DNA from: Endozoicomonas numazuensis
GTDB lineage: Bacteria; Pseudomonadota; Gammaproteobacteria; Pseudomonadales; Endozoicomonadaceae
DNA: 64,000 nucleotides
Direction of reading: 5' to 3'
NCBI RefSeq assembly: GCF_000722635.1
Contig: NZ_JOKH01000009.1
Coordinates: forward strand, 1-64,000
The notes beneath the pieces are model-generated. The model saw nothing but the letters and a program-made list of their open reading frames with translations, searched no databases and was not told the origin of the DNA. A program made the position numbers and the translations under genes. This document shows, piece after piece, positions 1-64,000 of the stretch. How positions within the stretch are numbered: the first letter of the stretch is position 1; each line of letters starts with the position of its first letter.

Positions 1-76
1 TTGCTTAAATAGGTCAACTATTCGCACAAATTCAGTGAAAAAGCTGACTCGTTCTACTGAATTTTATGCTCGGACG

Positions 77-98
77 CTATTCTCGGTCAGCCTCCTAG
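77..98. repeat. REP-like hairpin arm at the tgpA stop codon
   Basis: These 22 bases are the exact reverse complement of the left arm of the hairpin at 4111-4132. The upstream bases 68-82 also match 4136-4150. The copy overlaps the stop codon of the transglutaminase gene. Only one arm is clear here; the partner arm is degenerate or absent. It is probably one copy of a dispersed extragenic repeat family. Confidence 0.6.
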
Positions 99-2098
99 AA
101 ACCCGCCAGAAGCCGTTTAAGCTCTGCTATCTCAATATCACTTTCCTTATAAGCCGCCTTAATATAGGTCTGGCAAAAAGCCATAACAGGTTCTGCGATC
201 GAGTCATCCCATTTCGATATACGACGAGCAAAGCTTAACTCCGCCTCTCCTACTTCAGGGACAAAGCCTCTTCGAGCCATTTTTTTAAGGAAACGGCTAT
301 ATATTTTTTGCAAAGGAGATAACCTTTGGCGACGATAGAGCAGAGTTAATGACAATATGAGAAGCGTCAAACTCACACCAAAAGTCAGGACAACAGCCTG
401 CCGCCAGTAAAAGTCTTTGTCACCCAGGAGATCTCGAAGAAAGGTTTCCTGCTCATCTTTCTTGAAATTTACCACCGATCTCTGCCACTGATATTCTGCC
501 TTTTCGAAAGCAAGCCTGACTTTATTGAGAATGCCTAGTTCTCGGTAGCGATAAAGAGATAACGGACTGTCAGGTAAAAAAGTTTCGGAACCGCCTATTG
601 CAGCTTCCAGCCCTGATTCAACTCTCTGGGGAGAAACGGCAGCTGTGGGATCAAACCGAAGCCATCCCTGCCCTGCCACCCAGATTTCTGCCCAGGCATG
701 GGCATCAAACTGCCTCACCTGAATAAGGTTGCCATCTTCCTTAAACTCCCCTCCCTGATATCCACCGATTACTCGCGCAGGCACACCTGCTGATCTCATG
801 AGATAGACGAATGCTCCCGCATAGTGAGCACAGAACCCTTTCTGACCTTCAAACAAAAACTGATCAACCGAAGAAATGTCATCGTATAGAGGAGGAGATA
901 AAGTGTAATAGAAGTTATTCTGACGAAAAAATGATAGCAATTGGCCTGCCATTTTCACCGGATCCTGCCCCGACTGATTGAACACTTTTAAAGCGTATTG
1001 CCGGCTACGATCATTACCCACATCGGGAATCTGAGTATTCAACTCGGTAAGCCAGTCTGGCATAGATATCGATCGTGGTTGTGGAACCACCCCATCCATA
1101 GAATATAACAATCGACTATCAACGGGCTGATCAGCTTCCAGTCTCATAGTCCTGAAGAAAAAACTGTTTTCAGTCACAGCACCGGCAGCACCCAGGGTAT
1201 ACAGCCAGGGCCTTCCTGTCGGCTCCATCATTACTTCATATTGATACCTGCTCTCACGATTCACCCACCAGCCAGACTTTTCAGGCTGCTGGCTGATCCA
1301 GTTCGTTCGAGGTAGACCCGCTTCGGAAAATGACTGATCGGATTGCTTCCAGGTCTTACCGTCGAATTGATCCAGCACCACTGCCCGCCAGTATCTTTGA
1401 TTAGCCAACGGCACATCACCTGAGAATCGAGCGCGGAATACCAGTTCATCTGAACGACTGAGCCTGGCTATATCCCCGGGTGTCATAGCATCAGTTAAGC
1501 CGGTTCTGGCGCTGCTATCTGGCAGAGGTACAGACCAGAGTGGCCCCATACGAGGTACCAGGACAAACAAGAGAATAGTTAAGGGAACAGCCTGTAATGC
1601 CAAAGCCCCTGCAAACTTGAAACTGGAAGTAACGGGAGTAGAGCCAGAAGAACGAAACAAACCCTGCTGAGCTGCAATTAATATAAGAAGACAGAACATC
1701 AGATAGCCGGCTTGCAATAATGTCTGGGAAAACAGAACTGCGGTAGCCACCAGAAAATAGCCAATATAGACCACTACCAGAGCGTCTCTCTGGCTTCTCA
1801 TTTCCAGCAGTTTCAGAGCATACCCTGCCGCCAGAATAGAAACCGAGGATTCCAGAGAGATCAATGGTTTAAAGCTGAGACCTACCGAACCAAGAGCTAT
1901 CAAGATCAGTCCAAACCGTAACCATAAAGGCAACCAATGACCTCTACCCAGCAAAATCGCAATTCGCCACCCCGCTGAAAAGCACCCTAACAGAATGATA
2001 ATCGCAGGTACCTGTTTCCAGACTGGTAATAACACCAACAAGAGTGCTGCAATTAACCAAAGCGTTGACGCTCTGCTAACCAGTGCACTAGCTAACAT
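95..2098 (-). CDS. tgpA: TgpA-like transmembrane transglutaminase (DUF3488 + transglutaminase core)
   Basis: Inner-membrane protein of about 667 residues. It has a hydrophobic N-terminal part with several membrane segments (roughly residues 10-185), a periplasmic transglutaminase-like domain, one further membrane segment near residue 560-585 and a cytosolic tail. The papain-like triad is visible: Cys in GFCAHYAGAF (about residue 423), His in DAHAWAEIW and Asp in RFDPTAA. I chose the ATG at 2098 because GGAGG stands 5 nt upstream; the frame is open further upstream but would overlap the DUF58 gene more deeply. The order moxR, DUF58, tgpA matches the operon known in Pseudomonas, where TgpA is an essential membrane protein of unclear substrate. 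The function is inferred from family and context. Confidence 0.88.
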   Translation of the reverse strand: MLASALVSRASTLWLIAALLLVLLPVWKQVPAIIILLGCFSAGWRIAILLGRGHWLPLWLRFGLILIALGSVGLSFKPLISLESSVSILAAGYALKLLEMRSQRDALVVVYIGYFLVATAVLFSQTLLQAGYLMFCLLILIAAQQGLFRSSGSTPVTSSFKFAGALALQAVPLTILLFVLVPRMGPLWSVPLPDSSARTGLTDAMTPGDIARLSRSDELVFRARFSGDVPLANQRYWRAVVLDQFDGKTWKQSDQSFSEAGLPRTNWISQQPEKSGWWVNRESRYQYEVMMEPTGRPWLYTLGAAGAVTENSFFFRTMRLEADQPVDSRLLYSMDGVVPQPRSISMPDWLTELNTQIPDVGNDRSRQYALKVFNQSGQDPVKMAGQLLSFFRQNNFYYTLSPPLYDDISSVDQFLFEGQKGFCAHYAGAFVYLMRSAGVPARVIGGYQGGEFKEDGNLIQVRQFDAHAWAEIWVAGQGWLRFDPTAAVSPQRVESGLEAAIGGSETFLPDSPLSLYRYRELGILNKVRLAFEKAEYQWQRSVVNFKKDEQETFLRDLLGDKDFYWRQAVVLTFGVSLTLLILSLTLLYRRQRLSPLQKIYSRFLKKMARRGFVPEVGEAELSFARRISKWDDSIAEPVMAFCQTYIKAAYKESDIEIAELKRLLAGF

Positions 2099-3119
2099 GG
2101 GTGCCTCCAGATTCCTTCTTGCCGTAGGAAAATAAGGCCAAAGCTTCAAGGCACTCTTTTAAATGTTGTCGCCCAATATTAGCTGCTACCTCTTTATCAG
2201 GAAGCGACAAACAGTATGGCTTGTTGGTGGACTCACATTGCAGACACCACCCAGTCAAAACAGATAATTTTTCCTCCAGCCCTCCCCCTGGAGCAAGCTG
2301 TAATGAGAGCTTTATTTGACTCCCTATGGGCTCTTCAAACAGCTTTGTATTCAACTCATTGGTTCTTGCATAACCTTTCCAGTCAACATGACCCGAAAGA
2401 TCAGACGTTTTGTACCGCCGGAAGCCCGCAAAATCATCTTGTCCTGACTGGGTTTGAACCCCGGTTTCATCCCCAGCTCCTCTTGAGCTCGGTAAAGGAT
2501 GAGAAAAGTCAGGCTTTGGGTAAATCAAAGCCTGACTATCAAACTGTACCCAACTCCATGCCCTGCAAAACCCTAGAGGGTAAACACTTTCTACCCTCAT
2601 CCTGCCCGGCTGAAACCAACCTCTGACGTTGGCTTGAACCAGCAGCGTACTGTCCTGATTCTTTATAAATGAATAAGCTACTTGCTCATTGTCAGGCCAG
2701 CCTAATTTTACAGCGTGCCTGCTTCTACCACTCGATTGCAAAAGCAATTTAATCGGTATTAGCTCTCCTGCATGACGTGATTCAGCAGACTTGGAAACCA
2801 ATGTAATGCCTGCAAGATTCCTCCAAGTATGAAGAATCGACAACATAAACAGGCTGATCATAAAAAAGGACAACCCGAAAGCCAGGCTATTAGCGTAGTT
2901 AGCTGCAAGAATAAAAATAAGTGCGACCACTGCAAGCCAGATATACCCTCCCTTAGTAGGAAGAATAAATATCTGCTTTTGATCCAGAGTAATATGCGAT
3001 GCTGGAGGAATACGACGATCAAGCCATTTTAGATAACGCCGTTTAATTTCTAGTTTGAGCATTCGCTTAATAGCATTATTATTAATGGGTGGAGCTGACC
3101 CAAACGATCCATCTGACAC
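2088..3119 (-). CDS. DUF58 domain protein
   Basis: Protein of 343 residues with two adjacent membrane segments (about residues 58-100) and then a DUF58 region with the typical FRRYKTSDLSGHVDWKGYAR stretch, seen in VWA-related DUF58 proteins. It lies between a MoxR ATPase and a transglutaminase and overlaps the downstream tgpA by 11 bp, so the three are very probably one transcript. DUF58 proteins are thought to work with MoxR ATPases as partners in assembling envelope complexes; no substrate is known. The start is uncertain: the GTG at 3119 follows a G-rich stretch 5 bp after the moxR stop, and an ATG at 3062 (MLKLEIKRRY) is an alternative. Confidence 0.82.
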   Translation of the reverse strand: MSDGSFGSAPPINNNAIKRMLKLEIKRRYLKWLDRRIPPASHITLDQKQIFILPTKGGYIWLAVVALIFILAANYANSLAFGLSFFMISLFMLSILHTWRNLAGITLVSKSAESRHAGELIPIKLLLQSSGRSRHAVKLGWPDNEQVAYSFIKNQDSTLLVQANVRGWFQPGRMRVESVYPLGFCRAWSWVQFDSQALIYPKPDFSHPLPSSRGAGDETGVQTQSGQDDFAGFRRYKTSDLSGHVDWKGYARTNELNTKLFEEPIGSQIKLSLQLAPGGGLEEKLSVLTGWCLQCESTNKPYCLSLPDKEVAANIGRQHLKECLEALALFSYGKKESGGTHVS

Positions 3120-3123
3120 GCCA

Positions 3124-4023
3124 TTACCCCATGACTTGAGTGGTAGTCAGCAGTTCTCTGACAGACTTGCCCTGCTCTTTTACCTGCAATCTATGACCCA
3201 CCACGGCTACAAAAACAGCCTGAACATCCTCGGGAATGACGTAATCCCGGCCTTCCATCCAGGCCCAGGCCTTTGCAGCACTCATCAAAGCCAAACCCGC
3301 TCGCGGAGACAACCCTACTTTGAAATACTCTGCTTCTCTTGTCTTAGTAATCAATCTCATCACGTAGTCCAGCAACATGTCTCCAACATGCACCTGAATG
3401 ACTTCATTCTGCAATTTGATTAATTGCTCAGCAATCAGAAACGTAGACAGATTACCCAGCTCTACACGCCCAGCCTCACCTTTTAAAATAGCTTTTTCTG
3501 ACTCTGGATCAGGATAACCCAGCTCCAGCTGCATCAGAAAGCGATCAAGCTGAGACTCAGGTAAAGGGAATGTTCCCTCCTGATAAACCGGGTTTTGAGT
3601 CGCAACAACGAAAAATGGATCTGGTAGAGGTTGCCGCTGGCCATTCACTGAAACCTGACGCTCTTCCATGGCTTCAAGTAAAGCGCTTTGAGTTCTGGGT
3701 GAAGCCCGGTTGATTTCATCAGCCAGTAAGAGTTGGGAAAACACCGGTCCGGACTGAAAAACAAAGGTGGAAGTATTCTTGTCAAACACGGTGACACCAG
3801 TGATATCGGCAGGCAACAAATCACTGGTGAACTGAACACGCTGATGGCCTAAGCCCAATACTTGGGCCAAAGCATGAACCAACGTTGTTTTACCCATGCC
3901 GGGCAAGTCTTCTATCAGCAAATGACCTCTGGCTAGAAGGCAACAAACGGCAAGCCTGATCTCCTGATCTTTGCCACGAATGATCTTGCTCAGAGCATGA
4001 ATACATTGATTGACTTCATTCAT
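3124..4023 (-). CDS. MoxR-family AAA+ ATPase
   Basis: A 299-residue AAA+ ATPase of the MoxR branch. The Walker A motif GMGKTTL lies near residue 41, Walker B is LLLADEINRA, and the following SPRTQSALLEAMEE and ATQNP (sensor 1) motifs are standard for the family. MoxR proteins act as chaperone-like ATPases that activate or assemble partner proteins carrying VWA or DUF58 domains. It is the first gene of the moxR-DUF58-tgpA set and is separated from the next gene by only a few bases. No strong Shine-Dalgarno sequence is visible before the ATG at 4023. Confidence 0.92.
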   Translation of the reverse strand: MNEVNQCIHALSKIIRGKDQEIRLAVCCLLARGHLLIEDLPGMGKTTLVHALAQVLGLGHQRVQFTSDLLPADITGVTVFDKNTSTFVFQSGPVFSQLLLADEINRASPRTQSALLEAMEERQVSVNGQRQPLPDPFFVVATQNPVYQEGTFPLPESQLDRFLMQLELGYPDPESEKAILKGEAGRVELGNLSTFLIAEQLIKLQNEVIQVHVGDMLLDYVMRLITKTREAEYFKVGLSPRAGLALMSAAKAWAWMEGRDYVIPEDVQAVFVAVVGHRLQVKEQGKSVRELLTTTQVMG

Positions 4024-4110
4024 TGGTAGGGATTCCGTTTTTATTCTTGATGACCCGGCTTTTTATAGAAATAAACATGACCATCAACGATGATCTATGT
4101 TTCTTGTGCT

Positions 4111-4166
4111 CTAGGAGGCTGACCGAGAATAGACAGCTCGGACGCTATTCCCAGTCAGGCTCCCAG
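4111..4166. repeat. REP-like imperfect palindrome upstream of moxR
   Basis: The left arm (4111-4132) and right arm (4145-4166) are inverted repeats matching at 18 of 22 positions around a short loop. The left arm is repeated exactly, as its reverse complement, at 77-98. It lies between the moxR start and the metZ end. There is no T-tract, so a simple terminator is less likely than a dispersed REP element. Confidence 0.65.
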
Positions 4167-4230
4167 GCTGTTTTATCGGCCAAATGACGCAAAAGAACAG
4201 AATTCCTTTTCTGCTCCAGACTGACTTGGC

Positions 4231-5430
4231 TTAAAGCTGCGCCAATCCTTTTTCGAGATCTGTTTTCAAATCTTCAAAATTTTCAAGACCTACAGCTACC
4301 CTGATCAGATTTTCTGAAATACCTGCTCTTGCCTTATCTTCATCAGAGAGGCGACAGTGGGTAGTCGTTGCCGGGTGAGTAATAGTCGTTCGGGTATCAC
4401 CCAGATTGGCTGTTCTGGAAATAAAGGATACAGCATCCATCACTTTCCAGGCTTGCTCTCTACCACCTTTTACTTCAAATGCGAGCACACCACCAAACGC
4501 TTTTTGCTGACGCTTGGCCAGACTATGACCCGGATGAGATTCAAGACCACTGTAATGCACTTTTTCAACAGAAGGATGCTCTTCCAACCATTGGGCCAGT
4601 GCCATGGCATTTCTACAGTGCGCTTCCATTCTCAGGTTAAGAGTTTCGAGAGCCTTATAGAAGTTCCATGCATTAAATGGACTCATGGAGGCACCCGCAG
4701 CCCGCTGCCATAAGTGCATCTCGTTGATTAGCTCTTTACGTCCCACAGCCACACCGCCCATGCAACGACCCTGACCGTCAATAAATTTGGTCGTAGAATG
4801 AACGACAATATCAGCACCAAGCTTTAGAGGCTGCTGCAAAGCGGGTGTGCAAAAACAGTTATCCACCATCAGTAACGCATCGTTCTCATGGGCAATAGAA
4901 GCCATGATTTCCAGATCAACTACTTCTCCTAATGGGTTGGACGGCGTTTCAAGAAAAAGTAAGCGTGTTTCTGGGCGCATGGCATCTCGCCACTGCTGAT
5001 AATCTGTAAAGTCTACAAAGGTCGTTTTAACCCCAAACTTATCCAGATACTTGGCAAAAACAGTTACTGTAGTACCAAAAACACTGCGTGAACAAATGAC
5101 ATGATCACCTGCTTTCAGCAGCCCCATGCACATACCCAGAATCGCTGCCATACCAGAAGAAGCCGCACAAGCCAGCTCGCCCCCTTCAAGGGCAGCCATG
5201 CGATCTTCAAACATTTTTACTGAAGGGTTGGTGTACCGTGAGTAAACATTACCTTCTTCATCACCCGCGAATACTGCCTGAGCCTGCTCAGCACTGTCAT
5301 AGGTAAAACTGGAAGTCAGGTAAATGGCTTCACTGTGTTCTCTTTCACCGCTGCGGATAACGCCAGTCCTGATAGCCTGGGTTTCGAATGCCCATTGATC
5401 CTGGTGGTTACTCACGTCGTTGTCTTTCAT
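4231..5430 (-). CDS. metZ: O-succinylhomoserine sulfhydrylase
   Basis: A 399-residue PLP enzyme of the Cys/Met metabolism family. It makes homocysteine from O-succinylhomoserine and sulfide, the direct sulfhydrylation route of methionine synthesis. The PLP-binding lysine is in HSTTKFIDGQGR, the cofactor aspartate in LLMVDNCFCTPALQQP, and the family signatures SSGMAAI and ISRTANLGDTRTTITHPATTTH are intact. In Pseudomonas metZ follows purF directly. Here the same neighbourhood is kept, but an exonuclease gene and a group II intron stand between them. MetB or MetC activity is less likely given this gene order, but substrate choice cannot be proven from sequence. Confidence 0.9.
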   Translation of the reverse strand: MKDNDVSNHQDQWAFETQAIRTGVIRSGEREHSEAIYLTSSFTYDSAEQAQAVFAGDEEGNVYSRYTNPSVKMFEDRMAALEGGELACAASSGMAAILGMCMGLLKAGDHVICSRSVFGTTVTVFAKYLDKFGVKTTFVDFTDYQQWRDAMRPETRLLFLETPSNPLGEVVDLEIMASIAHENDALLMVDNCFCTPALQQPLKLGADIVVHSTTKFIDGQGRCMGGVAVGRKELINEMHLWQRAAGASMSPFNAWNFYKALETLNLRMEAHCRNAMALAQWLEEHPSVEKVHYSGLESHPGHSLAKRQQKAFGGVLAFEVKGGREQAWKVMDAVSFISRTANLGDTRTTITHPATTTHCRLSDEDKARAGISENLIRVAVGLENFEDLKTDLEKGLAQL

Positions 5431-5620
5431 TTCTGATCCTGATTACGAGCCTACTGCTTAAAGGCTCTGGGTATCTGCCAATCCTTAGCTTTCCAATATA
5501 AGTTTGGAAACTATCAGACAAGCAAGCCCCAGATGGCTGACAAGATGCCAAAGATAACGAAAAAAACCGATCGTTGACAGTAAAAATACCCATAAAACCG
5601 ATAGCAAGAGCAGGAAAGAA

Positions 5621-5648
5621 CCATAAATCAGAGAAGCCGGATTTATGG
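5621..5648. promoter_or_regulatory. Perfect 9-bp inverted repeat between metZ and the exonuclease gene
   Basis: CCATAAATC at 5621-5629 is repeated in inverse orientation at 5640-5648 with a 10-nt gap. It stands in the 312-bp gap between the divergently transcribed metZ and the exonuclease gene. The gap holds no credible gene. Without a T-tract it looks more like an operator or a chance palindrome than a terminator. Confidence 0.35.
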
Positions 5649-5742
5649 TAGTCTTGTACCCAGAAAATTGACTGACAAAGTCATTCTTTTTCTTTCAAAA
5701 TCTGAATACTTTTATAGCTCGTGGCTGCTCAGGAAAAACGGA

Positions 5743-6507
5743 ATGCCCCCTCATCTACTGTTAATTGATGCGCTTAACCTGATTCGCAGAGTTCATGCTG
5801 CGGTAAGAGCACCTGATGAAGACAGCCAGGTAGATGGTGCTGTTTCAGCCACCCTCTCATCATTAATTCGTGCCATTAAGGAAACATCTCCAACTCATTG
5901 TCTGATTGTTTTTGATGGTAACCCGCCTACTTGGAGACATGAGCTTTTTCCTGATTATAAAAAGGGTCGCAAGCCCATGCCCGACTCTCTAAGAAAAAGA
6001 CTGGGAGACTTCAATCGAGCTTTCCAAAAGATGGGAGTCAAAACTTTCAGAAAATCAGGACTTGAGGCAGATGATGTCATTGCTGCAATAGCTTCAAAAG
6101 CCTCAAAAGCAGAGGTGAGAACCACCATTCTTTCAACAGATCGTATTTTCCTACAATTGCTGGCTTCACCACACATCAAGTTACGAGATCATTTTCAGAA
6201 GCTTGATTATCAAGGACAGAACGTACAAAACCTTTATGGTTTTGGCGCTGACAAGCTGACCGAATTCTGGGCCATTGCAGGCGTGGGAGATGTTCCTGGT
6301 GTTCAGGGTGTAGGCGACAAAGGAGCAACTGCCTTAATTCTGGAACACCAGACAATGAGTAATGTATTTTTACTGGCAGAGGATGCCAAGGGTGCGGCGG
6401 GAAAGGTTATCAAACAAAAAGACCAGGCACTACTGAGTTTAAAACTGGCTACACTGGCTTGTGATATTGAGGTAGGTGTTCGGATGAAAGACTTGAGATC
6501 GGGATAG
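5743..6507 (+). CDS. xni: ExoIX/Xni-type 5'-3' exonuclease (flap endonuclease-like)
   Basis: About 254 residues, close to the length of E. coli ExoIX (251). It corresponds to the stand-alone 5'-nuclease domain related to the N-terminus of DNA polymerase I. Visible features are the N-terminal LLIDALNLIRR with the first metal aspartate, GLEADDVIA, STDRIFLQLL, and the helix-hairpin-helix region GVGDVPGVQGVGDKGA. I chose the ATG at 5743 (AGGAA upstream, conserved N-terminus right after it); the frame opens 75 nt earlier without conservation. The last codons are altered: the inferred 3' end of the group II intron supplies the TAG stop, so the pre-insertion protein was probably about nine residues longer. 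Role: DNA repair or flap processing, from the family. Confidence 0.85.
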   Translation: MPPHLLLIDALNLIRRVHAAVRAPDEDSQVDGAVSATLSSLIRAIKETSPTHCLIVFDGNPPTWRHELFPDYKKGRKPMPDSLRKRLGDFNRAFQKMGVKTFRKSGLEADDVIAAIASKASKAEVRTTILSTDRIFLQLLASPHIKLRDHFQKLDYQGQNVQNLYGFGADKLTEFWAIAGVGDVPGVQGVGDKGATALILEHQTMSNVFLLAEDAKGAAGKVIKQKDQALLSLKLATLACDIEVGVRMKDLRSG

Positions 6508-6538
6508 GACGTAGCCTCACGGCTACGCTCCTCCCACA

Positions 6539-6568
6539 ACACCCAGCATACGGGTCCGTACTGGGCGT
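6539..6568 (-). ncRNA. Group II intron domain V hairpin
   Basis: On the minus strand ACGCCCAG (6561-6568) pairs with CTGGGTGT (6539-6546), with an inner TACG/CGTA stem. This is the catalytic domain V of the intron. It lies about 10 bp downstream of the reverse transcriptase stop codon at 6578, as usual. Confidence 0.75.
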
Positions 6569-6577
6569 TTCGGCCAG

Positions 6578-7903
6578 TTAAGCGGCCAACAATCTGATTA
6601 AACCTAACTTATCAAACCAACTATTGGGTAGCGCCATGTGTAACGCAGGACTCCGGCTCACTCGCCAATGTCCTTTTCCTGAAGCTACCGTTTGCCTTGT
6701 CAGTTTGTCACTGATTCCCTGCTTTCGCAGTTCCTTGTACCGCTTTGGGCTTCTCTTCCATTGATACCAGAGCAGACTTCGCAACCGCCTTCTTATCCAA
6801 CAGTCAAAGTGTTCAAACTCTGTGTGGGTTTCTACTTCTCGGAAGTAGTTCTTCCATCCCTGCAAGTACCTGTTGAGTCCTTCCAGCCTCTGCTCAAGGG
6901 ATCGACCTCCCTTTCGGGTTAGCTGTCTGATTTTATCCTTGAAGCGCTTGCCACTCTTTGTCGCAAGGGTTTTCCTGCCGTCTCGGGTAAAACTGTACCC
7001 CAGAAAGGGGCGCTTCCATGCCCGATCAACCGCGCTCTTTGTGTGATTGACTTTCAGTTTCATTTTACCCTCGATCAGCTTGACCAGACTGGCCATCACC
7101 CTTTCCCCTGCCTTCTTACTTTTAACAAACACACGACAGTCGTCAGCGTACCGAACAAATCGCAGACCTCGATTTTCGAGCGTTCTGTCAAGTTCGTCCA
7201 ATACTATGTTTGAAAGTACAGGAGACAGGGGACCTCCCTGTGGCACACCCTCCGCTTGCGGTTTTACCAGCCCGTTTTCCATCACTCCGGACTTCAGGAA
7301 TCGACGAATCAAACGCAATACATCCTTGTCCTCTATATGCTCTGCCAACTTTGCCATCAGTCGATCATGGTTGACCCGGTCGAAAAACTTCGACAAATCA
7401 ATATCCACCACCCAGTTGTAACCATCCTTCATATACAACTGAGCCTGACTGATAGCCTGATGTGCAGACCTATAGGGCCTAAATCCGTAGCTGTAAGCCG
7501 AGAACCTTGGCTCCCACTCTGCCTGCAATACTTGTTGTATTGCCTGCTGCACCATTCGATCAAGAGCTGTTGGTATACCCAACTTTCGCTCTCCTCCGTC
7601 CGGCTTGGGAATCAGAACTCTTCTTACTGGAGTGGGTTTCCACAACCCTCTGCTCAAACACTGCCTCAGTTGACGACCATGCCCTTGTAAATACGTGAAC
7701 AGGTCTTCCACTGTCATGCGGTCAATGCCTGCCGCTCCTTTGTTGCGTTTTACTCGCTGAAAGGCTTTCTTCAGATTATTGGGGTGGGCGATGCGTGCCA
7801 TCAGGCTTGCATCGCTTGCCGGGCTTTCGTAATCCTGTGATGCCGACACAACCTCAGCCCTCATAACGTCGCAGCCTCCGGTTCCGCCGTGACCACTTGG
7901 CAT
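6578..7903 (-). CDS. ltrA: Group II intron reverse transcriptase/maturase
   Basis: A 441-residue intron-encoded protein. The reverse transcriptase fingers and palm are intact: NKGAAGIDRMTVEDL, the SYGFRPYRSAHQAI motif, DIDLSKFFDRVNHD, GVPQGGPLSPVLSNIVLDEL and the catalytic FVRYADD. A maturase (X) domain follows, with the RLEGLNRYLQGWKNYF motif and a short C-terminus ending SPALHMALPNSWFDKLGL. No HNH endonuclease domain is seen, as in class C introns. The protein splices its host RNA and drives retrohoming. The reading frame has no interruption, so the intron may still be active. Confidence 0.93.
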   Translation of the reverse strand: MPSGHGGTGGCDVMRAEVVSASQDYESPASDASLMARIAHPNNLKKAFQRVKRNKGAAGIDRMTVEDLFTYLQGHGRQLRQCLSRGLWKPTPVRRVLIPKPDGGERKLGIPTALDRMVQQAIQQVLQAEWEPRFSAYSYGFRPYRSAHQAISQAQLYMKDGYNWVVDIDLSKFFDRVNHDRLMAKLAEHIEDKDVLRLIRRFLKSGVMENGLVKPQAEGVPQGGPLSPVLSNIVLDELDRTLENRGLRFVRYADDCRVFVKSKKAGERVMASLVKLIEGKMKLKVNHTKSAVDRAWKRPFLGYSFTRDGRKTLATKSGKRFKDKIRQLTRKGGRSLEQRLEGLNRYLQGWKNYFREVETHTEFEHFDCWIRRRLRSLLWYQWKRSPKRYKELRKQGISDKLTRQTVASGKGHWRVSRSPALHMALPNSWFDKLGLIRLLAA

Positions 7904-8360
7904 GAGTTCCAGTGTTTGCTGGATTTGTCTGCGTCCGGTGTATCGAATAACAGAAACTATTCACCACTCTGTACCGTTCAGGCCTTCACTGACATTCGCC
8001 AGCTACTATGCCGTCTGCTGACTTCTGTATGGCGATCAGACCACCTTACGATAGCCTCAGTCCGAAATATCAGACACCACACAGACCTCCCGAGGTAAGT
8101 CACACCGCCTTCGCCGCACAACCGCCAGATCTACTGCCTGAGTGTCCGGATGAGTATGGACTTCGTCATCATACGCTGACTCGTCCTCACGCAGACAGCC
8201 TCATATCTGATTTCTGTTCGTCGGCTCGCGGTTTTGCTCCACACTGCCTTCAGCCTGCACCTCACGATACAAACCTTGTGCTTCGCTAGTCCTTCGCCCT
8301 CATCTGGCTGGACAGGGGACTTTCACCCCCAAGCTGTGTGACATGCTCGGCACACGTATG

Positions 8361-8384
8361 AGCCAGCTTCAGAAGAAGCTGGCT
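8361..8384 (-). terminator. purF terminator hairpin, interrupted by the intron
   Basis: On the minus strand AGCCAGCTTC and GAAGCTGGCT form a perfect 10-bp stem with a TTCT loop, about 12 bp after the purF stop codon. The expected T-tract is missing because the group II intron begins a few bases after the stem. The stem still overlaps what would have been the end of the convergent exonuclease gene before insertion. Confidence 0.75.
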
Positions 8385-8396
8385 GAGAAGAATGTA

Positions 8397-9908
8397 TTAA
8401 GCCAGTTCTTCATCGTTGTGCAGATCCATAATGGAATCGCTGCGCTCGTTGGCTCTCGTTTCTTCGTTTCTACTGGCAGCAAGACGCCTGAGATATTCAC
8501 TGTCGATACCCCCGGCAATATACTTGCCATCAAACACAGAACAATCGAAATCTGTTATTTGAGGGTTCAGGGACGAAACGATTTTTTTGAGATCTTCCAG
8601 ATCCTGGAAAATAAGTCGATCCGCACCAATCTCTGTCTCAATCTCTTTGTCAGTGAGTCCATAAGCAATGAGTTCTTCTGACGTTGGCATGTCTATCCCA
8701 TAAACATTGGGGTAACGAATAGCTGGTGCAGCCGAGCTGAAATAGACGCTCTTGGCACCACTGTCTCTGGCCATTTCAATGATCTGCTGACAGGTTGTTC
8801 CCCTCACAATAGAATCATCTACCAACAGTACATTCTTGCCTTCAAACTCCTGATGAATGGCACTCAGTTTTTGGCGAACAGACTTTTCGCGCACCTCTTG
8901 ACCCGGCATGATGAAGGTACGACCGATGTACCGGTTCTTAACAAACCCCTCTCTGTATGGAAGTCCTAACCTTGTTGCTATCTCTAGTGCAGATGTTCGA
9001 CTGGTATCCGGAATCGGCATAACCACATCGATATCGTGCTCTGGCCATTCTCTCAGAATCTTGTTGGCCAGAATTTGTCCCATTCTCTGATGCGCCTGAT
9101 AGACTGGAATACCATCAACTATCGAGTCTGGACGTGCCAAATAAACATATTCAAACATACAAGGGTGCTTAACACCCTGAACACATTGGAAAGTATGTAA
9201 CTGATTCTCGGAGTCAATGAAAACTGCTTCGCCTGGCTCTACGTCACGGATAACTTCAAAACCAGAAGCGCTCAACGCCACTGACTCAGAAGCAATCATG
9301 TATTCGGTGCCCTTTTCGCTCTCGCGTTTACCAAAGATAAGAGGACGTATGCCATAGGGGTCGCGGAAACCAATAATGCCATGACCATTGATCATGGCCA
9401 CCACAGCATAACCACCTTCGCAACGCTCATGAACCCTGCGAACCGCCTTGAAAAAGTCTTCAGGTTTTGGCTGTAACTTTCCTGATTGCACCAGCTCATG
9501 GGCAAAAACATTGAGAAGGATTTCTGAATCTGAACGGGTATTGATATGACGAAGATCGGTTTTAAACAGCTCCTGCTTGATACTCTCGGCATTGGTCAGA
9601 TTGCCATTGTGTGCAAGGGCAATACCATAGGGAGAGTTGACATAAAATGGCTGAGCTTCAGCTGAGCTGGAAGTCCCTGCTGTCGGGTAACGAACATGGG
9701 CAATACCCATGTGCCCTACCAGCTTTTTCATATGCCGGGTCCTGAAAACATCTCGGACCAAGCCATTATCTTTCCTCAGGTAAAAATTACCACCACCCAA
9801 GGTCACCATCCCGGCTGCGTCCTGCCCCCTGTGCTGAAGCACGGTCAGCGCATCGAACAACAGCTGGTTAACATTCACTGTCGCCGAAATACCGACAATT
9901 CCACACAT
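8397..9908 (-). CDS. purF: Amidophosphoribosyltransferase
   Basis: About 503 residues. It catalyses the first step of purine synthesis, transferring glutamine-derived ammonia to PRPP to give phosphoribosylamine. The mature N-terminus MCGIVGI supplies the catalytic Cys2 of the Ntn glutaminase domain, so the start is the ATG at 9908 (GAGGA 8 nt upstream) and not the ATG 9 nt earlier. The PRPP-binding loop [13 protein letters not shown] is in the C-terminal half. It follows cvpA on the same strand, the conserved cvpA-purF arrangement. Its terminator is now interrupted by a group II intron. Confidence 0.97.
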
Positions 9909-10036
9909 GTATAACATCCTCAGGCTTGATCAGCGGCTCAGAAGCGTTGACACAGAACCCAGAAACTCAGAAAACACTGACTTTCTGAACTCATAGCGAC
10001 CTTTAGAGCCCATTTTCTCTCAAGAGTTCACTGAAA

Positions 10037-10063
10037 AGCCTCCCCCGGAAGTTTGCCTGTTCC
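10037..10063. other. Imperfect hairpin in the cvpA-purF gap
   Basis: On the minus strand CCCGGGAA and TTCCGGGG can pair (7 of 8) around a 9-nt loop in the purF leader, about 30 bp after cvpA. A TTTT run follows after a few bases. It may be an attenuator or weak terminator, or chance. Confidence 0.3.
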
Positions 10064-10086
10064 CGGGACGCTCCTCAGAGAAAAAT

Positions 10087-10584
10087 TCAACCTGCTTGCA
10101 GGACCGGCTCAACCCACTGAACCACCGTTTGCTTGGACCAGTCAGCAAGCAGCAAAAAGTGAGGCAATAATACCGAATCTTGCCATGCTTCGTCATTCTC
10201 TAATGGTGCAAATGTCATTACTCCCACCGCCAAAACCACGAGAAGACACCCTCTAAGCCCCCCAAAAATCATACCCAGCATCCGGTCTGTCCCAGTAAGG
10301 CCGGTCGCTTCAACCAATTCAGCAAAGATCCGATTCACCAACCCACCTACCAGCAAAGTGGCAATAAAAAGTAGAAGGGATGCAGAAATTACTCGTACAG
10401 AAGGAGTCTCTACATACTGAGTCAGCAAGTGAGCAACACTGCCATTGAAAGTCCAGGCAACAAAAATAGCCACCACCCAGGTCAGAAGTGACAGCACTTC
10501 TTTGAAAAAGCCACGCTTCAGGCTGATTAGAGATGAAACAACAACAATGGCTGCAATGACCCAGTCAATCCAGGTAAAGGTCAA
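10087..10584 (-). CDS. cvpA: CvpA family membrane protein
   Basis: About 165 residues, near the family's 162. Four hydrophobic segments are visible, starting with TWIDWVIAAIVVVSSLISL, followed by the CvpA signatures RGFFKEVLSLLTW and DRMLGMIFGGLRG. I chose the TTG at 10584 (GGAG about 8 nt upstream), because the conserved N-terminus begins right after it and the 22 residues further upstream in the open frame are not family-like. CvpA is an inner-membrane protein needed for colicin V export in E. coli and linked to envelope stress; it forms a unit with purF. Confidence 0.9.
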   Translation of the reverse strand: MTFTWIDWVIAAIVVVSSLISLKRGFFKEVLSLLTWVVAIFVAWTFNGSVAHLLTQYVETPSVRVISASLLLFIATLLVGGLVNRIFAELVEATGLTGTDRMLGMIFGGLRGCLLVVLAVGVMTFAPLENDEAWQDSVLLPHFLLLADWSKQTVVQWVEPVLQAG

Positions 10585-10654
10585 GGGAGTACTCCTGCAC
10601 AAGTTCTTTATCCGAACCAGATTATCGGTTTTAGTACGCGTACTCAACAAACAA

Positions 10655-10685
10655 AAAAGCCCGTCTCGCTGGACGGGCTTTTTTT
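10655..10685. terminator. Bidirectional rho-independent terminator
   Basis: GCCCGTC and GACGGGC form a stem flanked by an A-run on one side and TTTTTTT on the other. It lies just after the ComEA-like gene (minus strand) and before cvpA, so it separates these transcripts. Confidence 0.85.
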
Positions 10686-10704
10686 GTTTGTCTGTAACAC
10701 TGCT

Positions 10705-10989
10705 CTATTCTTCGAAGATTATTCTTGATTCGTTCTTTTTCATGAAGGCCTCACCGATAAACTTCACCTGGTCAAGATCATCCATATTTTTGAAAGGTCC
10801 ATGTTCCTTTCGGTGTTTGACTATTTCTTCTGCCGTTCGCTTACCTACACCTATAAGCTTGTCATCGAGTTCTTGGACTGTTGCCGTGTTGACGTTTACT
10901 ACAGGAGTTTCCCCTTTACTGTTGGCAAATGAGCCAGCAGAAAACATTAAAAGACTGGTAAGAGCGATTGTTGAGAAATATTTTTTCAT
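10705..10989 (-). CDS. Secreted ComEA-like helix-hairpin-helix protein
   Basis: A 94-residue protein with an N-terminal signal peptide (KKYFSTIALTSLLMFSAGSFA) and then one ComEA-type helix-hairpin-helix domain: VNVNTATVQELDDKLIGVGKRTAEEIVKHRKEHGPF. Such proteins bind double-stranded DNA; ComEA holds incoming DNA in the periplasm during natural transformation. In proteobacteria these short forms are common and are often the only DNA receptor. The start is the ATG at 10989 (AGGAA 8 nt upstream). It has its own terminator and is probably monocistronic. Confidence 0.88.
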   Translation of the reverse strand: MKKYFSTIALTSLLMFSAGSFANSKGETPVVNVNTATVQELDDKLIGVGKRTAEEIVKHRKEHGPFKNMDDLDQVKFIGEAFMKKNESRIIFEE

Positions 10990-11333
10990 AATCAAACTTC
11001 CTTATTGATCATTGAGGTCAGGCTTCAGATATCTCCAAAACCATTATTTCCAGTTTTAGACTGTTCCGAAGCAAACCTAAAGCGGAAACCTTAAAAAATC
11101 TTCTCTTTTTCAAAAATGTCATGTAAGCAACTGATTTTATTAAAAACTCAGGCCAGATGCCAAAATAGGTATTCTGGCCAAAAAGCCAACATTTTGACAA
11201 CACAGAAGTATGATCAATACTATTTTCTCAGTCTCTGACAACAAAAAATCAAAGGAGAACACAGATTCGTAAAATATGAAGCGGGTAAGGTAGACTAAGA
11301 GCAGTGGGATATGAATAGAGCAGGTAGCTTCTT
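10990..11333. other. Intergenic gap without recognised content
   Basis: This 344-bp gap lies between the divergent ComEA-like and DUF29 genes. It presumably carries both promoters. I see no RNA gene, repeat or credible small gene in it. Confidence 0.5.
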
Positions 11334-11768
11334 ATGCGAGACTTGTATGATACCGACTTTTACAGCTGGACCCTGAGGCAGGCTGAGCTAATCCGTGAAG
11401 GCCGCCTGGCAGAACTGGATCTTGAAAACATCCTTGAGGAAATAGAAAGTATGGGCCGCAGCGATTACAGAGCTTTGCAATCCCGGCTGGAAGTACTTTT
11501 CATGCACTTACTGAAATGGGAGTACCAGCCTGAAAAAAGACAAACAAGGCACAGCTGGGAACGCACCATACGTGAACAACGAAAGCAGACACGTCGAATT
11601 CTACAGGACTCTCCAAGCTTAAAATGCAAAATTGAAGTTATGCTTCCTGTTGCTTACAAAAGAGCAGTCGAAGATGCAGCGGAAGAAACAGGACTATCTC
11701 CTTCAACCTTCCCTAAAGAGCGTCCCTGGAGTTACGAACAAGCTATAAACCCGGAGTTCTGGCCTTGA
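11334..11768 (+). CDS. DUF29 family protein
   Basis: A 144-residue protein that fits the DUF29 family: it begins with YDTDFYSWTLRQAELIREGR, then LDLENILEEIESMGRSDYRALQSRL, LLKWEYQPEKR and the C-terminal RPWSYEQAINPEFWP. The function of DUF29 is unknown; copies are frequent in cyanobacteria and scattered in proteobacteria, often near mobile DNA. It is soluble and mainly helical by appearance. An AGGTAG about 7 nt before the ATG supports this start. It stands alone, next to a transposase remnant and at the edge of the polysaccharide locus, so it may be horizontally acquired. Confidence 0.85.
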   Translation: MRDLYDTDFYSWTLRQAELIREGRLAELDLENILEEIESMGRSDYRALQSRLEVLFMHLLKWEYQPEKRQTRHSWERTIREQRKQTRRILQDSPSLKCKIEVMLPVAYKRAVEDAAEETGLSPSTFPKERPWSYEQAINPEFWP

Positions 11769-11852
11769 GCTGACTACAGGACATTTTTTTGAGGAGAGTG
11801 CTGGCAAGGTCAGCAGCATAAGCTAAGAGAGTAGTCCTCACACAAACTTTCT

Positions 11853-12127
11853 TTGATGCCAATGAACCCTGCCACAGCACTCCAAAACAAGCTTAGTGTT
11901 CATCTCAATTGGAACAAGGCTCTTTGCGAATTTATTGCTCAATTCATTCTGGGGCTGATCAAGCTCAGAACCAGTTCTCTATACAGACTCCGTGTTGCTT
12001 TTGTCAGAAACGGTGGCCAGCAGAAAGTATTTTTCATCGGGGTTTAGAATATCTACAGAAACCACTTTTGAATCCTGATAAATTGAAAAGTGAATATAAA
12101 CAAGCTTTGAACTTTTTTGTCCCGTAG
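11853..12127 (+). pseudogene. IS4-like transposase remnant
   Basis: The frame at 11853 reads ALQNKLSVHLNWNKALCEFI followed by LGLIKLRTSSLYRLRVAF, which resembles the N-terminus of IS4-type transposases (LSxHLxWNKARL ... IxLRTVNL). The similarity stops after about 50 residues. A second frame continues with GLEYLQKPLLNPDKLKSEYK, so at least one frameshift is present. No catalytic DDE motifs and no terminal repeats are seen. This is probably the leftover of an old insertion. The assignment rests on pattern memory only. Confidence 0.42.
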
Positions 12128-12245
12128 TCAGTTCCGAAACTTAACAAAGAGGCCAATAGCCGTTAGGGCTATTTAAATATGACTTTGAACATTTTGAATT
12201 ATTTGTTGAAAAATGCTTAATCCTGCCCGACACACTGTTTAATAG

Positions 12246-14291
12246 TCAATGATATTTCAGTACTTGCTTCTCTTGTCGTGAATCAGACTGTCTAGACTGA
12301 TCCATCCAGTCAACTACATCAGAAGTGGGGGCAAAGCCATTTACATAACTAGAAAGCAGATTTCTTAGATCAGTAAAACGTCGATCTCTGGCAACTTCGA
12401 AGACAGTTTCCAAAGCCAGTCTGTAGTCCTTCCATGACTCTTTACCTTCCATTGCCATACTTATCTTAGGATGACTTGTACCTGTTACATTGTCTCCAAT
12501 CAACAGTTCTTCATAAAGTTTTTCACCAGGTCGTAATCCCGTGTAAACAATTTCAATATCGCCTTCGGGATTACTTTCATCCTTTAGGGTTAAACCAGAC
12601 AAATTAATCATTCGTCTCGCCAGATTAACTATCTTGACAGGTTGTCCCATATCCAGCACAAAGACCTCACCACCACTGGCCATTGCACCTGCCTGAATCA
12701 CCAAAAGCGCAGCCTCAGGAATCGTCATAAAATAACGATTTATGTCTGGATGAGTAACTGTAATAGGACCTCCTACTCGAATCTGCTCACGAAACACTGG
12801 AATAACCGAGCCACTGGAGCCAAGTACATTGCCAAACCGAACCATTGTAAAACAGGTATTTACAGGAATTTTAGTAGTTGATTCAACACCAAACTTTTCC
12901 GCGTGAAACAGATTTACGAAATTTTCATCCGCCAACCCCTGTAAAGCCATTTCAGCTAAGCGCTTTGAAGCTCCCATAACATTAGTAGGTCTCACCGCCT
13001 TATCCGTAGATATCAGTACAAAACGCTCTACTTGAGTGACAATAGCTGCTTGAGCCGCATAAAGCGTTCCCAGTGTATTATTACGTAAACCTTCTTCAAT
13101 ATTATGTTCAACGATAGGTACGTGTTTATATGCAGCGGCATGATAAACCGTATCCACAGCGAATCTGCGCAACGTTTCAATCAATCGGTCTGGATTATTT
13201 ACAGAACCTAGTACTGCTGCTATCTGAACGGCTTTAAAGTCATTTAAACTATTTTGAGTCTTTATTAGATCCTGCTCGACAGAATATAAGCTGTATTCAC
13301 CGTGCTCATAAAGGACCAGACATAAAGGCTTCTTCTTAAGAATTTGTCTGCAAAGTTCAGAACCAATCGAGCCACCTGCCCCAGTAACCAAAACTACCTT
13401 ACCAGTGATACACTTTTCTAGAAGATCTTGCCTCGGTGCAACCTCTTCCCTTCCAAGAACATCCCCAATATCAACTGGCTGGATTTCCTGCATTTTCATG
13501 CGGCCGCTTGCTAGATCAGACATGGCAGGTACTGTTCGAATAGGCAGACCATGTTGTTCAAGAGTCTGGACAATCTCCTTTCGTCTTATTTTTGTTGCTG
13601 AGGGTATAGCAAGAAGTATCTCCTGCACTCCTGTCTCCTGAACCATCTGCTCGAAATGTTTAGGCCGATATATACGTCTCCCCTGAATGGCACGACCAGC
13701 ATTGTCTTTTTTGTCATCAAGGAAGGCTACAGGTTGGTACTCAATCCCCTTGTCTAAAGCAGACATAACCTGCACTCCTGCTGCTCCTGCGCCATAAATG
13801 GCCACAGGTATACCTCTTCGTGAATGACTTTGACTCCGAGGAAAGAACTCTGGAAAGATATCTACTATAGACTCCTCCAATAACCAGCTTCGAATCACAT
13901 AACGGGAGATCGTCATCGTGGGTAGTAACAGCAGCCAGTAAATAAATGGTATTGAACGGGGAAGATGGACCGAGCCAAAAACAAAGCCAGCTAACATTAA
14001 ACAGATCGTGGAGTACGAACATGCTTTAATGATGACTATTATGGAGTCAGAGCCCATATAGCGAAGCACAGCTCTATAAAGTCCCATTCTAACCAAAAAA
14101 GGTAAAGTCACTGCTACAGCAACAATAAACGCAGGATAATAACGAATAAACGAATCCACCACACCCAAGCGAATATAAAATGCCAGCCATAAGCAAAGAA
14201 TTATTGCTATTGAATCAAATAGCAATGCAACCAGCCGTTTTCCCGAGCGTGGTAGAGAGAGCAGTATGTGGCGCATTCTTTTAAAATCCAA
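12246..14291 (-). CDS. wbpM: WbpM/PglF-type UDP-GlcNAc 4,6-dehydratase, membrane-bound
   Basis: A 681-residue long-form dehydratase: four or five N-terminal membrane segments (about residues 15-135), a CoA-binding-like Rossmann domain (VAIYGAGAAGVQVM) and a C-terminal SDR domain with VLVTGAGGSIGSELCRQ near residue 306. The SDR tyrosine is replaced by methionine in VMGASKR, as in WbpM and PglF. These enzymes turn UDP-GlcNAc into the 4-keto-6-deoxy sugar, the first step to bacillosamine or related 6-deoxy amino sugars. It is the last gene of the locus, directly after a PglE-like aminotransferase (3 bp), which supports the bacillosamine route. In Pseudomonas wbpM also sits at the end of the O-antigen cluster. 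Confidence 0.92.
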   Translation of the reverse strand: MDFKRMRHILLSLPRSGKRLVALLFDSIAIILCLWLAFYIRLGVVDSFIRYYPAFIVAVAVTLPFLVRMGLYRAVLRYMGSDSIIVIIKACSYSTICLMLAGFVFGSVHLPRSIPFIYWLLLLPTMTISRYVIRSWLLEESIVDIFPEFFPRSQSHSRRGIPVAIYGAGAAGVQVMSALDKGIEYQPVAFLDDKKDNAGRAIQGRRIYRPKHFEQMVQETGVQEILLAIPSATKIRRKEIVQTLEQHGLPIRTVPAMSDLASGRMKMQEIQPVDIGDVLGREEVAPRQDLLEKCITGKVVLVTGAGGSIGSELCRQILKKKPLCLVLYEHGEYSLYSVEQDLIKTQNSLNDFKAVQIAAVLGSVNNPDRLIETLRRFAVDTVYHAAAYKHVPIVEHNIEEGLRNNTLGTLYAAQAAIVTQVERFVLISTDKAVRPTNVMGASKRLAEMALQGLADENFVNLFHAEKFGVESTTKIPVNTCFTMVRFGNVLGSSGSVIPVFREQIRVGGPITVTHPDINRYFMTIPEAALLVIQAGAMASGGEVFVLDMGQPVKIVNLARRMINLSGLTLKDESNPEGDIEIVYTGLRPGEKLYEELLIGDNVTGTSHPKISMAMEGKESWKDYRLALETVFEVARDRRFTDLRNLLSSYVNGFAPTSDVVDWMDQSRQSDSRQEKQVLKYH

Positions 14292-14294
14292 ATG

Positions 14295-15479
14295 TTAGAA
14301 TCTTAACTGAGAGGCTTGAAGCATAACTTCTCGAAGAGCAACGATTGTTTTTTCTATTTCGTCATCCTTCAAGGTTGGATGCACTAGAAACATTAGACTG
14401 TCACTCCCCAACTCTTTAGCTACTGGAAGGTCTTTATTAGGCCTAAATCCTGTCGCATCAAATGCTTTTTCTTTATAGACTTCTGAGCATGTACCTTGCA
14501 TACAAGGAACGCCTCTAGACTGAATTTCAGCAACAATTCTATCTCTACTCCAACCTTTATTTAACTCATCGGGTTGAACAAAGACATAAAGTTTATAAAA
14601 AGCATGTTGTATATATTGTGGTAATACTGGTACACGCAGAGCAGAAAACTCGGAACATGTATTACTGATTGCCGTAGCATTTGCTTTACGAAGCTTATTC
14701 CACACTGGCATTCGTTTCAGCTGAATTCTACCGATGACTGACTGCATTTCTGTAAGCCGCCAATTAGTACCGAATGATTCATGAAGCCAACGGAAACCAG
14801 AAGGATGCTCCCTGTTATAAACAGCATCATAAGACTTGCCGTGATCTTTATAAGACCACATTCTGTTCCATAAAGCCTCATCATTGGTAGTAACCATTCC
14901 ACCCTCTCCGCCAGTAGTCATTATCTTATCTTGACAAAAAGACCAAGCACCAATATGACCTATAGACCCTACACTTCTACCCTTATAAGTAGCTCCATGA
15001 GCCTGGGCGCAATCTTCAATGACAAACAAGCTATGGCGGTGAGCCAAATTCATAATGTCATCCATTTCACAAGGCCAACCTGCCAAATGTACACAGATAA
15101 TGGCCTTAGTTTTAGGGGTTAAGACCTTTTGGATAGTATCTGCAGTAATATTTTGAGAGTTTATGTCAACATCAGCAAATACTGGGATAGCACCTGAATT
15201 AACAATACAACTGGCAGAGGCAATGAAAGTACGGGAAGTAACAATCACTTCATCACCAGCTTTAATATCTAACGCTTTTAGTGCAAGGTCTAAAGCTAAT
15301 GTGCCATTGGCTAAAGCTATGGCATATTTACTCCCAGTGTATTGAGCGAATTCTTTTTCAAACTCATGACCTTCAGTACCTGTCCAATAATTAACCTTGT
15401 TGGACAGCAGGATTCGAGAAATGGCTTCAACCTCTTCTTGAGTGAAGGAAGGCCATGGAGAAAATGGGGTATTAAACAT
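14295..15479 (-). CDS. pglE: DegT/DnrJ/EryC1/StrS aminotransferase, PglE-like
   Basis: A 394-residue PLP-dependent sugar aminotransferase. The PLP lysine lies in SFCQDKIMTTGGEGGM, and the family signatures ALANGTLALDLAL, VIVTSRTFIASA and FVIEDCAQAHGATYKG are present. By position, between a WbpM/PglF-like dehydratase and a PglD-like acetyltransferase, it should convert the UDP-4-keto-6-deoxy sugar to the 4-amino sugar. It could act on a different keto sugar; the substrate is inferred from neighbours. It is distinct from the second DegT enzyme at 34618-35697, which belongs to the WbpE branch. Confidence 0.88.
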   Translation of the reverse strand: MFNTPFSPWPSFTQEEVEAISRILLSNKVNYWTGTEGHEFEKEFAQYTGSKYAIALANGTLALDLALKALDIKAGDEVIVTSRTFIASASCIVNSGAIPVFADVDINSQNITADTIQKVLTPKTKAIICVHLAGWPCEMDDIMNLAHRHSLFVIEDCAQAHGATYKGRSVGSIGHIGAWSFCQDKIMTTGGEGGMVTTNDEALWNRMWSYKDHGKSYDAVYNREHPSGFRWLHESFGTNWRLTEMQSVIGRIQLKRMPVWNKLRKANATAISNTCSEFSALRVPVLPQYIQHAFYKLYVFVQPDELNKGWSRDRIVAEIQSRGVPCMQGTCSEVYKEKAFDATGFRPNKDLPVAKELGSDSLMFLVHPTLKDDEIEKTIVALREVMLQASQLRF

Positions 15480-15555
15480 TTGGGGATATACTTACAATAG
15501 AGTCCACAAAGATTAAACAAAAGAGCCTTACTTTAGCCCTTCACGAATGTTGTGG

Positions 15556-16188
15556 TTAAGAAATTAATTTGGCAGGAACACCAACAACAATAGTATTTTC
15601 AGCAACATCATCAAGAACAACAGCCCCAGCTCCGACAATAGCACCTGAACCAATCGATACTCCCTGAATAATCTGACTTCCCATACCTACCCAAACAGCC
15701 TTGCCTATTGACACGCCACCAGCCAAAGAGGCACCAGGGGAAATATGTGAACCATCATCTACATGGCAATCATGATCTACAGTACTGTTGGTATTAAGAA
15801 TGCAGGCACGACCAATAACTGTTGCTACATTCACAACTACACCGGCAAAAACAACTGCACCCTGCCCTACCGAAGCAAAGGAGCTGATAACAGAGGCTGG
15901 ATGAATAACAGCAGGAAACTGAGCACCAGCCTTTAAACCTCGCTCTAACCACTGTAAACGAAGTGCATCATAGTTAACACCAACCCCCAATGCCATCGAA
16001 GGAAATTGATCAACAAATGTTTCCATATCAGAGACACATCCAATAACAGGCCAACACCCTACCTTCTTTAACATTGGAAACCTATCATCCAAAAAGCAAA
16101 CAGACTGCCACAGACCTGTAGTAAGTGCACAATCAGCGACAACTTTAGCATGACCACCAGCACCGAGAATTAAGAGAGTATTTTTCAT
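15556..16188 (-). CDS. pglD: PglD/NeuD-type sugar O/N-acetyltransferase
   Basis: A 210-residue protein of the NeuD/PglD family. An N-terminal Rossmann-like part (LLILGAGGHAKVVAD) binds the UDP-sugar, and a C-terminal left-handed beta-helix follows with hexapeptide repeats (VNVATVIGRACILNTNSTVD, GASLAGGVSIGKAVWVG, GAVVLDDV) that binds acetyl-CoA. The catalytic His is likely in NTNSTVDHDCHV. Expected reaction: N-acetylation of the 4-amino group of UDP-4-amino-6-deoxy-GlcNAc to give UDP-di-N-acetylbacillosamine. It almost abuts the initiating transferase gene (1 bp gap), matching the pglC-pglD-pglE order seen in bacillosamine loci. Confidence 0.88.
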   Translation of the reverse strand: MKNTLLILGAGGHAKVVADCALTTGLWQSVCFLDDRFPMLKKVGCWPVIGCVSDMETFVDQFPSMALGVGVNYDALRLQWLERGLKAGAQFPAVIHPASVISSFASVGQGAVVFAGVVVNVATVIGRACILNTNSTVDHDCHVDDGSHISPGASLAGGVSIGKAVWVGMGSQIIQGVSIGSGAIVGAGAVVLDDVAENTIVVGVPAKLIS

Positions 16189-16189
16189 A

Positions 16190-16819
16190 CTAATCCTTTA
16201 ATTCTTTGTGCTTTTTGCTGTCCATATCGCCTGATGCACCCGTAAAGTAAGGCATAGTAGCGTGATCATCTGCACTAATATCATCTTTAAACAGCACCTT
16301 CTTGAACGTCATAAATAGTATTTTGATATCCAACCACAAAGATTGATTATCTACATACCAAATATCCAGCTTAAACTTCTCTTTCCAACTAATTGCATTT
16401 CGACCATTAATCTGTGCCCAGCCAGTAATACCAGGTTTCATCTCATGGCGGCGATACTGCTCTTTTGAATACAGAGGGAGATATTGCATTAACAGAGGGC
16501 GTGGCCCTACCAGACTCATATCACCCTTTAGTACATTCCAAAGCTCTGGCAGTTCGTCAAGACTGGAGCCACGCAGCCAGCGCCCAAAGTCCGTCAGACG
16601 CTCGCTATCAGGCAAAGGCTGTCCATCAGCATCGCAAGCATCACGCATGGTACGAAACTTGACCATATAAAAAGGTTTGCCATTCAAACCTGGTCGCTCC
16701 TGAGTAAAGAAAACTGGACTTCCCAGGTTACGGCGTACCTTCAGAGCCACATAGACCAATACAGGGGTAAGCATTACTAAAGTAAAAAAAGAGATAACAA
16801 TATCGATAGTACGTTTCAT
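16190..16819 (-). CDS. pglC: Initiating phosphoglycosyltransferase, PglC/WeeH-like
   Basis: A 209-residue sugar transferase of the monotopic phosphoglycosyltransferase type: one N-terminal re-entrant hydrophobic segment (IDIVISFFTLVMLTPVLVYV), then FTQERPGLNGKPFYMVKFRTM, SLDELPELWNVLKGDMSLVGPRPL and KPGITGWAQINGRNAISW. These enzymes move a phosphosugar from UDP-sugar to undecaprenyl phosphate, the first membrane step of repeat-unit assembly. The small size and the pglD/pglE neighbours favour di-N-acetylbacillosamine phosphate as substrate. The upstream side is broken by the IS1595-type insertion starting 17 bp before the ATG, so its expression may depend on read-through of that element. Confidence 0.9.
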   Translation of the reverse strand: MKRTIDIVISFFTLVMLTPVLVYVALKVRRNLGSPVFFTQERPGLNGKPFYMVKFRTMRDACDADGQPLPDSERLTDFGRWLRGSSLDELPELWNVLKGDMSLVGPRPLLMQYLPLYSKEQYRRHEMKPGITGWAQINGRNAISWKEKFKLDIWYVDNQSLWLDIKILFMTFKKVLFKDDISADDHATMPYFTGASGDMDSKKHKELKD

Positions 16820-16826
16820 TTAAACC

Positions 16827-16835
16827 TTAGCCTCT
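16827..16835. repeat. Left target-site duplication of the IS1595-family element
   Basis: TTAGCCTCT is repeated at 18764-18772 on the other side of the element. Nine bases match, though this family usually makes 8-bp duplications, so one base may be coincidence. Confidence 0.75.
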
Positions 16836-16837
16836 GG

Positions 16838-17502
16838 CTATGTTGCACTTAAAGGTTGAAAGCGGAGAAACTCCATAATTTTATTACCCAATCGATCAGG
16901 TGTTAGAGTTTGAATCCCGGTTAAAGCTCTACGCCAGCCCAGGTAATGTGGTAAGTATTTTGTCGCAACCCCATGAAAAATCCCTTCTATCCAGCCCTTA
17001 AGATGGCCATGATATGCATTGACATGTTGTAAGTGAAAGATTCCATCTAAAACCCTTTTGCCAGATGATGTCACCAGCTCCTTGAAGGTGAATCCCAGCT
17101 TCCTCGCAAGCTTCTCGTGAGCGAGACTTGCATCAGCACAAACAACAGTTTCAATATTGATTCGACCATTCAAATGACGACAAAGTTCGTCTGCACTCTC
17201 GTTATCAAGAATACCATCTACAGTGTGACAGTTGCGATCTCTGGCTACCATGACTGGGACTTTCCTGCATTCAGATTTCTTATCGGAGCCTCTTTTGCGA
17301 GCAGGTCTAGGCAGACCTTTCCTCTGCCCCTTAAACGACTCACGAAAGAATGTTTCGTCGATTTCCGCTATACCACCAAGCTCTGGTGCCTGATCATGCT
17401 CAATGGCTTGCAAAAAGCGATGACGCCAGCGGAATGAAGTTCCAAGCGATATTTGGCACTGCTTGGCAGCCGGACGAAGCGTGTGAGAATGAGTCATTCC
17501 TT
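16838..17502 (-). pseudogene. IS1595-family transposase, C-terminal (catalytic) part
   Basis: About 215 residues of an ISXO2-like DDE transposase: SFRWRHRFLQAIEHDQAPEL, then GGIAEIDETFFRESFKGQRK with the first acidic residue, VVCADASLAHEKLARKLG and the HLQHVNAYHGHLKGWI region with the Asn/His/Glu-type final motif. It lacks the N-terminal zinc ribbon, which stands beyond the nested IS5-family insertion. Joining the two parts over one CTAG copy leaves the frame off by one base, so the gene probably had, or acquired, a further lesion. Confidence 0.8.
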
Positions 17503-17549
17503 CTAGGGGGCGTTCTCATCCAGCCGACCAATCAGATTGTAATATAGAT

Positions 17550-17981
17550 TTACGCTAACCAGATCATGATGGCCGCTATCTGAAGCATCCCCGTATAATT
17601 CCGTAGCAGCCTCTCGTAGCGAGTTGCTACACGCCGGAAATTTTTGAGTTTTTGAAATAGTCGCTCAACCAGATTCCGTTCCTTATAAATTTCTTTATCA
17701 TAATCTCGCTGGCTTACCCGGTTACACCTTGGAGGAATAACCGGTTCAGCTCCCGATTCCTTGACCTCAAGGAGGAATGCATTGGAGTCATAGCCTTTGT
17801 CAGCAAGAACAAAATCAGCTGACAAACCCTCTATAGGGCATTAGCTTGACCATACTCTGACGCTTGACCGGCTGTGAGAATGAAGCGAATAGGATTACCG
17901 AGCGCATCAGTAGCGGCATGGATCTTAGTCGTTAAACCACCTCTTGATTTTCCGACGGCCTCAACATCTTGAGTTTTTTTT
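17550..17981 (-). pseudogene. IS5-family transposase orfB, frameshifted
   Basis: The second frame of an IS427-like transposase. Reading -1 from the A8 run at 17974-17981 gives QDVEAVGKSRGGLTTKIHA, then FILTAGQASEYGQANAL, which stops at about 17833. The remainder, ADFVLADKGYDSNAF ... ERNLVERLFQKLKNFRRVAT, is one base out of frame. A single missing base near 17831-17836 explains it (ALIEGLSADFV would be restored). The DDE residues in LADKGYDS and in the YKERNLVERLFQ (Y-R-E type) motif are otherwise intact. The copy is therefore inactive unless this is a sequencing error. Confidence 0.75.
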
Positions 17982-18297
17982 GGGGGGCACCATGCTGATG
18001 AACTCGGATGATTGAGCCGTCAACCATCAGGTACTCCATATCGCGATCCCTATTCAGTTCTTCAAAGACTCGATTCCATATACCTTTTGCACACCAGCGA
18101 CTAAATCGGTTGTACGTGTTATGCCAATCACCAAATTCTTCGGGTAAGTCTCTCCACGGAGCACCAGTGCGATCAATCCAGAGAACCGCTTCAATAAACA
18201 GCCTGTTTTTAGCTGTTGGTCCAGGGTCAGAAGCTTTACCTGGTAGCATGTCTTTGATCCGATCCCACTGTTCATCTTTGAGTACTGTGCGAGCCAT
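17932..18297 (-). CDS. IS5-family transposase orfA (N-terminal part)
   Basis: A 121-residue first frame of an IS427-type transposase. It has the DUF4096-like N-terminus VLKDEQWDRIKDMLPGK, then RLFIEAVLWIDRTGAPWRDLPEEFGDWHNTYNRF and the first catalytic aspartate in YLMVDGSIIRVHQHGA. Near its end the coding strand has six C followed by eight A (17974-17987), a typical slippery site for the programmed -1 frameshift that makes the full OrfAB transposase in this group. The fused product would still be broken by the second lesion in orfB. Confidence 0.85.
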   Translation of the reverse strand: MARTVLKDEQWDRIKDMLPGKASDPGPTAKNRLFIEAVLWIDRTGAPWRDLPEEFGDWHNTYNRFSRWCAKGIWNRVFEELNRDRDMEYLMVDGSIIRVHQHGAPQKKLKMLRPSENQEVV

Positions 18298-18396
18298 AAC
18301 AAACCAAAATAATACATTCTAGCTGAATATCAGCTGGCTTTTTGGTCAGTTTGATGACGAGCTGATAGGTCGTTCAGATGAGTACACCCCCCCTAG

Positions 18397-18696
18397 ATAA
18401 CTGGACCATTTTTCGGGGTGCCTGAGTCGAGCCAATGGTGTTTTGGAAAAAGAGTTCAAAGTTTTATGGCAATCCTTGCAACGAAAACGCTGGCGCTGGT
18501 TGCGAATACCCCACCGCTGTAGATCTTCAGAACCGCAGTGTGGGCATATTGGTGCCTTTATAAAGCCCTCTTCGATGGAGACAGCAATATCGGAAGGGGA
18601 ATGTCGATCCGATAGTGCATTAAGCAGAATATTTTTCTGTTGATTTGTCAGTAACGAAATTGCATTAAGAACTTCTTGAAACTGCTGAGACTGCAT
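18397..18696 (-). pseudogene. IS1595-family transposase, N-terminal zinc-ribbon part
   Basis: The first about 100 residues of the split transposase, with the characteristic zinc ribbon CPHCGSEDLQRWG ... RQRFRCKDCHKTLNSF and the following TPLARLRHPEKWSSYL. The open frame runs on into the nested IS5-family end (to 18346) with unrelated residues. The catalytic part is at 16838-17502. Confidence 0.85.
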
Positions 18697-18763
18697 AACC
18701 TAGCCTCCGGTTGAAGAACCTCGTGACAGTTTAGTCCTGTCAACCCTTTAGCGAAACATAGCC

Positions 18764-18772
18764 TTAGCCTCT
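18764..18772. repeat. Right target-site duplication of the IS1595-family element
   Basis: TTAGCCTCT, matching 16827-16835. Confidence 0.75.
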
Positions 18773-18874
18773 CGTCACACTATGCATGGCCAACACAAGT
18801 AAACATCTTTGTACAGCCAATCACCATAGCTCTCAGCAATTGCGCCTTGATCAAGGCGGTTCAACACAACACAT

Positions 18875-20101
18875 TCATCTGCGCTCACTTACCAATTCAT
18901 TCAACAAAGTGGCGAAACGAGCTCCGAGTGCATCAAAACCATGGTTCTTTTCAACGTAGTCTCGCCCAGCATGTCCCATAGCAGCACGCTGAATTGGAGT
19001 CATCTTTACAAGCGTAGTAATAGCCTCTGCCAATGCCTCAGGATTTTCAGGTGGAACCGTAATACCTGCTTTAGCTTCTTCTATAGGATTGTTTGACGAC
19101 TCACAGGAGAAAAGTATTGGTCGCCCGCCAGCAAGGTAATCGAAGAGTTTATTAGAGCTAATACCAAATTTAAAAACAGGAGAATCGATCAAATTGAATA
19201 CAAATGCATCAGCCTCTGCCGCCAGAAAAGGGATCTGCTGCTTCGGTACTGGTTCCTCGAACTCAACACTGTCCAAATTCAACTCTCGCGCCAGTTGAAT
19301 CAACTCGGCCTTAAGCGGCCCATCACCGATTACCCTAAGACGTACGTGCCGCATTCCCGGGCGTTTTTTTAACTCGGCCATCGCTTTTAGTACGTTATTG
19401 AGTCCGTTTGCCTGACCATGGGCACCGAAGTACATTAATGTGAAGGTATCTAATGTTGATGGCTGTGCGGGTTCAGGATAGCCATCAAGTTCGACGCCAT
19501 TAGGTATCCAGACAATTTTTTGCTCAGGAATGCCGAGCGGTACAATATATTTTGCTGCCTGTGGCAACAGCACCACAATGCTATCTGCATGCTGATACAG
19601 CCATTTTTCAATAGAGCGCAGTACACTGGTAATGATGCTTTCTTCACGAAGCCTACCGAGATCTACCAGTGTTTGTGGCCACAGATCACGAACCTCGAAC
19701 ACAAATGGTACGCGAAAACGCTTAGCCAAGATTAGCCCAGCGACAGCAGTGAACGGGTGAACACTGGATCCAACGACAACACTTGGCCTGTTAAGCTCTC
19801 GTGTGACCCCTGGAATCAGTACGCGGAGCGCATATGTCAACATATTTAACATTCGTCCCCCGCCATTACCTTTGTATTGAGGGGTTCGTACCCACATAAA
19901 TGGAATGCCCCCGAAATGATCAATACGTTTTCTTTCTCCAGCCGAAAGCCGCTGACGCCCTGTATTGAGTTCAACGCTTGCCGCTATCACCGACGCACAC
20001 CAACCATGTGATAAAAGATGTCTAGCAAGACTGTAATGGCGAGTTCCACCTGCTCCCCCTGGCTCCTGGGCATAATGATTCAGAATCCAGACGTTTTTCA
20101 C
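18875..20101 (-). CDS. Glycosyltransferase family 4, WbuB-like
   Basis: A 408-residue GT-B fold glycosyltransferase. The N-terminal part has the HYAQEPGGAGGTRHYSLARHL acceptor-side motif typical of WbuB-like enzymes, VVVGSSVHPFTAV and FEVRDLWPQTLVDLG. The C-terminal part has the nucleotide-sugar binding FGISSNKLFDYLAGGRPILF with the EX7E-like region. It should add one sugar to the lipid-linked repeat unit on the cytosolic face of the inner membrane; which sugar is unknown. Its ATG overlaps the end of the wbpI-like gene by 4 bp (ATGA), showing translational coupling. Members of this branch often add the second sugar after a PglC- or WecA-type initiator. Confidence 0.87.
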   Translation of the reverse strand: MKNVWILNHYAQEPGGAGGTRHYSLARHLLSHGWCASVIAASVELNTGRQRLSAGERKRIDHFGGIPFMWVRTPQYKGNGGGRMLNMLTYALRVLIPGVTRELNRPSVVVGSSVHPFTAVAGLILAKRFRVPFVFEVRDLWPQTLVDLGRLREESIITSVLRSIEKWLYQHADSIVVLLPQAAKYIVPLGIPEQKIVWIPNGVELDGYPEPAQPSTLDTFTLMYFGAHGQANGLNNVLKAMAELKKRPGMRHVRLRVIGDGPLKAELIQLARELNLDSVEFEEPVPKQQIPFLAAEADAFVFNLIDSPVFKFGISSNKLFDYLAGGRPILFSCESSNNPIEEAKAGITVPPENPEALAEAITTLVKMTPIQRAAMGHAGRDYVEKNHGFDALGARFATLLNELVSERR

Positions 20102-21177
20102 AATTCAAAGCTCTCGATCAAACTGTTTGCGATAATTGATGACGCATTACCAGAACCATATGGCTGTATATCATCCCCTTGACTGCCAAGAGCTGAAGTC
20201 ATCGCCTCTTTTACAGTCTCAGTGTTATTAATTGGAGGCACCAACCGATTCCATCCAGCATCAACTAACTCCGTCCATTCTGTTTCGTCACGCAGTGTTA
20301 CACATGGTACTCGGTGAAAGAAAGCCTCCTTCTGTACTCCGCCTGAATCCGTAGCAATTAGACTGGCGTTTTGTTCGAGCATGACCATGTCGAGGTAACC
20401 CACGGGGTCGATGAACTTCACATTGGGCGGGAAAGCTAATCCGAAGCTTGCCAGACGGGCACGCGTACGAGGATGCAACGGTAACACGATTGTGTGCCCA
20501 AAGGCAGCAAAACCCGAGAGAATGGAGCCTAATCGTTTAGGGTCATCGGTGTTCTCTGCACGATGAATAGTAGCCAAGGTATAGGCCTTAGGCTGCAAAT
20601 CGAGCCGTTTCAGAATCTCACTGCGACTCTCTGCACGCTGACGATAATACAGCGCAGCATCGTACATCACATCGCCTACACATTGCACTGTATTGCCTGC
20701 AATACCTTCAGATACAAGATGCTGGACAGCTGTCTGGGTGGGAGCAAATAACAGGGTAGCAGTATGATCAGTCAGTACTCGATTGATTTCTTCTGGCATA
20801 CTTCGGTTAAATGAGCGTAACCCAGCTTCGACATGCGCAACCGGAATATGCAGCTTCACTGCAGCCACTGCTCCGGCAAGGGTGGAGTCTGTATCACCAT
20901 ATACCACTACCCAGTCAGGCCTCTGCTTCAATAACACCTGTTCAATGGCTTCAATCATTCGACCGGTGTTCTGTCCATGACTGCCACCTCCAATTCCTAA
21001 ATGGTGGGCTGGCTTAGGAATGCCCAGTTCGTCAAAAAACACATCGGACATATTAGCATCGAAATGCTGGCCAGTGTGGAGTATGGTTTCTGTAACACCC
21101 TTTGCAACAAAGGCGTGTGAGACCACCGCTGCCTTGATAAATTGCGGGCGCGCACCGATAATGGTGGTAACTTTCAT
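20098..21177 (-). CDS. wbpI: WbpI/WecB-family UDP-sugar 2-epimerase
   Basis: A 359-residue non-hydrolysing 2-epimerase. It begins MKVTTIIGARPQFIKAAVVS and shows HTGQHFDANMSDVFF, HVEAGLRSFNRSMPEEINR and TDSGGVQKEAFFHRVPCVTLR. WecB (UDP-GlcNAc to UDP-ManNAc) and WbpI (UDP-GlcNAc3NAcA to UDP-ManNAc3NAcA) share these motifs. The full wbpA-B-D-E set and wbpG/hisH/hisF in the same locus favour WbpI, and the ARPQFIKA start fits my memory of that branch. I chose the ATG at 21177; the open frame starts eight codons earlier with a TTG lacking support. It is coupled to the next glycosyltransferase by a 4-bp overlap. Confidence 0.85.
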   Translation of the reverse strand: MKVTTIIGARPQFIKAAVVSHAFVAKGVTETILHTGQHFDANMSDVFFDELGIPKPAHHLGIGGGSHGQNTGRMIEAIEQVLLKQRPDWVVVYGDTDSTLAGAVAAVKLHIPVAHVEAGLRSFNRSMPEEINRVLTDHTATLLFAPTQTAVQHLVSEGIAGNTVQCVGDVMYDAALYYRQRAESRSEILKRLDLQPKAYTLATIHRAENTDDPKRLGSILSGFAAFGHTIVLPLHPRTRARLASFGLAFPPNVKFIDPVGYLDMVMLEQNASLIATDSGGVQKEAFFHRVPCVTLRDETEWTELVDAGWNRLVPPINNTETVKEAMTSALGSQGDDIQPYGSGNASSIIANSLIESFEL

Positions 21178-21316
21178 AACTGACTCTTCAAAATATTTCA
21201 AGTAACTTAAACAGTTTCACTCTTCTGCCTCTCAGTTAATACTTTCATACAGAACGTACTGATCTTCTTAGGCCATCTTACCAGATGTATTTTATATACA
21301 GGCAGAACTGTTTTCA

Positions 21317-23200
21317 TCATAACCCTTTGATATATTTACGATTCATTTGCAACCAAACCTCCATTGCTAAAGGGTTAAAAATTTCCTTGAACCATATTGT
21401 TTCACGCCCATGCGATTGAGAACAATACTCATTGTAGTGAGCCAACAGCTGCTCTCGATTTATGAGATCTAGCTTGAATATCAAGGCATCTCTATGAAAA
21501 TATTGATCAAGGACTGTCTTTTTGAGATCTTTTTTTAGCCATTCACCTTGGGGATTTACAAAACCTTGCTTATCCTTTCGCCAAGTAATCTCTGAAGGTA
21601 AGTAAGGCTCCACTGCTTTGCGCATAGCGTACTTTGTCCAACCCTTCTTAATTTTAAGCTCACTTGGTGCCGATAACAGTTGTTCCATGAGTCGATGATC
21701 AAGAAAAGGCAGACGAATTTCTCTCGACCAAGCCATTGACATTTTATCTTCAAAGTGATTTAGCGTTGGAACGGAGAATCGCTCAACATCCAGAATTTGT
21801 CTTGAGGAAAGAGACTCTCCTCTCTTCAACCCTAAATTGACCGGTAAGTATTCTTTAAGAGCTGGACCAAGAATATTTCTGCGACCCCGTTGGAATATTG
21901 AAGGAAGGTATCTTTTAGCCTCAGCCCAAGAGAACTGATTGAGTATTGCACCGTTACGCCAAAAATCCCACAAAACTTTACATGCTTTAAAATAGCGCTT
22001 ACTTCTCAATAAGTCTTGAACGTAAAAGCCAAGGAATTTACGATAACCGCATAGCAATTCATCAGCTCCCTGACCACTGAGAACAACCGTAAGACCTAGC
22101 TCTTTTGCTTTCTTCATTAATAAGTAATGAGCAATATTTGAAAAGCTGCCAATAGGACTATCCGAATGAAATGTTGCTTCTTCAAGTAAAGAAAACAAGG
22201 TATCCGAGCTTAATGGAAGTTCGACTTTTTCAACAGATCTGTTCAAATGAACAGCAACCTTATCAATAAAAGGCGACTCATCAAACCTTGGGTCATCACT
22301 AACTGCAGCTAGTAAACGGCAGTGACCATTCTTCCCATTAATCTTATCTACTGCTGCAGCTATTGCTGAAGAGTCAAGACCACCTGAAAGCAGCACTCCA
22401 ACAGGGACATCACTTCTCAAACGTTTTTCCACACTGTCCAGAAAAGTGCTTCTAATCTGATCAATAAACTCATCCTCACTAACCGGCACATCGGAGATAT
22501 TATGTATGTCCCAATATAGAGATACATCTTTCTTCAGTGCTTCTCCAGAGAGGTCAATTGAAACGATGGTAGCAGGCTGTACTTGCTCAATATCAGAAAA
22601 GAATGTGTGACATGTCGTATTCAGCAACGATTGTGAAAGATATTCGCCAACAGCCTGCATATTCAAACTGAAGTTTTTCCCTGTCATTAGTAACAGTGTT
22701 TTCAGCTCAGAAGAGAAATGCAACTCTTTATCTGAAAAGTAGAAGTACAGGGGCTTTTCACCGGTTCTGTCTCTGGATAGATAAACACAATCATCAGTCG
22801 GAGAGTAATATGCAAATGCCCACATACCATTGAATCGGCGAGTGGCCTCTTCAACGCCCCAATGAACTAATGCAGCTAACACTACCTCCGTATCAGAACC
22901 ACCAGAAAATGATACGCCTTCAATTTTTTCTAATTCAGCTTTAAGTTCAAGATAATTATAAATTTCACCATTATATATAAGTAGTGCCCCCGTATCAGCA
23001 TGGTGCATTGGCTGACTACCCGCACCAGAAAGATCAAGAATTGACAGCCTCTGATGCCCAAGACCATAGCACCATAAACCCCTACTCGATTTAGCTTCTC
23101 CCTGTGCATCTGGACCACGATGTTTCTGCAGTGCACACGCCTGTTTCCATTGAGAATCAGACAAGTGCTCAGAGGAAAAATACCCAACAATACCACACAT
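21317..23200 (-). CDS. asnB: Asparagine synthetase-type amidotransferase of the polysaccharide locus
   Basis: A 627-residue class II glutamine amidotransferase. The N-terminal glutaminase domain begins MCGIVGYFSS with Cys2 as nucleophile and HRGPDAQGE. The C-terminal ATP-pyrophosphatase domain has VLLSGGLDSSAIAAAV and VVLSGQGADELLCGYRKF. In O-antigen loci such AsnB-like enzymes (WbpS, WbtH) turn a uronic acid carboxylate into a uronamide using glutamine and ATP. That fits the uronate sugars predicted here. It starts 2 bp before the stop of the upstream glycosyltransferase, so the genes are co-transcribed. A housekeeping asparagine synthetase role is less likely given the location. Confidence 0.9.
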   Translation of the reverse strand: MCGIVGYFSSEHLSDSQWKQACALQKHRGPDAQGEAKSSRGLWCYGLGHQRLSILDLSGAGSQPMHHADTGALLIYNGEIYNYLELKAELEKIEGVSFSGGSDTEVVLAALVHWGVEEATRRFNGMWAFAYYSPTDDCVYLSRDRTGEKPLYFYFSDKELHFSSELKTLLLMTGKNFSLNMQAVGEYLSQSLLNTTCHTFFSDIEQVQPATIVSIDLSGEALKKDVSLYWDIHNISDVPVSEDEFIDQIRSTFLDSVEKRLRSDVPVGVLLSGGLDSSAIAAAVDKINGKNGHCRLLAAVSDDPRFDESPFIDKVAVHLNRSVEKVELPLSSDTLFSLLEEATFHSDSPIGSFSNIAHYLLMKKAKELGLTVVLSGQGADELLCGYRKFLGFYVQDLLRSKRYFKACKVLWDFWRNGAILNQFSWAEAKRYLPSIFQRGRRNILGPALKEYLPVNLGLKRGESLSSRQILDVERFSVPTLNHFEDKMSMAWSREIRLPFLDHRLMEQLLSAPSELKIKKGWTKYAMRKAVEPYLPSEITWRKDKQGFVNPQGEWLKKDLKKTVLDQYFHRDALIFKLDLINREQLLAHYNEYCSQSHGRETIWFKEIFNPLAMEVWLQMNRKYIKGL

Positions 23201-23201
23201 T

Positions 23202-24341
23202 TTATTTACTTATTCCAGGCAAAAAATCTGAATAAAAGTCAATTAGCACAGTTGCCTCTGATGACCAACAATACCGTTCTCGTGCTGACTCTTGGCCACA
23301 CGCGACCATGGAGTCATACTCATACTCACTCATATCAATCACGTCACAAATTCGCTTCGATAGCGTGGCCACATCGCCGGGCTCAATACAAAAACCACAA
23401 CCCGACTCTTTGACAACTTGCTCATACAGTGGAAAATTCGACACAATCACCGGGACACCAAGTGACATATACTCGAACAGTTTCGTTGGGTATGACCGTA
23501 TATAGTTCGGCTCATTCTGAAGAACAGCAACACCAACCTTGCACTTGGCTACCTGGCACCAAGCATCCTCCCCCATCAACCGACCCGTAGCCACTATCCA
23601 GCCTTCTGTACATCCTTTAACAAAGAGCTCGTCCTTTTTAACTTTCTCTTGTACAGGACCAATGCACAGAAAGTTGACATCTCTCCCCTTCTCACGCAAA
23701 TCAGAAATCGCCTGAGCAACCACAAGTATTCCACGACAAATAGTAACGCCCCCCACATATCCAACCGTATATTCCTTATGCGCGATTGAAGAGAAGCGTT
23801 CAATTCGGTCATAATCAGGATAGTTTCTGACAATCGTAGTCTTCTTCAACCAAGGGTAAAACTCACCGTACGAATCTTCGGCAATCACGACCCTGAACCA
23901 AGGTAAAGCGATACGCTCAATAGTCTTGATCAGGAAAGCAACCGGCCACCTCAACCAGCTTGGAATCCAGGTTTTGGACTTGACATCTTCGGGAACATTC
24001 TCATGCATGTCGTAAACTACTGGAATACCGACGATCCTCAGAAATAAACCGACAATTATTAGCTCTGAGTCATGAAAATGCACTACATCTGGCCGAAACT
24101 TTAAACATCTGAAAGCAACCTTAATACTTCCGAACAAAAGGCGCCCTAAGCGCCCCATAGGACTTACACCGAGATCAAAAATCTCTACTCCCTGCACCTT
24201 ATCATTACCCAGACCATCTGCGACCATAAGCTTCACACTTCCAGGATAACGCTTTGCAAGGCTTACACACTCTTTGTGGAATATCCGCGTGTCTTGTCGG
24301 TTATGAACCGTGGTAATATGGTAAATCCTAGTGAAAGCCAC
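23202..24341 (-). CDS. Glycosyltransferase (GT4-like)
   Basis: About 379 residues with two Rossmann-like halves: N-terminal YHITTVHNRQDTRIFHKECVSLAKR, VVHFHDSELIIVGLFLRIVG and VVYDMHENVPED, and C-terminal YVGGVTICRGILVVAQAISDL and SYPTKLFEYMSLGVPVIVSNFP, the family 4 donor-binding motif. I chose the GTG at 24341 (GGGAGAG just upstream); the frame opens seven codons earlier with a TTG that overlaps the wzy stop. It should add a sugar to the repeat unit; donor and linkage are unknown. Confidence 0.83.
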   Translation of the reverse strand: MAFTRIYHITTVHNRQDTRIFHKECVSLAKRYPGSVKLMVADGLGNDKVQGVEIFDLGVSPMGRLGRLLFGSIKVAFRCLKFRPDVVHFHDSELIIVGLFLRIVGIPVVYDMHENVPEDVKSKTWIPSWLRWPVAFLIKTIERIALPWFRVVIAEDSYGEFYPWLKKTTIVRNYPDYDRIERFSSIAHKEYTVGYVGGVTICRGILVVAQAISDLREKGRDVNFLCIGPVQEKVKKDELFVKGCTEGWIVATGRLMGEDAWCQVAKCKVGVAVLQNEPNYIRSYPTKLFEYMSLGVPVIVSNFPLYEQVVKESGCGFCIEPGDVATLSKRICDVIDMSEYEYDSMVACGQESARERYCWSSEATVLIDFYSDFLPGISK

Positions 24342-24358
24342 AATCTCTCCCTTACAAA

Positions 24359-25597
24359 TCAATTACTTATGCGTATTTTCTTATGAATCATATAAACTAC
24401 AAAACATAATGACATAGGCATAAACAGCATTCTGTTATCATTGAAATCACCACTAAACATGGAATTAAATATTCCCTGCACCAGAATCATCAGCACCGCC
24501 CACACATACCAGTCCGCACGAAGCACTGCCTCAATCAGAATACAGCGAAGAGCTACCGCTAAAACCACTAAAAACAATACGCAACCCAGCAGGCCTGTTT
24601 CCACAAGCAACTCGAGAATAATATTGTGAGGGTATGCCCTACCTTCATTTGCAGCAGCATACCCCCCGATACCTTTACCCCATATCGGGCTTTCGCTAAA
24701 TCGCACAAGAGCCTGACCAAAATGTTCAACACGAGCCGCTACAGATGACCCCATATCGTCTTGAGTGAAGATCACACCAATCCTGAATACTGTTTGAAAC
24801 ATTTCTTCACTAAAAACAACCAGAATTCCTATGAGCCCTACAACAAACAGGACAGAAAAAGCCATATAAAATGACTTCCAGCGATTACGTACCAGAAAGC
24901 CTCGCTTTGAAAAGAGTATAATGGCAAAAAATACAACCAAAGATATTAGAGCGGATAATGTGGGACCCCTTCCACCCGACAACAACATTAATAAGACAAA
25001 AACTCCAGCCACACCCATCCACAAGGAGAAACTGTTAAAATCTTTCCTGCAAAAATAGCGATACCCAAGAGCAATCGCGATTGCCATTCCAACTCCCAGC
25101 GTCCTGCCAAGTGCTAGATAATTAGAGCCAAAGATTGTCAAGAACCCTACCACCCCTTTCAGATAGACAATAACGGCCTCAATAGAACTAACAATTGAAA
25201 ATAGAAGTAAGTATGCCAATAATCTCTTGAGACGATGCATATCCGATGACACCACAATCAATGGTGCCAATACGCACCACGCAGTGAGTGTCAGCAGATA
25301 CGAAGTCTTAGAGACCGAATAACTGTGACCTGGCGACCATCCTATACTCACACCAACATACACAAAGAAAAGTAACACTAAAGCCAAAGGCAGAAGTATA
25401 TCCTTGGATAAAGGTCGACTCTTTAATAGCACCCAGCATGCAGCTAGTATGCTCAGCAGGAAGAAAGCAGCAGTCAGATCTACCGGCAACCAAGAAAGGC
25501 GTTCATCACCTTTGAACCTTCCTGCATATAAGTAGGCAACAAAGTAACACTCAAAGCTGAAAACTGAGGCCATAAGCCACGAAAATCGGTTCAACAT
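24359..25597 (-). CDS. wzy: O-antigen polymerase/ligase family membrane protein (Wzy)
   Basis: A 412-residue integral membrane protein with about ten to twelve hydrophobic segments and a large periplasmic loop carrying the Wzy_C motifs GGRGPTLSAL and PIWGKGIGGYAAANEGRAYPHNIILELLVETGLLG. It is the only polymerase candidate in the locus, so it probably joins repeat units on the periplasmic side (Wzy). WaaL ligases have the same domain, and the two cannot be separated by motif alone. The N-terminus MLNRFSWLMASVF has an AGG 8 nt upstream. Confidence 0.82.
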   Translation of the reverse strand: MLNRFSWLMASVFSFECYFVAYLYAGRFKGDERLSWLPVDLTAAFFLLSILAACWVLLKSRPLSKDILLPLALVLLFFVYVGVSIGWSPGHSYSVSKTSYLLTLTAWCVLAPLIVVSSDMHRLKRLLAYLLLFSIVSSIEAVIVYLKGVVGFLTIFGSNYLALGRTLGVGMAIAIALGYRYFCRKDFNSFSLWMGVAGVFVLLMLLSGGRGPTLSALISLVVFFAIILFSKRGFLVRNRWKSFYMAFSVLFVVGLIGILVVFSEEMFQTVFRIGVIFTQDDMGSSVAARVEHFGQALVRFSESPIWGKGIGGYAAANEGRAYPHNIILELLVETGLLGCVLFLVVLAVALRCILIEAVLRADWYVWAVLMILVQGIFNSMFSGDFNDNRMLFMPMSLCFVVYMIHKKIRISN

Positions 25598-25605
25598 CTA
25601 TTAAC

Positions 25606-27154
25606 CTACGGAAACACCTCATTACCCGACCCCATCGTACGATGAAACCTTAAAACTACACTTTCCATGCTTTCACCCGAACTTAGCCATTTTTTAGAGA
25701 ACCCATCAATCAGCTGCCTATTAATTGAAGAGAAGTCAGAATCGTCGTCCTCAAAATCAATCCCGGAATATTTAACGACTGATAGCTGAGATCGAGCCTT
25801 CCAGAACTGCACATCGCGTTCATTACCACTGCGCTCGACAATAGAGAAATAATCCAATATCAGCTTCTTTTGCCCACTCCAGTCACTTGCAGTAAATCTT
25901 ATCTTTGAAACATCAGAAATAGAGAAAGAAGCTTCATAGTCTGGAGAAGCATTACTTGGTGCCCAACCATCTTCATTAACAAGTGGCTGCCAAATTCCAT
26001 TCACAAGAGCATCCAACTTAAAGCTTCTGGGGTATTGGTCCCAATGAAATCTCAACTTCATCCCTTCTATATCTCGCTCCCCGTCGAACACAACAGAGAA
26101 CTCACAAGAACTTCGACTATTAAAAACGGCATAGACCTTAGGATTATACCCATGATTCTCGATTGCCTTCTCTAAGCTATAGTTCGAATCGTAGCCTGTA
26201 GTTTCAACGATTTTACTTCCGGAAGACTCGGAAGCTAAATTGCTCTCACCCTTGTAAAGGGCACGATAGGCAAGAACGGAATAGTACCTCGCAAAGATTT
26301 TTTTAAAAAACGAATCATCTGTAATTTGATACATTCTTTGTAAATATTTCAAATGAATAAAATCATAACTTTCATGAACATTTTCAACCAGTACAGGGTT
26401 TGAAAACACCGACCCAGGCTCCATTCTAAGTGCAAAGTTCATTTTCTCGGGAATTTCATAGAGAGGAAGAATTTTTTTTGTTGAGAATATTGCGCGCTCA
26501 ATTAAAGCAGAAAGCCTTTCATCCTTAAGATCCTTATTAACTTCTATCAGATTTAAAACAACCGAAATATGTGCATTTAGAACATGATCATTTGTTTTAT
26601 ATTCCTCAAAGAAAATCACATCATTTTCTTCGTATAAAAAGCCTCCATATTTAATACCAACATACAAAGGCTTAACCAACCTTCTTGCAATATCCAAATA
26701 TTTTGAGTCAAGAGTCCATCGATAAGCAAAGACAAAAATCTCAGCAATTCGAGCCTGCGTAATAGCAGAATACCACGGAGCTGTAACTCCTCGATTATTA
26801 AATTTATAAGGTATTAAAAGACCTAATTGGCTATCAACCATTTCACGAAGATACCAATCGATGATTGTAAAAAAATATCCTTTATAGTCTTCTAGAGGCC
26901 TATAACCCTCCGGAACATTATGGAAACTTGAATAGTAGTTTTTTGCATCATCCGCTATAAAAAGTGGGTTATATTGCCTTCCAACTTCCCCCCCCGTAAT
27001 GATGTAGCCTAATACCTTTCTCATCAAACTCGTCACTTCCTGGAACAGGAGGATCTGCTTTTATCCATATAAGACTAGTACTAACATCACTTGAATATAA
27101 AATAGGTGAAAAAAATAAACAAATAGCCACCATAATCCTAAAATAAACGAGCAT
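25606..27154 (-). pseudogene. Secreted D-glucuronyl C5-epimerase-like protein, frameshifted in a G8 run
   Basis: The full gene should start at the ATG at 27154, which shares one base with the stop of the paralogous gene upstream, and read a signal peptide (VYFRIMVAICLFFSPILYSS) followed by GSDEFDEKGIRLHHYGG. At 26988-26995 the coding strand has eight G; seven would restore HHYGGEVGRQYNPLF, which aligns with HNYGGSRGYQYNPLY of the paralogue. The span of 1549 nt is 3n+1. The rest (from about 26990) is intact: PWYSAITQARIAEIFVFAYR, GGFLYEENDVIFFEEYKTND and VLNAHISVVLNLIE, similar to the C-terminal catalytic region of glucuronyl C5-epimerases, then a discoidin-like beta domain (LRFHWDQYPRSFKLDALVNG, ILDYFSIVE). 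It may be a real mutation, phase variation or a sequencing error. Confidence 0.75.
26988..26995 (-). repeat. Homopolymer of eight G (coding strand) causing the frameshift
   Basis: A run of eight C on the plus strand. Seven bases would join the signal-peptide frame to the main frame of the epimerase-like gene. Runs of this length are known slippage sites in phase-variable surface-polysaccharide genes, but variation at this site is not shown here. Confidence 0.85.
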
Positions 27155-28716
27155 TAGTCTTCCTTCACGTACGGATAAGCCTGAACCCCCTCCAATCCCA
27201 AGAAGTCGAAGAGATCATTAATATCTATTTTTTTTTCTTTAAAACTAGCAACAAATCGATCCAACAACCGGTTATTCACTTGCCCTGATTGCAAGTCTTT
27301 TAACTCCTCATCGAATTTCAACCCCAAGAACCTCACAACCATTTGGTCTTGAGCTGCCTCCCATACACCCAACTCTCTTGAAGCACCAAGAGTTTCTGAC
27401 ACTGAGAAGAAATCTAACATCAATTTAGAGTGATTTGAAAAATTGGATGCTTCAAATTTAATTTTCTCAACTCCTGTTACATCTAATACAGCATCATATA
27501 GCGGTGCAGCCCCCGGCGGCTCCCAATCATTTTCAGACACAAGCTCAACCCATTTGGAGTCAACCCAACCTTTTATGGTAAATTGTCGTGGATACTCACT
27601 CCAGTGGAAGCGCAACGAAATAGACCCGACTCTTTTTTTCTCTGAAAGCTGGATCTCAAATATATTTTTCTTGCCACTATTGAAAACAGCGTAATCCTTG
27701 GGGTTCAACGAGTAGTTATCAATAGCTCGATCAAGATTATAGCTTGCATCAAACCCCGTAGAGTTCAGCAATAAAGCACCAGCTGACGCTGATACAACAT
27801 TCGCGCCCTTTTTAAATAGGTCACGATAAACCATAACAGCATAATATCGAATAAATGAATCATAAAAGAACTCGTTCCCAGTCACATGATAGAGATCTTT
27901 TAAATATTCGAGGTGCTTCAGGTCATAGCTTTTGTAGGTATTTTCGATAACCTTGGGCTTGGAAAATTTAGCGCCGGGCTGCATCATCAGCCCAAAGCTC
28001 ATCTCTTCTGGAATACCAAACAGCCAAAAGGTGCTTTCTAGAGAGGCCACTCCCAACTCAAAATACGTCTGTACCTTCTGGCTTTTAAGTATTCTGTTAA
28101 CATAATTCATATCCAGAAGTGCGGACATGTGACCGTTTAGAGTGTGGTCATAAAGCGGCTTGACATGCTGCTCAAAGAAAATAATTTCCCCCTCTCTATA
28201 CAAAAAACCGCCCTTATCCACTTCTACAAACAATGGCTCAAGTAGACTCTCCGCTGTGGAAAGGTATTTTTCATCACCACTCAATTCATAGGCGATGATA
28301 AACACCCTGGCTACTCTTGCCTGAGTAATCGCTGAATACCAGGGTGACTCGGCACCTCGAGCATCGAATTTATAGGGCACTAACAACCAATCATTCTTTC
28401 TAACCAACCAATCTGAATACCAACTGACAACATCCCAATATGCCTTTAGATAATGAGCCGCCTGAGCATCCGACTGCTCAGTGAGAAACCTATATGACTC
28501 CGAGAAACTGATAGCATCATTTGCAACATACAGAGGGTTGTATTGATAACCGCGAGAGCCACCATAATTGTGATAGCGAATCCCCTTGTCGTCGTACCCC
28601 TCTTTGCCAGGAGATGGCAACTCTACAACTTCCCATGCAGCTGAATTCGTACAAAATGTCACAGTCGATATAGAAAAGAAGATAACACCAAGAGCCTTAA
28701 ACAAATATCTCTTCAA
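27154..28716 (-). CDS. Secreted D-glucuronyl C5-epimerase-like protein with discoidin-like C-terminus
   Basis: About 520 residues. It has an N-terminal signal peptide (LKRYLFKALGVIFFSISTVT), then GIRYHNYGGSRGYQYNPLYV and an alpha-toroid-like region with PWYSAITQARVARVFIIAYE, GGFLYREGEIIFFEQHVKPL and LNGHMSALLDMNYV. These resemble the C-terminal region of glucuronyl C5-epimerases (the MAQG..., GG..F...EEYP and LNG patterns). A C-terminal domain of about 120 residues (SLRFHWSEYPRQFTIKGWVD, LMLDFFSVSE) resembles F5/8 type C (discoidin) modules. I chose the TTG at 28716 with GGAG about 9 nt upstream; the open frame before it overlaps the preceding glycosyltransferase gene. The protein is likely periplasmic or surface-exposed and acts on a uronate polymer. 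Epimerase versus lyase cannot be decided here. Confidence 0.7.
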   Translation of the reverse strand: MKRYLFKALGVIFFSISTVTFCTNSAAWEVVELPSPGKEGYDDKGIRYHNYGGSRGYQYNPLYVANDAISFSESYRFLTEQSDAQAAHYLKAYWDVVSWYSDWLVRKNDWLLVPYKFDARGAESPWYSAITQARVARVFIIAYELSGDEKYLSTAESLLEPLFVEVDKGGFLYREGEIIFFEQHVKPLYDHTLNGHMSALLDMNYVNRILKSQKVQTYFELGVASLESTFWLFGIPEEMSFGLMMQPGAKFSKPKVIENTYKSYDLKHLEYLKDLYHVTGNEFFYDSFIRYYAVMVYRDLFKKGANVVSASAGALLLNSTGFDASYNLDRAIDNYSLNPKDYAVFNSGKKNIFEIQLSEKKRVGSISLRFHWSEYPRQFTIKGWVDSKWVELVSENDWEPPGAAPLYDAVLDVTGVEKIKFEASNFSNHSKLMLDFFSVSETLGASRELGVWEAAQDQMVVRFLGLKFDEELKDLQSGQVNNRLLDRFVASFKEKKIDINDLFDFLGLEGVQAYPYVKED

Positions 28717-28744
28717 CAAAGCCAACTCCGTTAGCCTACAAACT

Positions 28745-29944
28745 TTATAAAAGAAGTTCCAATTCCCTTTCACATCGCTCCTCCCAAGTTGATAGCTCAC
28801 TCAGTGCAAACTCTTTTGCTGCTGTGACCTGCTGCTCCACGAGGGTCAGATCAACAGTCAACTTCTGCAATGCTTCGGCAATACCCTCTGCATCCACAGA
28901 GCTAGGCTCCATATAAGCCGCTTTGGGTACTGCTGCTAGTGAACCATTTATGTTCTGAGCTAAAATTGGCGTGTTTAATACCATAGTTTCAAGAAAAACA
29001 TTACCCAAATTAGAGATATTATAAAAAGACAGGCTTACCTTAGCATCACGAATCAGTGCCAAAGCTTCTTTTTTTTCTACACCAGGTATAAAATGTACCC
29101 GTTCTGTCAGTCCATGGCTCTCGGTATATTCTTTAAGCTCCTGGTAAAACTTTCTATTGTACACTGGTCCTACAAGAACCATATCAAGCTCAAGATTGAA
29201 ATCGACAACTTCCAACATTGCCTTAACAACAATGTCCTGTCTTTTCCAGTGATCAAAGCGCGCCACATAGCACGCATAGGGATTTCCAGATAAACCAAAC
29301 TTTTTGCGAATCGATTCAGCAGAGGGGAGACCTTCATTGATCTTCTCCACGCCATTTAGCCAGAAGAAAAGCGGAGAATACTTAGAACCAATCTTTTGAT
29401 ACACCTTGTCACCATGCGTACCATCATTTGTTATGACAACAGCTTTAGCAGGCAATGAAAAAGCTAAATACTCCAACGGATGCTTAAAAAACAAACTGAG
29501 CTTTGCAGATTTAATCTCATCGATAAGAAAAGTACCGTATATTCGCCTCACATTAGGTACACGTTTTACCAGTGACGTCAGTCCTGCCATAGCACCCGCA
29601 GGACCATGACCATAAAGTACATCAACCTTTTCTTTACTGCACACTTTAAGCAATGCATGCAGCAACCTTGTTGCAACAGCGATGAAATCTAGCTTTCCTT
29701 TGTAGCCAAACCCTCTAACATTGATCTTTGAACGATATTGATCAGGCAGTTTAAAGGACGATGGCACAGCAGAACCAAAGAAGAAAATGTCGATAACATC
29801 AAATCGATCATCGTTCGCCATCATCAACAAAGGATTAAAAAATGCGGGCATACCTTTAGGCTCAGGGTTACCTTCGAGAAAAAAAGGCTTTATACCTGTC
29901 CATAGGCCAGTAACATAAAGCACCTTACGCTTCGCGCTTGCCAT
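28745..29944 (-). CDS. Glycosyltransferase family 4
   Basis: A 399-residue GT-B enzyme: N-terminal KVLYVTGLWTGIKPFFLEGN and DVLYGHGPAGAMAGLTSL, C-terminal YACYVARFDHWKRQDIVVKAM, VHFIPGVEKKEALALIRDAKVSLS region and the LGNVFLETMVLNTPILAQN donor motif with the conserved glutamate. It is presumed to add one sugar of the repeat unit; the specificity is unknown. It overlaps the end of the wbpG-like gene by 20 bp, which points to co-translation. It is the third of three glycosyltransferases besides the initiating enzyme, so a tetrasaccharide repeat is a reasonable guess. Confidence 0.85.
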   Translation of the reverse strand: MASAKRKVLYVTGLWTGIKPFFLEGNPEPKGMPAFFNPLLMMANDDRFDVIDIFFFGSAVPSSFKLPDQYRSKINVRGFGYKGKLDFIAVATRLLHALLKVCSKEKVDVLYGHGPAGAMAGLTSLVKRVPNVRRIYGTFLIDEIKSAKLSLFFKHPLEYLAFSLPAKAVVITNDGTHGDKVYQKIGSKYSPLFFWLNGVEKINEGLPSAESIRKKFGLSGNPYACYVARFDHWKRQDIVVKAMLEVVDFNLELDMVLVGPVYNRKFYQELKEYTESHGLTERVHFIPGVEKKEALALIRDAKVSLSFYNISNLGNVFLETMVLNTPILAQNINGSLAAVPKAAYMEPSSVDAEGIAEALQKLTVDLTLVEQQVTAAKEFALSELSTWEERCERELELLL

Positions 29945-31079
29945 AAAACCCTTTACCTTTCAGATTAAAATGCACATTCAACGCAAGCTTGTACAACCAG
30001 CCATGTAGTCCGCTGTTGAAATACCCCTTGTAGTCCTTGTAAGCCTTAACCGGCTGATTCATCAGCACATTAAACTCTTCATCTGAAACCCCCATCTTCT
30101 TCTTGAAGAACTGAAGGTCCTTATCTTTCATAGACTCATCAGGGTAGGCATCCTCCTTCAACGCCAATAATGCTTCATCACGCGTCATCTCCCCCATGCA
30201 AATCAAGTTAGAGTAATGAGCTTTTCTCTTATCTATAGCAAACTTACGAGGCTGAATATAAGCTTGGGTAAACCGAGTGTAAATCGACTCATAGTGTTTC
30301 CCACCATAGTATACCCAGCCAAGCTTATCCTGTATGACTTTCATTGCCTCATTTTTCGAAAAGTCCACGTAATCTAGAATATTGACCACGGAGCACCGAT
30401 TCACAAAGCGGGAAAAATATAGATCCATACGTGAGAAGTGAGGATAAGTTTTCAGTTTAACCCTACCAAACTGCTTATGGACATTTTTAATCAACTTCCA
30501 GTCCATCTGACCAACCATTTCTGACCAAGCCGGCTCCATAATATATTCCATCTTAAAATTAGAGCCGTTAATGATATACCTTATCTTATAGCGCGCAGCC
30601 ATCTTGTTCAGAACTGCGTAAATTGCATGGTCTGACGGAATCTCCATCCCTGGTGTAGATGCCTTCAAAAAAGACATTTGTAGATCTCGGAACTCATCCC
30701 AATCAATCACATGTGTGTAGAGATCTATATTCAGCTTGGTTAGAGTTTTCTCGATATTCGAAACCGCCAATTCTGAATTCCATCCATTATCCAAGTGCAC
30801 TGCTAGAGGCCTTAAGCCCAGATTCTTCACAAGATAAGCGACGTAAGTACTGTCTACACCACCACTCACTCCAATGATACAGTCGTATTCTTTGCCTTGT
30901 CCTTCAGATTTTATCTTGTCGACTAGTGTATTAAGTTGCTGTGAATAAGTCTCAACGCTAGGCATTGAATCCAGCCGCTTCAAATAATTGGAACAGAACT
31001 GACAATTTCCTGTCTCATCAAATTCAATGGATGGTGCCGAAGTATCCATTACGCACCGATTACACACTTGAACACTCAT
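29925..31079 (-). CDS. wbpG: N-acetyl sugar amidotransferase, WbpG-like
   Basis: A 384-residue member of the WbpG/PseA family. The N-terminal zinc-binding cysteines are in VCNRCVMDTSAP and CQFCSNYLKRLD, and the ATP-pyrophosphatase loop is YDCIIGVSGGVDSTYVAYL. WbpG uses ammonia delivered by HisH/HisF-like partners to convert an N-acetyl group to an acetamidino group, as in UDP-ManNAc(3NAm)A synthesis of Pseudomonas O5-type O-antigen. The hisF- and hisH-like genes directly upstream support this. I prefer the ATG at 31079 (GGTGAG upstream) to the GTG at 31094, which would overlap the hisF-like gene. Confidence 0.92.
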   Translation of the reverse strand: MSVQVCNRCVMDTSAPSIEFDETGNCQFCSNYLKRLDSMPSVETYSQQLNTLVDKIKSEGQGKEYDCIIGVSGGVDSTYVAYLVKNLGLRPLAVHLDNGWNSELAVSNIEKTLTKLNIDLYTHVIDWDEFRDLQMSFLKASTPGMEIPSDHAIYAVLNKMAARYKIRYIINGSNFKMEYIMEPAWSEMVGQMDWKLIKNVHKQFGRVKLKTYPHFSRMDLYFSRFVNRCSVVNILDYVDFSKNEAMKVIQDKLGWVYYGGKHYESIYTRFTQAYIQPRKFAIDKRKAHYSNLICMGEMTRDEALLALKEDAYPDESMKDKDLQFFKKKMGVSDEEFNVLMNQPVKAYKDYKGYFNSGLHGWLYKLALNVHFNLKGKGFYGKREA

Positions 31080-31083
31080 ACCA

Positions 31084-31848
31084 CTAATTCTCACCTAATA
31101 ACTCTTCTAACTGCCCATAGGGCGGATAGCTAATCAACACCGCCTTGTGCGGCCCTTGATATACAAACATACTACCTGCCGACACGGCAGAGGCACCTAC
31201 TTTTACAGCTTTCACAAAATCATCCAAACAACGAGCACCTCCTAACGCAATCAGTGGCACATCACAAATTTCGGATGCTTTAGATATCTCCACCAAATCA
31301 TATCCAGACATTTTTCCATCTCTATCGACAGAATTGAGAAGTACCTCTCCTGCACCAGCGTTGACCGCCTCCACCAAGAACTCTTCCCACGGTTTTTTAT
31401 GAATCTTTCTTGATGCGGATGAATATAGCTTTGATTTTCCGAAGAGGTTTTTCTTCAAATCAATTGATACGACGACACTTTGACTGCCGAACTGCTTGGC
31501 AAGCTTTGTTACAAGTTCCAGTGACCCAATTGCTGCTGTTTGAACACAAACCTTCTCAACTCCTATGCTAAAAAGCTTCTTGGCATCATCTACAGTTTGG
31601 ATACCACCACCGTAGCCAACTGGCATAAAAGCCTCAGCTACAATCTCTTGCACTAGTGAGAAATTCGGTCCATTTCCAGTTCGTGTAGCCTCTATATCTA
31701 CGAGCAGCAGCTCATCCACTTCTTTCTCATTGAATATCTTTACGGCATTTCGAGGATCGCCAACGTAACTCGGCTTTTTGAAGCCAACTGTTTTAACCAG
31801 CCCCCTACCCCTTATCAACAAGCAAGGAATTATTCTAGTATGTAGCAT
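31084..31848 (-). CDS. hisF2: HisF-like ammonia-channelling partner of WbpG
   Basis: A 254-residue TIM barrel of the HisF family. The phosphate loops are recognisable (VGYGGGIQTVDDA, ALGGARCLDDF, NSVDRDGKMSGYDL). The N-terminal motif reads RIIPCLLIRGRGLVKTVGF, whereas catalytic HisF has Asp in CLDV; the cyclase aspartate (Asp11) is thus replaced by Leu, while the second aspartate (VVSIDLKK) remains. This is expected for polysaccharide-type HisF2 proteins, which only pass ammonia from HisH to WbpG. No other histidine genes are nearby. Its stop lies 4 bp before the wbpG start. Confidence 0.9.
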   Translation of the reverse strand: MLHTRIIPCLLIRGRGLVKTVGFKKPSYVGDPRNAVKIFNEKEVDELLLVDIEATRTGNGPNFSLVQEIVAEAFMPVGYGGGIQTVDDAKKLFSIGVEKVCVQTAAIGSLELVTKLAKQFGSQSVVVSIDLKKNLFGKSKLYSSASRKIHKKPWEEFLVEAVNAGAGEVLLNSVDRDGKMSGYDLVEISKASEICDVPLIALGGARCLDDFVKAVKVGASAVSAGSMFVYQGPHKAVLISYPPYGQLEELLGEN

Positions 31849-31854
31849 TAATAC

Positions 31855-32466
31855 TCACATCTCTAAAAAGTTTTTTAAAAGCGCCATGCCGAACTTGTGG
31901 CTTTTTTCAGGGTGAAACTGTACTCCTAAAACATTTTCATTCTCAACCATAGAAACAAAATCATGTGAATAGGTAGAAACGCCAGCTATATCACTTTTTC
32001 TATCACACTCTACAAAATACGAATGAACAAAATAAAACCTTTGCTCTTTTTCCTGTCCTTTCAACAAGACAGAATTAATTCCGCGCACAGTATTCCAACC
32101 CATATGCGGTATCTTCATTCCTTCAGAAAGGTCTTTGAATTTATTTGACTTTCCTTTGATCAACCCAAGCCCGGGAAGCTTCCCCTCATCGCTTGAATTT
32201 AATAACAGCTGCATTCCAAGACATATCCCCAACAAGGGAATTCCCGTCTTTGCAACCTCTAGGACAGCTTCATTCATCCCATTAGAAGTTAGGGCACTCA
32301 TACCAAAATCAAATGCCCCAACACCAGGAAGTATTACTCTATCCGCTTTCAGCAGGTCTTCAGGTCTATTCACAAGGACCGGCTCCCCACCAATATGACG
32401 AATAATATTACTCACTGACCCAAGGTTTCCTGCCTGATAATCTACCACATAAATTTTGTCAGACAT
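31855..32466 (-). CDS. hisH2: HisH-like glutaminase partner of WbpG
   Basis: A 203-residue class I glutamine amidotransferase. The nucleophile Cys is in LLGICLGMQLLL, the oxyanion-type loop is RVILPGVGAFDFGM, and the His-Glu pair is in GVQFHPEKSHKFG. It hydrolyses glutamine and supplies ammonia through the HisF-like barrel to WbpG. The position next to hisF2 and wbpG, inside an O-antigen locus and away from histidine genes, argues against a role in histidine synthesis. It overlaps the upstream acyltransferase gene by 8 bp. Confidence 0.92.
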   Translation of the reverse strand: MSDKIYVVDYQAGNLGSVSNIIRHIGGEPVLVNRPEDLLKADRVILPGVGAFDFGMSALTSNGMNEAVLEVAKTGIPLLGICLGMQLLLNSSDEGKLPGLGLIKGKSNKFKDLSEGMKIPHMGWNTVRGINSVLLKGQEKEQRFYFVHSYFVECDRKSDIAGVSTYSHDFVSMVENENVLGVQFHPEKSHKFGMALLKNFLEM

Positions 32467-33076
32467 TCAAATTAGTCCGCCTAAAATCTTCATAGGAACT
32501 TGAGTGAATATAGCCGTTGTATTCAATTTCACTTTTGTGCCTCACACACTCCTGGGGGTTTATTTTCTTAATTATGCGAGCAGGATTTCCACCAATCACA
32601 CAATAGCCCTCTTCAAAAGACTTAGTAACTACAGCCCCTGCGGCTACCACAGTAAAGTCCCCAAGCTTCACACCCGGGAGAATCATGCAATTCATCGCAA
32701 TCCAGCAATACTCCCCTATGACAACATCCCTTGAGGGCATATGAGCCCTATTATCACCAAGTGTATGATTCTTTGTAATGATTCCAACATTTGCAGAAAT
32801 CTGCGTGTAATTGCCTATAAATATTTTCCCTCCTGCTTGGATATAGCAACCAGGCATAAATCCAGGACAGGTTTCAACCCCACAATACACATTCTTGGGA
32901 TTTGTCACTATACTTGTATAATGAACTGGCCAATAGACGCGACGATTAAAACCTAAAATTTTCTGAAAAAAGAAGTATCTCAAAGTTATTGGAGTTTGCG
33001 ACTTCTCTGTTTCACGAATGTACCTCGGCAAAACACTCAATAAAATCTTATAAATAACCTGTTTCAAAAAATTCAC
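32459..33076 (-). CDS. Hexapeptide-repeat acyltransferase (CatB/WbbJ-like)
   Basis: About 205 residues with a left-handed beta-helix: CYIQAGGKIFIGNYTQISAN, VGIITKNHTLGD with the likely catalytic His, DVVIGEYCWIAMNCMILPGV and VTKSFEEGYCVIGGNPARII. Such enzymes O- or N-acetylate sugars with acetyl-CoA. In the locus it may decorate a repeat-unit sugar before export. The start is likely the GTG at 33076 (AAGG upstream); the open frame begins at a TTG inside wzx. It could act on another substrate; only the fold is sure. Confidence 0.82.
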   Translation of the reverse strand: MNFLKQVIYKILLSVLPRYIRETEKSQTPITLRYFFFQKILGFNRRVYWPVHYTSIVTNPKNVYCGVETCPGFMPGCYIQAGGKIFIGNYTQISANVGIITKNHTLGDNRAHMPSRDVVIGEYCWIAMNCMILPGVKLGDFTVVAAGAVVTKSFEEGYCVIGGNPARIIKKINPQECVRHKSEIEYNGYIHSSSYEDFRRTNLNV

Positions 33077-33077
33077 C

Positions 33078-34319
33078 TTATATGGCCTTAGCAAGTCTTG
33101 CAGATACGACTAAATACAAAAAGTAAACAAATCCATGCATAAACGATATCCTTATTACAAAATCACGTGCGGAATCTGATGCTAATGCAGAAACAACAAG
33201 TGAAACACACAGCAGGATATTTCCTACAACATCCCACTCCTGCTTTTCTGCAACAAAAAACATATAACTCAATGGACTTGATATAAATCGCATATAAAAC
33301 ATAGGTGCCAGTATACTTGCATATACCCCCGCTTCTAACCAGTTATCACCAAATACAATCTGAAATAAATCTTCAGCGAACAACAACAACAACAACATAG
33401 GAGGCAAGCCAAGTACAAACAGAACAAGGAAAACTTTACGATAAAAAACTTTTACCCCACCCGTCTCTCTATATTCTGTTACAAATTTATCTCGTAAAAC
33501 ATCAAGTAGTGCACCATTGATAAATGACAATGGGAAAACCAAAACCCTTAAGACTAATGAATACAGCCCGGCAGTCTGAGCACCGTAAAATGCAGCTAAG
33601 ACAATGTTTTGCAAGTGAGAAGTGGACATATTTAGTATTGAAGACATTGAATCAAACAGAGGGAATTTTTTATACCTTTTTGCCGATTCAAGTACCTTAT
33701 CTACAGAAACAGCAGGGATAAAAGCAATCACTTTTTTCCCACTTGCTTGTAACAATCCAATTAAACCGATAGTCTGACCAACTACTAAGCCCATCATGAG
33801 TCCACCACCAACATGCCCAAATGCAGTAGATACTTGGACTGCAGCAGTACCACCACTCTGGAAAACTCTATTAATTGCAATATTCTTATATTTCTTTTGT
33901 CGGTTCACCCAATAATAGAAATTTTGATAACAACCAACAACAAGAATACTTACTGGCAACAAATACAGCCACCCTGAAATATCATCACTCCCGAGAAGTT
34001 TTGTCAGCTCTACATTAAATAAAAAAACTGTCACCAAGGATAAAACTGAAACGCTAACAACAATCCCAAGTGAAAATATCACTATGTTAATAGCCTCATC
34101 GTCATCTTGAGGTAGCATGATAGCTTGCTCGTACCGCCCTGTAGCCAACATACTAATGATAGCAGCCAAGGCACCGTACAATGCAAATAGACCAAAATCC
34201 TCGGGAGTATAAAGTCGTGTTAATATTGGACTGACAGCTATAGGTATAGCTTGAGCTAACACTGTCCCTGTCATTAAAGTTGCGACATTTCGTGCAACTT
34301 CATTCTTAAATTTAATCAT
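33078..34319 (-). CDS. wzx: Wzx-type O-antigen flippase
   Basis: A 413-residue membrane protein with about twelve hydrophobic segments. It starts with the MATE/Wzx-like N-terminus ARNVATLMTGTVLAQAIPIA and VSPILTRLYTPEDFGLFALY, and contains STSHLQNIVLAAFYGAQTAG near the middle, typical of the polysaccharide-exporter branch of the MOP superfamily. It should flip the undecaprenyl-PP-linked repeat unit to the periplasmic side, working with the Wzy candidate at 24359-25597. It follows a 298-bp gap, so an internal promoter may lie upstream. Confidence 0.9.
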   Translation of the reverse strand: MIKFKNEVARNVATLMTGTVLAQAIPIAVSPILTRLYTPEDFGLFALYGALAAIISMLATGRYEQAIMLPQDDDEAINIVIFSLGIVVSVSVLSLVTVFLFNVELTKLLGSDDISGWLYLLPVSILVVGCYQNFYYWVNRQKKYKNIAINRVFQSGGTAAVQVSTAFGHVGGGLMMGLVVGQTIGLIGLLQASGKKVIAFIPAVSVDKVLESAKRYKKFPLFDSMSSILNMSTSHLQNIVLAAFYGAQTAGLYSLVLRVLVFPLSFINGALLDVLRDKFVTEYRETGGVKVFYRKVFLVLFVLGLPPMLLLLLFAEDLFQIVFGDNWLEAGVYASILAPMFYMRFISSPLSYMFFVAEKQEWDVVGNILLCVSLVVSALASDSARDFVIRISFMHGFVYFLYLVVSARLAKAI

Positions 34320-34617
34320 TAAACTTCGCAGGAGTAACAGTCAATGGATTATAAGTCATTGTACGAAAACAGCGAGATATAAGTACTATTTCATTAGTTT
34401 CGTATAGATAAGAAAGACAATAATGTATGTATAAAACACTTAGCTAGCTAAGAAATAACGTATTCCTTTTACCTCCCCACTAATCCTTAAGGAAAAAAAT
34501 CACAACCCAACAGTATTAAAGATTCAAGCATCATTCTAAAATTCACTTTGACCTTATCACTAAAAAACATTTCATATATGCTCCCTAGCTAGCGCTTAAA
34601 GACTCGATAGATATTAT
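34320..34617. other. AT-rich gap between wzx and wbpE
   Basis: This 298-bp stretch carries no credible gene. Two TAGCTAGC-type palindromes occur near 34440 and 34585. It is the largest non-IS gap inside the locus and may hold a promoter for the wzx-to-wbpM part; no clear promoter elements could be assigned. Confidence 0.4.
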
Positions 34618-35697
34618 CTATATGATTAGTCTATCCAAAATGTATTCTTGCTCATCTTCTGATAAAGCAGGATGAAATGGCAGACTAATTACTCTTTTAG
34701 CCAACTTCTCTCCCACAGGAAGAGAAACGGTACTATCTGCTACAGCAGGCTGCAAATTAAGTGGGAGCGGATAGTGTACAGCGGTAGGAATTCCAGCGTT
34801 TTGTAAAGTTGACTGTACATATTTACGGTCTTCAACTTGTACAGTGTACTGAGCGTAAACGCTTGTGTTATGTGATTCAATATAAGGTGGGACAATATCT
34901 CTGTGTTTTATTAGCTTTTCTGTATATCGCTCTCCTATTTTTTTACGAGCTATAATCTCCTCATCAAATACCTCTAACTTACTTAATAATACTGCAGCCT
35001 GAAGAGTATCCAAACGGCTATTAACCCCAATCCGAACATGATGGTACCGCCTATCCTGCCCATGTCGGGCAATCTGCCTCAGTATTAACGCCAAGTCATC
35101 ATCATTAGTGAACATAGCTCCACCATCACCATAACACCCTAGTGGTTTAGATGGGAAAAAGCTGGTACATCCAATGGTAGAAAGTCCGCACGAAAGCTGG
35201 TCTTTATAAGTAGCACCAAAACTCTGGGCACCATCTTCAATAACTGGAAGATTATACTTACTCGCAATTGCATTTATTGAATCAAAGTCAGCGCATTGAC
35301 CATAAAGAGAAACGGGAATAATTGCTTTGGTCCGCTCAGTAATTGCTGCTTCTAATAATAAGGGGTCAAGGTTATATGTTTTAGGATCTACATCTACATA
35401 TACAATTTTAGCACCCAAAAGTGCACCAGTTTCAGCCGTAGCAATATACGAGAAGGCTGGTGAAATAACTTCATCCCCCGGCTTTATTCCTAGAGACATC
35501 AGAGCAATCTGAAGAGCATCAGTTCCATTAGCAACAGATATGCAATGTTTGACTCCAACATAATCAGCCAATCTTTCTTCAAGCTCAGTGACTTCTGGGC
35601 CAAGAATATACTTACCGTGATCCAATACACCTTTAATGCGTCGATTAACATCTTTTTCAATACGACTGTATTGAGCTTTTAAATCAATAAATTCCAT
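34618..35697 (-). CDS. wbpE: WbpE-like UDP-sugar 3-aminotransferase
   Basis: A 359-residue PLP aminotransferase of the DegT family. The beginning MEFIDLKAQYSRIEKD, HGKYILGPEVTELEERLADY and VSLYGQCADFDSINAIASKY, and the PLP lysine in TSFFPSKPLGCYGDGGAMF, match WbpE closely. WbpE adds the 3-amino group to UDP-2-acetamido-3-keto-glucuronate in concert with the dehydrogenase WbpB. The wbpA-B-D-E genes stand together here (order A, B, D, E in transcription direction), which makes the assignment firm. Confidence 0.93.
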   Translation of the reverse strand: MEFIDLKAQYSRIEKDVNRRIKGVLDHGKYILGPEVTELEERLADYVGVKHCISVANGTDALQIALMSLGIKPGDEVISPAFSYIATAETGALLGAKIVYVDVDPKTYNLDPLLLEAAITERTKAIIPVSLYGQCADFDSINAIASKYNLPVIEDGAQSFGATYKDQLSCGLSTIGCTSFFPSKPLGCYGDGGAMFTNDDDLALILRQIARHGQDRRYHHVRIGVNSRLDTLQAAVLLSKLEVFDEEIIARKKIGERYTEKLIKHRDIVPPYIESHNTSVYAQYTVQVEDRKYVQSTLQNAGIPTAVHYPLPLNLQPAVADSTVSLPVGEKLAKRVISLPFHPALSEDEQEYILDRLII

Positions 35698-35768
35698 GAG
35701 CTTTACACATATTTAAAAAGGTCACAAAGTATTCATTCATACTTCGTAACCTTAGAATTTCATTCAAT

Positions 35769-36353
35769 TTAGGATTTGGATACTTGATTACCAATAAGGC
35801 GATAAACATCTTGGGTTTTCGGGCAGATATACTCACCACTACCTTCAAGAGGCAAATCTAAACGTACCCCATATTCACTCATCCACCCTATCTGTCTTGC
35901 AGGAACGCCTGCCATAAGGGCATAGTCAGGAACATCTTTGGTAACTACTGCGCCAGCCGCTACAAATGCATACTGCCCGATTCTTGTGCCGCAGATTATT
36001 GTACAATTAGCTCCAAGTGTTGCACCACGTTTTACCAAAGTATCTAGATATTCATCCTTTCTGCTTACTGCCGAGCGAGGATTATAGACATTAGTAAACA
36101 CCATACTGGGCCCACAAAACACATCATCTTCTAGAGTAACATTATCGTAAACAGAAACATTGTTCTGAATTTTAACGTTATCACCAATCAAAACTTTATT
36201 GCCAATGAATGCGTTTTGCCCCAAGGAACAGTACTCTCCAATTTTAGCCTTGGAGCAGATGTGCACCCAATGCCAGATTCGAGTTTCCCTTCCTATTTGA
36301 GCTCCTTCATCAATTATTGCACTTTCATGTGCACTGAATAATTGTTGTGTCAT
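35769..36353 (-). CDS. wbpD: WbpD-like N-acetyltransferase
   Basis: A 194-residue left-handed beta-helix acetyltransferase. Hexapeptide repeats run from [20 protein letters not shown] to [18 protein letters not shown]; the long loop [19 protein letters not shown] is typical of the WbpD/PglB-like branch. It N-acetylates the 3-amino group of UDP-GlcNAc3NA to give UDP-GlcNAc3NAcA. The C-terminal [12 protein letters not shown] tail also fits this family. It lies 4 bp after wbpB. Confidence 0.93.
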
Positions 36354-36357
36354 TCAA

Positions 36358-37407
36358 TCAATACTCCAGTGGCAATGAAACTGTTTTTCCATCTCTCGCT
36401 GAGAGATAAGCTGCTATCAGTAATTCGAGAGACTTAAGACCTTCTCGACCATCCGTCTCTGGTTCAGCCTTACCTCTAAATGTATCAATCACATTTTTAT
36501 AGTAAAGAGGATGGCCAAAACCATATACTGAAGTTGTTTCATAATTGGCTGAATCAACCTCCTGATCATAGTCCCGGCTATCTGAAAATTGCCATTCCTG
36601 AATTTCATTGACAGCTACGCCACCAATCCTGACAGTTCCCTTCTCTCCCAGAATAGTGATTGACCCTTCCAAATTCCTCGGATAAGTGCACATAGTGACA
36701 GCCATGGATCCAAGCGCACCATTTCTCCAACGAATATTCATAACTCCAGTATCTTCTACTTCGATACTTCTATGCGTAGAGGTCATACATTGGACATCTG
36801 AAACCGGGCCAATCAGCCACTCCATTAAATCAACGTAGTGACTTGCTTGATTCATAAAAGCCCCACCATCAAACTCCCAAGTTCCACACCATTTTGCGCG
36901 GTCATAGTACTCTTGTGGTCGAGTCCAAAATACATTCAGATGCACCATATGGATCTTGCCAAAACGGTTTTCATCCATTGCCCGTTTCAGTAACTGTAAA
37001 GTGGTATTTCTACGATTTTGTTTTACAACAAACAATCGAACTCCTGCTTCATCACACGCCTTCACCATTTTTTGACCATGTGACCACCTCGTAGCCATTG
37101 GCTTTTCGCTAATAACATGAACACCGGCTTCTGCAGCTTTTACAGTTTGTTCAGGGTGAAGTCCACTAGGCGTACACAAAGAAACAGCATCTAGATCCTC
37201 TCTGGCCAACAACTCTTCAAGTTTCTGATATCCTGGCACTTGATATTCGGCTTTAGCCTTTTCCAAAGCAGATGAATCCGTATCGCAGACAGCTACCAAT
37301 TCAAGATCACTGCTATGGCGCTGAAAGGCTTCTCCATGTTTAATGGAAATCCTGCCACACCCCACTAAAGCAACTCTTATTTTTCTGTCTGTTACGATGC
37401 GAAACAT
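36358..37407 (-). CDS. wbpB: WbpB-like UDP-GlcNAcA 3-dehydrogenase
   Basis: A 349-residue Gfo/Idh/MocA oxidoreductase. The N-terminal Rossmann motif is VALVGCGRISIKHGEAF, the EKP motif is HVISEKPMATRW, and the catalytic lysine/histidine region is GGAFMNQASHYVDLMEWLIG. WbpB oxidises C3 of UDP-GlcNAcA with NAD; in Pseudomonas it is coupled to WbpE, and NAD is recycled with 2-oxoglutarate. It stands between wbpA and wbpD on the same strand. Confidence 0.93.
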   Translation of the reverse strand: MFRIVTDRKIRVALVGCGRISIKHGEAFQRHSSDLELVAVCDTDSSALEKAKAEYQVPGYQKLEELLAREDLDAVSLCTPSGLHPEQTVKAAEAGVHVISEKPMATRWSHGQKMVKACDEAGVRLFVVKQNRRNTTLQLLKRAMDENRFGKIHMVHLNVFWTRPQEYYDRAKWCGTWEFDGGAFMNQASHYVDLMEWLIGPVSDVQCMTSTHRSIEVEDTGVMNIRWRNGALGSMAVTMCTYPRNLEGSITILGEKGTVRIGGVAVNEIQEWQFSDSRDYDQEVDSANYETTSVYGFGHPLYYKNVIDTFRGKAEPETDGREGLKSLELLIAAYLSARDGKTVSLPLEY

Positions 37408-37476
37408 AGTTTTTCCTTTTAATAACCTTTAAATCAACCGTTCATAGATTGCAAAACTTCTATCTCTTCAACCTGT

Positions 37477-38790
37477 TCAGGCTTTTACAACATGACTCAA
37501 AGGCTCTAGGTACTTGCCACGAGTATCTACAATAAGATTTGAGTTTTTAAGAATCATTTCATAATCAAATGAGTCATGATTTGTAGCTAATAACACACAG
37601 TCATACTGAGTAATATTTTCCGGGGTCAGCTCAATGCTGCTAAGATCAAAACAATGCTCCCTCATTTCCGGAAAGACTGGTACGTGCGGATCTGAATACT
37701 CTACCAGAGCACCTTTCTTTTCCAGTCTTTCCATTAATTCAACAGCAGGAGATTCACGCATATCATCCACATTTTTCTTATACGCAATTCCAAGCACCAA
37801 AATCCTACTTCCTTTCAAAGATTTCCCTCGCTCATTAAGAGCATCAGTCAACTTGTCGACAACAAATCGAGGCATATAGGTATTAATCTCACCAGCTAAC
37901 TCGATAAAACGAGTATGCAATCCAAACTCTCTTGCCTTCCAAGTTAGATAGAATGGGTCAATCGGTATACAGTGCCCCCCTAAACCAGGACCAGGATAGT
38001 AAGGGGTAAAGCCGAAAGGTTTAGTTGCTGCAGCATTGATGACTTCGTGTATATCAATATCCATACGATCAGCAACAACTTTGAGTTCATTGACCAGACC
38101 AATATTTACTGCTCGATGAATATTTTCGAGCAATTTAGTCATTTCCGCTGCTTTCGTCGATGAAACTGGTACAACCCTATCAATTGCAACACTATACAAT
38201 GCCAAACCTACACTCTTACAAGAGGCTGTATGTCCACCACATACTTTGGGTATAGTCCGTGTTTCAAAGTCTGGATTACCCGGGTCTTCTCGCTCTGGTG
38301 AGTACACTAAAAAGATATCCTCACCAACTTCCAACCCACCCTGTTTAATTCTTGGAAGCAGCTCTTCTTCAGTTGTTCCTGGATATGTAGTACTCTCTAA
38401 CGAAACAACTTGAGCTTTACGCAAATAAGGTACTAGAGCATCAATAGTTTCAATGACAAAACTTAAATCAGGCTCACGGTATTTATTCAGTGGAGTAGGA
38501 ACACAAAGTATTAGAGCATCAGCATCACTCGCTCTAGAGAAGTCAGTGGTTGCTTCAAAAAGATTTTTTTCTATAGCATTTGCAATATCGTTTGAGGAAA
38601 TGTGTTCAATATAACTCAACCCATCATTCAATTTATCTACTTTTGTTGGGTCAATATCGATTCCCAAAACGCTATATCCTTCATCGACATAACGCAGCAT
38701 AAGAGGTAGACCAACATATCCAAGACCTACAATACCAATCGTAGCTTTTTTACTGTAAATCTTGTCAATTAATTGCTTCTCTATATTCAC
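37477..38790 (-). CDS. wbpA: UDP-GlcNAc 6-dehydrogenase, WbpA-like
   Basis: A 437-residue UDP-sugar dehydrogenase of the WecC/WbpA type. It has the NAD-binding [20 protein letters not shown], the [20 protein letters not shown] region, [15 protein letters not shown], the catalytic cysteine in [20 protein letters not shown] and the C-terminal UDP-binding domain starting [18 protein letters not shown]. It oxidises UDP-GlcNAc to UDP-GlcNAcA, the first committed step. It is the first gene of the locus in transcription direction. An IS30 element now lies about 260 bp upstream, between it and the ops leader. Confidence 0.95.
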
Positions 38791-39045
38791 CTATGAAACC
38801 CTATAAAAATTTAATCAAAGCTGAGATATACCTAATGCTATGCACTAACAAACTCACCAATGGAGACACCCAAAAAAAAAACTAAACTTTCTTCGATCTA
38901 ACTGTTCTAAATAAAACTATAGAAGTTATAGCCTAACAACTTTCTTAACCAAACTAGTCATTCTCTCTGATATGATTTTCAACACTGCTTCCAGCAATTT
39001 TTAACATAATTCAAAAAGCATTCCACTTTTTTGTGCAGTATAGAT
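38791..39045 (-). other. wbpA leader, distal to the IS30 element
   Basis: An AT-rich 255-bp stretch between wbpA and the IS30 element. With 40171-40679 it formed one folC-wbpA gap of about 760 bp before the insertion. No gene or clear promoter is seen. Confidence 0.45.
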
Positions 39046-40170
39046 ATGCCTGAATCCGTATCATAAGTGCATAACCTCTGTAATCAACTGATCGCTACAC
39101 ACCTTTGAAATGAATCAAGACTCAGGGGTACTCTGTTAGCGACGAAACCAAGCAAAGGAAGCCAAGGATGGCCTATACACACCTGAGCCTTGAAGAAAGA
39201 AATTATATCGAACTTCAACTGAAAGAAGGAGTCTCTCAAAATAAGATTGCCAAGGCACTGGGGCGATCCCAGAGTAGCTTGTCCCGCGAGCTGGGCCGCA
39301 ATACAGGACAAAGAGGCTACCGTCACAAGCAAGCGCACGGCAAGGCTGAAGAACGGCATAAGGAAAAGACCAAGTCGATAAAGCTTACTGATGACATTAA
39401 ACAACGGATTGAGCGTGATATCAGAGAAGACTGGAGCCCTGAGCAAGTTGTCGGAAGGCTCGAGCAGGAAGGTGTCATAAAGCTTCATCATGAGACCGTT
39501 TACCAGTTCATACTGGAAGACAAAAAAACCGGTGGAACGCTTTATAAGCACTTGCGCCACCAAGGTAAAACGTACCGAAAACGATATGGTTCAGCCCATA
39601 ATCGAACAGGCATTCCTAACCGTGTTGGCATAGAACACCGTCCGGAGATTGCTAATGACCGGAAACGGGTTGGAGACTGGGAAGCCGATACAATAATTGG
39701 CAAAAACCATAAAGGAGCCGTTGTCACAATGGATGAGCGCAAGACCAAGCTTCGCCTTGCAGTACCACTGCCAGGAAAGAAGGCGAAAGCAGTTAAACAG
39801 GCGATGGTTAGCTCTCTCAAGCCTTTAAAGAAGTTTGTCAAAACCATAACTTACGACAATGGAAGAGAATTTGTTGAGCATGAAGAGGTAGCAAAAGCTT
39901 TGAGCTGTGACAGCTATTTCGCTGTACCCTATCACTCATGGGAGAGAGGCCAGAATGAAAACGCTAATGGTCTGCTAAGGCAGTATTTTCCCAAGTCGAT
40001 GGAGCTTGATAATGTCACAGACAAAGAAGTCATCATTGCGGTCGATAAGCTGAATGGTAGACCTAGAAAATGCCTGGGTTACAAAACCCCTTATGAGGCA
40101 TTTAAAGAGTTAACAGGAATAGATGCAAGAAAAGTCATGGGTTATGCACTTATGACTTGAATTCAGGATG
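39046..40170 (+). mobile_element. IS30-family element with ATG target duplication
   Basis: The element runs 39049-40167 (1119 bp) with 28-bp terminal inverted repeats (39049-39076 and 40140-40167). They share CCTGAAT at the outer end and TCATAAGTGCATAACC inside. ATG is duplicated at 39046-39048 and 40168-40170. It holds one intact transposase gene on the plus strand, opposite to the polysaccharide genes. Confidence 0.93.
39168..40160 (+). CDS. IS30-family transposase
   Basis: A 330-residue complete IS30-type transposase. It begins with the helix-turn-helix YTHLSLEERNYIELQLKEGV and AKALGRSQSSLSRELGRN. The DDE catalytic core contains VGDWEADTIIGKNHKGAVVT (first D), ITYDNGREFVEHEEVA (second D) and PYHSWERGQNENANGLLRQY (E). 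The stop codon lies inside the right inverted repeat, as often in this family. The gene has no interruption, so the element may be active. Confidence 0.96.
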   Translation: MAYTHLSLEERNYIELQLKEGVSQNKIAKALGRSQSSLSRELGRNTGQRGYRHKQAHGKAEERHKEKTKSIKLTDDIKQRIERDIREDWSPEQVVGRLEQEGVIKLHHETVYQFILEDKKTGGTLYKHLRHQGKTYRKRYGSAHNRTGIPNRVGIEHRPEIANDRKRVGDWEADTIIGKNHKGAVVTMDERKTKLRLAVPLPGKKAKAVKQAMVSSLKPLKKFVKTITYDNGREFVEHEEVAKALSCDSYFAVPYHSWERGQNENANGLLRQYFPKSMELDNVTDKEVIIAVDKLNGRPRKCLGYKTPYEAFKELTGIDARKVMGYALMT

Positions 40171-40679
40171 AAAAACTTCCATATTTAGCGAATTACTTCT
40201 TATATTTTAAATATGAAGATGAAAATCATCTGACTTTTGGCTAATTTACCAATGCCTGCATGAGTTTTCCTTACTAGAATCTATAGTCAATCTAAACTCA
40301 ACACAAAGCCATTAAGCCTACTTCTTCATTAGTTGATATGATGTAAATGGTAGCCATAAAGTTCGTTCACCCAAAGTCTTCAAAGTCATACTTTGAAATT
40401 TTTGCTCACAACATTTAGCCACGCTACCGCCCTTCAGATCACACTCACTCTGAAAAGCAGTATATAAAATTGTATTTTCCAAAGGCCATAGCCCATAGAA
40501 TTTGCTCAAAAGTCAGACAATCGCTACAAGAAAAACCACTCCACCAATCAAAGTCGTATTTCTACAAGGCTGCCAATCATACACATTCTAACCTATACTA
40601 ACCAGCCGCATTACACGACAGTCCATTACTCATTTCTTCGGGAAACACTCAAGTATATGTCGCGCCTATAAGGGAAAGA
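40171..40679 (-). promoter_or_regulatory. Promoter-proximal leader of the polysaccharide locus
   Basis: This 509-bp stretch between folC and the IS30 element holds the ops site and presumably the main promoter. A 63-codon open frame on the minus strand (40318-40509) runs through the ops core and has no family resemblance, so I read it as noncoding leader. Confidence 0.6.
40420..40431 (-). promoter_or_regulatory. ops element (JUMPstart core, RfaH recruitment site)
   Basis: On the minus strand the 12 bases read GGCGGTAGCGTG, identical to the enterobacterial ops core, preceded by a CTGAA stretch as in JUMPstart sequences. Known role: transcribing RNA polymerase pauses at ops and loads RfaH, which suppresses termination over long polysaccharide operons. 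It faces wbpA and the whole locus. A TATACT hexamer about 35-40 bp upstream on the same strand (near 40460) could be the -10 box of the operon promoter, though no good -35 is seen. The IS30 insertion lies between ops and wbpA. Confidence 0.85.
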
Positions 40680-41996
40680 TTATTTAGAAGGGAGGGCTTC
40701 GCCATTACTGATCAAAATCGCACCAACAGTCAAAAACGAACCAACAACGAGAACCCTATCTCTGCTCGTCGAAGCCTCTACGAGCTGTTGAAAACCTAGC
40801 TCTGTACTTTCAGCTTTATCTGGCAACTCAGAATACCTGGCCACTGCCTCACTGAGATCATCTTTACCAAGAGCTCTCGGCGAGTCAAAATCAGTAACGA
40901 CCCACTCATCTACGACCTCTGCTAGAGACTCGATAACTCCGTGATAGTCTTTATCTTTGAAGATAGCAATCAATGCTCGAGTTTTTCCTGGTACCGGATC
41001 TGCCTTGAGGCGCTCCACCAGTTTGCCAGCTGCCTGAGGGTTATGAGCTACATCGAGAATGACCTCAACTTTCTCCCCACGCTGATTGATTTCAACTACT
41101 TTTTCATAGCGACCTGGCAGGCTCGATGCCTTCAAACCTTCTACGATAGCATCACGATTTACTACTTCAGGTAAAAACTGTATCGCTTGTAGAGCAGTGG
41201 TCGCATTATCGATGACCAATGCAGGTATAGGCAGGTAAGCGTACTCAAGAGGTTCGCCAGTCTTGGCCAATCCCTTCCAACTCCATGTACTGTTCTCTTC
41301 CCTTAACTCAAACTCCTTCTTTCTTCTATATAAAGCCGACTCTAACCTGACAGCTTGCTCGACGATACTGTTTGGTATTTCCACACCCCCAAATACAGCG
41401 GGCTTTTCCGGTCGGAAGATTCCGGCCTTCTCTTTTGCGATGGCTTCGATACTGTACCCCAGCCAGTCCTGATGATCCAACCCTACGGTAGTAATTACCG
41501 AAACATCTGGTTCGATGACATTGGTCGCATCCAGACGACCACCAAGACCTACTTCCATAAGTGCTATGTCTATTTTCTCTTTCTGAAACACGTCCACAGC
41601 CAGCAATACTGCAAACTCAAAATAGGAGAGCCAGTCCCCATCGAGACCCTCATTCACTTTTTCGAAAGAGTTACACAGTGCTTCATCACTGGCTTCAACA
41701 TTATTCACTTTAATTCGTTCGTTGAATCGTAGGAGATGAGGTGAGGTATACACACCCACCTTGTAGCCAGCAGCAAGAAGTATGGATTCGAGAATAGCCA
41801 CTGTAGATCCCTTACCGTTAGTACCTCCTACAGTAATAACAAAAGGCGCGGGCTTGAGGAGATCGAGCCTTTCAGCCACTTTCCTTATTCTGTCCAGCCC
41901 AAGCTCCATCTCATGTTCAGGCCGGGTATTTTCCAACCAGTCAAGCCAATCAGACAGCTGCTCAAAAGGAGGCTGACTGTTTTGCTGGTGCGTCAT
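40680..41996 (-). CDS. folC: Dihydrofolate synthase / folylpolyglutamate synthase
   Basis: About 438 residues of the Mur-ligase fold. The ATP-binding loop is FVITVGGTNGKGSTVAILES, followed by YKVGVYTSPHLLRFNERIKV, EVGLGGRLDATNVIEPDVSV, TVGLDHQDWLGYSIEAIAKEKA and VILDVAHNPQAA. It adds glutamate to dihydropteroate and then to folates. I chose the ATG at 41996 with AAGGA 8 nt upstream; the frame opens 12 codons earlier. The accD-folC order is conserved. In Pseudomonas a SPOR-domain gene (dedD) and cvpA follow; here the polysaccharide locus takes that place. Confidence 0.96.
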   Translation of the reverse strand: MTHQQNSQPPFEQLSDWLDWLENTRPEHEMELGLDRIRKVAERLDLLKPAPFVITVGGTNGKGSTVAILESILLAAGYKVGVYTSPHLLRFNERIKVNNVEASDEALCNSFEKVNEGLDGDWLSYFEFAVLLAVDVFQKEKIDIALMEVGLGGRLDATNVIEPDVSVITTVGLDHQDWLGYSIEAIAKEKAGIFRPEKPAVFGGVEIPNSIVEQAVRLESALYRRKKEFELREENSTWSWKGLAKTGEPLEYAYLPIPALVIDNATTALQAIQFLPEVVNRDAIVEGLKASSLPGRYEKVVEINQRGEKVEVILDVAHNPQAAGKLVERLKADPVPGKTRALIAIFKDKDYHGVIESLAEVVDEWVVTDFDSPRALGKDDLSEAVARYSELPDKAESTELGFQQLVEASTSRDRVLVVGSFLTVGAILISNGEALPSK

Positions 41997-42122
41997 GGAG
42001 GGATTCCTTAGAAGAACATCAAAGGTCAGCATGATAGAGGGGAGTGATTGGCAGGTAAATAGTTTTACCTAATGGTAATGTAGGAAAATCGTGAACAGCG
42101 TATGATTTACATAATTAAGTCA

Positions 42123-42148
42123 AGTGACTACCCGTCAGGGCAGTCACT
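42123..42148 (-). terminator. Hairpin after accD, possible terminator
   Basis: On the minus strand AGTGACT and AGTCACT, with inner CCC/GGG pairs, form a stem about 16 bp after the accD stop. The following T-tract is weak, so termination may be partial, with read-through into folC. Confidence 0.5.
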
Positions 42149-42163
42149 CAATCATTTCAGCTA

Positions 42164-43093
42164 TCACCCTGCAGCAGTAATAACTTCATCTTCAACTGCG
42201 TCAAAGTCAGAATCTGACTCAACAGGAACCGCAGCCATTCCCTGCATTTTTCTGCAAAGGCGAGCTATTGTCGACCGCATTTCACCACGATCAACAATCA
42301 TATCAATGGCACCATGCTCGAGCAGAAACTCACTGCGCTGGAAGCCCTCTGGCAACTTCTCACGAACAGTCTGTTCGATAACCCGGGGACCAGCAAAACC
42401 AATCAACGCACCTGGCTCAGCAATATTGGTATCACCCAGCATAGCCAGAGAAGCAGACACGCCACCATACACAGGGTCTGTCAGAACCGAAAAGTAAGGT
42501 ACACCCTGCTGCTTCATACGTTCTAATGCAGCACTGGTTTTAGCCATCTGCATCAGGGAAAACAACGCTTCCTGCATACGAGCTCCACCACTGGCAGAAA
42601 AGCAGACCAATGGAATTTTGAGCTCCAGACTCAGTTCTGCAGCACGAGCAAACTTCTCACCGACAACTGATCCCATTGAGCCACCCATGAAGCTGAACTC
42701 AAAGGCGACAGCAATAACAGGCAAACCTTCCAGCTGCCCCTTCATTGCAATCAAGGCATCCTTTTCGCCCGTTTGCTTCTGAGCTGATGCGAGGCGATCC
42801 TTGTACTTCTTTGAATCCCGAAACTTGAGCTTATCGACAGGCTCAATTTCTGAGAACAACTCTTCAGTTCCGCTCTTATCCAGAAAATATTCCAGACGCT
42901 TTCGCGCACCAACACGCATGTGATGACTGCACTTGGGACAGACATCCAGATTTCTCTCAAGCTCCGGACGGTACAGAACCGACTCACACTTAACACACTT
43001 GCGCCACAATCCCTCTGGCACATTACTGCTCTTCTGCTGACTCGTAGAACGTGACAGCGAAGGTATCAGTTTGTCGACTAGCCAGTTACTCAT
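42164..43093 (-). CDS. accD: Acetyl-CoA carboxylase carboxyltransferase beta subunit
   Basis: A 309-residue AccD. The N-terminal zinc ribbon is [20 protein letters not shown] plus PKCSHH, and the crotonase-like core shows [20 protein letters not shown] and [20 protein letters not shown]. With AccA it transfers the carboxyl group from biotin to acetyl-CoA, the first step of fatty acid synthesis. It ends in an acidic tail of about 20 residues. It follows trpA after a 233-bp gap that contains a 19-bp tandem repeat. Confidence 0.97.
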
Positions 43094-43260
43094 TCACGCT
43101 TCCTGTCTATTGGCATCAGACCTGAAAGAAGGAGTCATTCAAAGTACTCCCTCACATCTACTGCCTTTAATTCATGCCGTTCATGACGTTATCCTGTTCA
43201 GGACTGAGAGCCATGAAGCTCTTCATCACCGAGAGTCATGAAAAACAACTCCATCGCTCA

Positions 43261-43317
43261 CGGCTATCTATACAGCTCACGGCTATCTATACAGCTCACG
43301 GCTATCTATACAGCTCA
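43261..43317. repeat. 19-bp tandem repeat, three copies
   Basis: Three identical units of CGGCTATCTATACAGCTCA stand head to tail, with partial units on both sides (GCTCA before, CGGCT after). They lie in the trpA-accD gap, starting about 10 bp after the trpA stop codon. No protein-coding meaning is seen. Confidence 0.95.
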
Positions 43318-43326
43318 CGGCTGTAT

Positions 43327-44127
43327 TTAACCTTTATCCATTGCCTGACGCATTTCTTCGAGATGATCAGAGACCTTGTCAATGGCACCTTCGCTCTGGC
43401 TGTCATAATTGGCCAGTTCAGATACCAACAGGGAACCTACAACAACCCCATCTGCGACCGAAGAAATGGCAGCTGCTGACTCACCATCCCGGATACCAAA
43501 CCCAACACCCACTGGCAGGTCGGTAAATCCTTTAATATGAGCCACTCTGGACTGAACACTGCCCAGATCCAGCTTACTGGATCCTGTCACGCCTTTAAGA
43601 GAGACGTAGTACACAAATCCTGAAGCAACAGAACAAATCTTGCGAATGCGCTCATCGGTCGTCGTTGGCGTAATCAGATTAATCATGTCAATCTGCCTTG
43701 GCTTCAAGTGCTCAACCAGATCTCCAGCAAACTCTGCGGGTAAATCCACAATCAGAACACCATCCACTCCAGCCTCAGCCGCCCGAGTTGCAAACACCTC
43801 ATAACCCATAATTTCAACTGGGTTCAGATAGCCCATCAGGACAATCGGGGTAGTATTATCGTTTTCCCTGAAGCGAGTTACCATTGAAAAAACGTCATTC
43901 AATGTAACACCTTGTGATAATGCGCGCTCATGAGCTTCTGCAATCACAGGTCCATCAGCCATCGGATCAGAGAATGGGAACCCAAGTTCAATCAGATTTG
44001 CGCCGCTGGCTACCATCTTATGCAGGATATCCACGGTCTTCTCAGCCGGGTCACCTGCAGTAATATAGGGCATCAGAGCCTTACGCCCATTCTTGGACAA
44101 TTGTTCAAAGCACTGTTTAATTCTCAT
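43327..44127 (-). CDS. trpA: Tryptophan synthase alpha subunit
   Basis: A 266-residue TIM barrel. The catalytic residues are in ANLIELGFPFSDPMADGPVI (Glu) and GVDGVLIVDLPAEFAGDL (Asp), and the phosphate loop is PVGVGFGIRDGESAAAI. It cleaves indole-3-glycerol phosphate and passes indole to TrpB. It follows trpB with a 19-bp gap; the trpF-trpB-trpA-accD order is conserved in many gammaproteobacteria. Confidence 0.97.
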   Translation of the reverse strand: MRIKQCFEQLSKNGRKALMPYITAGDPAEKTVDILHKMVASGANLIELGFPFSDPMADGPVIAEAHERALSQGVTLNDVFSMVTRFRENDNTTPIVLMGYLNPVEIMGYEVFATRAAEAGVDGVLIVDLPAEFAGDLVEHLKPRQIDMINLITPTTTDERIRKICSVASGFVYYVSLKGVTGSSKLDLGSVQSRVAHIKGFTDLPVGVGFGIRDGESAAAISSVADGVVVGSLLVSELANYDSQSEGAIDKVSDHLEEMRQAMDKG

Positions 44128-44146
44128 AATTACTCTCCCCCATTGC

Positions 44147-45397
44147 TCAGAACGTCAGTCCATCTATTTCAGCCACGGTATGGATATCCTTGTCTCCACG
44201 ACCAGAAAGGTTAACCAGAATAATCTGATCCTTATCCATGGTTGGAGCCAGCTTTTCAGCAAAAGCCAAGGCATGAGAACTTTCCAGAGCCGGCATAATT
44301 CCTTCCATACGTGTCAGACTTCTAAATGCAGCCAGCGCCTCATCATCTGTTACACAAGGGTATTCAGCACGCCCCACCGACCTGAGATGACTGTGCTCCG
44401 GTCCTACTCCCGGATAATCCAGACCCGCAGAGACCGAATAACTCTCTATAATCTGACCATCGTCGTCACACATCAGGTAGCTTCGCTGCCCCTGAAAAAC
44501 GCCCTGCCTTTCGGCAGACATTCGTGCAGCATGCTCTCCAGACTCGACACCGTGACCACCGGCTTCAACACCGTATATCTTGACACTTTCGTCCTGCAGA
44601 AACTCATAAAACAGCCCCATGGCATTGGAGCCGCCTCCCACACACGCTACTAATGCGTCGGGCAGGCGCTGAGTCATCTCCTGACATTGTCTTCGTGCTT
44701 CACGACCAATAACGCTTTGGAAGTTACGAACCATTTCCGGATAAGGGTGAGGCCCGCAAACCGTACCAAGAATGTAAAAGGTTTCTTCGGGACGGGTTAC
44801 CCAGTCACGCAGCGCTTCATTGATCGCATCTTTTAGTGTCTGTGAGCCACTTTCGACAGGAACAACCGTAGCGCCTAACAGCTTCATACGATAGACATTC
44901 AGAGCCTGACGTTTTACGTCTTTGGCGCCCATGTAAACAATGCATTCCAACCCCAAACGGGCAGCCACTGTCGCAGTCGCCACACCATGCTGGCCTGCAC
45001 CGGTCTCAGCAATAATCCGCTTTTTACCCATGTGCTTAGCCAGCAAAGCCTGACCAATCGCATGATTGATTTTATGGGCACCGGTATGGTTCAGGTCTTC
45101 ACGCTTCAGGTAGATTTGTGCACCACCCAGAGTGTCAGACCACCGTTGTGCATGATAAAGCGGAGAGGGCCTGCCTACGTAATGAGCCAGATCACGATCA
45201 AAGTCAGCCTGAAAATCCGGATCATTCCAAAGTTTCTTGTAGGTCGCTTCCAACTCTTCAAGAACACACATAAGGGTTTCAGCGACATAACGACCACCAA
45301 AACGCCCAAAATGACCGGTTTCATCCGGAAGATCTTTCAACTTTTTATAATCAATCTTCTTATCTATCTTCTTATCTATCTTCTTATCTATAGTCAT
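44147..45397 (-). CDS. trpB: Tryptophan synthase beta subunit
   Basis: A 416-residue PLP enzyme that joins indole and serine. The PLP lysine is in [20 protein letters not shown], the catalytic glutamate in [13 protein letters not shown], and the cofactor-phosphate loop is [11 protein letters not shown]. The N-terminus is unusual: after MTI the sequence repeats DKKI three times before the conserved [20 protein letters not shown], encoded by a 12-bp tandem repeat. The ATG overlaps the trpF stop (ATGA), so the two are coupled. The extension precedes the folded core and is probably neutral. Confidence 0.97.
45354..45389. repeat. 12-bp in-frame tandem repeat in the 5' end of trpB
   Basis: Three exact units of ATCTTCTTATCT (plus strand) encode repeated DKKI in the TrpB N-terminus. 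As the unit is a multiple of three, copy-number change would not shift the frame. Confidence 0.95.
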
Positions 45398-46017
45398 TGC
45401 TTTACCGCCTCGACAAAGGCTTTCATCTTTTCGGGGTCTTTACCCCTTTCATTCTCTACGCCGCTCTCGACACCACTACTGACATCCACAGCATAAGGCG
45501 CAACCTGTTCTATGGCTTGCGAAACGTTCTCAGGATTCAGGCCACCGGCAAGGATAATCGGCTTATCCAGATTGTCGGGGATCAGTTGCCAATCAAAAGC
45601 TTCACCCGTCCCTCCTGGTACTCCTTTACGATAGGAATCCAGAAGCAGACCACAAGCACCAGGGTAAGCTGCAGCACATTCTTCAATTGACGTGCCGGGA
45701 CGAACCCTCAAAGCCTTGATATATTTCCTTCGCCATCGCTCGCACTCCTGATCGGTTTCATTGCCATGAAACTGCAATAAGTCCAGAGGAACCCGATCCA
45801 GCACCGTCTGAATCGCCGCTTCATCAGCGTCCACAAATAACCCCACCAGAGTAATAAAGGGTGGCAAGGCAAAGGCAATCTCACTCGCCTTCTCAACACT
45901 GACAAAACGCTTGCTGGGTGGATAGAACACCAGTCCCAGCGCATCGACTCCAGCCTCAACGGCTTGAAGTGCTTCTTCTATAGAGGTGACTCCACACATT
46001 TTGATCCGAGTCTTCAA
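45394..46017 (-). CDS. trpF: Phosphoribosylanthranilate isomerase
   Basis: About 207 residues, the usual length. It begins [20 protein letters not shown] with the catalytic Cys in [27 protein letters not shown] and [14 protein letters not shown] are family motifs, with the second catalytic residue in LLLDSY. It isomerises phosphoribosylanthranilate in tryptophan synthesis. I prefer the TTG at 46017 (GAGAGG about 5 nt upstream), because homologues begin at this point; the open frame extends 16 codons upstream to a GTG. Confidence 0.93.
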
Positions 46018-46210
46018 CAATGCCTCTCCTGGCCAAACGCCATTGCGAAAGAATAACTGCTTCACCCCTCTCTCTCCCGAACAGGAAGCCGGCTACAGGA
46101 CAGATAGATAAGAAAGGAGTCATGAACAGGACGCTGACAAGCAGCACTTTCACCCAAAACAGTGAAATGTGGTACAAACTGACAGCAGGAGATGGATGTT
46201 AGCAGAAATA

Positions 46211-46239
46211 ACCGGCATTTGTCTCAAGCAAGTGCCGGT
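46211..46239. terminator. Hairpin terminator between trpF and the hydrolase gene
   Basis: ACCGGCA (46211-46217) pairs with TGCCGGT (46233-46239), with T-rich bases on both sides. It lies 30 bp after the hydrolase stop codon on the minus strand and could end that transcript before trpF. Confidence 0.55.
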
Positions 46240-46271
46240 TCATTTTTCAGAGAATGGTTTTGACGGCCAGG

Positions 46272-47318
46272 CTAATTCAGCCTTCTGGAAAGGTATTGCC
46301 CCCTGATAAACTGGTTGTAATAACGGCCTATAGATTCAGCTGAGATCAGATCACGGTATACCCATTCCGGCACCCCATAGTATCGGTAGAGACTTTCGCT
46401 GCCGACAAACTGAACTTCCAGAATACGAGCTGCGGGATCATAGCCAGCAGAGGCCAGTGCCGACGAATCCAGAGCATCACGAGCAAAAGGGAGTGTTTCC
46501 AGATTATAAGCGACACTTCTAATCTGATCCTTGAGCACATCCCCACTGGGATCCCCTGATAGGTAACTCATCACAAAACTATGATTCATCCAATCGTCGC
46601 TTTCACCTGAATTGGAGACATTCGCCGGTAAAGCATTTATGCCCACACGCCCCAGAACACTAATCACCCAGTCTTCATACAGAGTCAGATAGCGAGTCAC
46701 CTTCTGCTTATCTCCCTCATACACCAGAGGATAACCCACCAGGCTTGCTGGAGTTGCAACAGACACCATTCCCATCAGTTTCAACTGATTAAAGGCAACA
46801 CCGACTTCAGAGCTCTCGTAAACTGCCCGCCAGGCTTCATTACCATAGAAATTCCCCTGGGAGTGCGCCACCAGCAACACCTTTCGACATTGACCTATTT
46901 TACGGACATATTCTCTAATATGCTGACTCAAGTCACCGTCAAAGACATAACTGAACGCATCATAACTATTTATGATTGACTCCATGCCCTCAACAAACCA
47001 GCTCGGAGCCTCTTCTACCCCTGCCAACCATAAAAATATCAAACTGTAATCCTGTAAAGCTTTCTGTCGGGCGACTTCTAGGAATTGGTAAGCAATATTT
47101 TCGTTGTAGTTATAGGAAAGGTCATAACTGACGTTGTAGCCCGCAAGTTGATCTGACATCAAAACACTCAACATAGCCTGAGCCTCGACAGCATCTTCTC
47201 TATCATTGAGCATGCCATTGCCATACACAATGGTTAATTGAGGCCTTGCTACAGAACACTGATTAGCCTGTAAATTTGTACAAAAACATACAAGCATTAA
47301 GAACACTATATTCTTCAT
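46272..47318 (-). CDS. Secreted alpha/beta-hydrolase-like protein
   Basis: A 348-residue protein with a signal peptide (KNIVFLMLVCFCTNLQA, cut near ANQCS). The nucleophile elbow RKVLLVAHSQGNFYGNEAW has the GxSxG-like HSQGN motif of lipases and esterases, and LTIVYGNGMLNDREDAVEAQ near the N-terminus would be the first strand and oxyanion loop. The substrate is unknown. The next gene upstream also encodes a secreted protein; the two are separated by 65 bp and may be co-transcribed. Both interrupt the otherwise conserved trpF-truA neighbourhood, so they may be a lineage-specific insertion. I do not recognise a named family. Confidence 0.7.
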   Translation of the reverse strand: MKNIVFLMLVCFCTNLQANQCSVARPQLTIVYGNGMLNDREDAVEAQAMLSVLMSDQLAGYNVSYDLSYNYNENIAYQFLEVARQKALQDYSLIFLWLAGVEEAPSWFVEGMESIINSYDAFSYVFDGDLSQHIREYVRKIGQCRKVLLVAHSQGNFYGNEAWRAVYESSEVGVAFNQLKLMGMVSVATPASLVGYPLVYEGDKQKVTRYLTLYEDWVISVLGRVGINALPANVSNSGESDDWMNHSFVMSYLSGDPSGDVLKDQIRSVAYNLETLPFARDALDSSALASAGYDPAARILEVQFVGSESLYRYYGVPEWVYRDLISAESIGRYYNQFIRGQYLSRRLN

Positions 47319-47383
47319 AATCGTCCCTGAATATGTGGATACGACACCTGAATAACTATATGATCAGAGTAATTAAAAGCTCA

Positions 47384-48319
47384 CTATTCCATATTTGAAT
47401 CATCACTTGAAAATTTGCATTGACTCCCCAAATTATCTGGCAACGTATAAGGCACTCCACTTAAATAAGCGTTCATTTTATTCCATGCCTCTATACGCTC
47501 TTGCGTATTATATATCCTCGCCTTCATTTTATGCCGAAAGCGGCTAGCCTCCTGACCCATGACATGAACAAGACAAAGAACCGCTGCTGACGACTCGCCA
47601 TCTAACTGAAGTATTTTTTCTCTGTCAAAAGCATTTTCAAGCCTGAACTGGCTCACCTCTGCCAACTGTCTTGCAGCTTTTTTCTTTTCAATAGAACCAA
47701 CCAACTCCTGTTCAATAAAGCGCTCCACATCATCACGGATACCGTCATTATTGCTATCAACCCCCACCAGCCCGATCAGACCATCCTCACCAGGATCAGG
47801 TGGAAGGCCAAACAGCCAGCGACTGTTATCTGATACCAAACACGCTTCCCAGGGAAGCGTTTTAAATCGCTTCTGCTGATTTAATATCAAACAGTACGAC
47901 TGACCTTTATACTTAAAACTCAAGCGTTGTTGATGATATCGAACAGAAAGGAGATGTTTGGATGTTCGATAAGAGGTAACAGGAAGGAACCGTTTACGCC
48001 ATCGAAAAACCTTCAGAGATTTGCCTTCCAGCGTTTGAACCGAGTTATCATTAAGCACCCAGTCTTGCTCTCTATCCTTATTACAGGCCGCAACACGGAC
48101 AACACGTCCATATTGATAATAAGGAATCCAGTTAAATCGCAGATGCAACTGGCGACTCCAGCGGTCATCCTTTAAAGCGCCTTCTTCAAGGCAACTATTT
48201 TCCGGTTGACCACCCCACTCCATGGTATCTGAGTAGGCGGTACTGGTTATTAAACAAAGAAAAGCTGTACAGCTTAACAGCCAACCAACAAAAGCTATTT
48301 GTCGTTGAATTTTCATCAC
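47384..48319 (-). CDS. Secreted protein with a Ca-binding-like DSNNDGIRDD motif
   Basis: A 311-residue protein of unknown function. The N-terminus (MKIQRQIAFVGWLLSCTAFL) is a signal peptide. The mid part is rich in basic and aromatic residues and has several Cys (SCLEEGALK, VAACNKD, SYCLIL), which suggests disulfides. Near residue 190 stands GLVGVDSNNDGIRDDVERFI, an acidic loop of the type seen in EF-hand or thrombospondin type 3 calcium-binding repeats; it recurs in many uncharacterised proteobacterial envelope proteins. It lies upstream of the secreted hydrolase-like gene. Confidence 0.65.
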   Translation of the reverse strand: MMKIQRQIAFVGWLLSCTAFLCLITSTAYSDTMEWGGQPENSCLEEGALKDDRWSRQLHLRFNWIPYYQYGRVVRVAACNKDREQDWVLNDNSVQTLEGKSLKVFRWRKRFLPVTSYRTSKHLLSVRYHQQRLSFKYKGQSYCLILNQQKRFKTLPWEACLVSDNSRWLFGLPPDPGEDGLIGLVGVDSNNDGIRDDVERFIEQELVGSIEKKKAARQLAEVSQFRLENAFDREKILQLDGESSAAVLCLVHVMGQEASRFRHKMKARIYNTQERIEAWNKMNAYLSGVPYTLPDNLGSQCKFSSDDSNME

Positions 48320-48397
48320 CCGTCCCTGGTGTGATCATTCATTCAAAACATCATTTGCACGCAGGCTTGTCAAGATGTTTTTAAAAAGGTCGACTGA

Positions 48398-49201
48398 CTA
48401 CCAGGGCAGTGCTGAAGCCACAAAAAACGGGTTAGGCTCACTTTTTGGCAAACCAAATTCATCCGGATAACCAACATCAACAAAATAAAGACCATAAGGT
48501 TTGGCAGTAGCTCCGCCTTCTGAACGCTTTCGGGCGTCCAGTACTTCTCTGGCCCAGATCGGCGCCTTTCTGCCCGCCCCCACTTCCAACAGCACGCCCG
48601 TAATATTTCTTACCATGTGGTGAAGAAAAGCATTCGCCCTTACATCAATCACCACCATATCACCATGCCTGTACACATTAAGGTGCTGTATTTCACGAAC
48701 AGCATGCTTTGCCTGACACTGTACCGCCCGGTACGAATCGAAATCGTGCTCCCCGATAAGGTACTGCCCGGCAATATTCATTAGCTCTACATCCAGAGGG
48801 CGATAATAGAAAGTCACCCCTCTGGGTAAATGGGCAGGCCTCACAGGACGATTGAGTATCACATAACGGTATCTGCGCCATTTCGCAGAGTAGCGGGCAT
48901 GAAAATCATCTGAAACCGGGCGAACCCAGTTGAAGGAAATATCATCCGGCAGGTTGGTATTTCCACCAAATGTCCAGCCATAACCACTGCGCACCGCATC
49001 CGTATCAAAATGGATAACCTGGTTACAACCATGAACCCCTGCATCTGTTCTGCCTGCACAAACTACAGAAACAGGATGATTGGCAACTTTGGACAACGCC
49101 TTTTCTACAGCAGCCTGAACCGAGGGAAGTCCCGACTTCAGACTCTGCCAACCGTGGTAACGGGAGCCATCGTATTGAACACTGGCAGCTAGTCGCGGCA
49201 T
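48398..49201 (-). CDS. truA: tRNA pseudouridine(38-40) synthase
   Basis: A 267-residue TruA. The catalytic aspartate is in VVCAGRTDAGVHGCNQVIHF; other family motifs are LAASVQYDGSRYHGWQ, YRYVILNRPVRPA, LIGEHDFDSYRAVQCQAK and FLHHMVRNITGVLLEVG. It converts uridines 38-40 of the tRNA anticodon arm to pseudouridine. It stands downstream of fimV, separated by a strong terminator, as in Pseudomonas. Confidence 0.97.
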   Translation of the reverse strand: MPRLAASVQYDGSRYHGWQSLKSGLPSVQAAVEKALSKVANHPVSVVCAGRTDAGVHGCNQVIHFDTDAVRSGYGWTFGGNTNLPDDISFNWVRPVSDDFHARYSAKWRRYRYVILNRPVRPAHLPRGVTFYYRPLDVELMNIAGQYLIGEHDFDSYRAVQCQAKHAVREIQHLNVYRHGDMVVIDVRANAFLHHMVRNITGVLLEVGAGRKAPIWAREVLDARKRSEGGATAKPYGLYFVDVGYPDEFGLPKSEPNPFFVASALPW

Positions 49202-49280
49202 GAAGAATACTCAACCCAAACATCAAAAGGAGGGGAATTTATCAGGCGGCAGGATAAATTGGTAGGGAGAAGCCAGAATA

Positions 49281-49319
49281 AATAAAGCCCGGGACTCAAC
49301 CAACATCCCGGGCTTTATT
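49281..49319. terminator. Strong rho-independent terminator after fimV
   Basis: AATAAAGCCCGGGA and TCCCGGGCTTTATT form a perfect 14-bp stem with an 11-nt loop, 20 bp after the fimV stop codon. AT-rich ends make it work in both directions. Confidence 0.9.
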
Positions 49320-49338
49320 TTACAGAGACAGCGGGCGC

Positions 49339-51768
49339 TTAATCCGCCTGCCCCATCAATGCTTGAGCTTCCTGCTTCTGCTCATCAGTGCCAGACTCCA
49401 ACACTTCCTGCAGAATATCTCGGGCACCTTCATTGTCACCCATATCAATATAGGCTCTGGCCAGATCCAGCTTTGTAGCCGCTTCATCATCATCGGAAAG
49501 GAAGTCAAGATCATCATCTTCCAGAGCCGATTCCAAATCAGGCAGCCCATCATCAAATCCGAGAGACTCTTCGCCAGAATCCGCACCGACTTCACCCAGG
49601 TCAAGATCCAGATCATCGAGATCATCAATCGCTGCTAAAGGCTCTTCTGCAGCCGTTGACGCCTGAACATCCTCCAAATCAGGCAGCTCAGGGGCTGTTT
49701 CCAAATCGGAACCCTCTGCTTCCAGATCCAGATCGTCCAGTTGGAAATCCAAATCATCCGCTGACTCAGCATCACCAGACTCAGCAGGTTCGTTATTGAA
49801 GTCCAGATCGTCCAGATCAAACTCCAGATCACCTAACTCACCATCAGAGTCAACATCCGCCTCGTCTGTCAGCGCCTCACTCAAGTCGAATCGATCAAGC
49901 TCATCACTACTGTCTTCGGTGGCAGCTTCCGGAACAGCATCACCAGAAAAAGCATCCGCCGGGAAGCGAGCCTTAAAGGCATCTGCCTGACGCAAAGCAT
50001 CCTGATCATCTAAAGACTCTACCCCAACCAGTGCCGTTTTGAAGTTCTCCAGATCATTATTTTCTGCGTGAACCTCCAGCAGCTTAAGCCTAAGATCCGA
50101 ACGATCGGGCTCATTATCAATGGCCTTTTCCAGCAATTCAGCGGCTTGCGGGAATCGACCATAAGCAATATAAATATCAGCTTCACTAATGGCATCGTCA
50201 GTCTGCTGCGTGGTCTCTTCCTGCTCTTCATCTTCCAGCAGACCGTCTTCATCTATCTCAAGCGTTTCATCCAGTTCCAGCTCTTCCTGATCATCCTGTT
50301 GCGGTTCTTCAGGAATCAAAGACATGGGCTCCAGAGTAGATTCTTCCTCAAACTCTTCTTCCTCTTCTTGTTTGCGGCGACGATAAATCAGCAGTGCCGC
50401 AATCAGACCCAGAGGCACCAGTGCTACGAGGACCAGATAAAGAGGGTTACCCAACAGAAAATCCAGGAAACCGGGCTCAGGCTTGGGTTCTGGTTCAGGC
50501 TGAACAGGAACAGGCTTAACTTCAGGAGATTGCTGCTCAGGCGTCTGAGCCACAGGTTGGCCATCCGGCTGTTGCGTCAACGCAGCCATTTGATCATCTT
50601 TCAGATCAATCAGACGCTTCAAAGTACTGATCTGGTCATCAAGGTCTTTCAGACGACTCTTCAGCTCTTCATTCTCGCGAGTCAACTCATCCATTTTCTC
50701 ACGAGTCATCGCTAACTCATTCTGCAATGCTGTGGTTGCGGTATCCGCAGAACCACCACCCAGATCACTACCCGTACCGGAGGTATCATCGGTTGCAACA
50801 ATAGACAAACGCCCATCATTGCCAGCCCCTTCACCTCCTGCATCAGCAGAACTGCGTCGTGTAGCATCCAACTGCTCCAAACGAGCCTGCCAGTCACGAT
50901 TCTGACGTGCCACTTCTCCCACAGCATCCTGGAAGCTGACTTCTTCAATCTCCTCTCTGGCAGGTACACGCAACACCTGCCCTTTTTTGAGGCGATTAAT
51001 ATTATTCTGAATAAAGGCTTTAGGGTTTTTCTTCTGCAAGGCCAACATGGTTTGCTGAACGCTCAGATCACTGGAAGGCCTGACACTTCTGGCAATATTC
51101 CAGAGGTTGTCATTGGGCTGAACTTGATAATTATCTGACTGACCCTGCTCGGAATAGCTTCCTGCACCGGTACGAATAGGCTCATCTCTAACCGGAGTAG
51201 CCTGAATCGGCCACGCAGTTTCTTCCGGACGGTAGGAGGATGGCGACCTCTCAAAAGAACCGCCCTGATCGAATGGATTAACATTCTGCCCACGCGAAGG
51301 TGTAGGCACTCCACCGTTGTAATTTTGGGTTGAAGCCGGCCTTACCGGTGCAGCGGGTTGCTGGCTGAACGCGGGCGGATCCAGAAGCATGGTATATTCG
51401 CGGAGCAACCGACCACTGGGCCAATGGACTTCCAGCAGAAAATTAAGGAAAGGTTCTCTAACCACCTGATCACTGGAAACGTGAATATAGCCCGTTCCAT
51501 CTTCTCTCAGGATCGTTTTAAATTTCAGGCCGGTTAAGCTGAAAGGTCTATCCAGACCTGCTCGCTGAAAATCTGATCGACTGGCAAGATTGGGCAGAAT
51601 CTCATTCCGGGTCAATTCTCGGACTTGCAGCAATTCAATCTCGGCATCCAGTGGTTGATTCAGCGCCGAATTTAAGCGCACTTCGCCCAACCCCAGCGCA
51701 TTGGCCAGACCGGAACCCAAAGCTCCTGATATGGCCATGGCTGCTACAAGCTTTTGCAGTCTCATCAT
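49339..51768 (-). CDS. fimV: FimV-like peptidoglycan-binding motility hub protein
   Basis: An 809-residue inner-membrane protein. It has a signal-like N-terminus, the FimV N-terminal domain (LGEVRLNSALNQPLDAEIEL, VRELTRNEILPNLASRSDFQ), a LysM domain (VQPNDNLWNIARSV, about residues 215-270), a coiled coil (about 345-400), one membrane segment (YLVLVALVPLGLIAALLIY), a very acidic cytosolic region with repeated DLDxDLDDLD-type stretches and TPR-like helices (AYGRFPQAAELLEKAIDNEP), and the conserved C-terminal domain (KLDLARAYIDMGDNEGARDI). In Pseudomonas FimV localises type IV pilus and cAMP signalling proteins to the pole. Upstream is a 393-bp gap. Confidence 0.95.
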   Translation of the reverse strand: MMRLQKLVAAMAISGALGSGLANALGLGEVRLNSALNQPLDAEIELLQVRELTRNEILPNLASRSDFQRAGLDRPFSLTGLKFKTILREDGTGYIHVSSDQVVREPFLNFLLEVHWPSGRLLREYTMLLDPPAFSQQPAAPVRPASTQNYNGGVPTPSRGQNVNPFDQGGSFERSPSSYRPEETAWPIQATPVRDEPIRTGAGSYSEQGQSDNYQVQPNDNLWNIARSVRPSSDLSVQQTMLALQKKNPKAFIQNNINRLKKGQVLRVPAREEIEEVSFQDAVGEVARQNRDWQARLEQLDATRRSSADAGGEGAGNDGRLSIVATDDTSGTGSDLGGGSADTATTALQNELAMTREKMDELTRENEELKSRLKDLDDQISTLKRLIDLKDDQMAALTQQPDGQPVAQTPEQQSPEVKPVPVQPEPEPKPEPGFLDFLLGNPLYLVLVALVPLGLIAALLIYRRRKQEEEEEFEEESTLEPMSLIPEEPQQDDQEELELDETLEIDEDGLLEDEEQEETTQQTDDAISEADIYIAYGRFPQAAELLEKAIDNEPDRSDLRLKLLEVHAENNDLENFKTALVGVESLDDQDALRQADAFKARFPADAFSGDAVPEAATEDSSDELDRFDLSEALTDEADVDSDGELGDLEFDLDDLDFNNEPAESGDAESADDLDFQLDDLDLEAEGSDLETAPELPDLEDVQASTAAEEPLAAIDDLDDLDLDLGEVGADSGEESLGFDDGLPDLESALEDDDLDFLSDDDEAATKLDLARAYIDMGDNEGARDILQEVLESGTDEQKQEAQALMGQAD

Positions 51769-52161
51769 GAATCCTTGTTATCTGCGCGTATCAGCAAACC
51801 CGCCCGTAAAACACACCTGACATCGACAGCTTGAAGCAGAACCGAGTTAAAAACTGCATAATCCAAGTCGTTAGCTTCTTCACAACCCATGTTTTGAGCC
51901 CAAAGTTTTTTACTTACGACTATTTTTATAATAAACAGCTTTTCAGATGTGTGCAGGTACCCTCAAGCAGAATACAGGTGCCCTGCAGCAACCCAAGCCG
52001 AGTTGCAAAAAGCCATGAAACACTCATAGCTATAAAACCGGTACGGTTAACAGTTCCTGATAACCTGAAGCCTCACCTCTTCAGACCAAGGCAAGGTAAC
52101 AGGACAAAAATATTATTCTGACAATTTCAATACGGAACTGTCACTATTCTCAGCTAAGTTA
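51769..52161. other. Gap between usg and fimV
   Basis: A 393-bp stretch that should carry the fimV promoter. Open frames in it have no family-like features. No hairpin terminator for usg was found. Confidence 0.45.
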
Positions 52162-53172
52162 TCATTTTAAAAAGTCTTTTAGCAATATTTCTGCCACAAC
52201 CAATGCTTGAATTGCGCCACATCTCACAGGATCAGCAACAATCCAGAGGCATATTTGATCAGCATGGTCCGGATTTTGACGAATTCGGCCAACGACAATG
52301 ACATCTTTGCCCGCAACGGTTTCAACGGAAGGCATGTCATCGACAGCCGCCAACTCCACACCATCTACCCCTGACAAAAGCTCTCTGACAGCCTGTTCAT
52401 CCACAGGACGATCGAGATCCAGATGCACAGCCAGACTATCACCAAAGAAAACAGGAACCCGGACGCAAGTGGCGCTCACTCTGAGATCATTTTCACCCAA
52501 CCCTTTCACGAGCTCTTGAGCAATTTGACGCTCAGGTGATGTAAAACCACTGTCAGAAACATCCCCTACCTGAGGCAACACATTAAAGGCTATTCGCTGT
52601 TCAAAAAGCTTTTTCTTGACCGGTTTACCACTGAGCAGATCTATCGTCTGCCCCCGTAACTCTTCAATACCTTTCTGACCACTTTCCGCCAGGGAAATAT
52701 TGGCCACAACGTTAACTGAATCAATACCTACAGCATCCTGAACAGACTTCAGTACCTGCAACATCAACCCGGCGGAGCTGGAAGGTATAGCGACTTCCTG
52801 AAGCCCAGTCAGATCAGCCTGACCTGACAAGCCAGACAGGTAAATATCAGCCTGACTGTCAGCAGAACCATTTATCACTCGGCAACTGCTTTCACTGGCA
52901 AGATTCAGCACTTCAGGGTTAATCCGTGAGCCGGCTGGTATTATCAGAAGATCTGCATCAGCAAAATTAAACGTCATGGCACTCAGAACATCCAGCTCAG
53001 TACCCTTGAACACGACTGTTGCATCGTCACCAGGCTCATCAGATTCATCTGAGCCTCCAGTCAGCGGATAAATAACCCCGGGCGTTAAATGACTTTCTTC
53101 CAGAACTGTCAGCAGAGCTTCCCCTGCCAGACTCTGTGCATCATAAATCGCTAAATCAAACGTTCCGATCAT
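52162..53172 (-). CDS. usg: USG-1-like protein (catalytically degenerate aspartate-semialdehyde dehydrogenase homologue)
   Basis: A 336-residue protein with the overall layout of aspartate-semialdehyde dehydrogenase: N-terminal LAIYDAQSLAGEALLTVLEE, a mid region with FNVLPQVGDVSDSGFTSPER (compare the FNVIP..G motif) and SATCVRVPVFFGDSLAVHLD. The active-site segment where Asd has a Cys reads AIPSSSAGLM, so the nucleophile is missing. USG-1 proteins with this feature stand next to asd/truA/fimV in many gammaproteobacteria and have no proven function. The true asd gene is at 58368-59489, about 5 kb away. Confidence 0.88.
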   Translation of the reverse strand: MIGTFDLAIYDAQSLAGEALLTVLEESHLTPGVIYPLTGGSDESDEPGDDATVVFKGTELDVLSAMTFNFADADLLIIPAGSRINPEVLNLASESSCRVINGSADSQADIYLSGLSGQADLTGLQEVAIPSSSAGLMLQVLKSVQDAVGIDSVNVVANISLAESGQKGIEELRGQTIDLLSGKPVKKKLFEQRIAFNVLPQVGDVSDSGFTSPERQIAQELVKGLGENDLRVSATCVRVPVFFGDSLAVHLDLDRPVDEQAVRELLSGVDGVELAAVDDMPSVETVAGKDVIVVGRIRQNPDHADQICLWIVADPVRCGAIQALVVAEILLKDFLK

Positions 53173-53330
53173 GAGCTTCTCTGCTTCTATACAAAATTGT
53201 CGAAGAATGTATCAGGAAGTGTTCAGGAAAGCACCATTCTCTCAGGCACCCCTCGCAGGCACCCTCGAACTGAGCCGGAACATTCTCAAGCATTTGCTTA
53301 CTACGAAACGGCGGTTCTTTCAGACCCTGC

Positions 53331-53398
53331 AGTTATCTTCAATTAATAGTTATCTTCAATTAATAGTTATCTTCAATTAATAGCTATCTTCAATTAAT
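53331..53398. repeat. 17-bp tandem repeat, four copies
   Basis: Three exact units of AGTTATCTTCAATTAAT and one with a single change (AGC for AGT) cover 68 bp. The last unit includes the stop codon of the thioesterase gene at 53394. The array lies in its 3' flank. Confidence 0.95.
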
Positions 53399-53843
53399 TA
53401 CTATCGAGCCGGAAGTTCCCTCTTGCGGTCGCGACGGGTGTCTCCCGCCGACTCTGCCAGGCAGTGATTGAAACATTGGCAATCCGGCTGCCTTGTCGCA
53501 CTACCTTGCACTCAGCAAATACATCCTGAATTCTGGAACTTCTCAGATAATCAATCGAAAAGTCGACAATTTTCGGTATTCTCGGCTCATCCATAAACAG
53601 CATAAGATGGATAGCCGCAGACATCTCCATGAATCCACCCAGCACACCACCGTGCAATGCAGGCAAAACAGGATTACCTGTATTTTCTTTATTTTCAGGT
53701 AAAACAAAGAGAGCATCATCCCCAAGAGACTGACAGTGCATGCCTATTTTCCTGGCATAAGGCAGTAAGCCCGTTAGACGACTGTAATCACTGGTTGATC
53801 GGGCCTGGAGCAAAACCTCACGAAAAGCACTCTGATTTTTCAT
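53394..53843 (-). CDS. PaaI-family hotdog thioesterase
   Basis: A 149-residue single-domain hotdog protein: PALHGGVLGGFMEMSAAIHL is the central helix motif of the PaaI/YdiI group (HGGVxxxxxD-like, here without the usual Asp), followed by VDFSIDYLRSSRIQDVFAEC and ASVSITAW-type strands. Such enzymes hydrolyse acyl-CoA thioesters. The ATG overlaps the end of the second hotdog gene (ATGA), so they are a coupled pair. The stop codon lies inside a 17-bp tandem repeat. Confidence 0.85.
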   Translation of the reverse strand: MKNQSAFREVLLQARSTSDYSRLTGLLPYARKIGMHCQSLGDDALFVLPENKENTGNPVLPALHGGVLGGFMEMSAAIHLMLFMDEPRIPKIVDFSIDYLRSSRIQDVFAECKVVRQGSRIANVSITAWQSRRETPVATARGNFRLDSN

Positions 53844-54301
53844 TTTGCCAACTCCTTTGCCATATCACTGAGCGTACGCCCGGTTCTCATAAAAGTTCCT
53901 ACGCCATGGGCAAACGGCTCATCACGATCATCCTGATAGGCCACCCCTCTGGTAAAAGCAACCGTTTTTGTGACTCGATACGCTTCTGCAAAGCAACGAA
54001 CAGGCTTGAAGGGGTCAGGCAATCCCAGATGATCAATTCTCAGATCGATGGTAGGACAAGTCTCATATTCAGGCAGGGCAATACAGGCAGCCATACCGAA
54101 TGCGCTATCCATAAGAGACGTGATCGCTCCCGAATGAATAATTCCACTTCCCGGATTGGCCTCCAGCTCTTCATTAAATGGCATGCTGATGACAACACCT
54201 TTAGAAGATGTTTGTTCCGGCACCATCCCCAATATACGACAATATGGTATCGCATGGAGAAACTGCTGAACAATACTCTCCAACTGCTCATCGGTATTCA
54301 T
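53840..54301 (-). CDS. PaaI-family hotdog thioesterase
   Basis: About 153 residues. PGSGIIHSGAITSLMDSAFG is the hotdog core with the catalytic-type His and Asp, followed by TIDLRIDHLGLPDPFKPVRC and AFTRGVAYQDDRDEPFAHGV. It is paired with the next thioesterase gene by a 4-bp overlap; together they may form a heteromer. I chose the ATG at 54301; the open frame starts 11 codons earlier with a TTG. The acyl-CoA substrate is unknown. Confidence 0.87.
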   Translation of the reverse strand: MNTDEQLESIVQQFLHAIPYCRILGMVPEQTSSKGVVISMPFNEELEANPGSGIIHSGAITSLMDSAFGMAACIALPEYETCPTIDLRIDHLGLPDPFKPVRCFAEAYRVTKTVAFTRGVAYQDDRDEPFAHGVGTFMRTGRTLSDMAKELAK

Positions 54302-54364
54302 GTCAGTGCAATCTCTTATTTTAGTCTGTACCAACTCTTATCATACCCGATTTAAAACGCTTGT

Positions 54365-55564
54365 TTAACCTCCATACCAGCCTGTAAAGAGTTGAATAAC
54401 GATGGCATTGGTAATATCGATGAAAAATGCACCAATGAGCGGTACAACAATGAACGCTTTCCCTGACGGACCAAAGTGTTTGGTCACCGCTGTCATATTT
54501 GCGATGGCATTGGGCGTAGCTCCCAGCGCCATGCCCATATAGCCAGCAGACATCACGGCAGCATCATAATCACTGCCCAGAACCCGGAATATAACCCAAT
54601 AGGTAAACAGCGCCAGAACCGCAACCTGAGCGATTAATATCAGCAGAATGGGCAGTGCCAGATCCACCAGCGTCCATAACTGCATACTCATCAATGACAT
54701 GGAAAGAAAAAGGCCGAGCGATAAATCAGAAACCAGTGCCAGGGAGGAAGAGTCTGATGGACACTTCATATTCTTAAAGAAGTATGGCAATACATTGGTC
54801 AGGATAATGCCGGTAAATAAGCAGGTGACATACTGGGGAAGAAAGAGCCCTACTTTCTGCAATAAGACCGTGACATGCAGTCCAGCACCAATGGCTATGG
54901 CAAACAAAAGCACTGTTTCAAGCATCATCTCTGCATCAATCAATTCATGCTCTTCTCCATAGCGCGAGCCAATGGTGATGTGCTCTGTACCTGACGGCGA
55001 CAGTTTATTTTTTTCAATCAGCCTCTGTGCCAATGGCCCTCCGGCCAGCCCCCCCAGTATCAAGCCGAATGTGGCACAGGCTGCACCTATTTCTGTTGCA
55101 TTGAGCAAACCAAATTGCTCAGCAAGAACAGGCGCCCAGGCAATGGCGGTACCGTGCCCACCACTTAATGCGATAGACCCCCCTACTACACCAATCAAGG
55201 GATCAACACCGGTTAACGTGGCAATCGTCACCCCAATACCGTTTTGAACAAACAGGAACAGACTGGCCACGACCATCAGAATAACCAGACTGATGCCGCC
55301 TTCTTTCAGTGTCGAGAAACGCGACGACAGACCAATAGTACTGAAGAAAACCAGCATCAGGTTATCTCTCATGGTCAGCTCAAACTCAATACTCAGACCG
55401 GTAAAAATAAAAATGGCCGTGAATACCAATGATGCTAAAAAACCACCGGTCACGGGCTCAGGAATATTGAAATGCCGGAAAAAAGCCAAGTGTGTATTGA
55501 GTAAGCGCCCAACAAAGAGCACCAGTATGGCGATGATCAGTGTCTCCCATGAAGATATCAGCAT
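54365..55564 (-). CDS. gltS: Sodium/glutamate symporter
   Basis: A 399-residue GltS-family transporter with about ten membrane segments. Typical stretches are NIPEPVTGGFLASLVF, VGGSIALSGGHGTAIAWAPV, the second inverted-repeat half around SAGYMGMALGATPNAIANM and the C-terminal LIGAFFIDITNAIVIQLF. It imports glutamate with sodium. The gene ends about 60 bp before the thioesterase pair. The upstream gap (55565-55922) separates it from the YVTN protein. Confidence 0.94.
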   Translation of the reverse strand: MLISSWETLIIAILVLFVGRLLNTHLAFFRHFNIPEPVTGGFLASLVFTAIFIFTGLSIEFELTMRDNLMLVFFSTIGLSSRFSTLKEGGISLVILMVVASLFLFVQNGIGVTIATLTGVDPLIGVVGGSIALSGGHGTAIAWAPVLAEQFGLLNATEIGAACATFGLILGGLAGGPLAQRLIEKNKLSPSGTEHITIGSRYGEEHELIDAEMMLETVLLFAIAIGAGLHVTVLLQKVGLFLPQYVTCLFTGIILTNVLPYFFKNMKCPSDSSSLALVSDLSLGLFLSMSLMSMQLWTLVDLALPILLILIAQVAVLALFTYWVIFRVLGSDYDAAVMSAGYMGMALGATPNAIANMTAVTKHFGPSGKAFIVVPLIGAFFIDITNAIVIQLFTGWYGG

Positions 55565-55922
55565 TGAAACACCTAAATTTAGCAGTGGGAAATGGGGTCC
55601 GGGGTCTGAGAACTCAAGCTATCCAGTCATAATTTCAGTAGAGTGAGTCAGGCTTCCAGATAGCATCAGGCTGAACGAACCTAATAATAGTCGCTGCTCA
55701 GAATTTCACAGAGGGAGATGAGACTGTTCTGACGTGCTTCAGCCCAAAGGCATTCATGACAGAATGTTGAAAAACAATAATGAAGGGCCTGAGTGCTACA
55801 TAGAAAGAAAATACACTCAAGGCTGTCTATTGATGTGCAGAAGAACCGAAGTAAATCAATGGCTCACTGCACACCAACAGACAGATATATTGGGTCAATT
55901 GAATTGGGTCAACAAAAAAACT
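55565..55922. other. Gap between the YVTN gene and gltS
   Basis: A 358-bp stretch without a credible gene. A 10-bp direct repeat (ATTGGGTCAA) occurs twice near 55890-55915. The gltS promoter should be here. Confidence 0.4.
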
Positions 55923-56984
55923 CTATTTTCTTGGCCCCCTGAAAGTAACGTCTTTACTGATATTTTCCTTAACCAGATCGACATTATCTGTAGCATCTTT
56001 CGCGAAAACGAGCGCCTGAGGTAATGCCCCGATTTCAAACTTTTTGATCACACTATCGTTAGACGTATCGATCACCTGAGCAGTGCCGCTCAGCTCATTG
56101 ACATAGTAAACATACTTGCCATCTTCACTGCCCCAGATACCGTGAGGCAATGTTTCTGTTTTGATTGTCTTGAGCAACTTGGTCTTATCTGTTCCATAGG
56201 AATAAACGTTGATCTTGTTCTCACCACCTACAGTGACATACACCTTATTGTTGGCAAAAGTCAGGTGATTGCTCACCTTGCCGGTTTCGAACGTTTCAAT
56301 GATATCCATGGTTTTAGTATTGATACGGGTCACATGGCCATTATCTTTGTGGCCAACCCAAACCTCTTTGCCATCCGGAGAAGTATTCAGGAATGGAGAG
56401 AAGTTGGAAGGCATCTTCAACGTTTTAACGATATCTTTTGATGCAGTATCAACAATCCAGAAATCATCATTAAAACTGGAAGATACATAGGCGTAGTGGC
56501 CATCATTGCCAAAAGTGACCATACCCGGACCTGAACTCAATTCAATTTTCCGGGTAATCTCGCCATTATCTGGATTAACGACAGCAACATGATTTTCACC
56601 ACGAACCGTTACCCAAACTTCACCGTTGTTATAACGCGGCTCATGCGGGTTGCGGCCCACATAAACGGTTCTCTTCACATTACCTGTCTGGGAGTCAACA
56701 AATACGACAGAGTTAGTCACTGTAGAGACAACGGCAAGCTCATGTCTTTCTGGAGAGTAAGACAATCCATGAACATTGATCTGGCCATTATAAAGCGGAC
56801 TGAAAATCTTGGCGTCACCTGCTGGCAGACCCAGTTTCAAATCACCCACTTTGGTCATATCATCTGCATTGATGATCGATACTGTATTGTCATTCTGATT
56901 AGCGGTGTACACCAAGTCAGTAGCAAAAGACAGATTTGCACTCATTGCCAACGCAGCGATAACAGGTAAACCGAACTTCTTCAT
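55923..56984 (-). CDS. Secreted YVTN-family beta-propeller protein
   Basis: About 353 residues. A signal peptide (KKFGLPVIAALAMSANLSFA) is followed by seven-bladed-propeller repeats with the YVTN-type pattern: LVYTANQNDNTVSIINADDM, NSVVFVDSQTGNVKRTVYVG, EVWVTVRGENHVAVVNPDNG, HYAYVSSSFNDDFWIVDTAS, EVWVGHKDNGHVTRINTKTM and YVYYVNELSGTAQVIDTSND. I chose the ATG at 56984 (GGAAGAG 6 nt upstream). The DUF305 gene 82 bp upstream on the same strand suggests a shared transcript and perhaps a shared periplasmic role, possibly metal-related. The exact function is unknown. Confidence 0.87.
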   Translation of the reverse strand: MKKFGLPVIAALAMSANLSFATDLVYTANQNDNTVSIINADDMTKVGDLKLGLPAGDAKIFSPLYNGQINVHGLSYSPERHELAVVSTVTNSVVFVDSQTGNVKRTVYVGRNPHEPRYNNGEVWVTVRGENHVAVVNPDNGEITRKIELSSGPGMVTFGNDGHYAYVSSSFNDDFWIVDTASKDIVKTLKMPSNFSPFLNTSPDGKEVWVGHKDNGHVTRINTKTMDIIETFETGKVSNHLTFANNKVYVTVGGENKINVYSYGTDKTKLLKTIKTETLPHGIWGSEDGKYVYYVNELSGTAQVIDTSNDSVIKKFEIGALPQALVFAKDATDNVDLVKENISKDVTFRGPRK

Positions 56985-57066
56985 TTGAATCTCTTCCATT
57001 CTAAAAATCTGACAGGCCTTCAATTTAAAATCAAACAATCAAAAAAACTGAAGACTTAATTAACGA

Positions 57067-57423
57067 CTAGTTACTTTTTTCAGCCTGTTTCATTTCCAGC
57101 AGTTGCTTCATGATCTTAATTTCATTTTTCTGGTCGGTGATAATACCCTGAGCCAGATTTTTCAATTCTTCGTCTTTGGTGGTTTCCAGAATAATTTCAG
57201 CCATATCCACTGCACCCGCATGGTGAGGAATCATCATTCTCAGAAAATCGATATCATTGTCACCGGTGTATCCGGCATTCTCCATCCCATGATGCATCTT
57301 GACCATGGCTTGCATATTTTTCTCTTTGAATGCATTTCCGGTAGCGGCAGAGTGATCTACACCATTATGAGCAAAAACCGTCATGGGAAATATCAGACAT
57401 GCCAGCAACGTAATCTTTTTCAA
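57067..57423 (-). CDS. Secreted DUF305 (CopM-like) protein
   Basis: About 118 residues: a signal peptide ending FAHNG, then a four-helix DUF305 domain with HHGMENAGYTGDNDIDFLRM, MIPHHAGAVDMAEIIL and a Met/His-rich pattern. Homologues such as CopM bind copper in the periplasm. The likely start is the TTG at 57423 with GAGGG 9 nt upstream; no ATG is available. The paralogue at 57719-58072 is similar over the whole length, which points to a tandem duplication. Confidence 0.87.
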   Translation of the reverse strand: MKKITLLACLIFPMTVFAHNGVDHSAATGNAFKEKNMQAMVKMHHGMENAGYTGDNDIDFLRMMIPHHAGAVDMAEIILETTKDEELKNLAQGIITDQKNEIKIMKQLLEMKQAEKSN

Positions 57424-57718
57424 AACCAAAAACCCTCAATACAGTCATTGCACCTGAAACACCTTAAAGAACGGCTGATTGAAACAGCATCACGTTGCTG
57501 TCAGATAAGAGCCCTTACCAAGGTCAAAATGCTTACTTACTCATAAAGACGTTGTGAGTGTTTTTTTTATTCCCCATGATTTCAATTTTTTTAAAAAACT
57601 GCCTATAGCAGCCTGAAAGATCAGGCACATAGCCAGTAGACAGCCTTCTCTCAAATAAAAAACAGCTCACTCAAAGGCTGGGTGTGAATCATTTCACATT
57701 AGAAACGTTACTTTTCAC

Positions 57719-58072
57719 CTATTGTTTCCCAGGCTGAAGTTGCTCCAGCAGCTGTTTCATAATCTCAATTTCATTTCTCTGATCTGTAATGATCCCCTGA
57801 GCCAGATTCTTGACTTCCTTGTTATGAGTTGTCTTCAGAATAATTTCAGCCATATCAATGGCTCCTTGATGATGAGGAATCATCATTCTTAAAAAATCGA
57901 TATCGTTATTTCCGGTGTACTGCACACTTTCCATCGCCTTGTGCATTTTAATCATGGCCTGAGTATTCTCGGCTTTAAACTCGTTCGAGTTCTGTGCAGT
58001 ATGATCAATGCCATCGTGGGAAAAGAGTGCAATCGGGAAGAGCAGACATGTGAATACAACTAATTTTCTCAA
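57719..58072 (-). CDS. Secreted DUF305 (CopM-like) protein, paralogue
   Basis: A 117-residue protein: signal peptide KLVVFTCLLFPIALFSHDG, then HKAMESVQYTGNNDIDFLRM, MIPHHQGAIDMAEIIL and GIITDQRNEIEIMKQLLEQL. The core is nearly the same as in the gene at 57067-57423. It also starts with TTG (GGTGA 6 nt upstream). The two genes are 295 bp apart, so each may have its own promoter. A role in binding copper or a similar metal in the periplasm is inferred from the family. Confidence 0.86.
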   Translation of the reverse strand: MRKLVVFTCLLFPIALFSHDGIDHTAQNSNEFKAENTQAMIKMHKAMESVQYTGNNDIDFLRMMIPHHQGAIDMAEIILKTTHNKEVKNLAQGIITDQRNEIEIMKQLLEQLQPGKQ

Positions 58073-58335
58073 AACAAGTCACCGAAAGTCAGAACAAATA
58101 ATGTTAGAAACAGCATTCATTCAACATCACTGAACTCTGCCTCACCCAAAACCACTATCCAAACCACTATCCAGACCTGATGATCTATTTATAGACTAAG
58201 AAAACAGGGTATTTTATTTATTTTTGAAGGAATCAAATGAAGCTTCGCGGGGATTCATTGCGAACATTGCGAAGAAGAGATACCTGAGCGTTACCTCTGG
58301 CAGGGCTTGAATTTATCCGTAAATGACAGAATAAA

Positions 58336-58361
58336 GGCCAGCCAGAAATCTCCGGCTGGCC
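58336..58361 (-). terminator. Rho-independent terminator after asd
   Basis: GGCCAGCC and GGCTGGCC form a perfect 8-bp stem, followed on the minus strand by TTTATTCT. It lies 7 bp after the asd stop codon and should end the leuCDB-asd transcript. Confidence 0.85.
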
Positions 58362-58367
58362 AGTGGA

Positions 58368-59489
58368 TCAGAGCAAGATAGCCAGCATTCGACGCAGAGG
58401 CTCAGCAGCCCCCCACAATAACTGGTCACCCACTGTAAAGGCAGACAAATACTCAGACCCCATATTCAATTTACGAATTCGACCTACAGGAATATCCAGG
58501 CTGCCTGTCACCGCTGCCGGTGTCAGTTTTTCCATAGTGACTTCGCGGTCATTCGGAATCAGAGACACCCAATCATTAGCACTGGCTACAATGCTTTCCA
58601 CGTCTGACATGGGAACATCTTTGTTCAGCTTAATGGTCAACGCCTGACTGTGACAACGCATGGCTCCAATACGAACACAAACACCATCAACAGGGACCAG
58701 AGCCTGACCATCCAGCCCCAAAATCTTGTTGGTTTCTGCCTGAGCTTTCCACTCTTCACGACTCTGGCCATTTTCCAACTGACGATCAATGTAGGGAATC
58801 AGGCTGCCAGCCAATGGAACTCCAAACTCACTTTGAGGCAGATCAGAACTGCGGAGCAAGTCAGAAGTCTTGCGATCAATACCCAGAATGGCACTGGCAG
58901 GATCAGCCAACTCTTCAGCTACGTTGTCACGAATCGCACCCATTTGAGCAATCAGCTCACGCATGTTACGTGCACCTGCCCCACTGGCTGCCTGGTATGT
59001 CATGGCACTGACCCAATCCACCAGTCCTTCGCGAAACAGTCCACCGATAGCCATCAGCATGAGACTGACCGTACAGTTACCACCAATAAAGTTCTTAACA
59101 CCCGAATCAATGGCCTGATCAATCACCGGGCGATTCACTGGATCCAGAACAATAACACTGTCGTTCTTCATTCTCAGTGAAGATGCTGCATCAACCCAAT
59201 AGCCATTCCAGCCACTCTCACGCAGAGGCTCAATCACTTTATGGGTATAATCACCTCCCTGACAGGAAATGATGATATCCATAGCCGCCAAAGCTTCAAT
59301 AGAGTAAGCATCCTGCAGAGCTGCAACAGGCTTGCCCGGATCGCTACTGACGATTGGGCCTGGCTTACCATGCTGAGAGGTGGTGAAGAAGACCGGATCA
59401 ATATTTGCAAAGTCGTTCTCTTCACGCATACGATCCATCAAAACAGAGCCGACCATTCCCCGCCAACCAACAAAACCGACCTTTTTCAT
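58368..59489 (-). CDS. asd: Aspartate-semialdehyde dehydrogenase
   Basis: About 373 residues. It begins [20 protein letters not shown] (NADP-binding), and the catalytic cysteine is in [19 protein letters not shown]; the [18 protein letters not shown] segment is family-typical. It makes aspartate semialdehyde for lysine, threonine, methionine and diaminopimelate. The ATG at 59489 follows GAGGAAGG. It is the last gene of leuC-leuD-leuB-asd, 14 bp after leuB. Confidence 0.96.
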
Positions 59490-59503
59490 CATCCCTTCCT
59501 CAC

Positions 59504-60595
59504 TCAACTAGAGAGAACCTGCAAACATTTTACAACCGCGTCACCCATTTCAGTGGTGCCTACCTGTGTGCAACCTTCTGAAGCAATATCACCCGTACGC
59601 AGTCCCTGATCCAGCACGTCGCTGACCGCTTTTTCAATTGCATCAGCCGCTTCTATTTCACCCAGGGAGTAACGGAGCAACATAGCCAGAGACAGAATCT
59701 GGGCCAGAGGGTTGGCTTTACCCTGCCCGGCAATATCCGGAGCAGAACCATGAACAGGCTCATACATACCCTGATTGGCTTCATTCAGGGAAGCAGACGG
59801 CAGCATACCAATAGAACCCGTCAGCATAGCGGCACAGTCACTCAGAATGTCACCAAACATATTACCGGTCACCATCACATCAAACTGCTTGGGTGCACGA
59901 ACCAGCTGCATGGCTGCATTATCAACGTACATATGGCTCAGTTCGACATCGGAGTAGTCAGCAGCGCCCATTTCTGTCACCAGCTCACGCCAGAGTGCGG
60001 TCACTTCCAAAACATTCGACTTATCAACGGAGGTCAGTCGTCCACCCCGTTTCTGAGCAGCCTCAAAGGCCACCTTGGCAATACGTTTGATTTCAGACTC
60101 ACGGTAAACGTATGAGTTGTAACCTTCACGCTCTCCATTTTCCAGTGTTCGAACGCCACGAGGCTCTCCGAAGTAAATCCCGCCTGTCAGTTCACGAACA
60201 ATCAGAATATCCAGACCCGCCACCAGCTCATGCTTCAAGCTGGACGCTTCAGCCAGCTGGGGAAACAGCATGGCAGGACGAAGGTTAGCGAACAGCCCCA
60301 TTTCAGAACGAAGTTTCAATAAACCCCGCTCAGGACGATTCATCATGGGCTGGTCATCCCACTTGGGGCCACCTACCGCACCAAAAAGAATACCGTCAGA
60401 TTTTTTCGCCACAGCCAGGACTTCATCCGTCAAAGGCACACCGTGTGCATCCAGAGAAGCACCACCGACCAGACCTTCACTGACTTCAATATCCAGGTCA
60501 AATTGTGACTTGACTACATCCAGGACCTTCAGAGCTTCCACTACAATCTCAGGACCAATACCGTCGCCTGGCAGACATAAAATCTGTTTACTCAC
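59504..60595 (-). CDS. leuB: 3-isopropylmalate dehydrogenase
   Basis: A 363-residue NAD-dependent enzyme of leucine synthesis. It begins [20 protein letters not shown] and shows [41 protein letters not shown] and [21 protein letters not shown] chose the GTG at 60595 (GAGG 9 nt upstream), because homologues begin there; the open frame extends 23 codons further into the leuD-leuB gap. It belongs to the leuCDB-asd unit. Confidence 0.96.
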
Positions 60596-60637
60596 TTCCC
60601 TATACCTCTGATTGAAAACATACTTTCTTTTAAGCTC

Positions 60638-60660
60638 GTTCCCATGCTCTGCATGGGAAT
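60638..60660. repeat. Extragenic hairpin repeat in the leuD-leuB gap
   Basis: GTTCCCATGC and GCATGGGAAT form a near-perfect stem with a TCT loop. It belongs by appearance to a dispersed family of short hairpins (GTTCCCAcGCtctGCgTGGGAAc) seen in many proteobacterial genomes; this is memory, not a search. It lies between co-directional genes, so it may also shape the mRNA. Confidence 0.6.
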
Positions 60661-60676
60661 GCATACTGCGGCTGGT

Positions 60677-61324
60677 TCAGTGGATAGCGCCAAACAGCCA
60701 TGGCTGACTTTGCTGATGACGCCCTTCAAAGGCTTTAATGGCATCCGCATCCTGCAATGTCAGACCTATGTCGTCCAAACCATTCAACAAACAGTGACGC
60801 CTGAATTCATCGATGGAGAAACCTAGCTCAGTACCGTCTGGTTTAATCACTTTTTCTCGTTCCAGATCAACTTTCAGCTGATAGCCTTCCTGAGCTTCAA
60901 TCTCATTAAACAACGCATCAACCGCCTCTTCGGAAAGCGTGATAGGCAAAATGCCATTCTTGAAACAGTTGTTGTAAAAAATATCGGCAAAGCTTGGCGC
61001 AATCACGCAACGAAAACCAAAATCGTCCAGCGCCCATGGGGCGTGCTCACGGCTGGATCCACAGCCAAAATTCCGGCGAGCCAGAAGAACGGAAGCGCCC
61101 TGATAACGATCCTGATTTAATACAAATTCGGGGTTCACTGGACGGTTTGAGCAGTCCTGACCTGGCTGACCTTCATCCAGGTAACGCAGCTCATCAAACA
61201 GATTAGGCCCAAAGCCACTGCGCTTGATGGACTTCAGAAACTGTTTAGGGATGATCATGTCAGTATCAACATTGGCACGGTCAAGAGGCGCTGCCAAACC
61301 CGTATGGATAGTAAATGCCTTCAT
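60677..61324 (-). CDS. leuD: 3-isopropylmalate dehydratase small subunit
   Basis: A 215-residue LeuD. It begins [20 protein letters not shown] and [36 protein letters not shown] and [17 protein letters not shown] are the family signatures. With LeuC it forms the aconitase-like isomerase that turns 2- into 3-isopropylmalate. It starts 6 bp after leuC. Confidence 0.97.
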
Positions 61325-61330
61325 GGTGTA

Positions 61331-62779
61331 TTAAGCCCCCTGTCCCATCAATTCTTTATTCATCAAGAGCCGTACATCAACAAAATGACCTGTTACCGCA
61401 GCCGCAGCCGCCATAGCAGGACTCACCAAATGAGTTCGCCCACCAAAGCCCTGACGACCTTCAAAGTTGCGGTTTGAAGTCGAAGCACAATGTTCACCGG
61501 CTCCCAACTTGTCCGCATTCATGGCCAGACACATAGAACAGCCTGGCTCGCGCCATTGCAATCCCGCTGCTTCAAATACTTCATGAAGCCCTTCAGCTTC
61601 AGCCTGTTCTTTTACCAGACCAGAGCCGGGTACAACCAACGCTTCCTTGACGGTTTTAGCCACTGTACGACCTTTTACGACAGCCGCCGCTTCTCTCAGA
61701 TCTTCAATACGAGAATTGGTACAGGAACCAATAAAGACACGGTCAACAGGAATATCGGTAATCGGCATGCCTGCCGTCAGTCCCATATATTCCAGAGCTC
61801 TCTCATAACCTTCCTGTTTGGTTTCATCGATTGCGTCAGCAGGCGATGGTACTTTGGCATCAACCGGCAATACCATTTCCGGAGACGTTCCCCAGGTCAC
61901 CTGCGGCTTAATCTCTTCACCGTTTAATACGACAACCTCATCAAAGGTTGCATCGGCGTCGGAGTGCAGATCGGACCAGGCTTCAACCGCTTTACCCCAA
62001 AGATCACCTTTGGGTGCAAAAGGACGACCTTTCACATAATCAATGGTGGTCTGATCCACTGCGACCATGCCAGCACGGGCACCCGCTTCAATAGCCATAT
62101 TACAAACGGTCATCCGGCCTTCCATTGTCATTGCTTTGAAGACATCGCCTCCAAACTCAATGGCAAACCCTGTTCCGCCTGCCGTTCCAATTTTTCCGAT
62201 GATCGCCAGAACCACATCTTTTGGGGTAACCCCAATACCCAGTTCACCATCGACACGCACCAGCATATTCTTCATTTTCTTGGCTACCAGACACTGGGTC
62301 GCCATAACATGCTCGACTTCTGAGGTTCCGATACCGTGCGCCAACGCACCAAAAGCACCGTGGGTTGAAGTATGAGAGTCTCCACACACTACCGTCATTC
62401 CTGGCAGTGTGGCGCCCTGCTCAGGGCCAACCACATGAACAATACCCTGACGGGTATCCATCATATCGAACTGGACAATATCGAAGGCGTTACAGTTTTC
62501 ATCCAGTGTTTTGACCTGAATTTTAGAAATAGGGTCTGCTATACCCTCGATGCCCGTTTTTCGTTCATTCACCGTAGTAGGCACATTGTGGTCGGGTGTG
62601 GCCAGATTGGCATCAATGCGCCACGGTTTCCGGCCAGCAAGACGCAGGCCTTCAAACGCCTGAGGTGAGGTGACTTCGTGAAGTAACTGACGATCGATGT
62701 AGATCAAAGCTGACCCATCGTCTCTTTGACGCACAAGGTGGTTGTCCCACAACTTGTCATAAAGCGTCTTACCTGCCAT
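61331..62779 (-). CDS. leuC: 3-isopropylmalate dehydratase large subunit
   Basis: About 482 residues. It begins [40 protein letters not shown] and [20 protein letters not shown], with [15 protein letters not shown], contain the three cysteines that hold the 4Fe-4S cluster. It forms the isomerase with LeuD. I chose the ATG at 62779 with GAGGG 8 nt upstream. A LysR gene stands divergently upstream, as in Pseudomonas. Confidence 0.97.
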
Positions 62780-62859
62780 TTGCTGAACCCTCATTACCGC
62801 ACTTTCATTTTACGGGTATCCTAGAACGAAGGAACAGATTACTCAAATTCATCTTTTTC

Positions 62860-62900
62860 ATGCTATTAATAACTATTAGGAATATTATGAATATACAGTG
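62860..62900. promoter_or_regulatory. Possible LysR operator between leuC and the LysR gene
   Basis: The 192-bp divergent gap has an AT-rich stretch with ATTAATAACTATTAGG followed by AATATTATGAATAT, containing partial dyads of the T-N11-A kind bound by LysR proteins. This is only a candidate; promoter boxes are not clear. Confidence 0.3.
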
Positions 62901-62971
62901 CTCTGTTAACTCTCTATTTATTACTGTCTGCTTAACACTGCCTACTCACCACTGAAAACGGCTGACTAAAA

Positions 62972-63844
62972 ATGGACATACCCACACTCACCGCTTTTTT
63001 GTCGGTTGCCGAATGCAACTCTTTCTCACTGGCCGCAGAAAAACTGCATCTGACTCAGCCTGCCATCAGTAAGAGAATTGCGGTTCTGGAGGGTCAGCTC
63101 GACACACAACTGTTTGATCGCACAGGCCGACAGATCAACCTGAACGAAGCAGGTCGTATTCTGCTGCCTAAAGCCCGTCAAATGCTGGAGTTGATGAAAG
63201 ACACCCGGCAGGAAATCAGCAATCTGAAAACCCAGGTAAAAGGCACTCTGGCCATGGCAACCAGTCATCACATTGGTTTGCGAAGGCTCCCGAATATTCT
63301 GAGGGAGTATTCACGGAGCTATCCGGAGGTCAAGCTCGACATTCACTTTGTGGATTCTGAAGTTGCCTACGAAATGTTGAGCCGGGGTGAAATTGAGCTG
63401 GGTATTATTACGCTTTCCCCGGAAAATCCTGACCGATTTTTCTCCCGATTAATCTGGAACGATCCTCTCATTTTCATGGCAGCTAAAGATCACCCTTTGT
63501 CCCGCCTGAAAAAAGTCAGCACACAACATTTGAGTGAGCATCAGGCAATTCTCCCGGGCTCAAATACCTTTACCTACCGACTGGTGCGTAAGTTGTTTGA
63601 AAAAGAGGGTCTTTCTCTGCAAACAGCCATGTCTTCCAATTACCTTGAAACCATCAGAATGCTGACATCCATTGGACTGGCGTGGACCATATTGCCTGCC
63701 TCTATGCTGGATGATGATCTTGTGGCTCTGAAAACCCATTGCCACACACCTTCACGAAAGCTGGGGTATATCACTCATAGAGAGCGCACCCTGTCGAATG
63801 CAGCCAACGCTTTTCTGGATTTTCTGAATCAGGAGATTGACTGA
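62972..63844 (+). CDS. LysR-family transcriptional regulator
   Basis: A 290-residue LysR regulator. The N-terminal winged helix reads MDIPTLTAFLSVAECNSFSL and AAEKLHLTQPAISKRIAVLE, and a C-terminal effector-binding domain follows (TLAMATSHHIGLRRLPNILR, SRGEIELGIITLSPE). It lies divergently to leuC; in Pseudomonas a LysR gene holds the same place. Regulation of the leu operon or of itself is therefore likely but not shown. The effector is unknown. Confidence 0.92.
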   Translation: MDIPTLTAFLSVAECNSFSLAAEKLHLTQPAISKRIAVLEGQLDTQLFDRTGRQINLNEAGRILLPKARQMLELMKDTRQEISNLKTQVKGTLAMATSHHIGLRRLPNILREYSRSYPEVKLDIHFVDSEVAYEMLSRGEIELGIITLSPENPDRFFSRLIWNDPLIFMAAKDHPLSRLKKVSTQHLSEHQAILPGSNTFTYRLVRKLFEKEGLSLQTAMSSNYLETIRMLTSIGLAWTILPASMLDDDLVALKTHCHTPSRKLGYITHRERTLSNAANAFLDFLNQEID

Positions 63845-64000
63845 CAAGACAACCATCAGCCAATAAAACTTGCTGAACCGCCTTTGAAAACACATTTTCA
63901 AGGCTACACTTGCCTGATTATAGACGGCAACCTTCAAACAATAACATGCATAAAGCTTCATATTTTTTATCAGAGACTTTTTTTAGCACTAAGACATTAC

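What the first reader, a model, noticed from the sequence alone, without database searches (positions are those of the whole stretch)
25606..28716. Tandem secreted glucuronyl C5-epimerase-like proteins with discoidin-like domains inside an O-antigen locus
Two neighbouring paralogues have signal peptides, an epimerase-like alpha-helical region (PWYSAITQAR..., GGFLY...FFE, LNxH) and a C-terminal module resembling F5/8 type C domains. They lie between wzy and a glycosyltransferase, in a locus that makes amino-uronic acids. Sequence and location are seen. The family resemblance is from memory, and the idea of uronate epimerisation (or cleavage) on the exported polymer is inference. Heparan and alginate C5-epimerases act after polymerisation; the same kind of editing built into a Wzx/Wzy O-antigen locus would be unusual.
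Basis: partly seen in the sequence, partly recalled or inferred. Interest (0 to 1): 0.8.

Follow-up and report, generated by a model that had tools for sequence, protein, structure and literature searches.

The report
Paired exported uronate epimerase-like proteins
A bacterial surface-sugar locus carries two neighbouring genes for proteins related to the animal heparin-shaping epimerase, apparently retooled to flip a rarer amino-sugar acid on the outside of the cell membrane, and bacterial viruses carry a related gene.

Summary

The likely substrate is not glucuronate. The locus has genes for di-amino mannuronates, and in 7 of 8 genomes of the class with a strong match the gene lies beside amino-mannuronate synthesis genes. 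Best reading: exported C5-epimerases turning D-ManNAc3N(Ac)A into L-GulNAc3N(Ac)A on the O-unit or polymer. Activity is not shown.

Unexpectedly, Pseudomonas aeruginosa phages carry an exported relative, nearest among sequences compared to the epimerase of another O5-like locus: a candidate for the guluronate/mannuronate difference within serogroup O2, whose loci are identical. I rate this a new variant of a known kind.

The parts
27154..28800 (-). Epi2: exported PF06662 protein (548 aa from GTG 28800; likelier start TTG 28716 with hydrophobic leader; stop overlaps Epi1 start)
25606..27154 (-). Epi1: PF06662 protein; leader and epimerase domain in different frames in this assembly
   Evidence: PF06662 E 4e-29 on ORF 25606-27036; leader frame 27154-26969; GLCE positions read E145/Y146/N154/F201/Y224
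26988..26995 (-). run of eight G at which the two frames of Epi1 meet
   Evidence: 116 overlapping G8 8-mers in the genome against about 80 expected from the base composition of the window
27388..27822 (-). Epi2 C-terminal beta-sandwich region, discoidin-like by shape of the model only
   Evidence: strands 371-481 in the model; no Pfam match
25828..26262 (-). Epi1 C-terminal module, 40% identical to that of Epi2
   Evidence: no PF00754 match
24359..25597 (-). Wzy-like polymerase (Wzy_C)
   Evidence: PF04932 E 1.1e-13
28745..29944 (-). glycosyltransferase upstream of Epi2
   Evidence: PF00534 E 1.5e-16
29925..31094 (-). WbpG/WbuX-like amidotransferase (acetamidino sugar)
   Evidence: TIGR03573 299.2 bits, cut-off 203.2
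31084..31848 (-). HisF2-like acetamidino modification protein
   Evidence: NF038364 331.7 bits, cut-off 310
31855..32466 (-). HisH2-like glutaminase
   Evidence: TIGR01855 222 bits, cut-off 105.4
33078..34319 (-). Wzx-like flippase
   Evidence: PF13440 E 1.7e-25
34618..38790 (-). WbpE, WbpD, WbpB, WbpA-like genes of UDP-2,3-diamino-uronate synthesis (Wbp names recalled)
20098..21201 (-). WbpI-like UDP-sugar 2-epimerase (gluco to manno)
   Evidence: TIGR00236 311 bits, cut-off 210.15
21317..23200 (-). AsnB-like amidotransferase, possibly uronate amidation
   Evidence: TIGR01536 399.6 bits, cut-off 267.1

Best explanation
Epi1 and Epi2 are a tandem-duplicated, exported pair of GLCE-family proteins that belong to the O-antigen locus. 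Shown: family of both, fold of Epi2, gene order, leader peptides (that of Epi1 in another frame). Inferred: after Wzx turns the lipid-linked repeat to the periplasmic face, the (alpha/alpha) domain takes the C5 proton from a 2,3-diamino-2,3-dideoxy-D-mannuronate residue and returns one on the other face, giving the L-gulo isomer, before or after Wzy joins the repeats; the C-terminal beta-sandwich helps hold the chain. With 4 of 5 GLCE catalytic positions Epi1 is the likelier catalyst, and Epi2, with glutamine and histidine at two of them, is either an altered enzyme or a partner subunit. Because the frame of Epi1 is broken at a G run in this assembly, the modification may be off, or variable, in this isolate.
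Against: No activity or polymer structure is known. Epi2 keeps only 2 of 5 catalytic positions, and both paralogues have F for Y560, unlike the other nine aligned rows. Epi1 is not translatable as one exported protein here. Counting all eight class genomes with E up to 1e-3, 4 carry WbpB (3 of 7 without the own genome, P 0.005); in the order sample 1 of 4 non-own hits is WbpB-positive at E 1e-60 (P 0.07), G220 not among them. In G428 no sugar-locus gene was found in the 20 kb around it. Five of the other relatives of the class (G018, G026, G110, G428, G437) have no strongly hydrophobic start, so export is not general. Four other genomes of the family have WbpB (G004, G005, G035 at 78-82% identity, G014 at 44%) but no PF06662 hit. 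The part of the model around F269 and up to Y292 is of low confidence (pLDDT 47-50).
Confidence: 0.55

Rival explanations
1. Decaying or non-catalytic pair: Epi1 is a pseudogene and Epi2 a pseudo-enzyme that only binds the chain; the O-antigen stays all-D.
For: Frame break in Epi1; Epi2 has Q, H, F at three of five catalytic positions; the members in the same genus and family keep all five (G026, G018).
Against: 476 and 548 codons without a stop; Epi1 retains 4 of 5 catalytic positions, implying that any loss is recent; the two genes remain coupled by a TAATG overlap.
Confidence: 0.25
2. Polysaccharide lyase or hydrolase acting on the O-chain, using the same (alpha/alpha) fold.
Against: GLCE matches stand 6 Z units or more above the others listed; PF06662 is the only Pfam family above cut-off; the N510 and Y578 equivalents are kept.
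Confidence: 0.1
3. True glucuronyl C5-epimerases making L-iduronate from GlcA in the repeat.
For: The bacterial enzyme that has been assayed, from Bermanella marisrubri, acts on glucuronate in desulfated heparin-type chains (passages of PMC13308652 and PMC4432689).
Against: The locus carries WbpABDEI-type genes and no second nucleotide-sugar dehydrogenase among the 22 ORFs scanned; the natural polymer of the Bermanella enzyme is stated as unknown (PMC4432689 passage).
Confidence: 0.07

Closest known systems
D-glucuronyl C5-epimerase GLCE (human 6hzz/6i01/6i02; 4pw2/4pxq, zebrafish by recall)
   Different: 15-16% identity; extra C-terminal beta-sandwich; Y560 replaced by F in both, E499/Y500 replaced by Q/H in Epi2; substrate inferred to be an amino-mannuronate; locus is bacterial O-antigen
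Bermanella marisrubri RED65_08024 C5-epimerase
   Same: Bacterial enzyme of the same activity class, described as 37% similar to human GLCE (PMC4432689 passage)
   Different: Sequence not compared here; its natural polymer is unknown
Halobacterium salinarum Agl32
   Same: C5-epimerisation of a uronate within a bound glycan (abstract and passages of PMC13308652)
   Different: That paper finds no GLCE catalytic residue at equivalent positions in its Agl32 model
Alginate epimerases AlgG/AlgE
   Same: D-mannuronate to L-guluronate on polymer, AlgG in the periplasm (PMC4432689 passages)
   Different: Recalled to be beta-helix proteins; no such domain in Epi1/Epi2 by Pfam
P. aeruginosa phage protein QBI79947 (MK511001) and 95% identical prophage copies
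   Same: Leader, PF06662 (E 4.1e-35), weak PF00754 match in its C-terminal part (E 0.0017)
   Different: 22% identical; E499, N510, Y560 and Y578 kept and Y500 replaced by M; longer C-terminal part; carried by phages. The 95% copy L022 gave no PF00754 match at E 0.01

Membership tests
PF06662 C5-epim_C | profile score above gathering cut-off | tested here: met
   101.9 and 92.6 bits against 23.3
GLCE fold | (alpha/alpha) domain superposing on GLCE | tested here: met
D-glucuronyl C5-epimerase (GLCE) | catalytic residues E499, Y500, N510, Y560, Y578 (list from a passage of PMC13308652) | tested here: not met
   Epi1 4 of 5, Epi2 2 of 5
D-glucuronyl C5-epimerase (GLCE) | C5 epimerisation of GlcA in a polymer | not testable with these tools
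   needs assay or NMR
F5/8 type C (PF00754) | profile score above gathering cut-off | tested here: not met
   no match for Epi1 or Epi2, whole or module alone; relatives 18.9 bits (phage P0001) and 27.2 bits (G220 module) against 28.2
F5/8 type C (PF00754) | discoidin jelly-roll fold | tested here: inconclusive
   beta-sandwich in the model; fold and search of the module alone could not be run
P. aeruginosa O5-like O-antigen locus | WbpABDE + WbpI + HisH/HisF/WbpG + Wzx + Wzy | tested here: met
   by profile; Wbp names are recalled, and no P. aeruginosa locus was compared directly

The most novel reading that the evidence does not exclude
The phage member is the missing enzyme behind the mannuronate/guluronate difference within P. 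aeruginosa serogroup O2, and G runs make some copies variable.
Probability: 0.4. Interest if true: 0.85.

Novelty: new variant of a known kind. Interest (0 to 1): 0.66.

Why it matters
Editing the stereochemistry of an O-antigen after its sugars are made would be a cheap way to change a surface polymer without new nucleotide-sugar genes. L-gulo amino-uronates are known in bacterial O-antigens (recalled), and for serogroup O2 of P. aeruginosa a paper says that the clusters are identical and the genes responsible for a difference must lie elsewhere (PMC4815439 passage). The relatives found here give named candidates for that gap, and they suggest substrates for a family whose assayed bacterial member has an unknown natural polymer (PMC4432689 passage).

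Tried and rejected
Plasmid collection: no relative of Epi1 or Epi2. Viral contigs with the Epi1/Epi2 alignment: 68 pattern matches, none a relative. PHROGs: no family for Epi1, Epi2 or the phage protein. Profile comparison of the cut-out C-terminal modules of the window pair and of the phage/G220 proteins was weak (probability 5.4, 46 columns), though the full-length comparison runs into that module (probability 99, E 3.9e-18, 327 columns). PDB profile searches with the modules gave nothing convincing (for the phage/G220 module the best was an endo-beta-N-acetylglucosaminidase D entry, E 0.22). The 95% phage copy L022 shows no PF00754 match at E 0.01, although P0001 does (0.0017). Deep branches of the family tree are unresolved; Epi1+Epi2, phage+G220, the two WecB/WecC-type rows and groups of close relatives from Nitrospirota and Cloacimonadota are well supported. 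Genome-wide G8 enrichment as a sign of phase variation: 116 overlapping 8-mers against about 80 expected, not decisive. The original papers on the Bermanella enzyme are not held. The organism of the window was not identified. A plain Foldseek search and a second structure prediction could not be placed.

Print searches for a C5-epimerase tied to O-antigen or phage serotype conversion. No paper proposing this was seen in the rows listed, but several lists were capped (20 of 120, 20 of 23, 10 of 753, 6 of 61), and most subscription journals are not in that library.

Full report

Correction to the observation. Epi2 has a hydrophobic leader behind a TTG at 28716. The natural start of Epi1 is probably the ATG at 27154, which overlaps the Epi2 stop (TAATG); it opens a hydrophobic leader (2.57 on the scale) and a stretch parallel to Epi2, but its frame ends at 26969. 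The epimerase ORF is in another frame, and the two meet at a G8 run, 26988-26995. Assembly error, fixed pseudogene and a variable tract cannot be told apart here; G8 is not rare in this genome (116 overlapping 8-mers; about 80 expected).

Active site. PMC13308652 (abstract and passages seen) gives E499, Y500, N510, Y560, Y578 as the key residues of human GLCE. From the PDB alignments and an 11-row alignment: Epi1 E, Y, N, F, Y; Epi2 Q, H, N, F, Y; phage protein E, M, N, Y, Y; G220 E, V, N, Y, Y; G428 K, F, N, Y, Y; G026, G110, G018, G676 and G437 all five. N510 and Y578 are kept in all 11 rows (two of which are 95% identical phage copies). The F at Y560 is peculiar to the window pair among these rows. 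All the relatives in that alignment match PF06662 above its cut-off.

C-terminal module. Pfam finds no F5/8C domain in Epi1 or Epi2. The model shows a beta-sandwich, and the corresponding part of two relatives scores 18.9 bits (phage P0001) and 27.2 bits (G220) for PF00754 with a cut-off of 28.2; a 95% phage copy showed no match at E 0.01. The tailspike of phage LKA1, an O5-antigen lyase, also ends in a discoidin-like domain thought to bind carbohydrate (PMC5701251, abstract and passages).

Context. The locus holds genes of the WbpA/B/D/E kind (names recalled), a WecB/WbpI-type 2-epimerase, WbuX, HisF2 and HisH genes for an acetamidino group, Wzx, Wzy, glycosyltransferases, an AsnB-like amidotransferase and a Pgl/WbpM-type set. 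This is the gene set expected for 2,3-diamino-mannuronates, as in P. aeruginosa O5 (sugar composition in a PMC5701251 passage). PF06662 was found in 3 of 38 genomes of the family, 8 of 369 of the class (4 of them strong) and 3 of 398 of the phylum, own included each time; Epi2 as a query found 5 of 391 of the order. Eight genomes of the class have a strong match (E < 1e-20): G000, G018, G026, G110, G220, G428, G437, G676. In five the gene is in a Wbp-type locus (own, G018, G220, G437, G676), complete in G018 and partly seen in the other three fetched. In two (G026, G110) it follows WecB, WecC and a 1290-1304 aa protein with two glycosyltransferase stretches, which predicts ManNAcA. In G428 no such gene lies in the 20 kb read, though WbpB is on another contig of that genome. 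Of the two other phylum hits, G1107 (3.1e-25) and G884 (3.9e-6), neither showed a locus protein in the stretches read (20 and 12.6 kb). Association with WbpB in the class sample: 4 of 4 strong, 4 of 8 of all; non-own 3 of 3, P 1.6e-4, and 3 of 7, P 0.005. The cut between strong and weak was chosen after seeing the list. In the order sample one of four non-own hits is WbpB-positive (P 0.07). The nine loci from named genomes (Cloacimonadota and Nitrospirota) did not show WbpI or WbpA/B/D/E matches in the DNA held, so the link does not extend to them.

Phage relatives. tblastn of Epi1 in 50,697 phage records found 15, all with host P. aeruginosa (22% identity), identical to each other over the 211 bases tested. 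The protein (560 aa) has a leader, PF06662 (4.1e-35) and weak PF00754. Seven IMG/VR contigs carry copies about 95% identical. The gene sits in at least two surroundings: beside a tailspike of the LKA1 gp49 kind (PF22442, 2.6e-149 in L021 and 3.5e-148 in L028), or between lambda-type tail genes and an endolysin (L024; L022, L023, L025, L026, L027 are 98-99.5% identical to it over 9.4 to 13.7 kb); the shared stretch is 2.2 kb between L021 and L024 and 3.3 kb between L028 and L024. In one of the 22 copies (L028) the frame is broken at a G run; intact copies exist (14 of the 15 phage records were checked only over 211 bases). The nearest relative among those compared is the epimerase of G220, 34% over 527 residues and 100/99 support, which lies in a largely complete O5-like locus (its WbpB-type match is weak). 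PMC4815439 (passages) lists O2, O5, O16, O18 and O20 as serogroup O2, has guluronic and mannuronic acid in its figure of the repeats, and says that the clusters are identical and the genes responsible for the O5/O16 difference must lie elsewhere. Which serotypes hold the gulo form I only recall. That the phage protein supplies this epimerisation is my inference; serotypes of the carrying strains are unknown to me.

How it most likely works. After Wzx, at the periplasmic face, the (alpha/alpha) domain binds a stretch of chain, takes the C5 proton of a D-manno 2,3-diamino-uronate and returns one from the other side, giving the L-gulo isomer. Shown: fold of Epi2, family, leader of Epi2, context. 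Inferred: substrate, site and timing. The AsnB-like gene suggests that some uronates are also amidated; in four Nitrospirota loci the PF06662-type gene is followed directly by an AsnB-like gene (the one tested by Pfam, L015, is an asparagine synthase).

Verdict. A real and unusual gene pair, in a known enzyme family but with a divergent active site, an added module and a probable new substrate. The name 'D-glucuronyl C5-epimerase' should not be used for it: the catalytic set is incomplete and activity is untested.

Noticed in passing
L021:7641-9323 (MK511001.1), L022-L028: P. aeruginosa phage and prophage sequences encode an exported PF06662 protein annotated as hypothetical; candidate O-antigen C5-epimerase, in at least two different phage surroundings.
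   Followed up: partly
L028:5980-7684: One of 22 phage copies has its frame broken at a G run; intact copies exist.
   Followed up: partly
L037:2590-10212; L039:2768-10497: Conserved order WecB, WecC, two-domain glycosyltransferase of about 1300 aa, PF06662 protein without hydrophobic start, in two genomes; predicts a ManNAcA or GulNAcA polymer.
   Followed up: partly
L015-L018: In four Nitrospirota loci a PF06662-type protein is followed directly by an AsnB-like amidotransferase.
   Followed up: partly
L041:9523-10356 (G428): PF06662 protein near an inverse-autotransporter beta-domain protein and unmatched ORFs; no sugar-locus gene seen in 20 kb.
   Followed up: partly
window 16838-17497 and 39168-40160: IS1595-type transposase domain inside the locus and IS30 transposase at its edge.
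   Followed up: no
window 7981-8271: Two group II intron domain matches in Rfam (132.7 and 59.4 bits).
   Followed up: no
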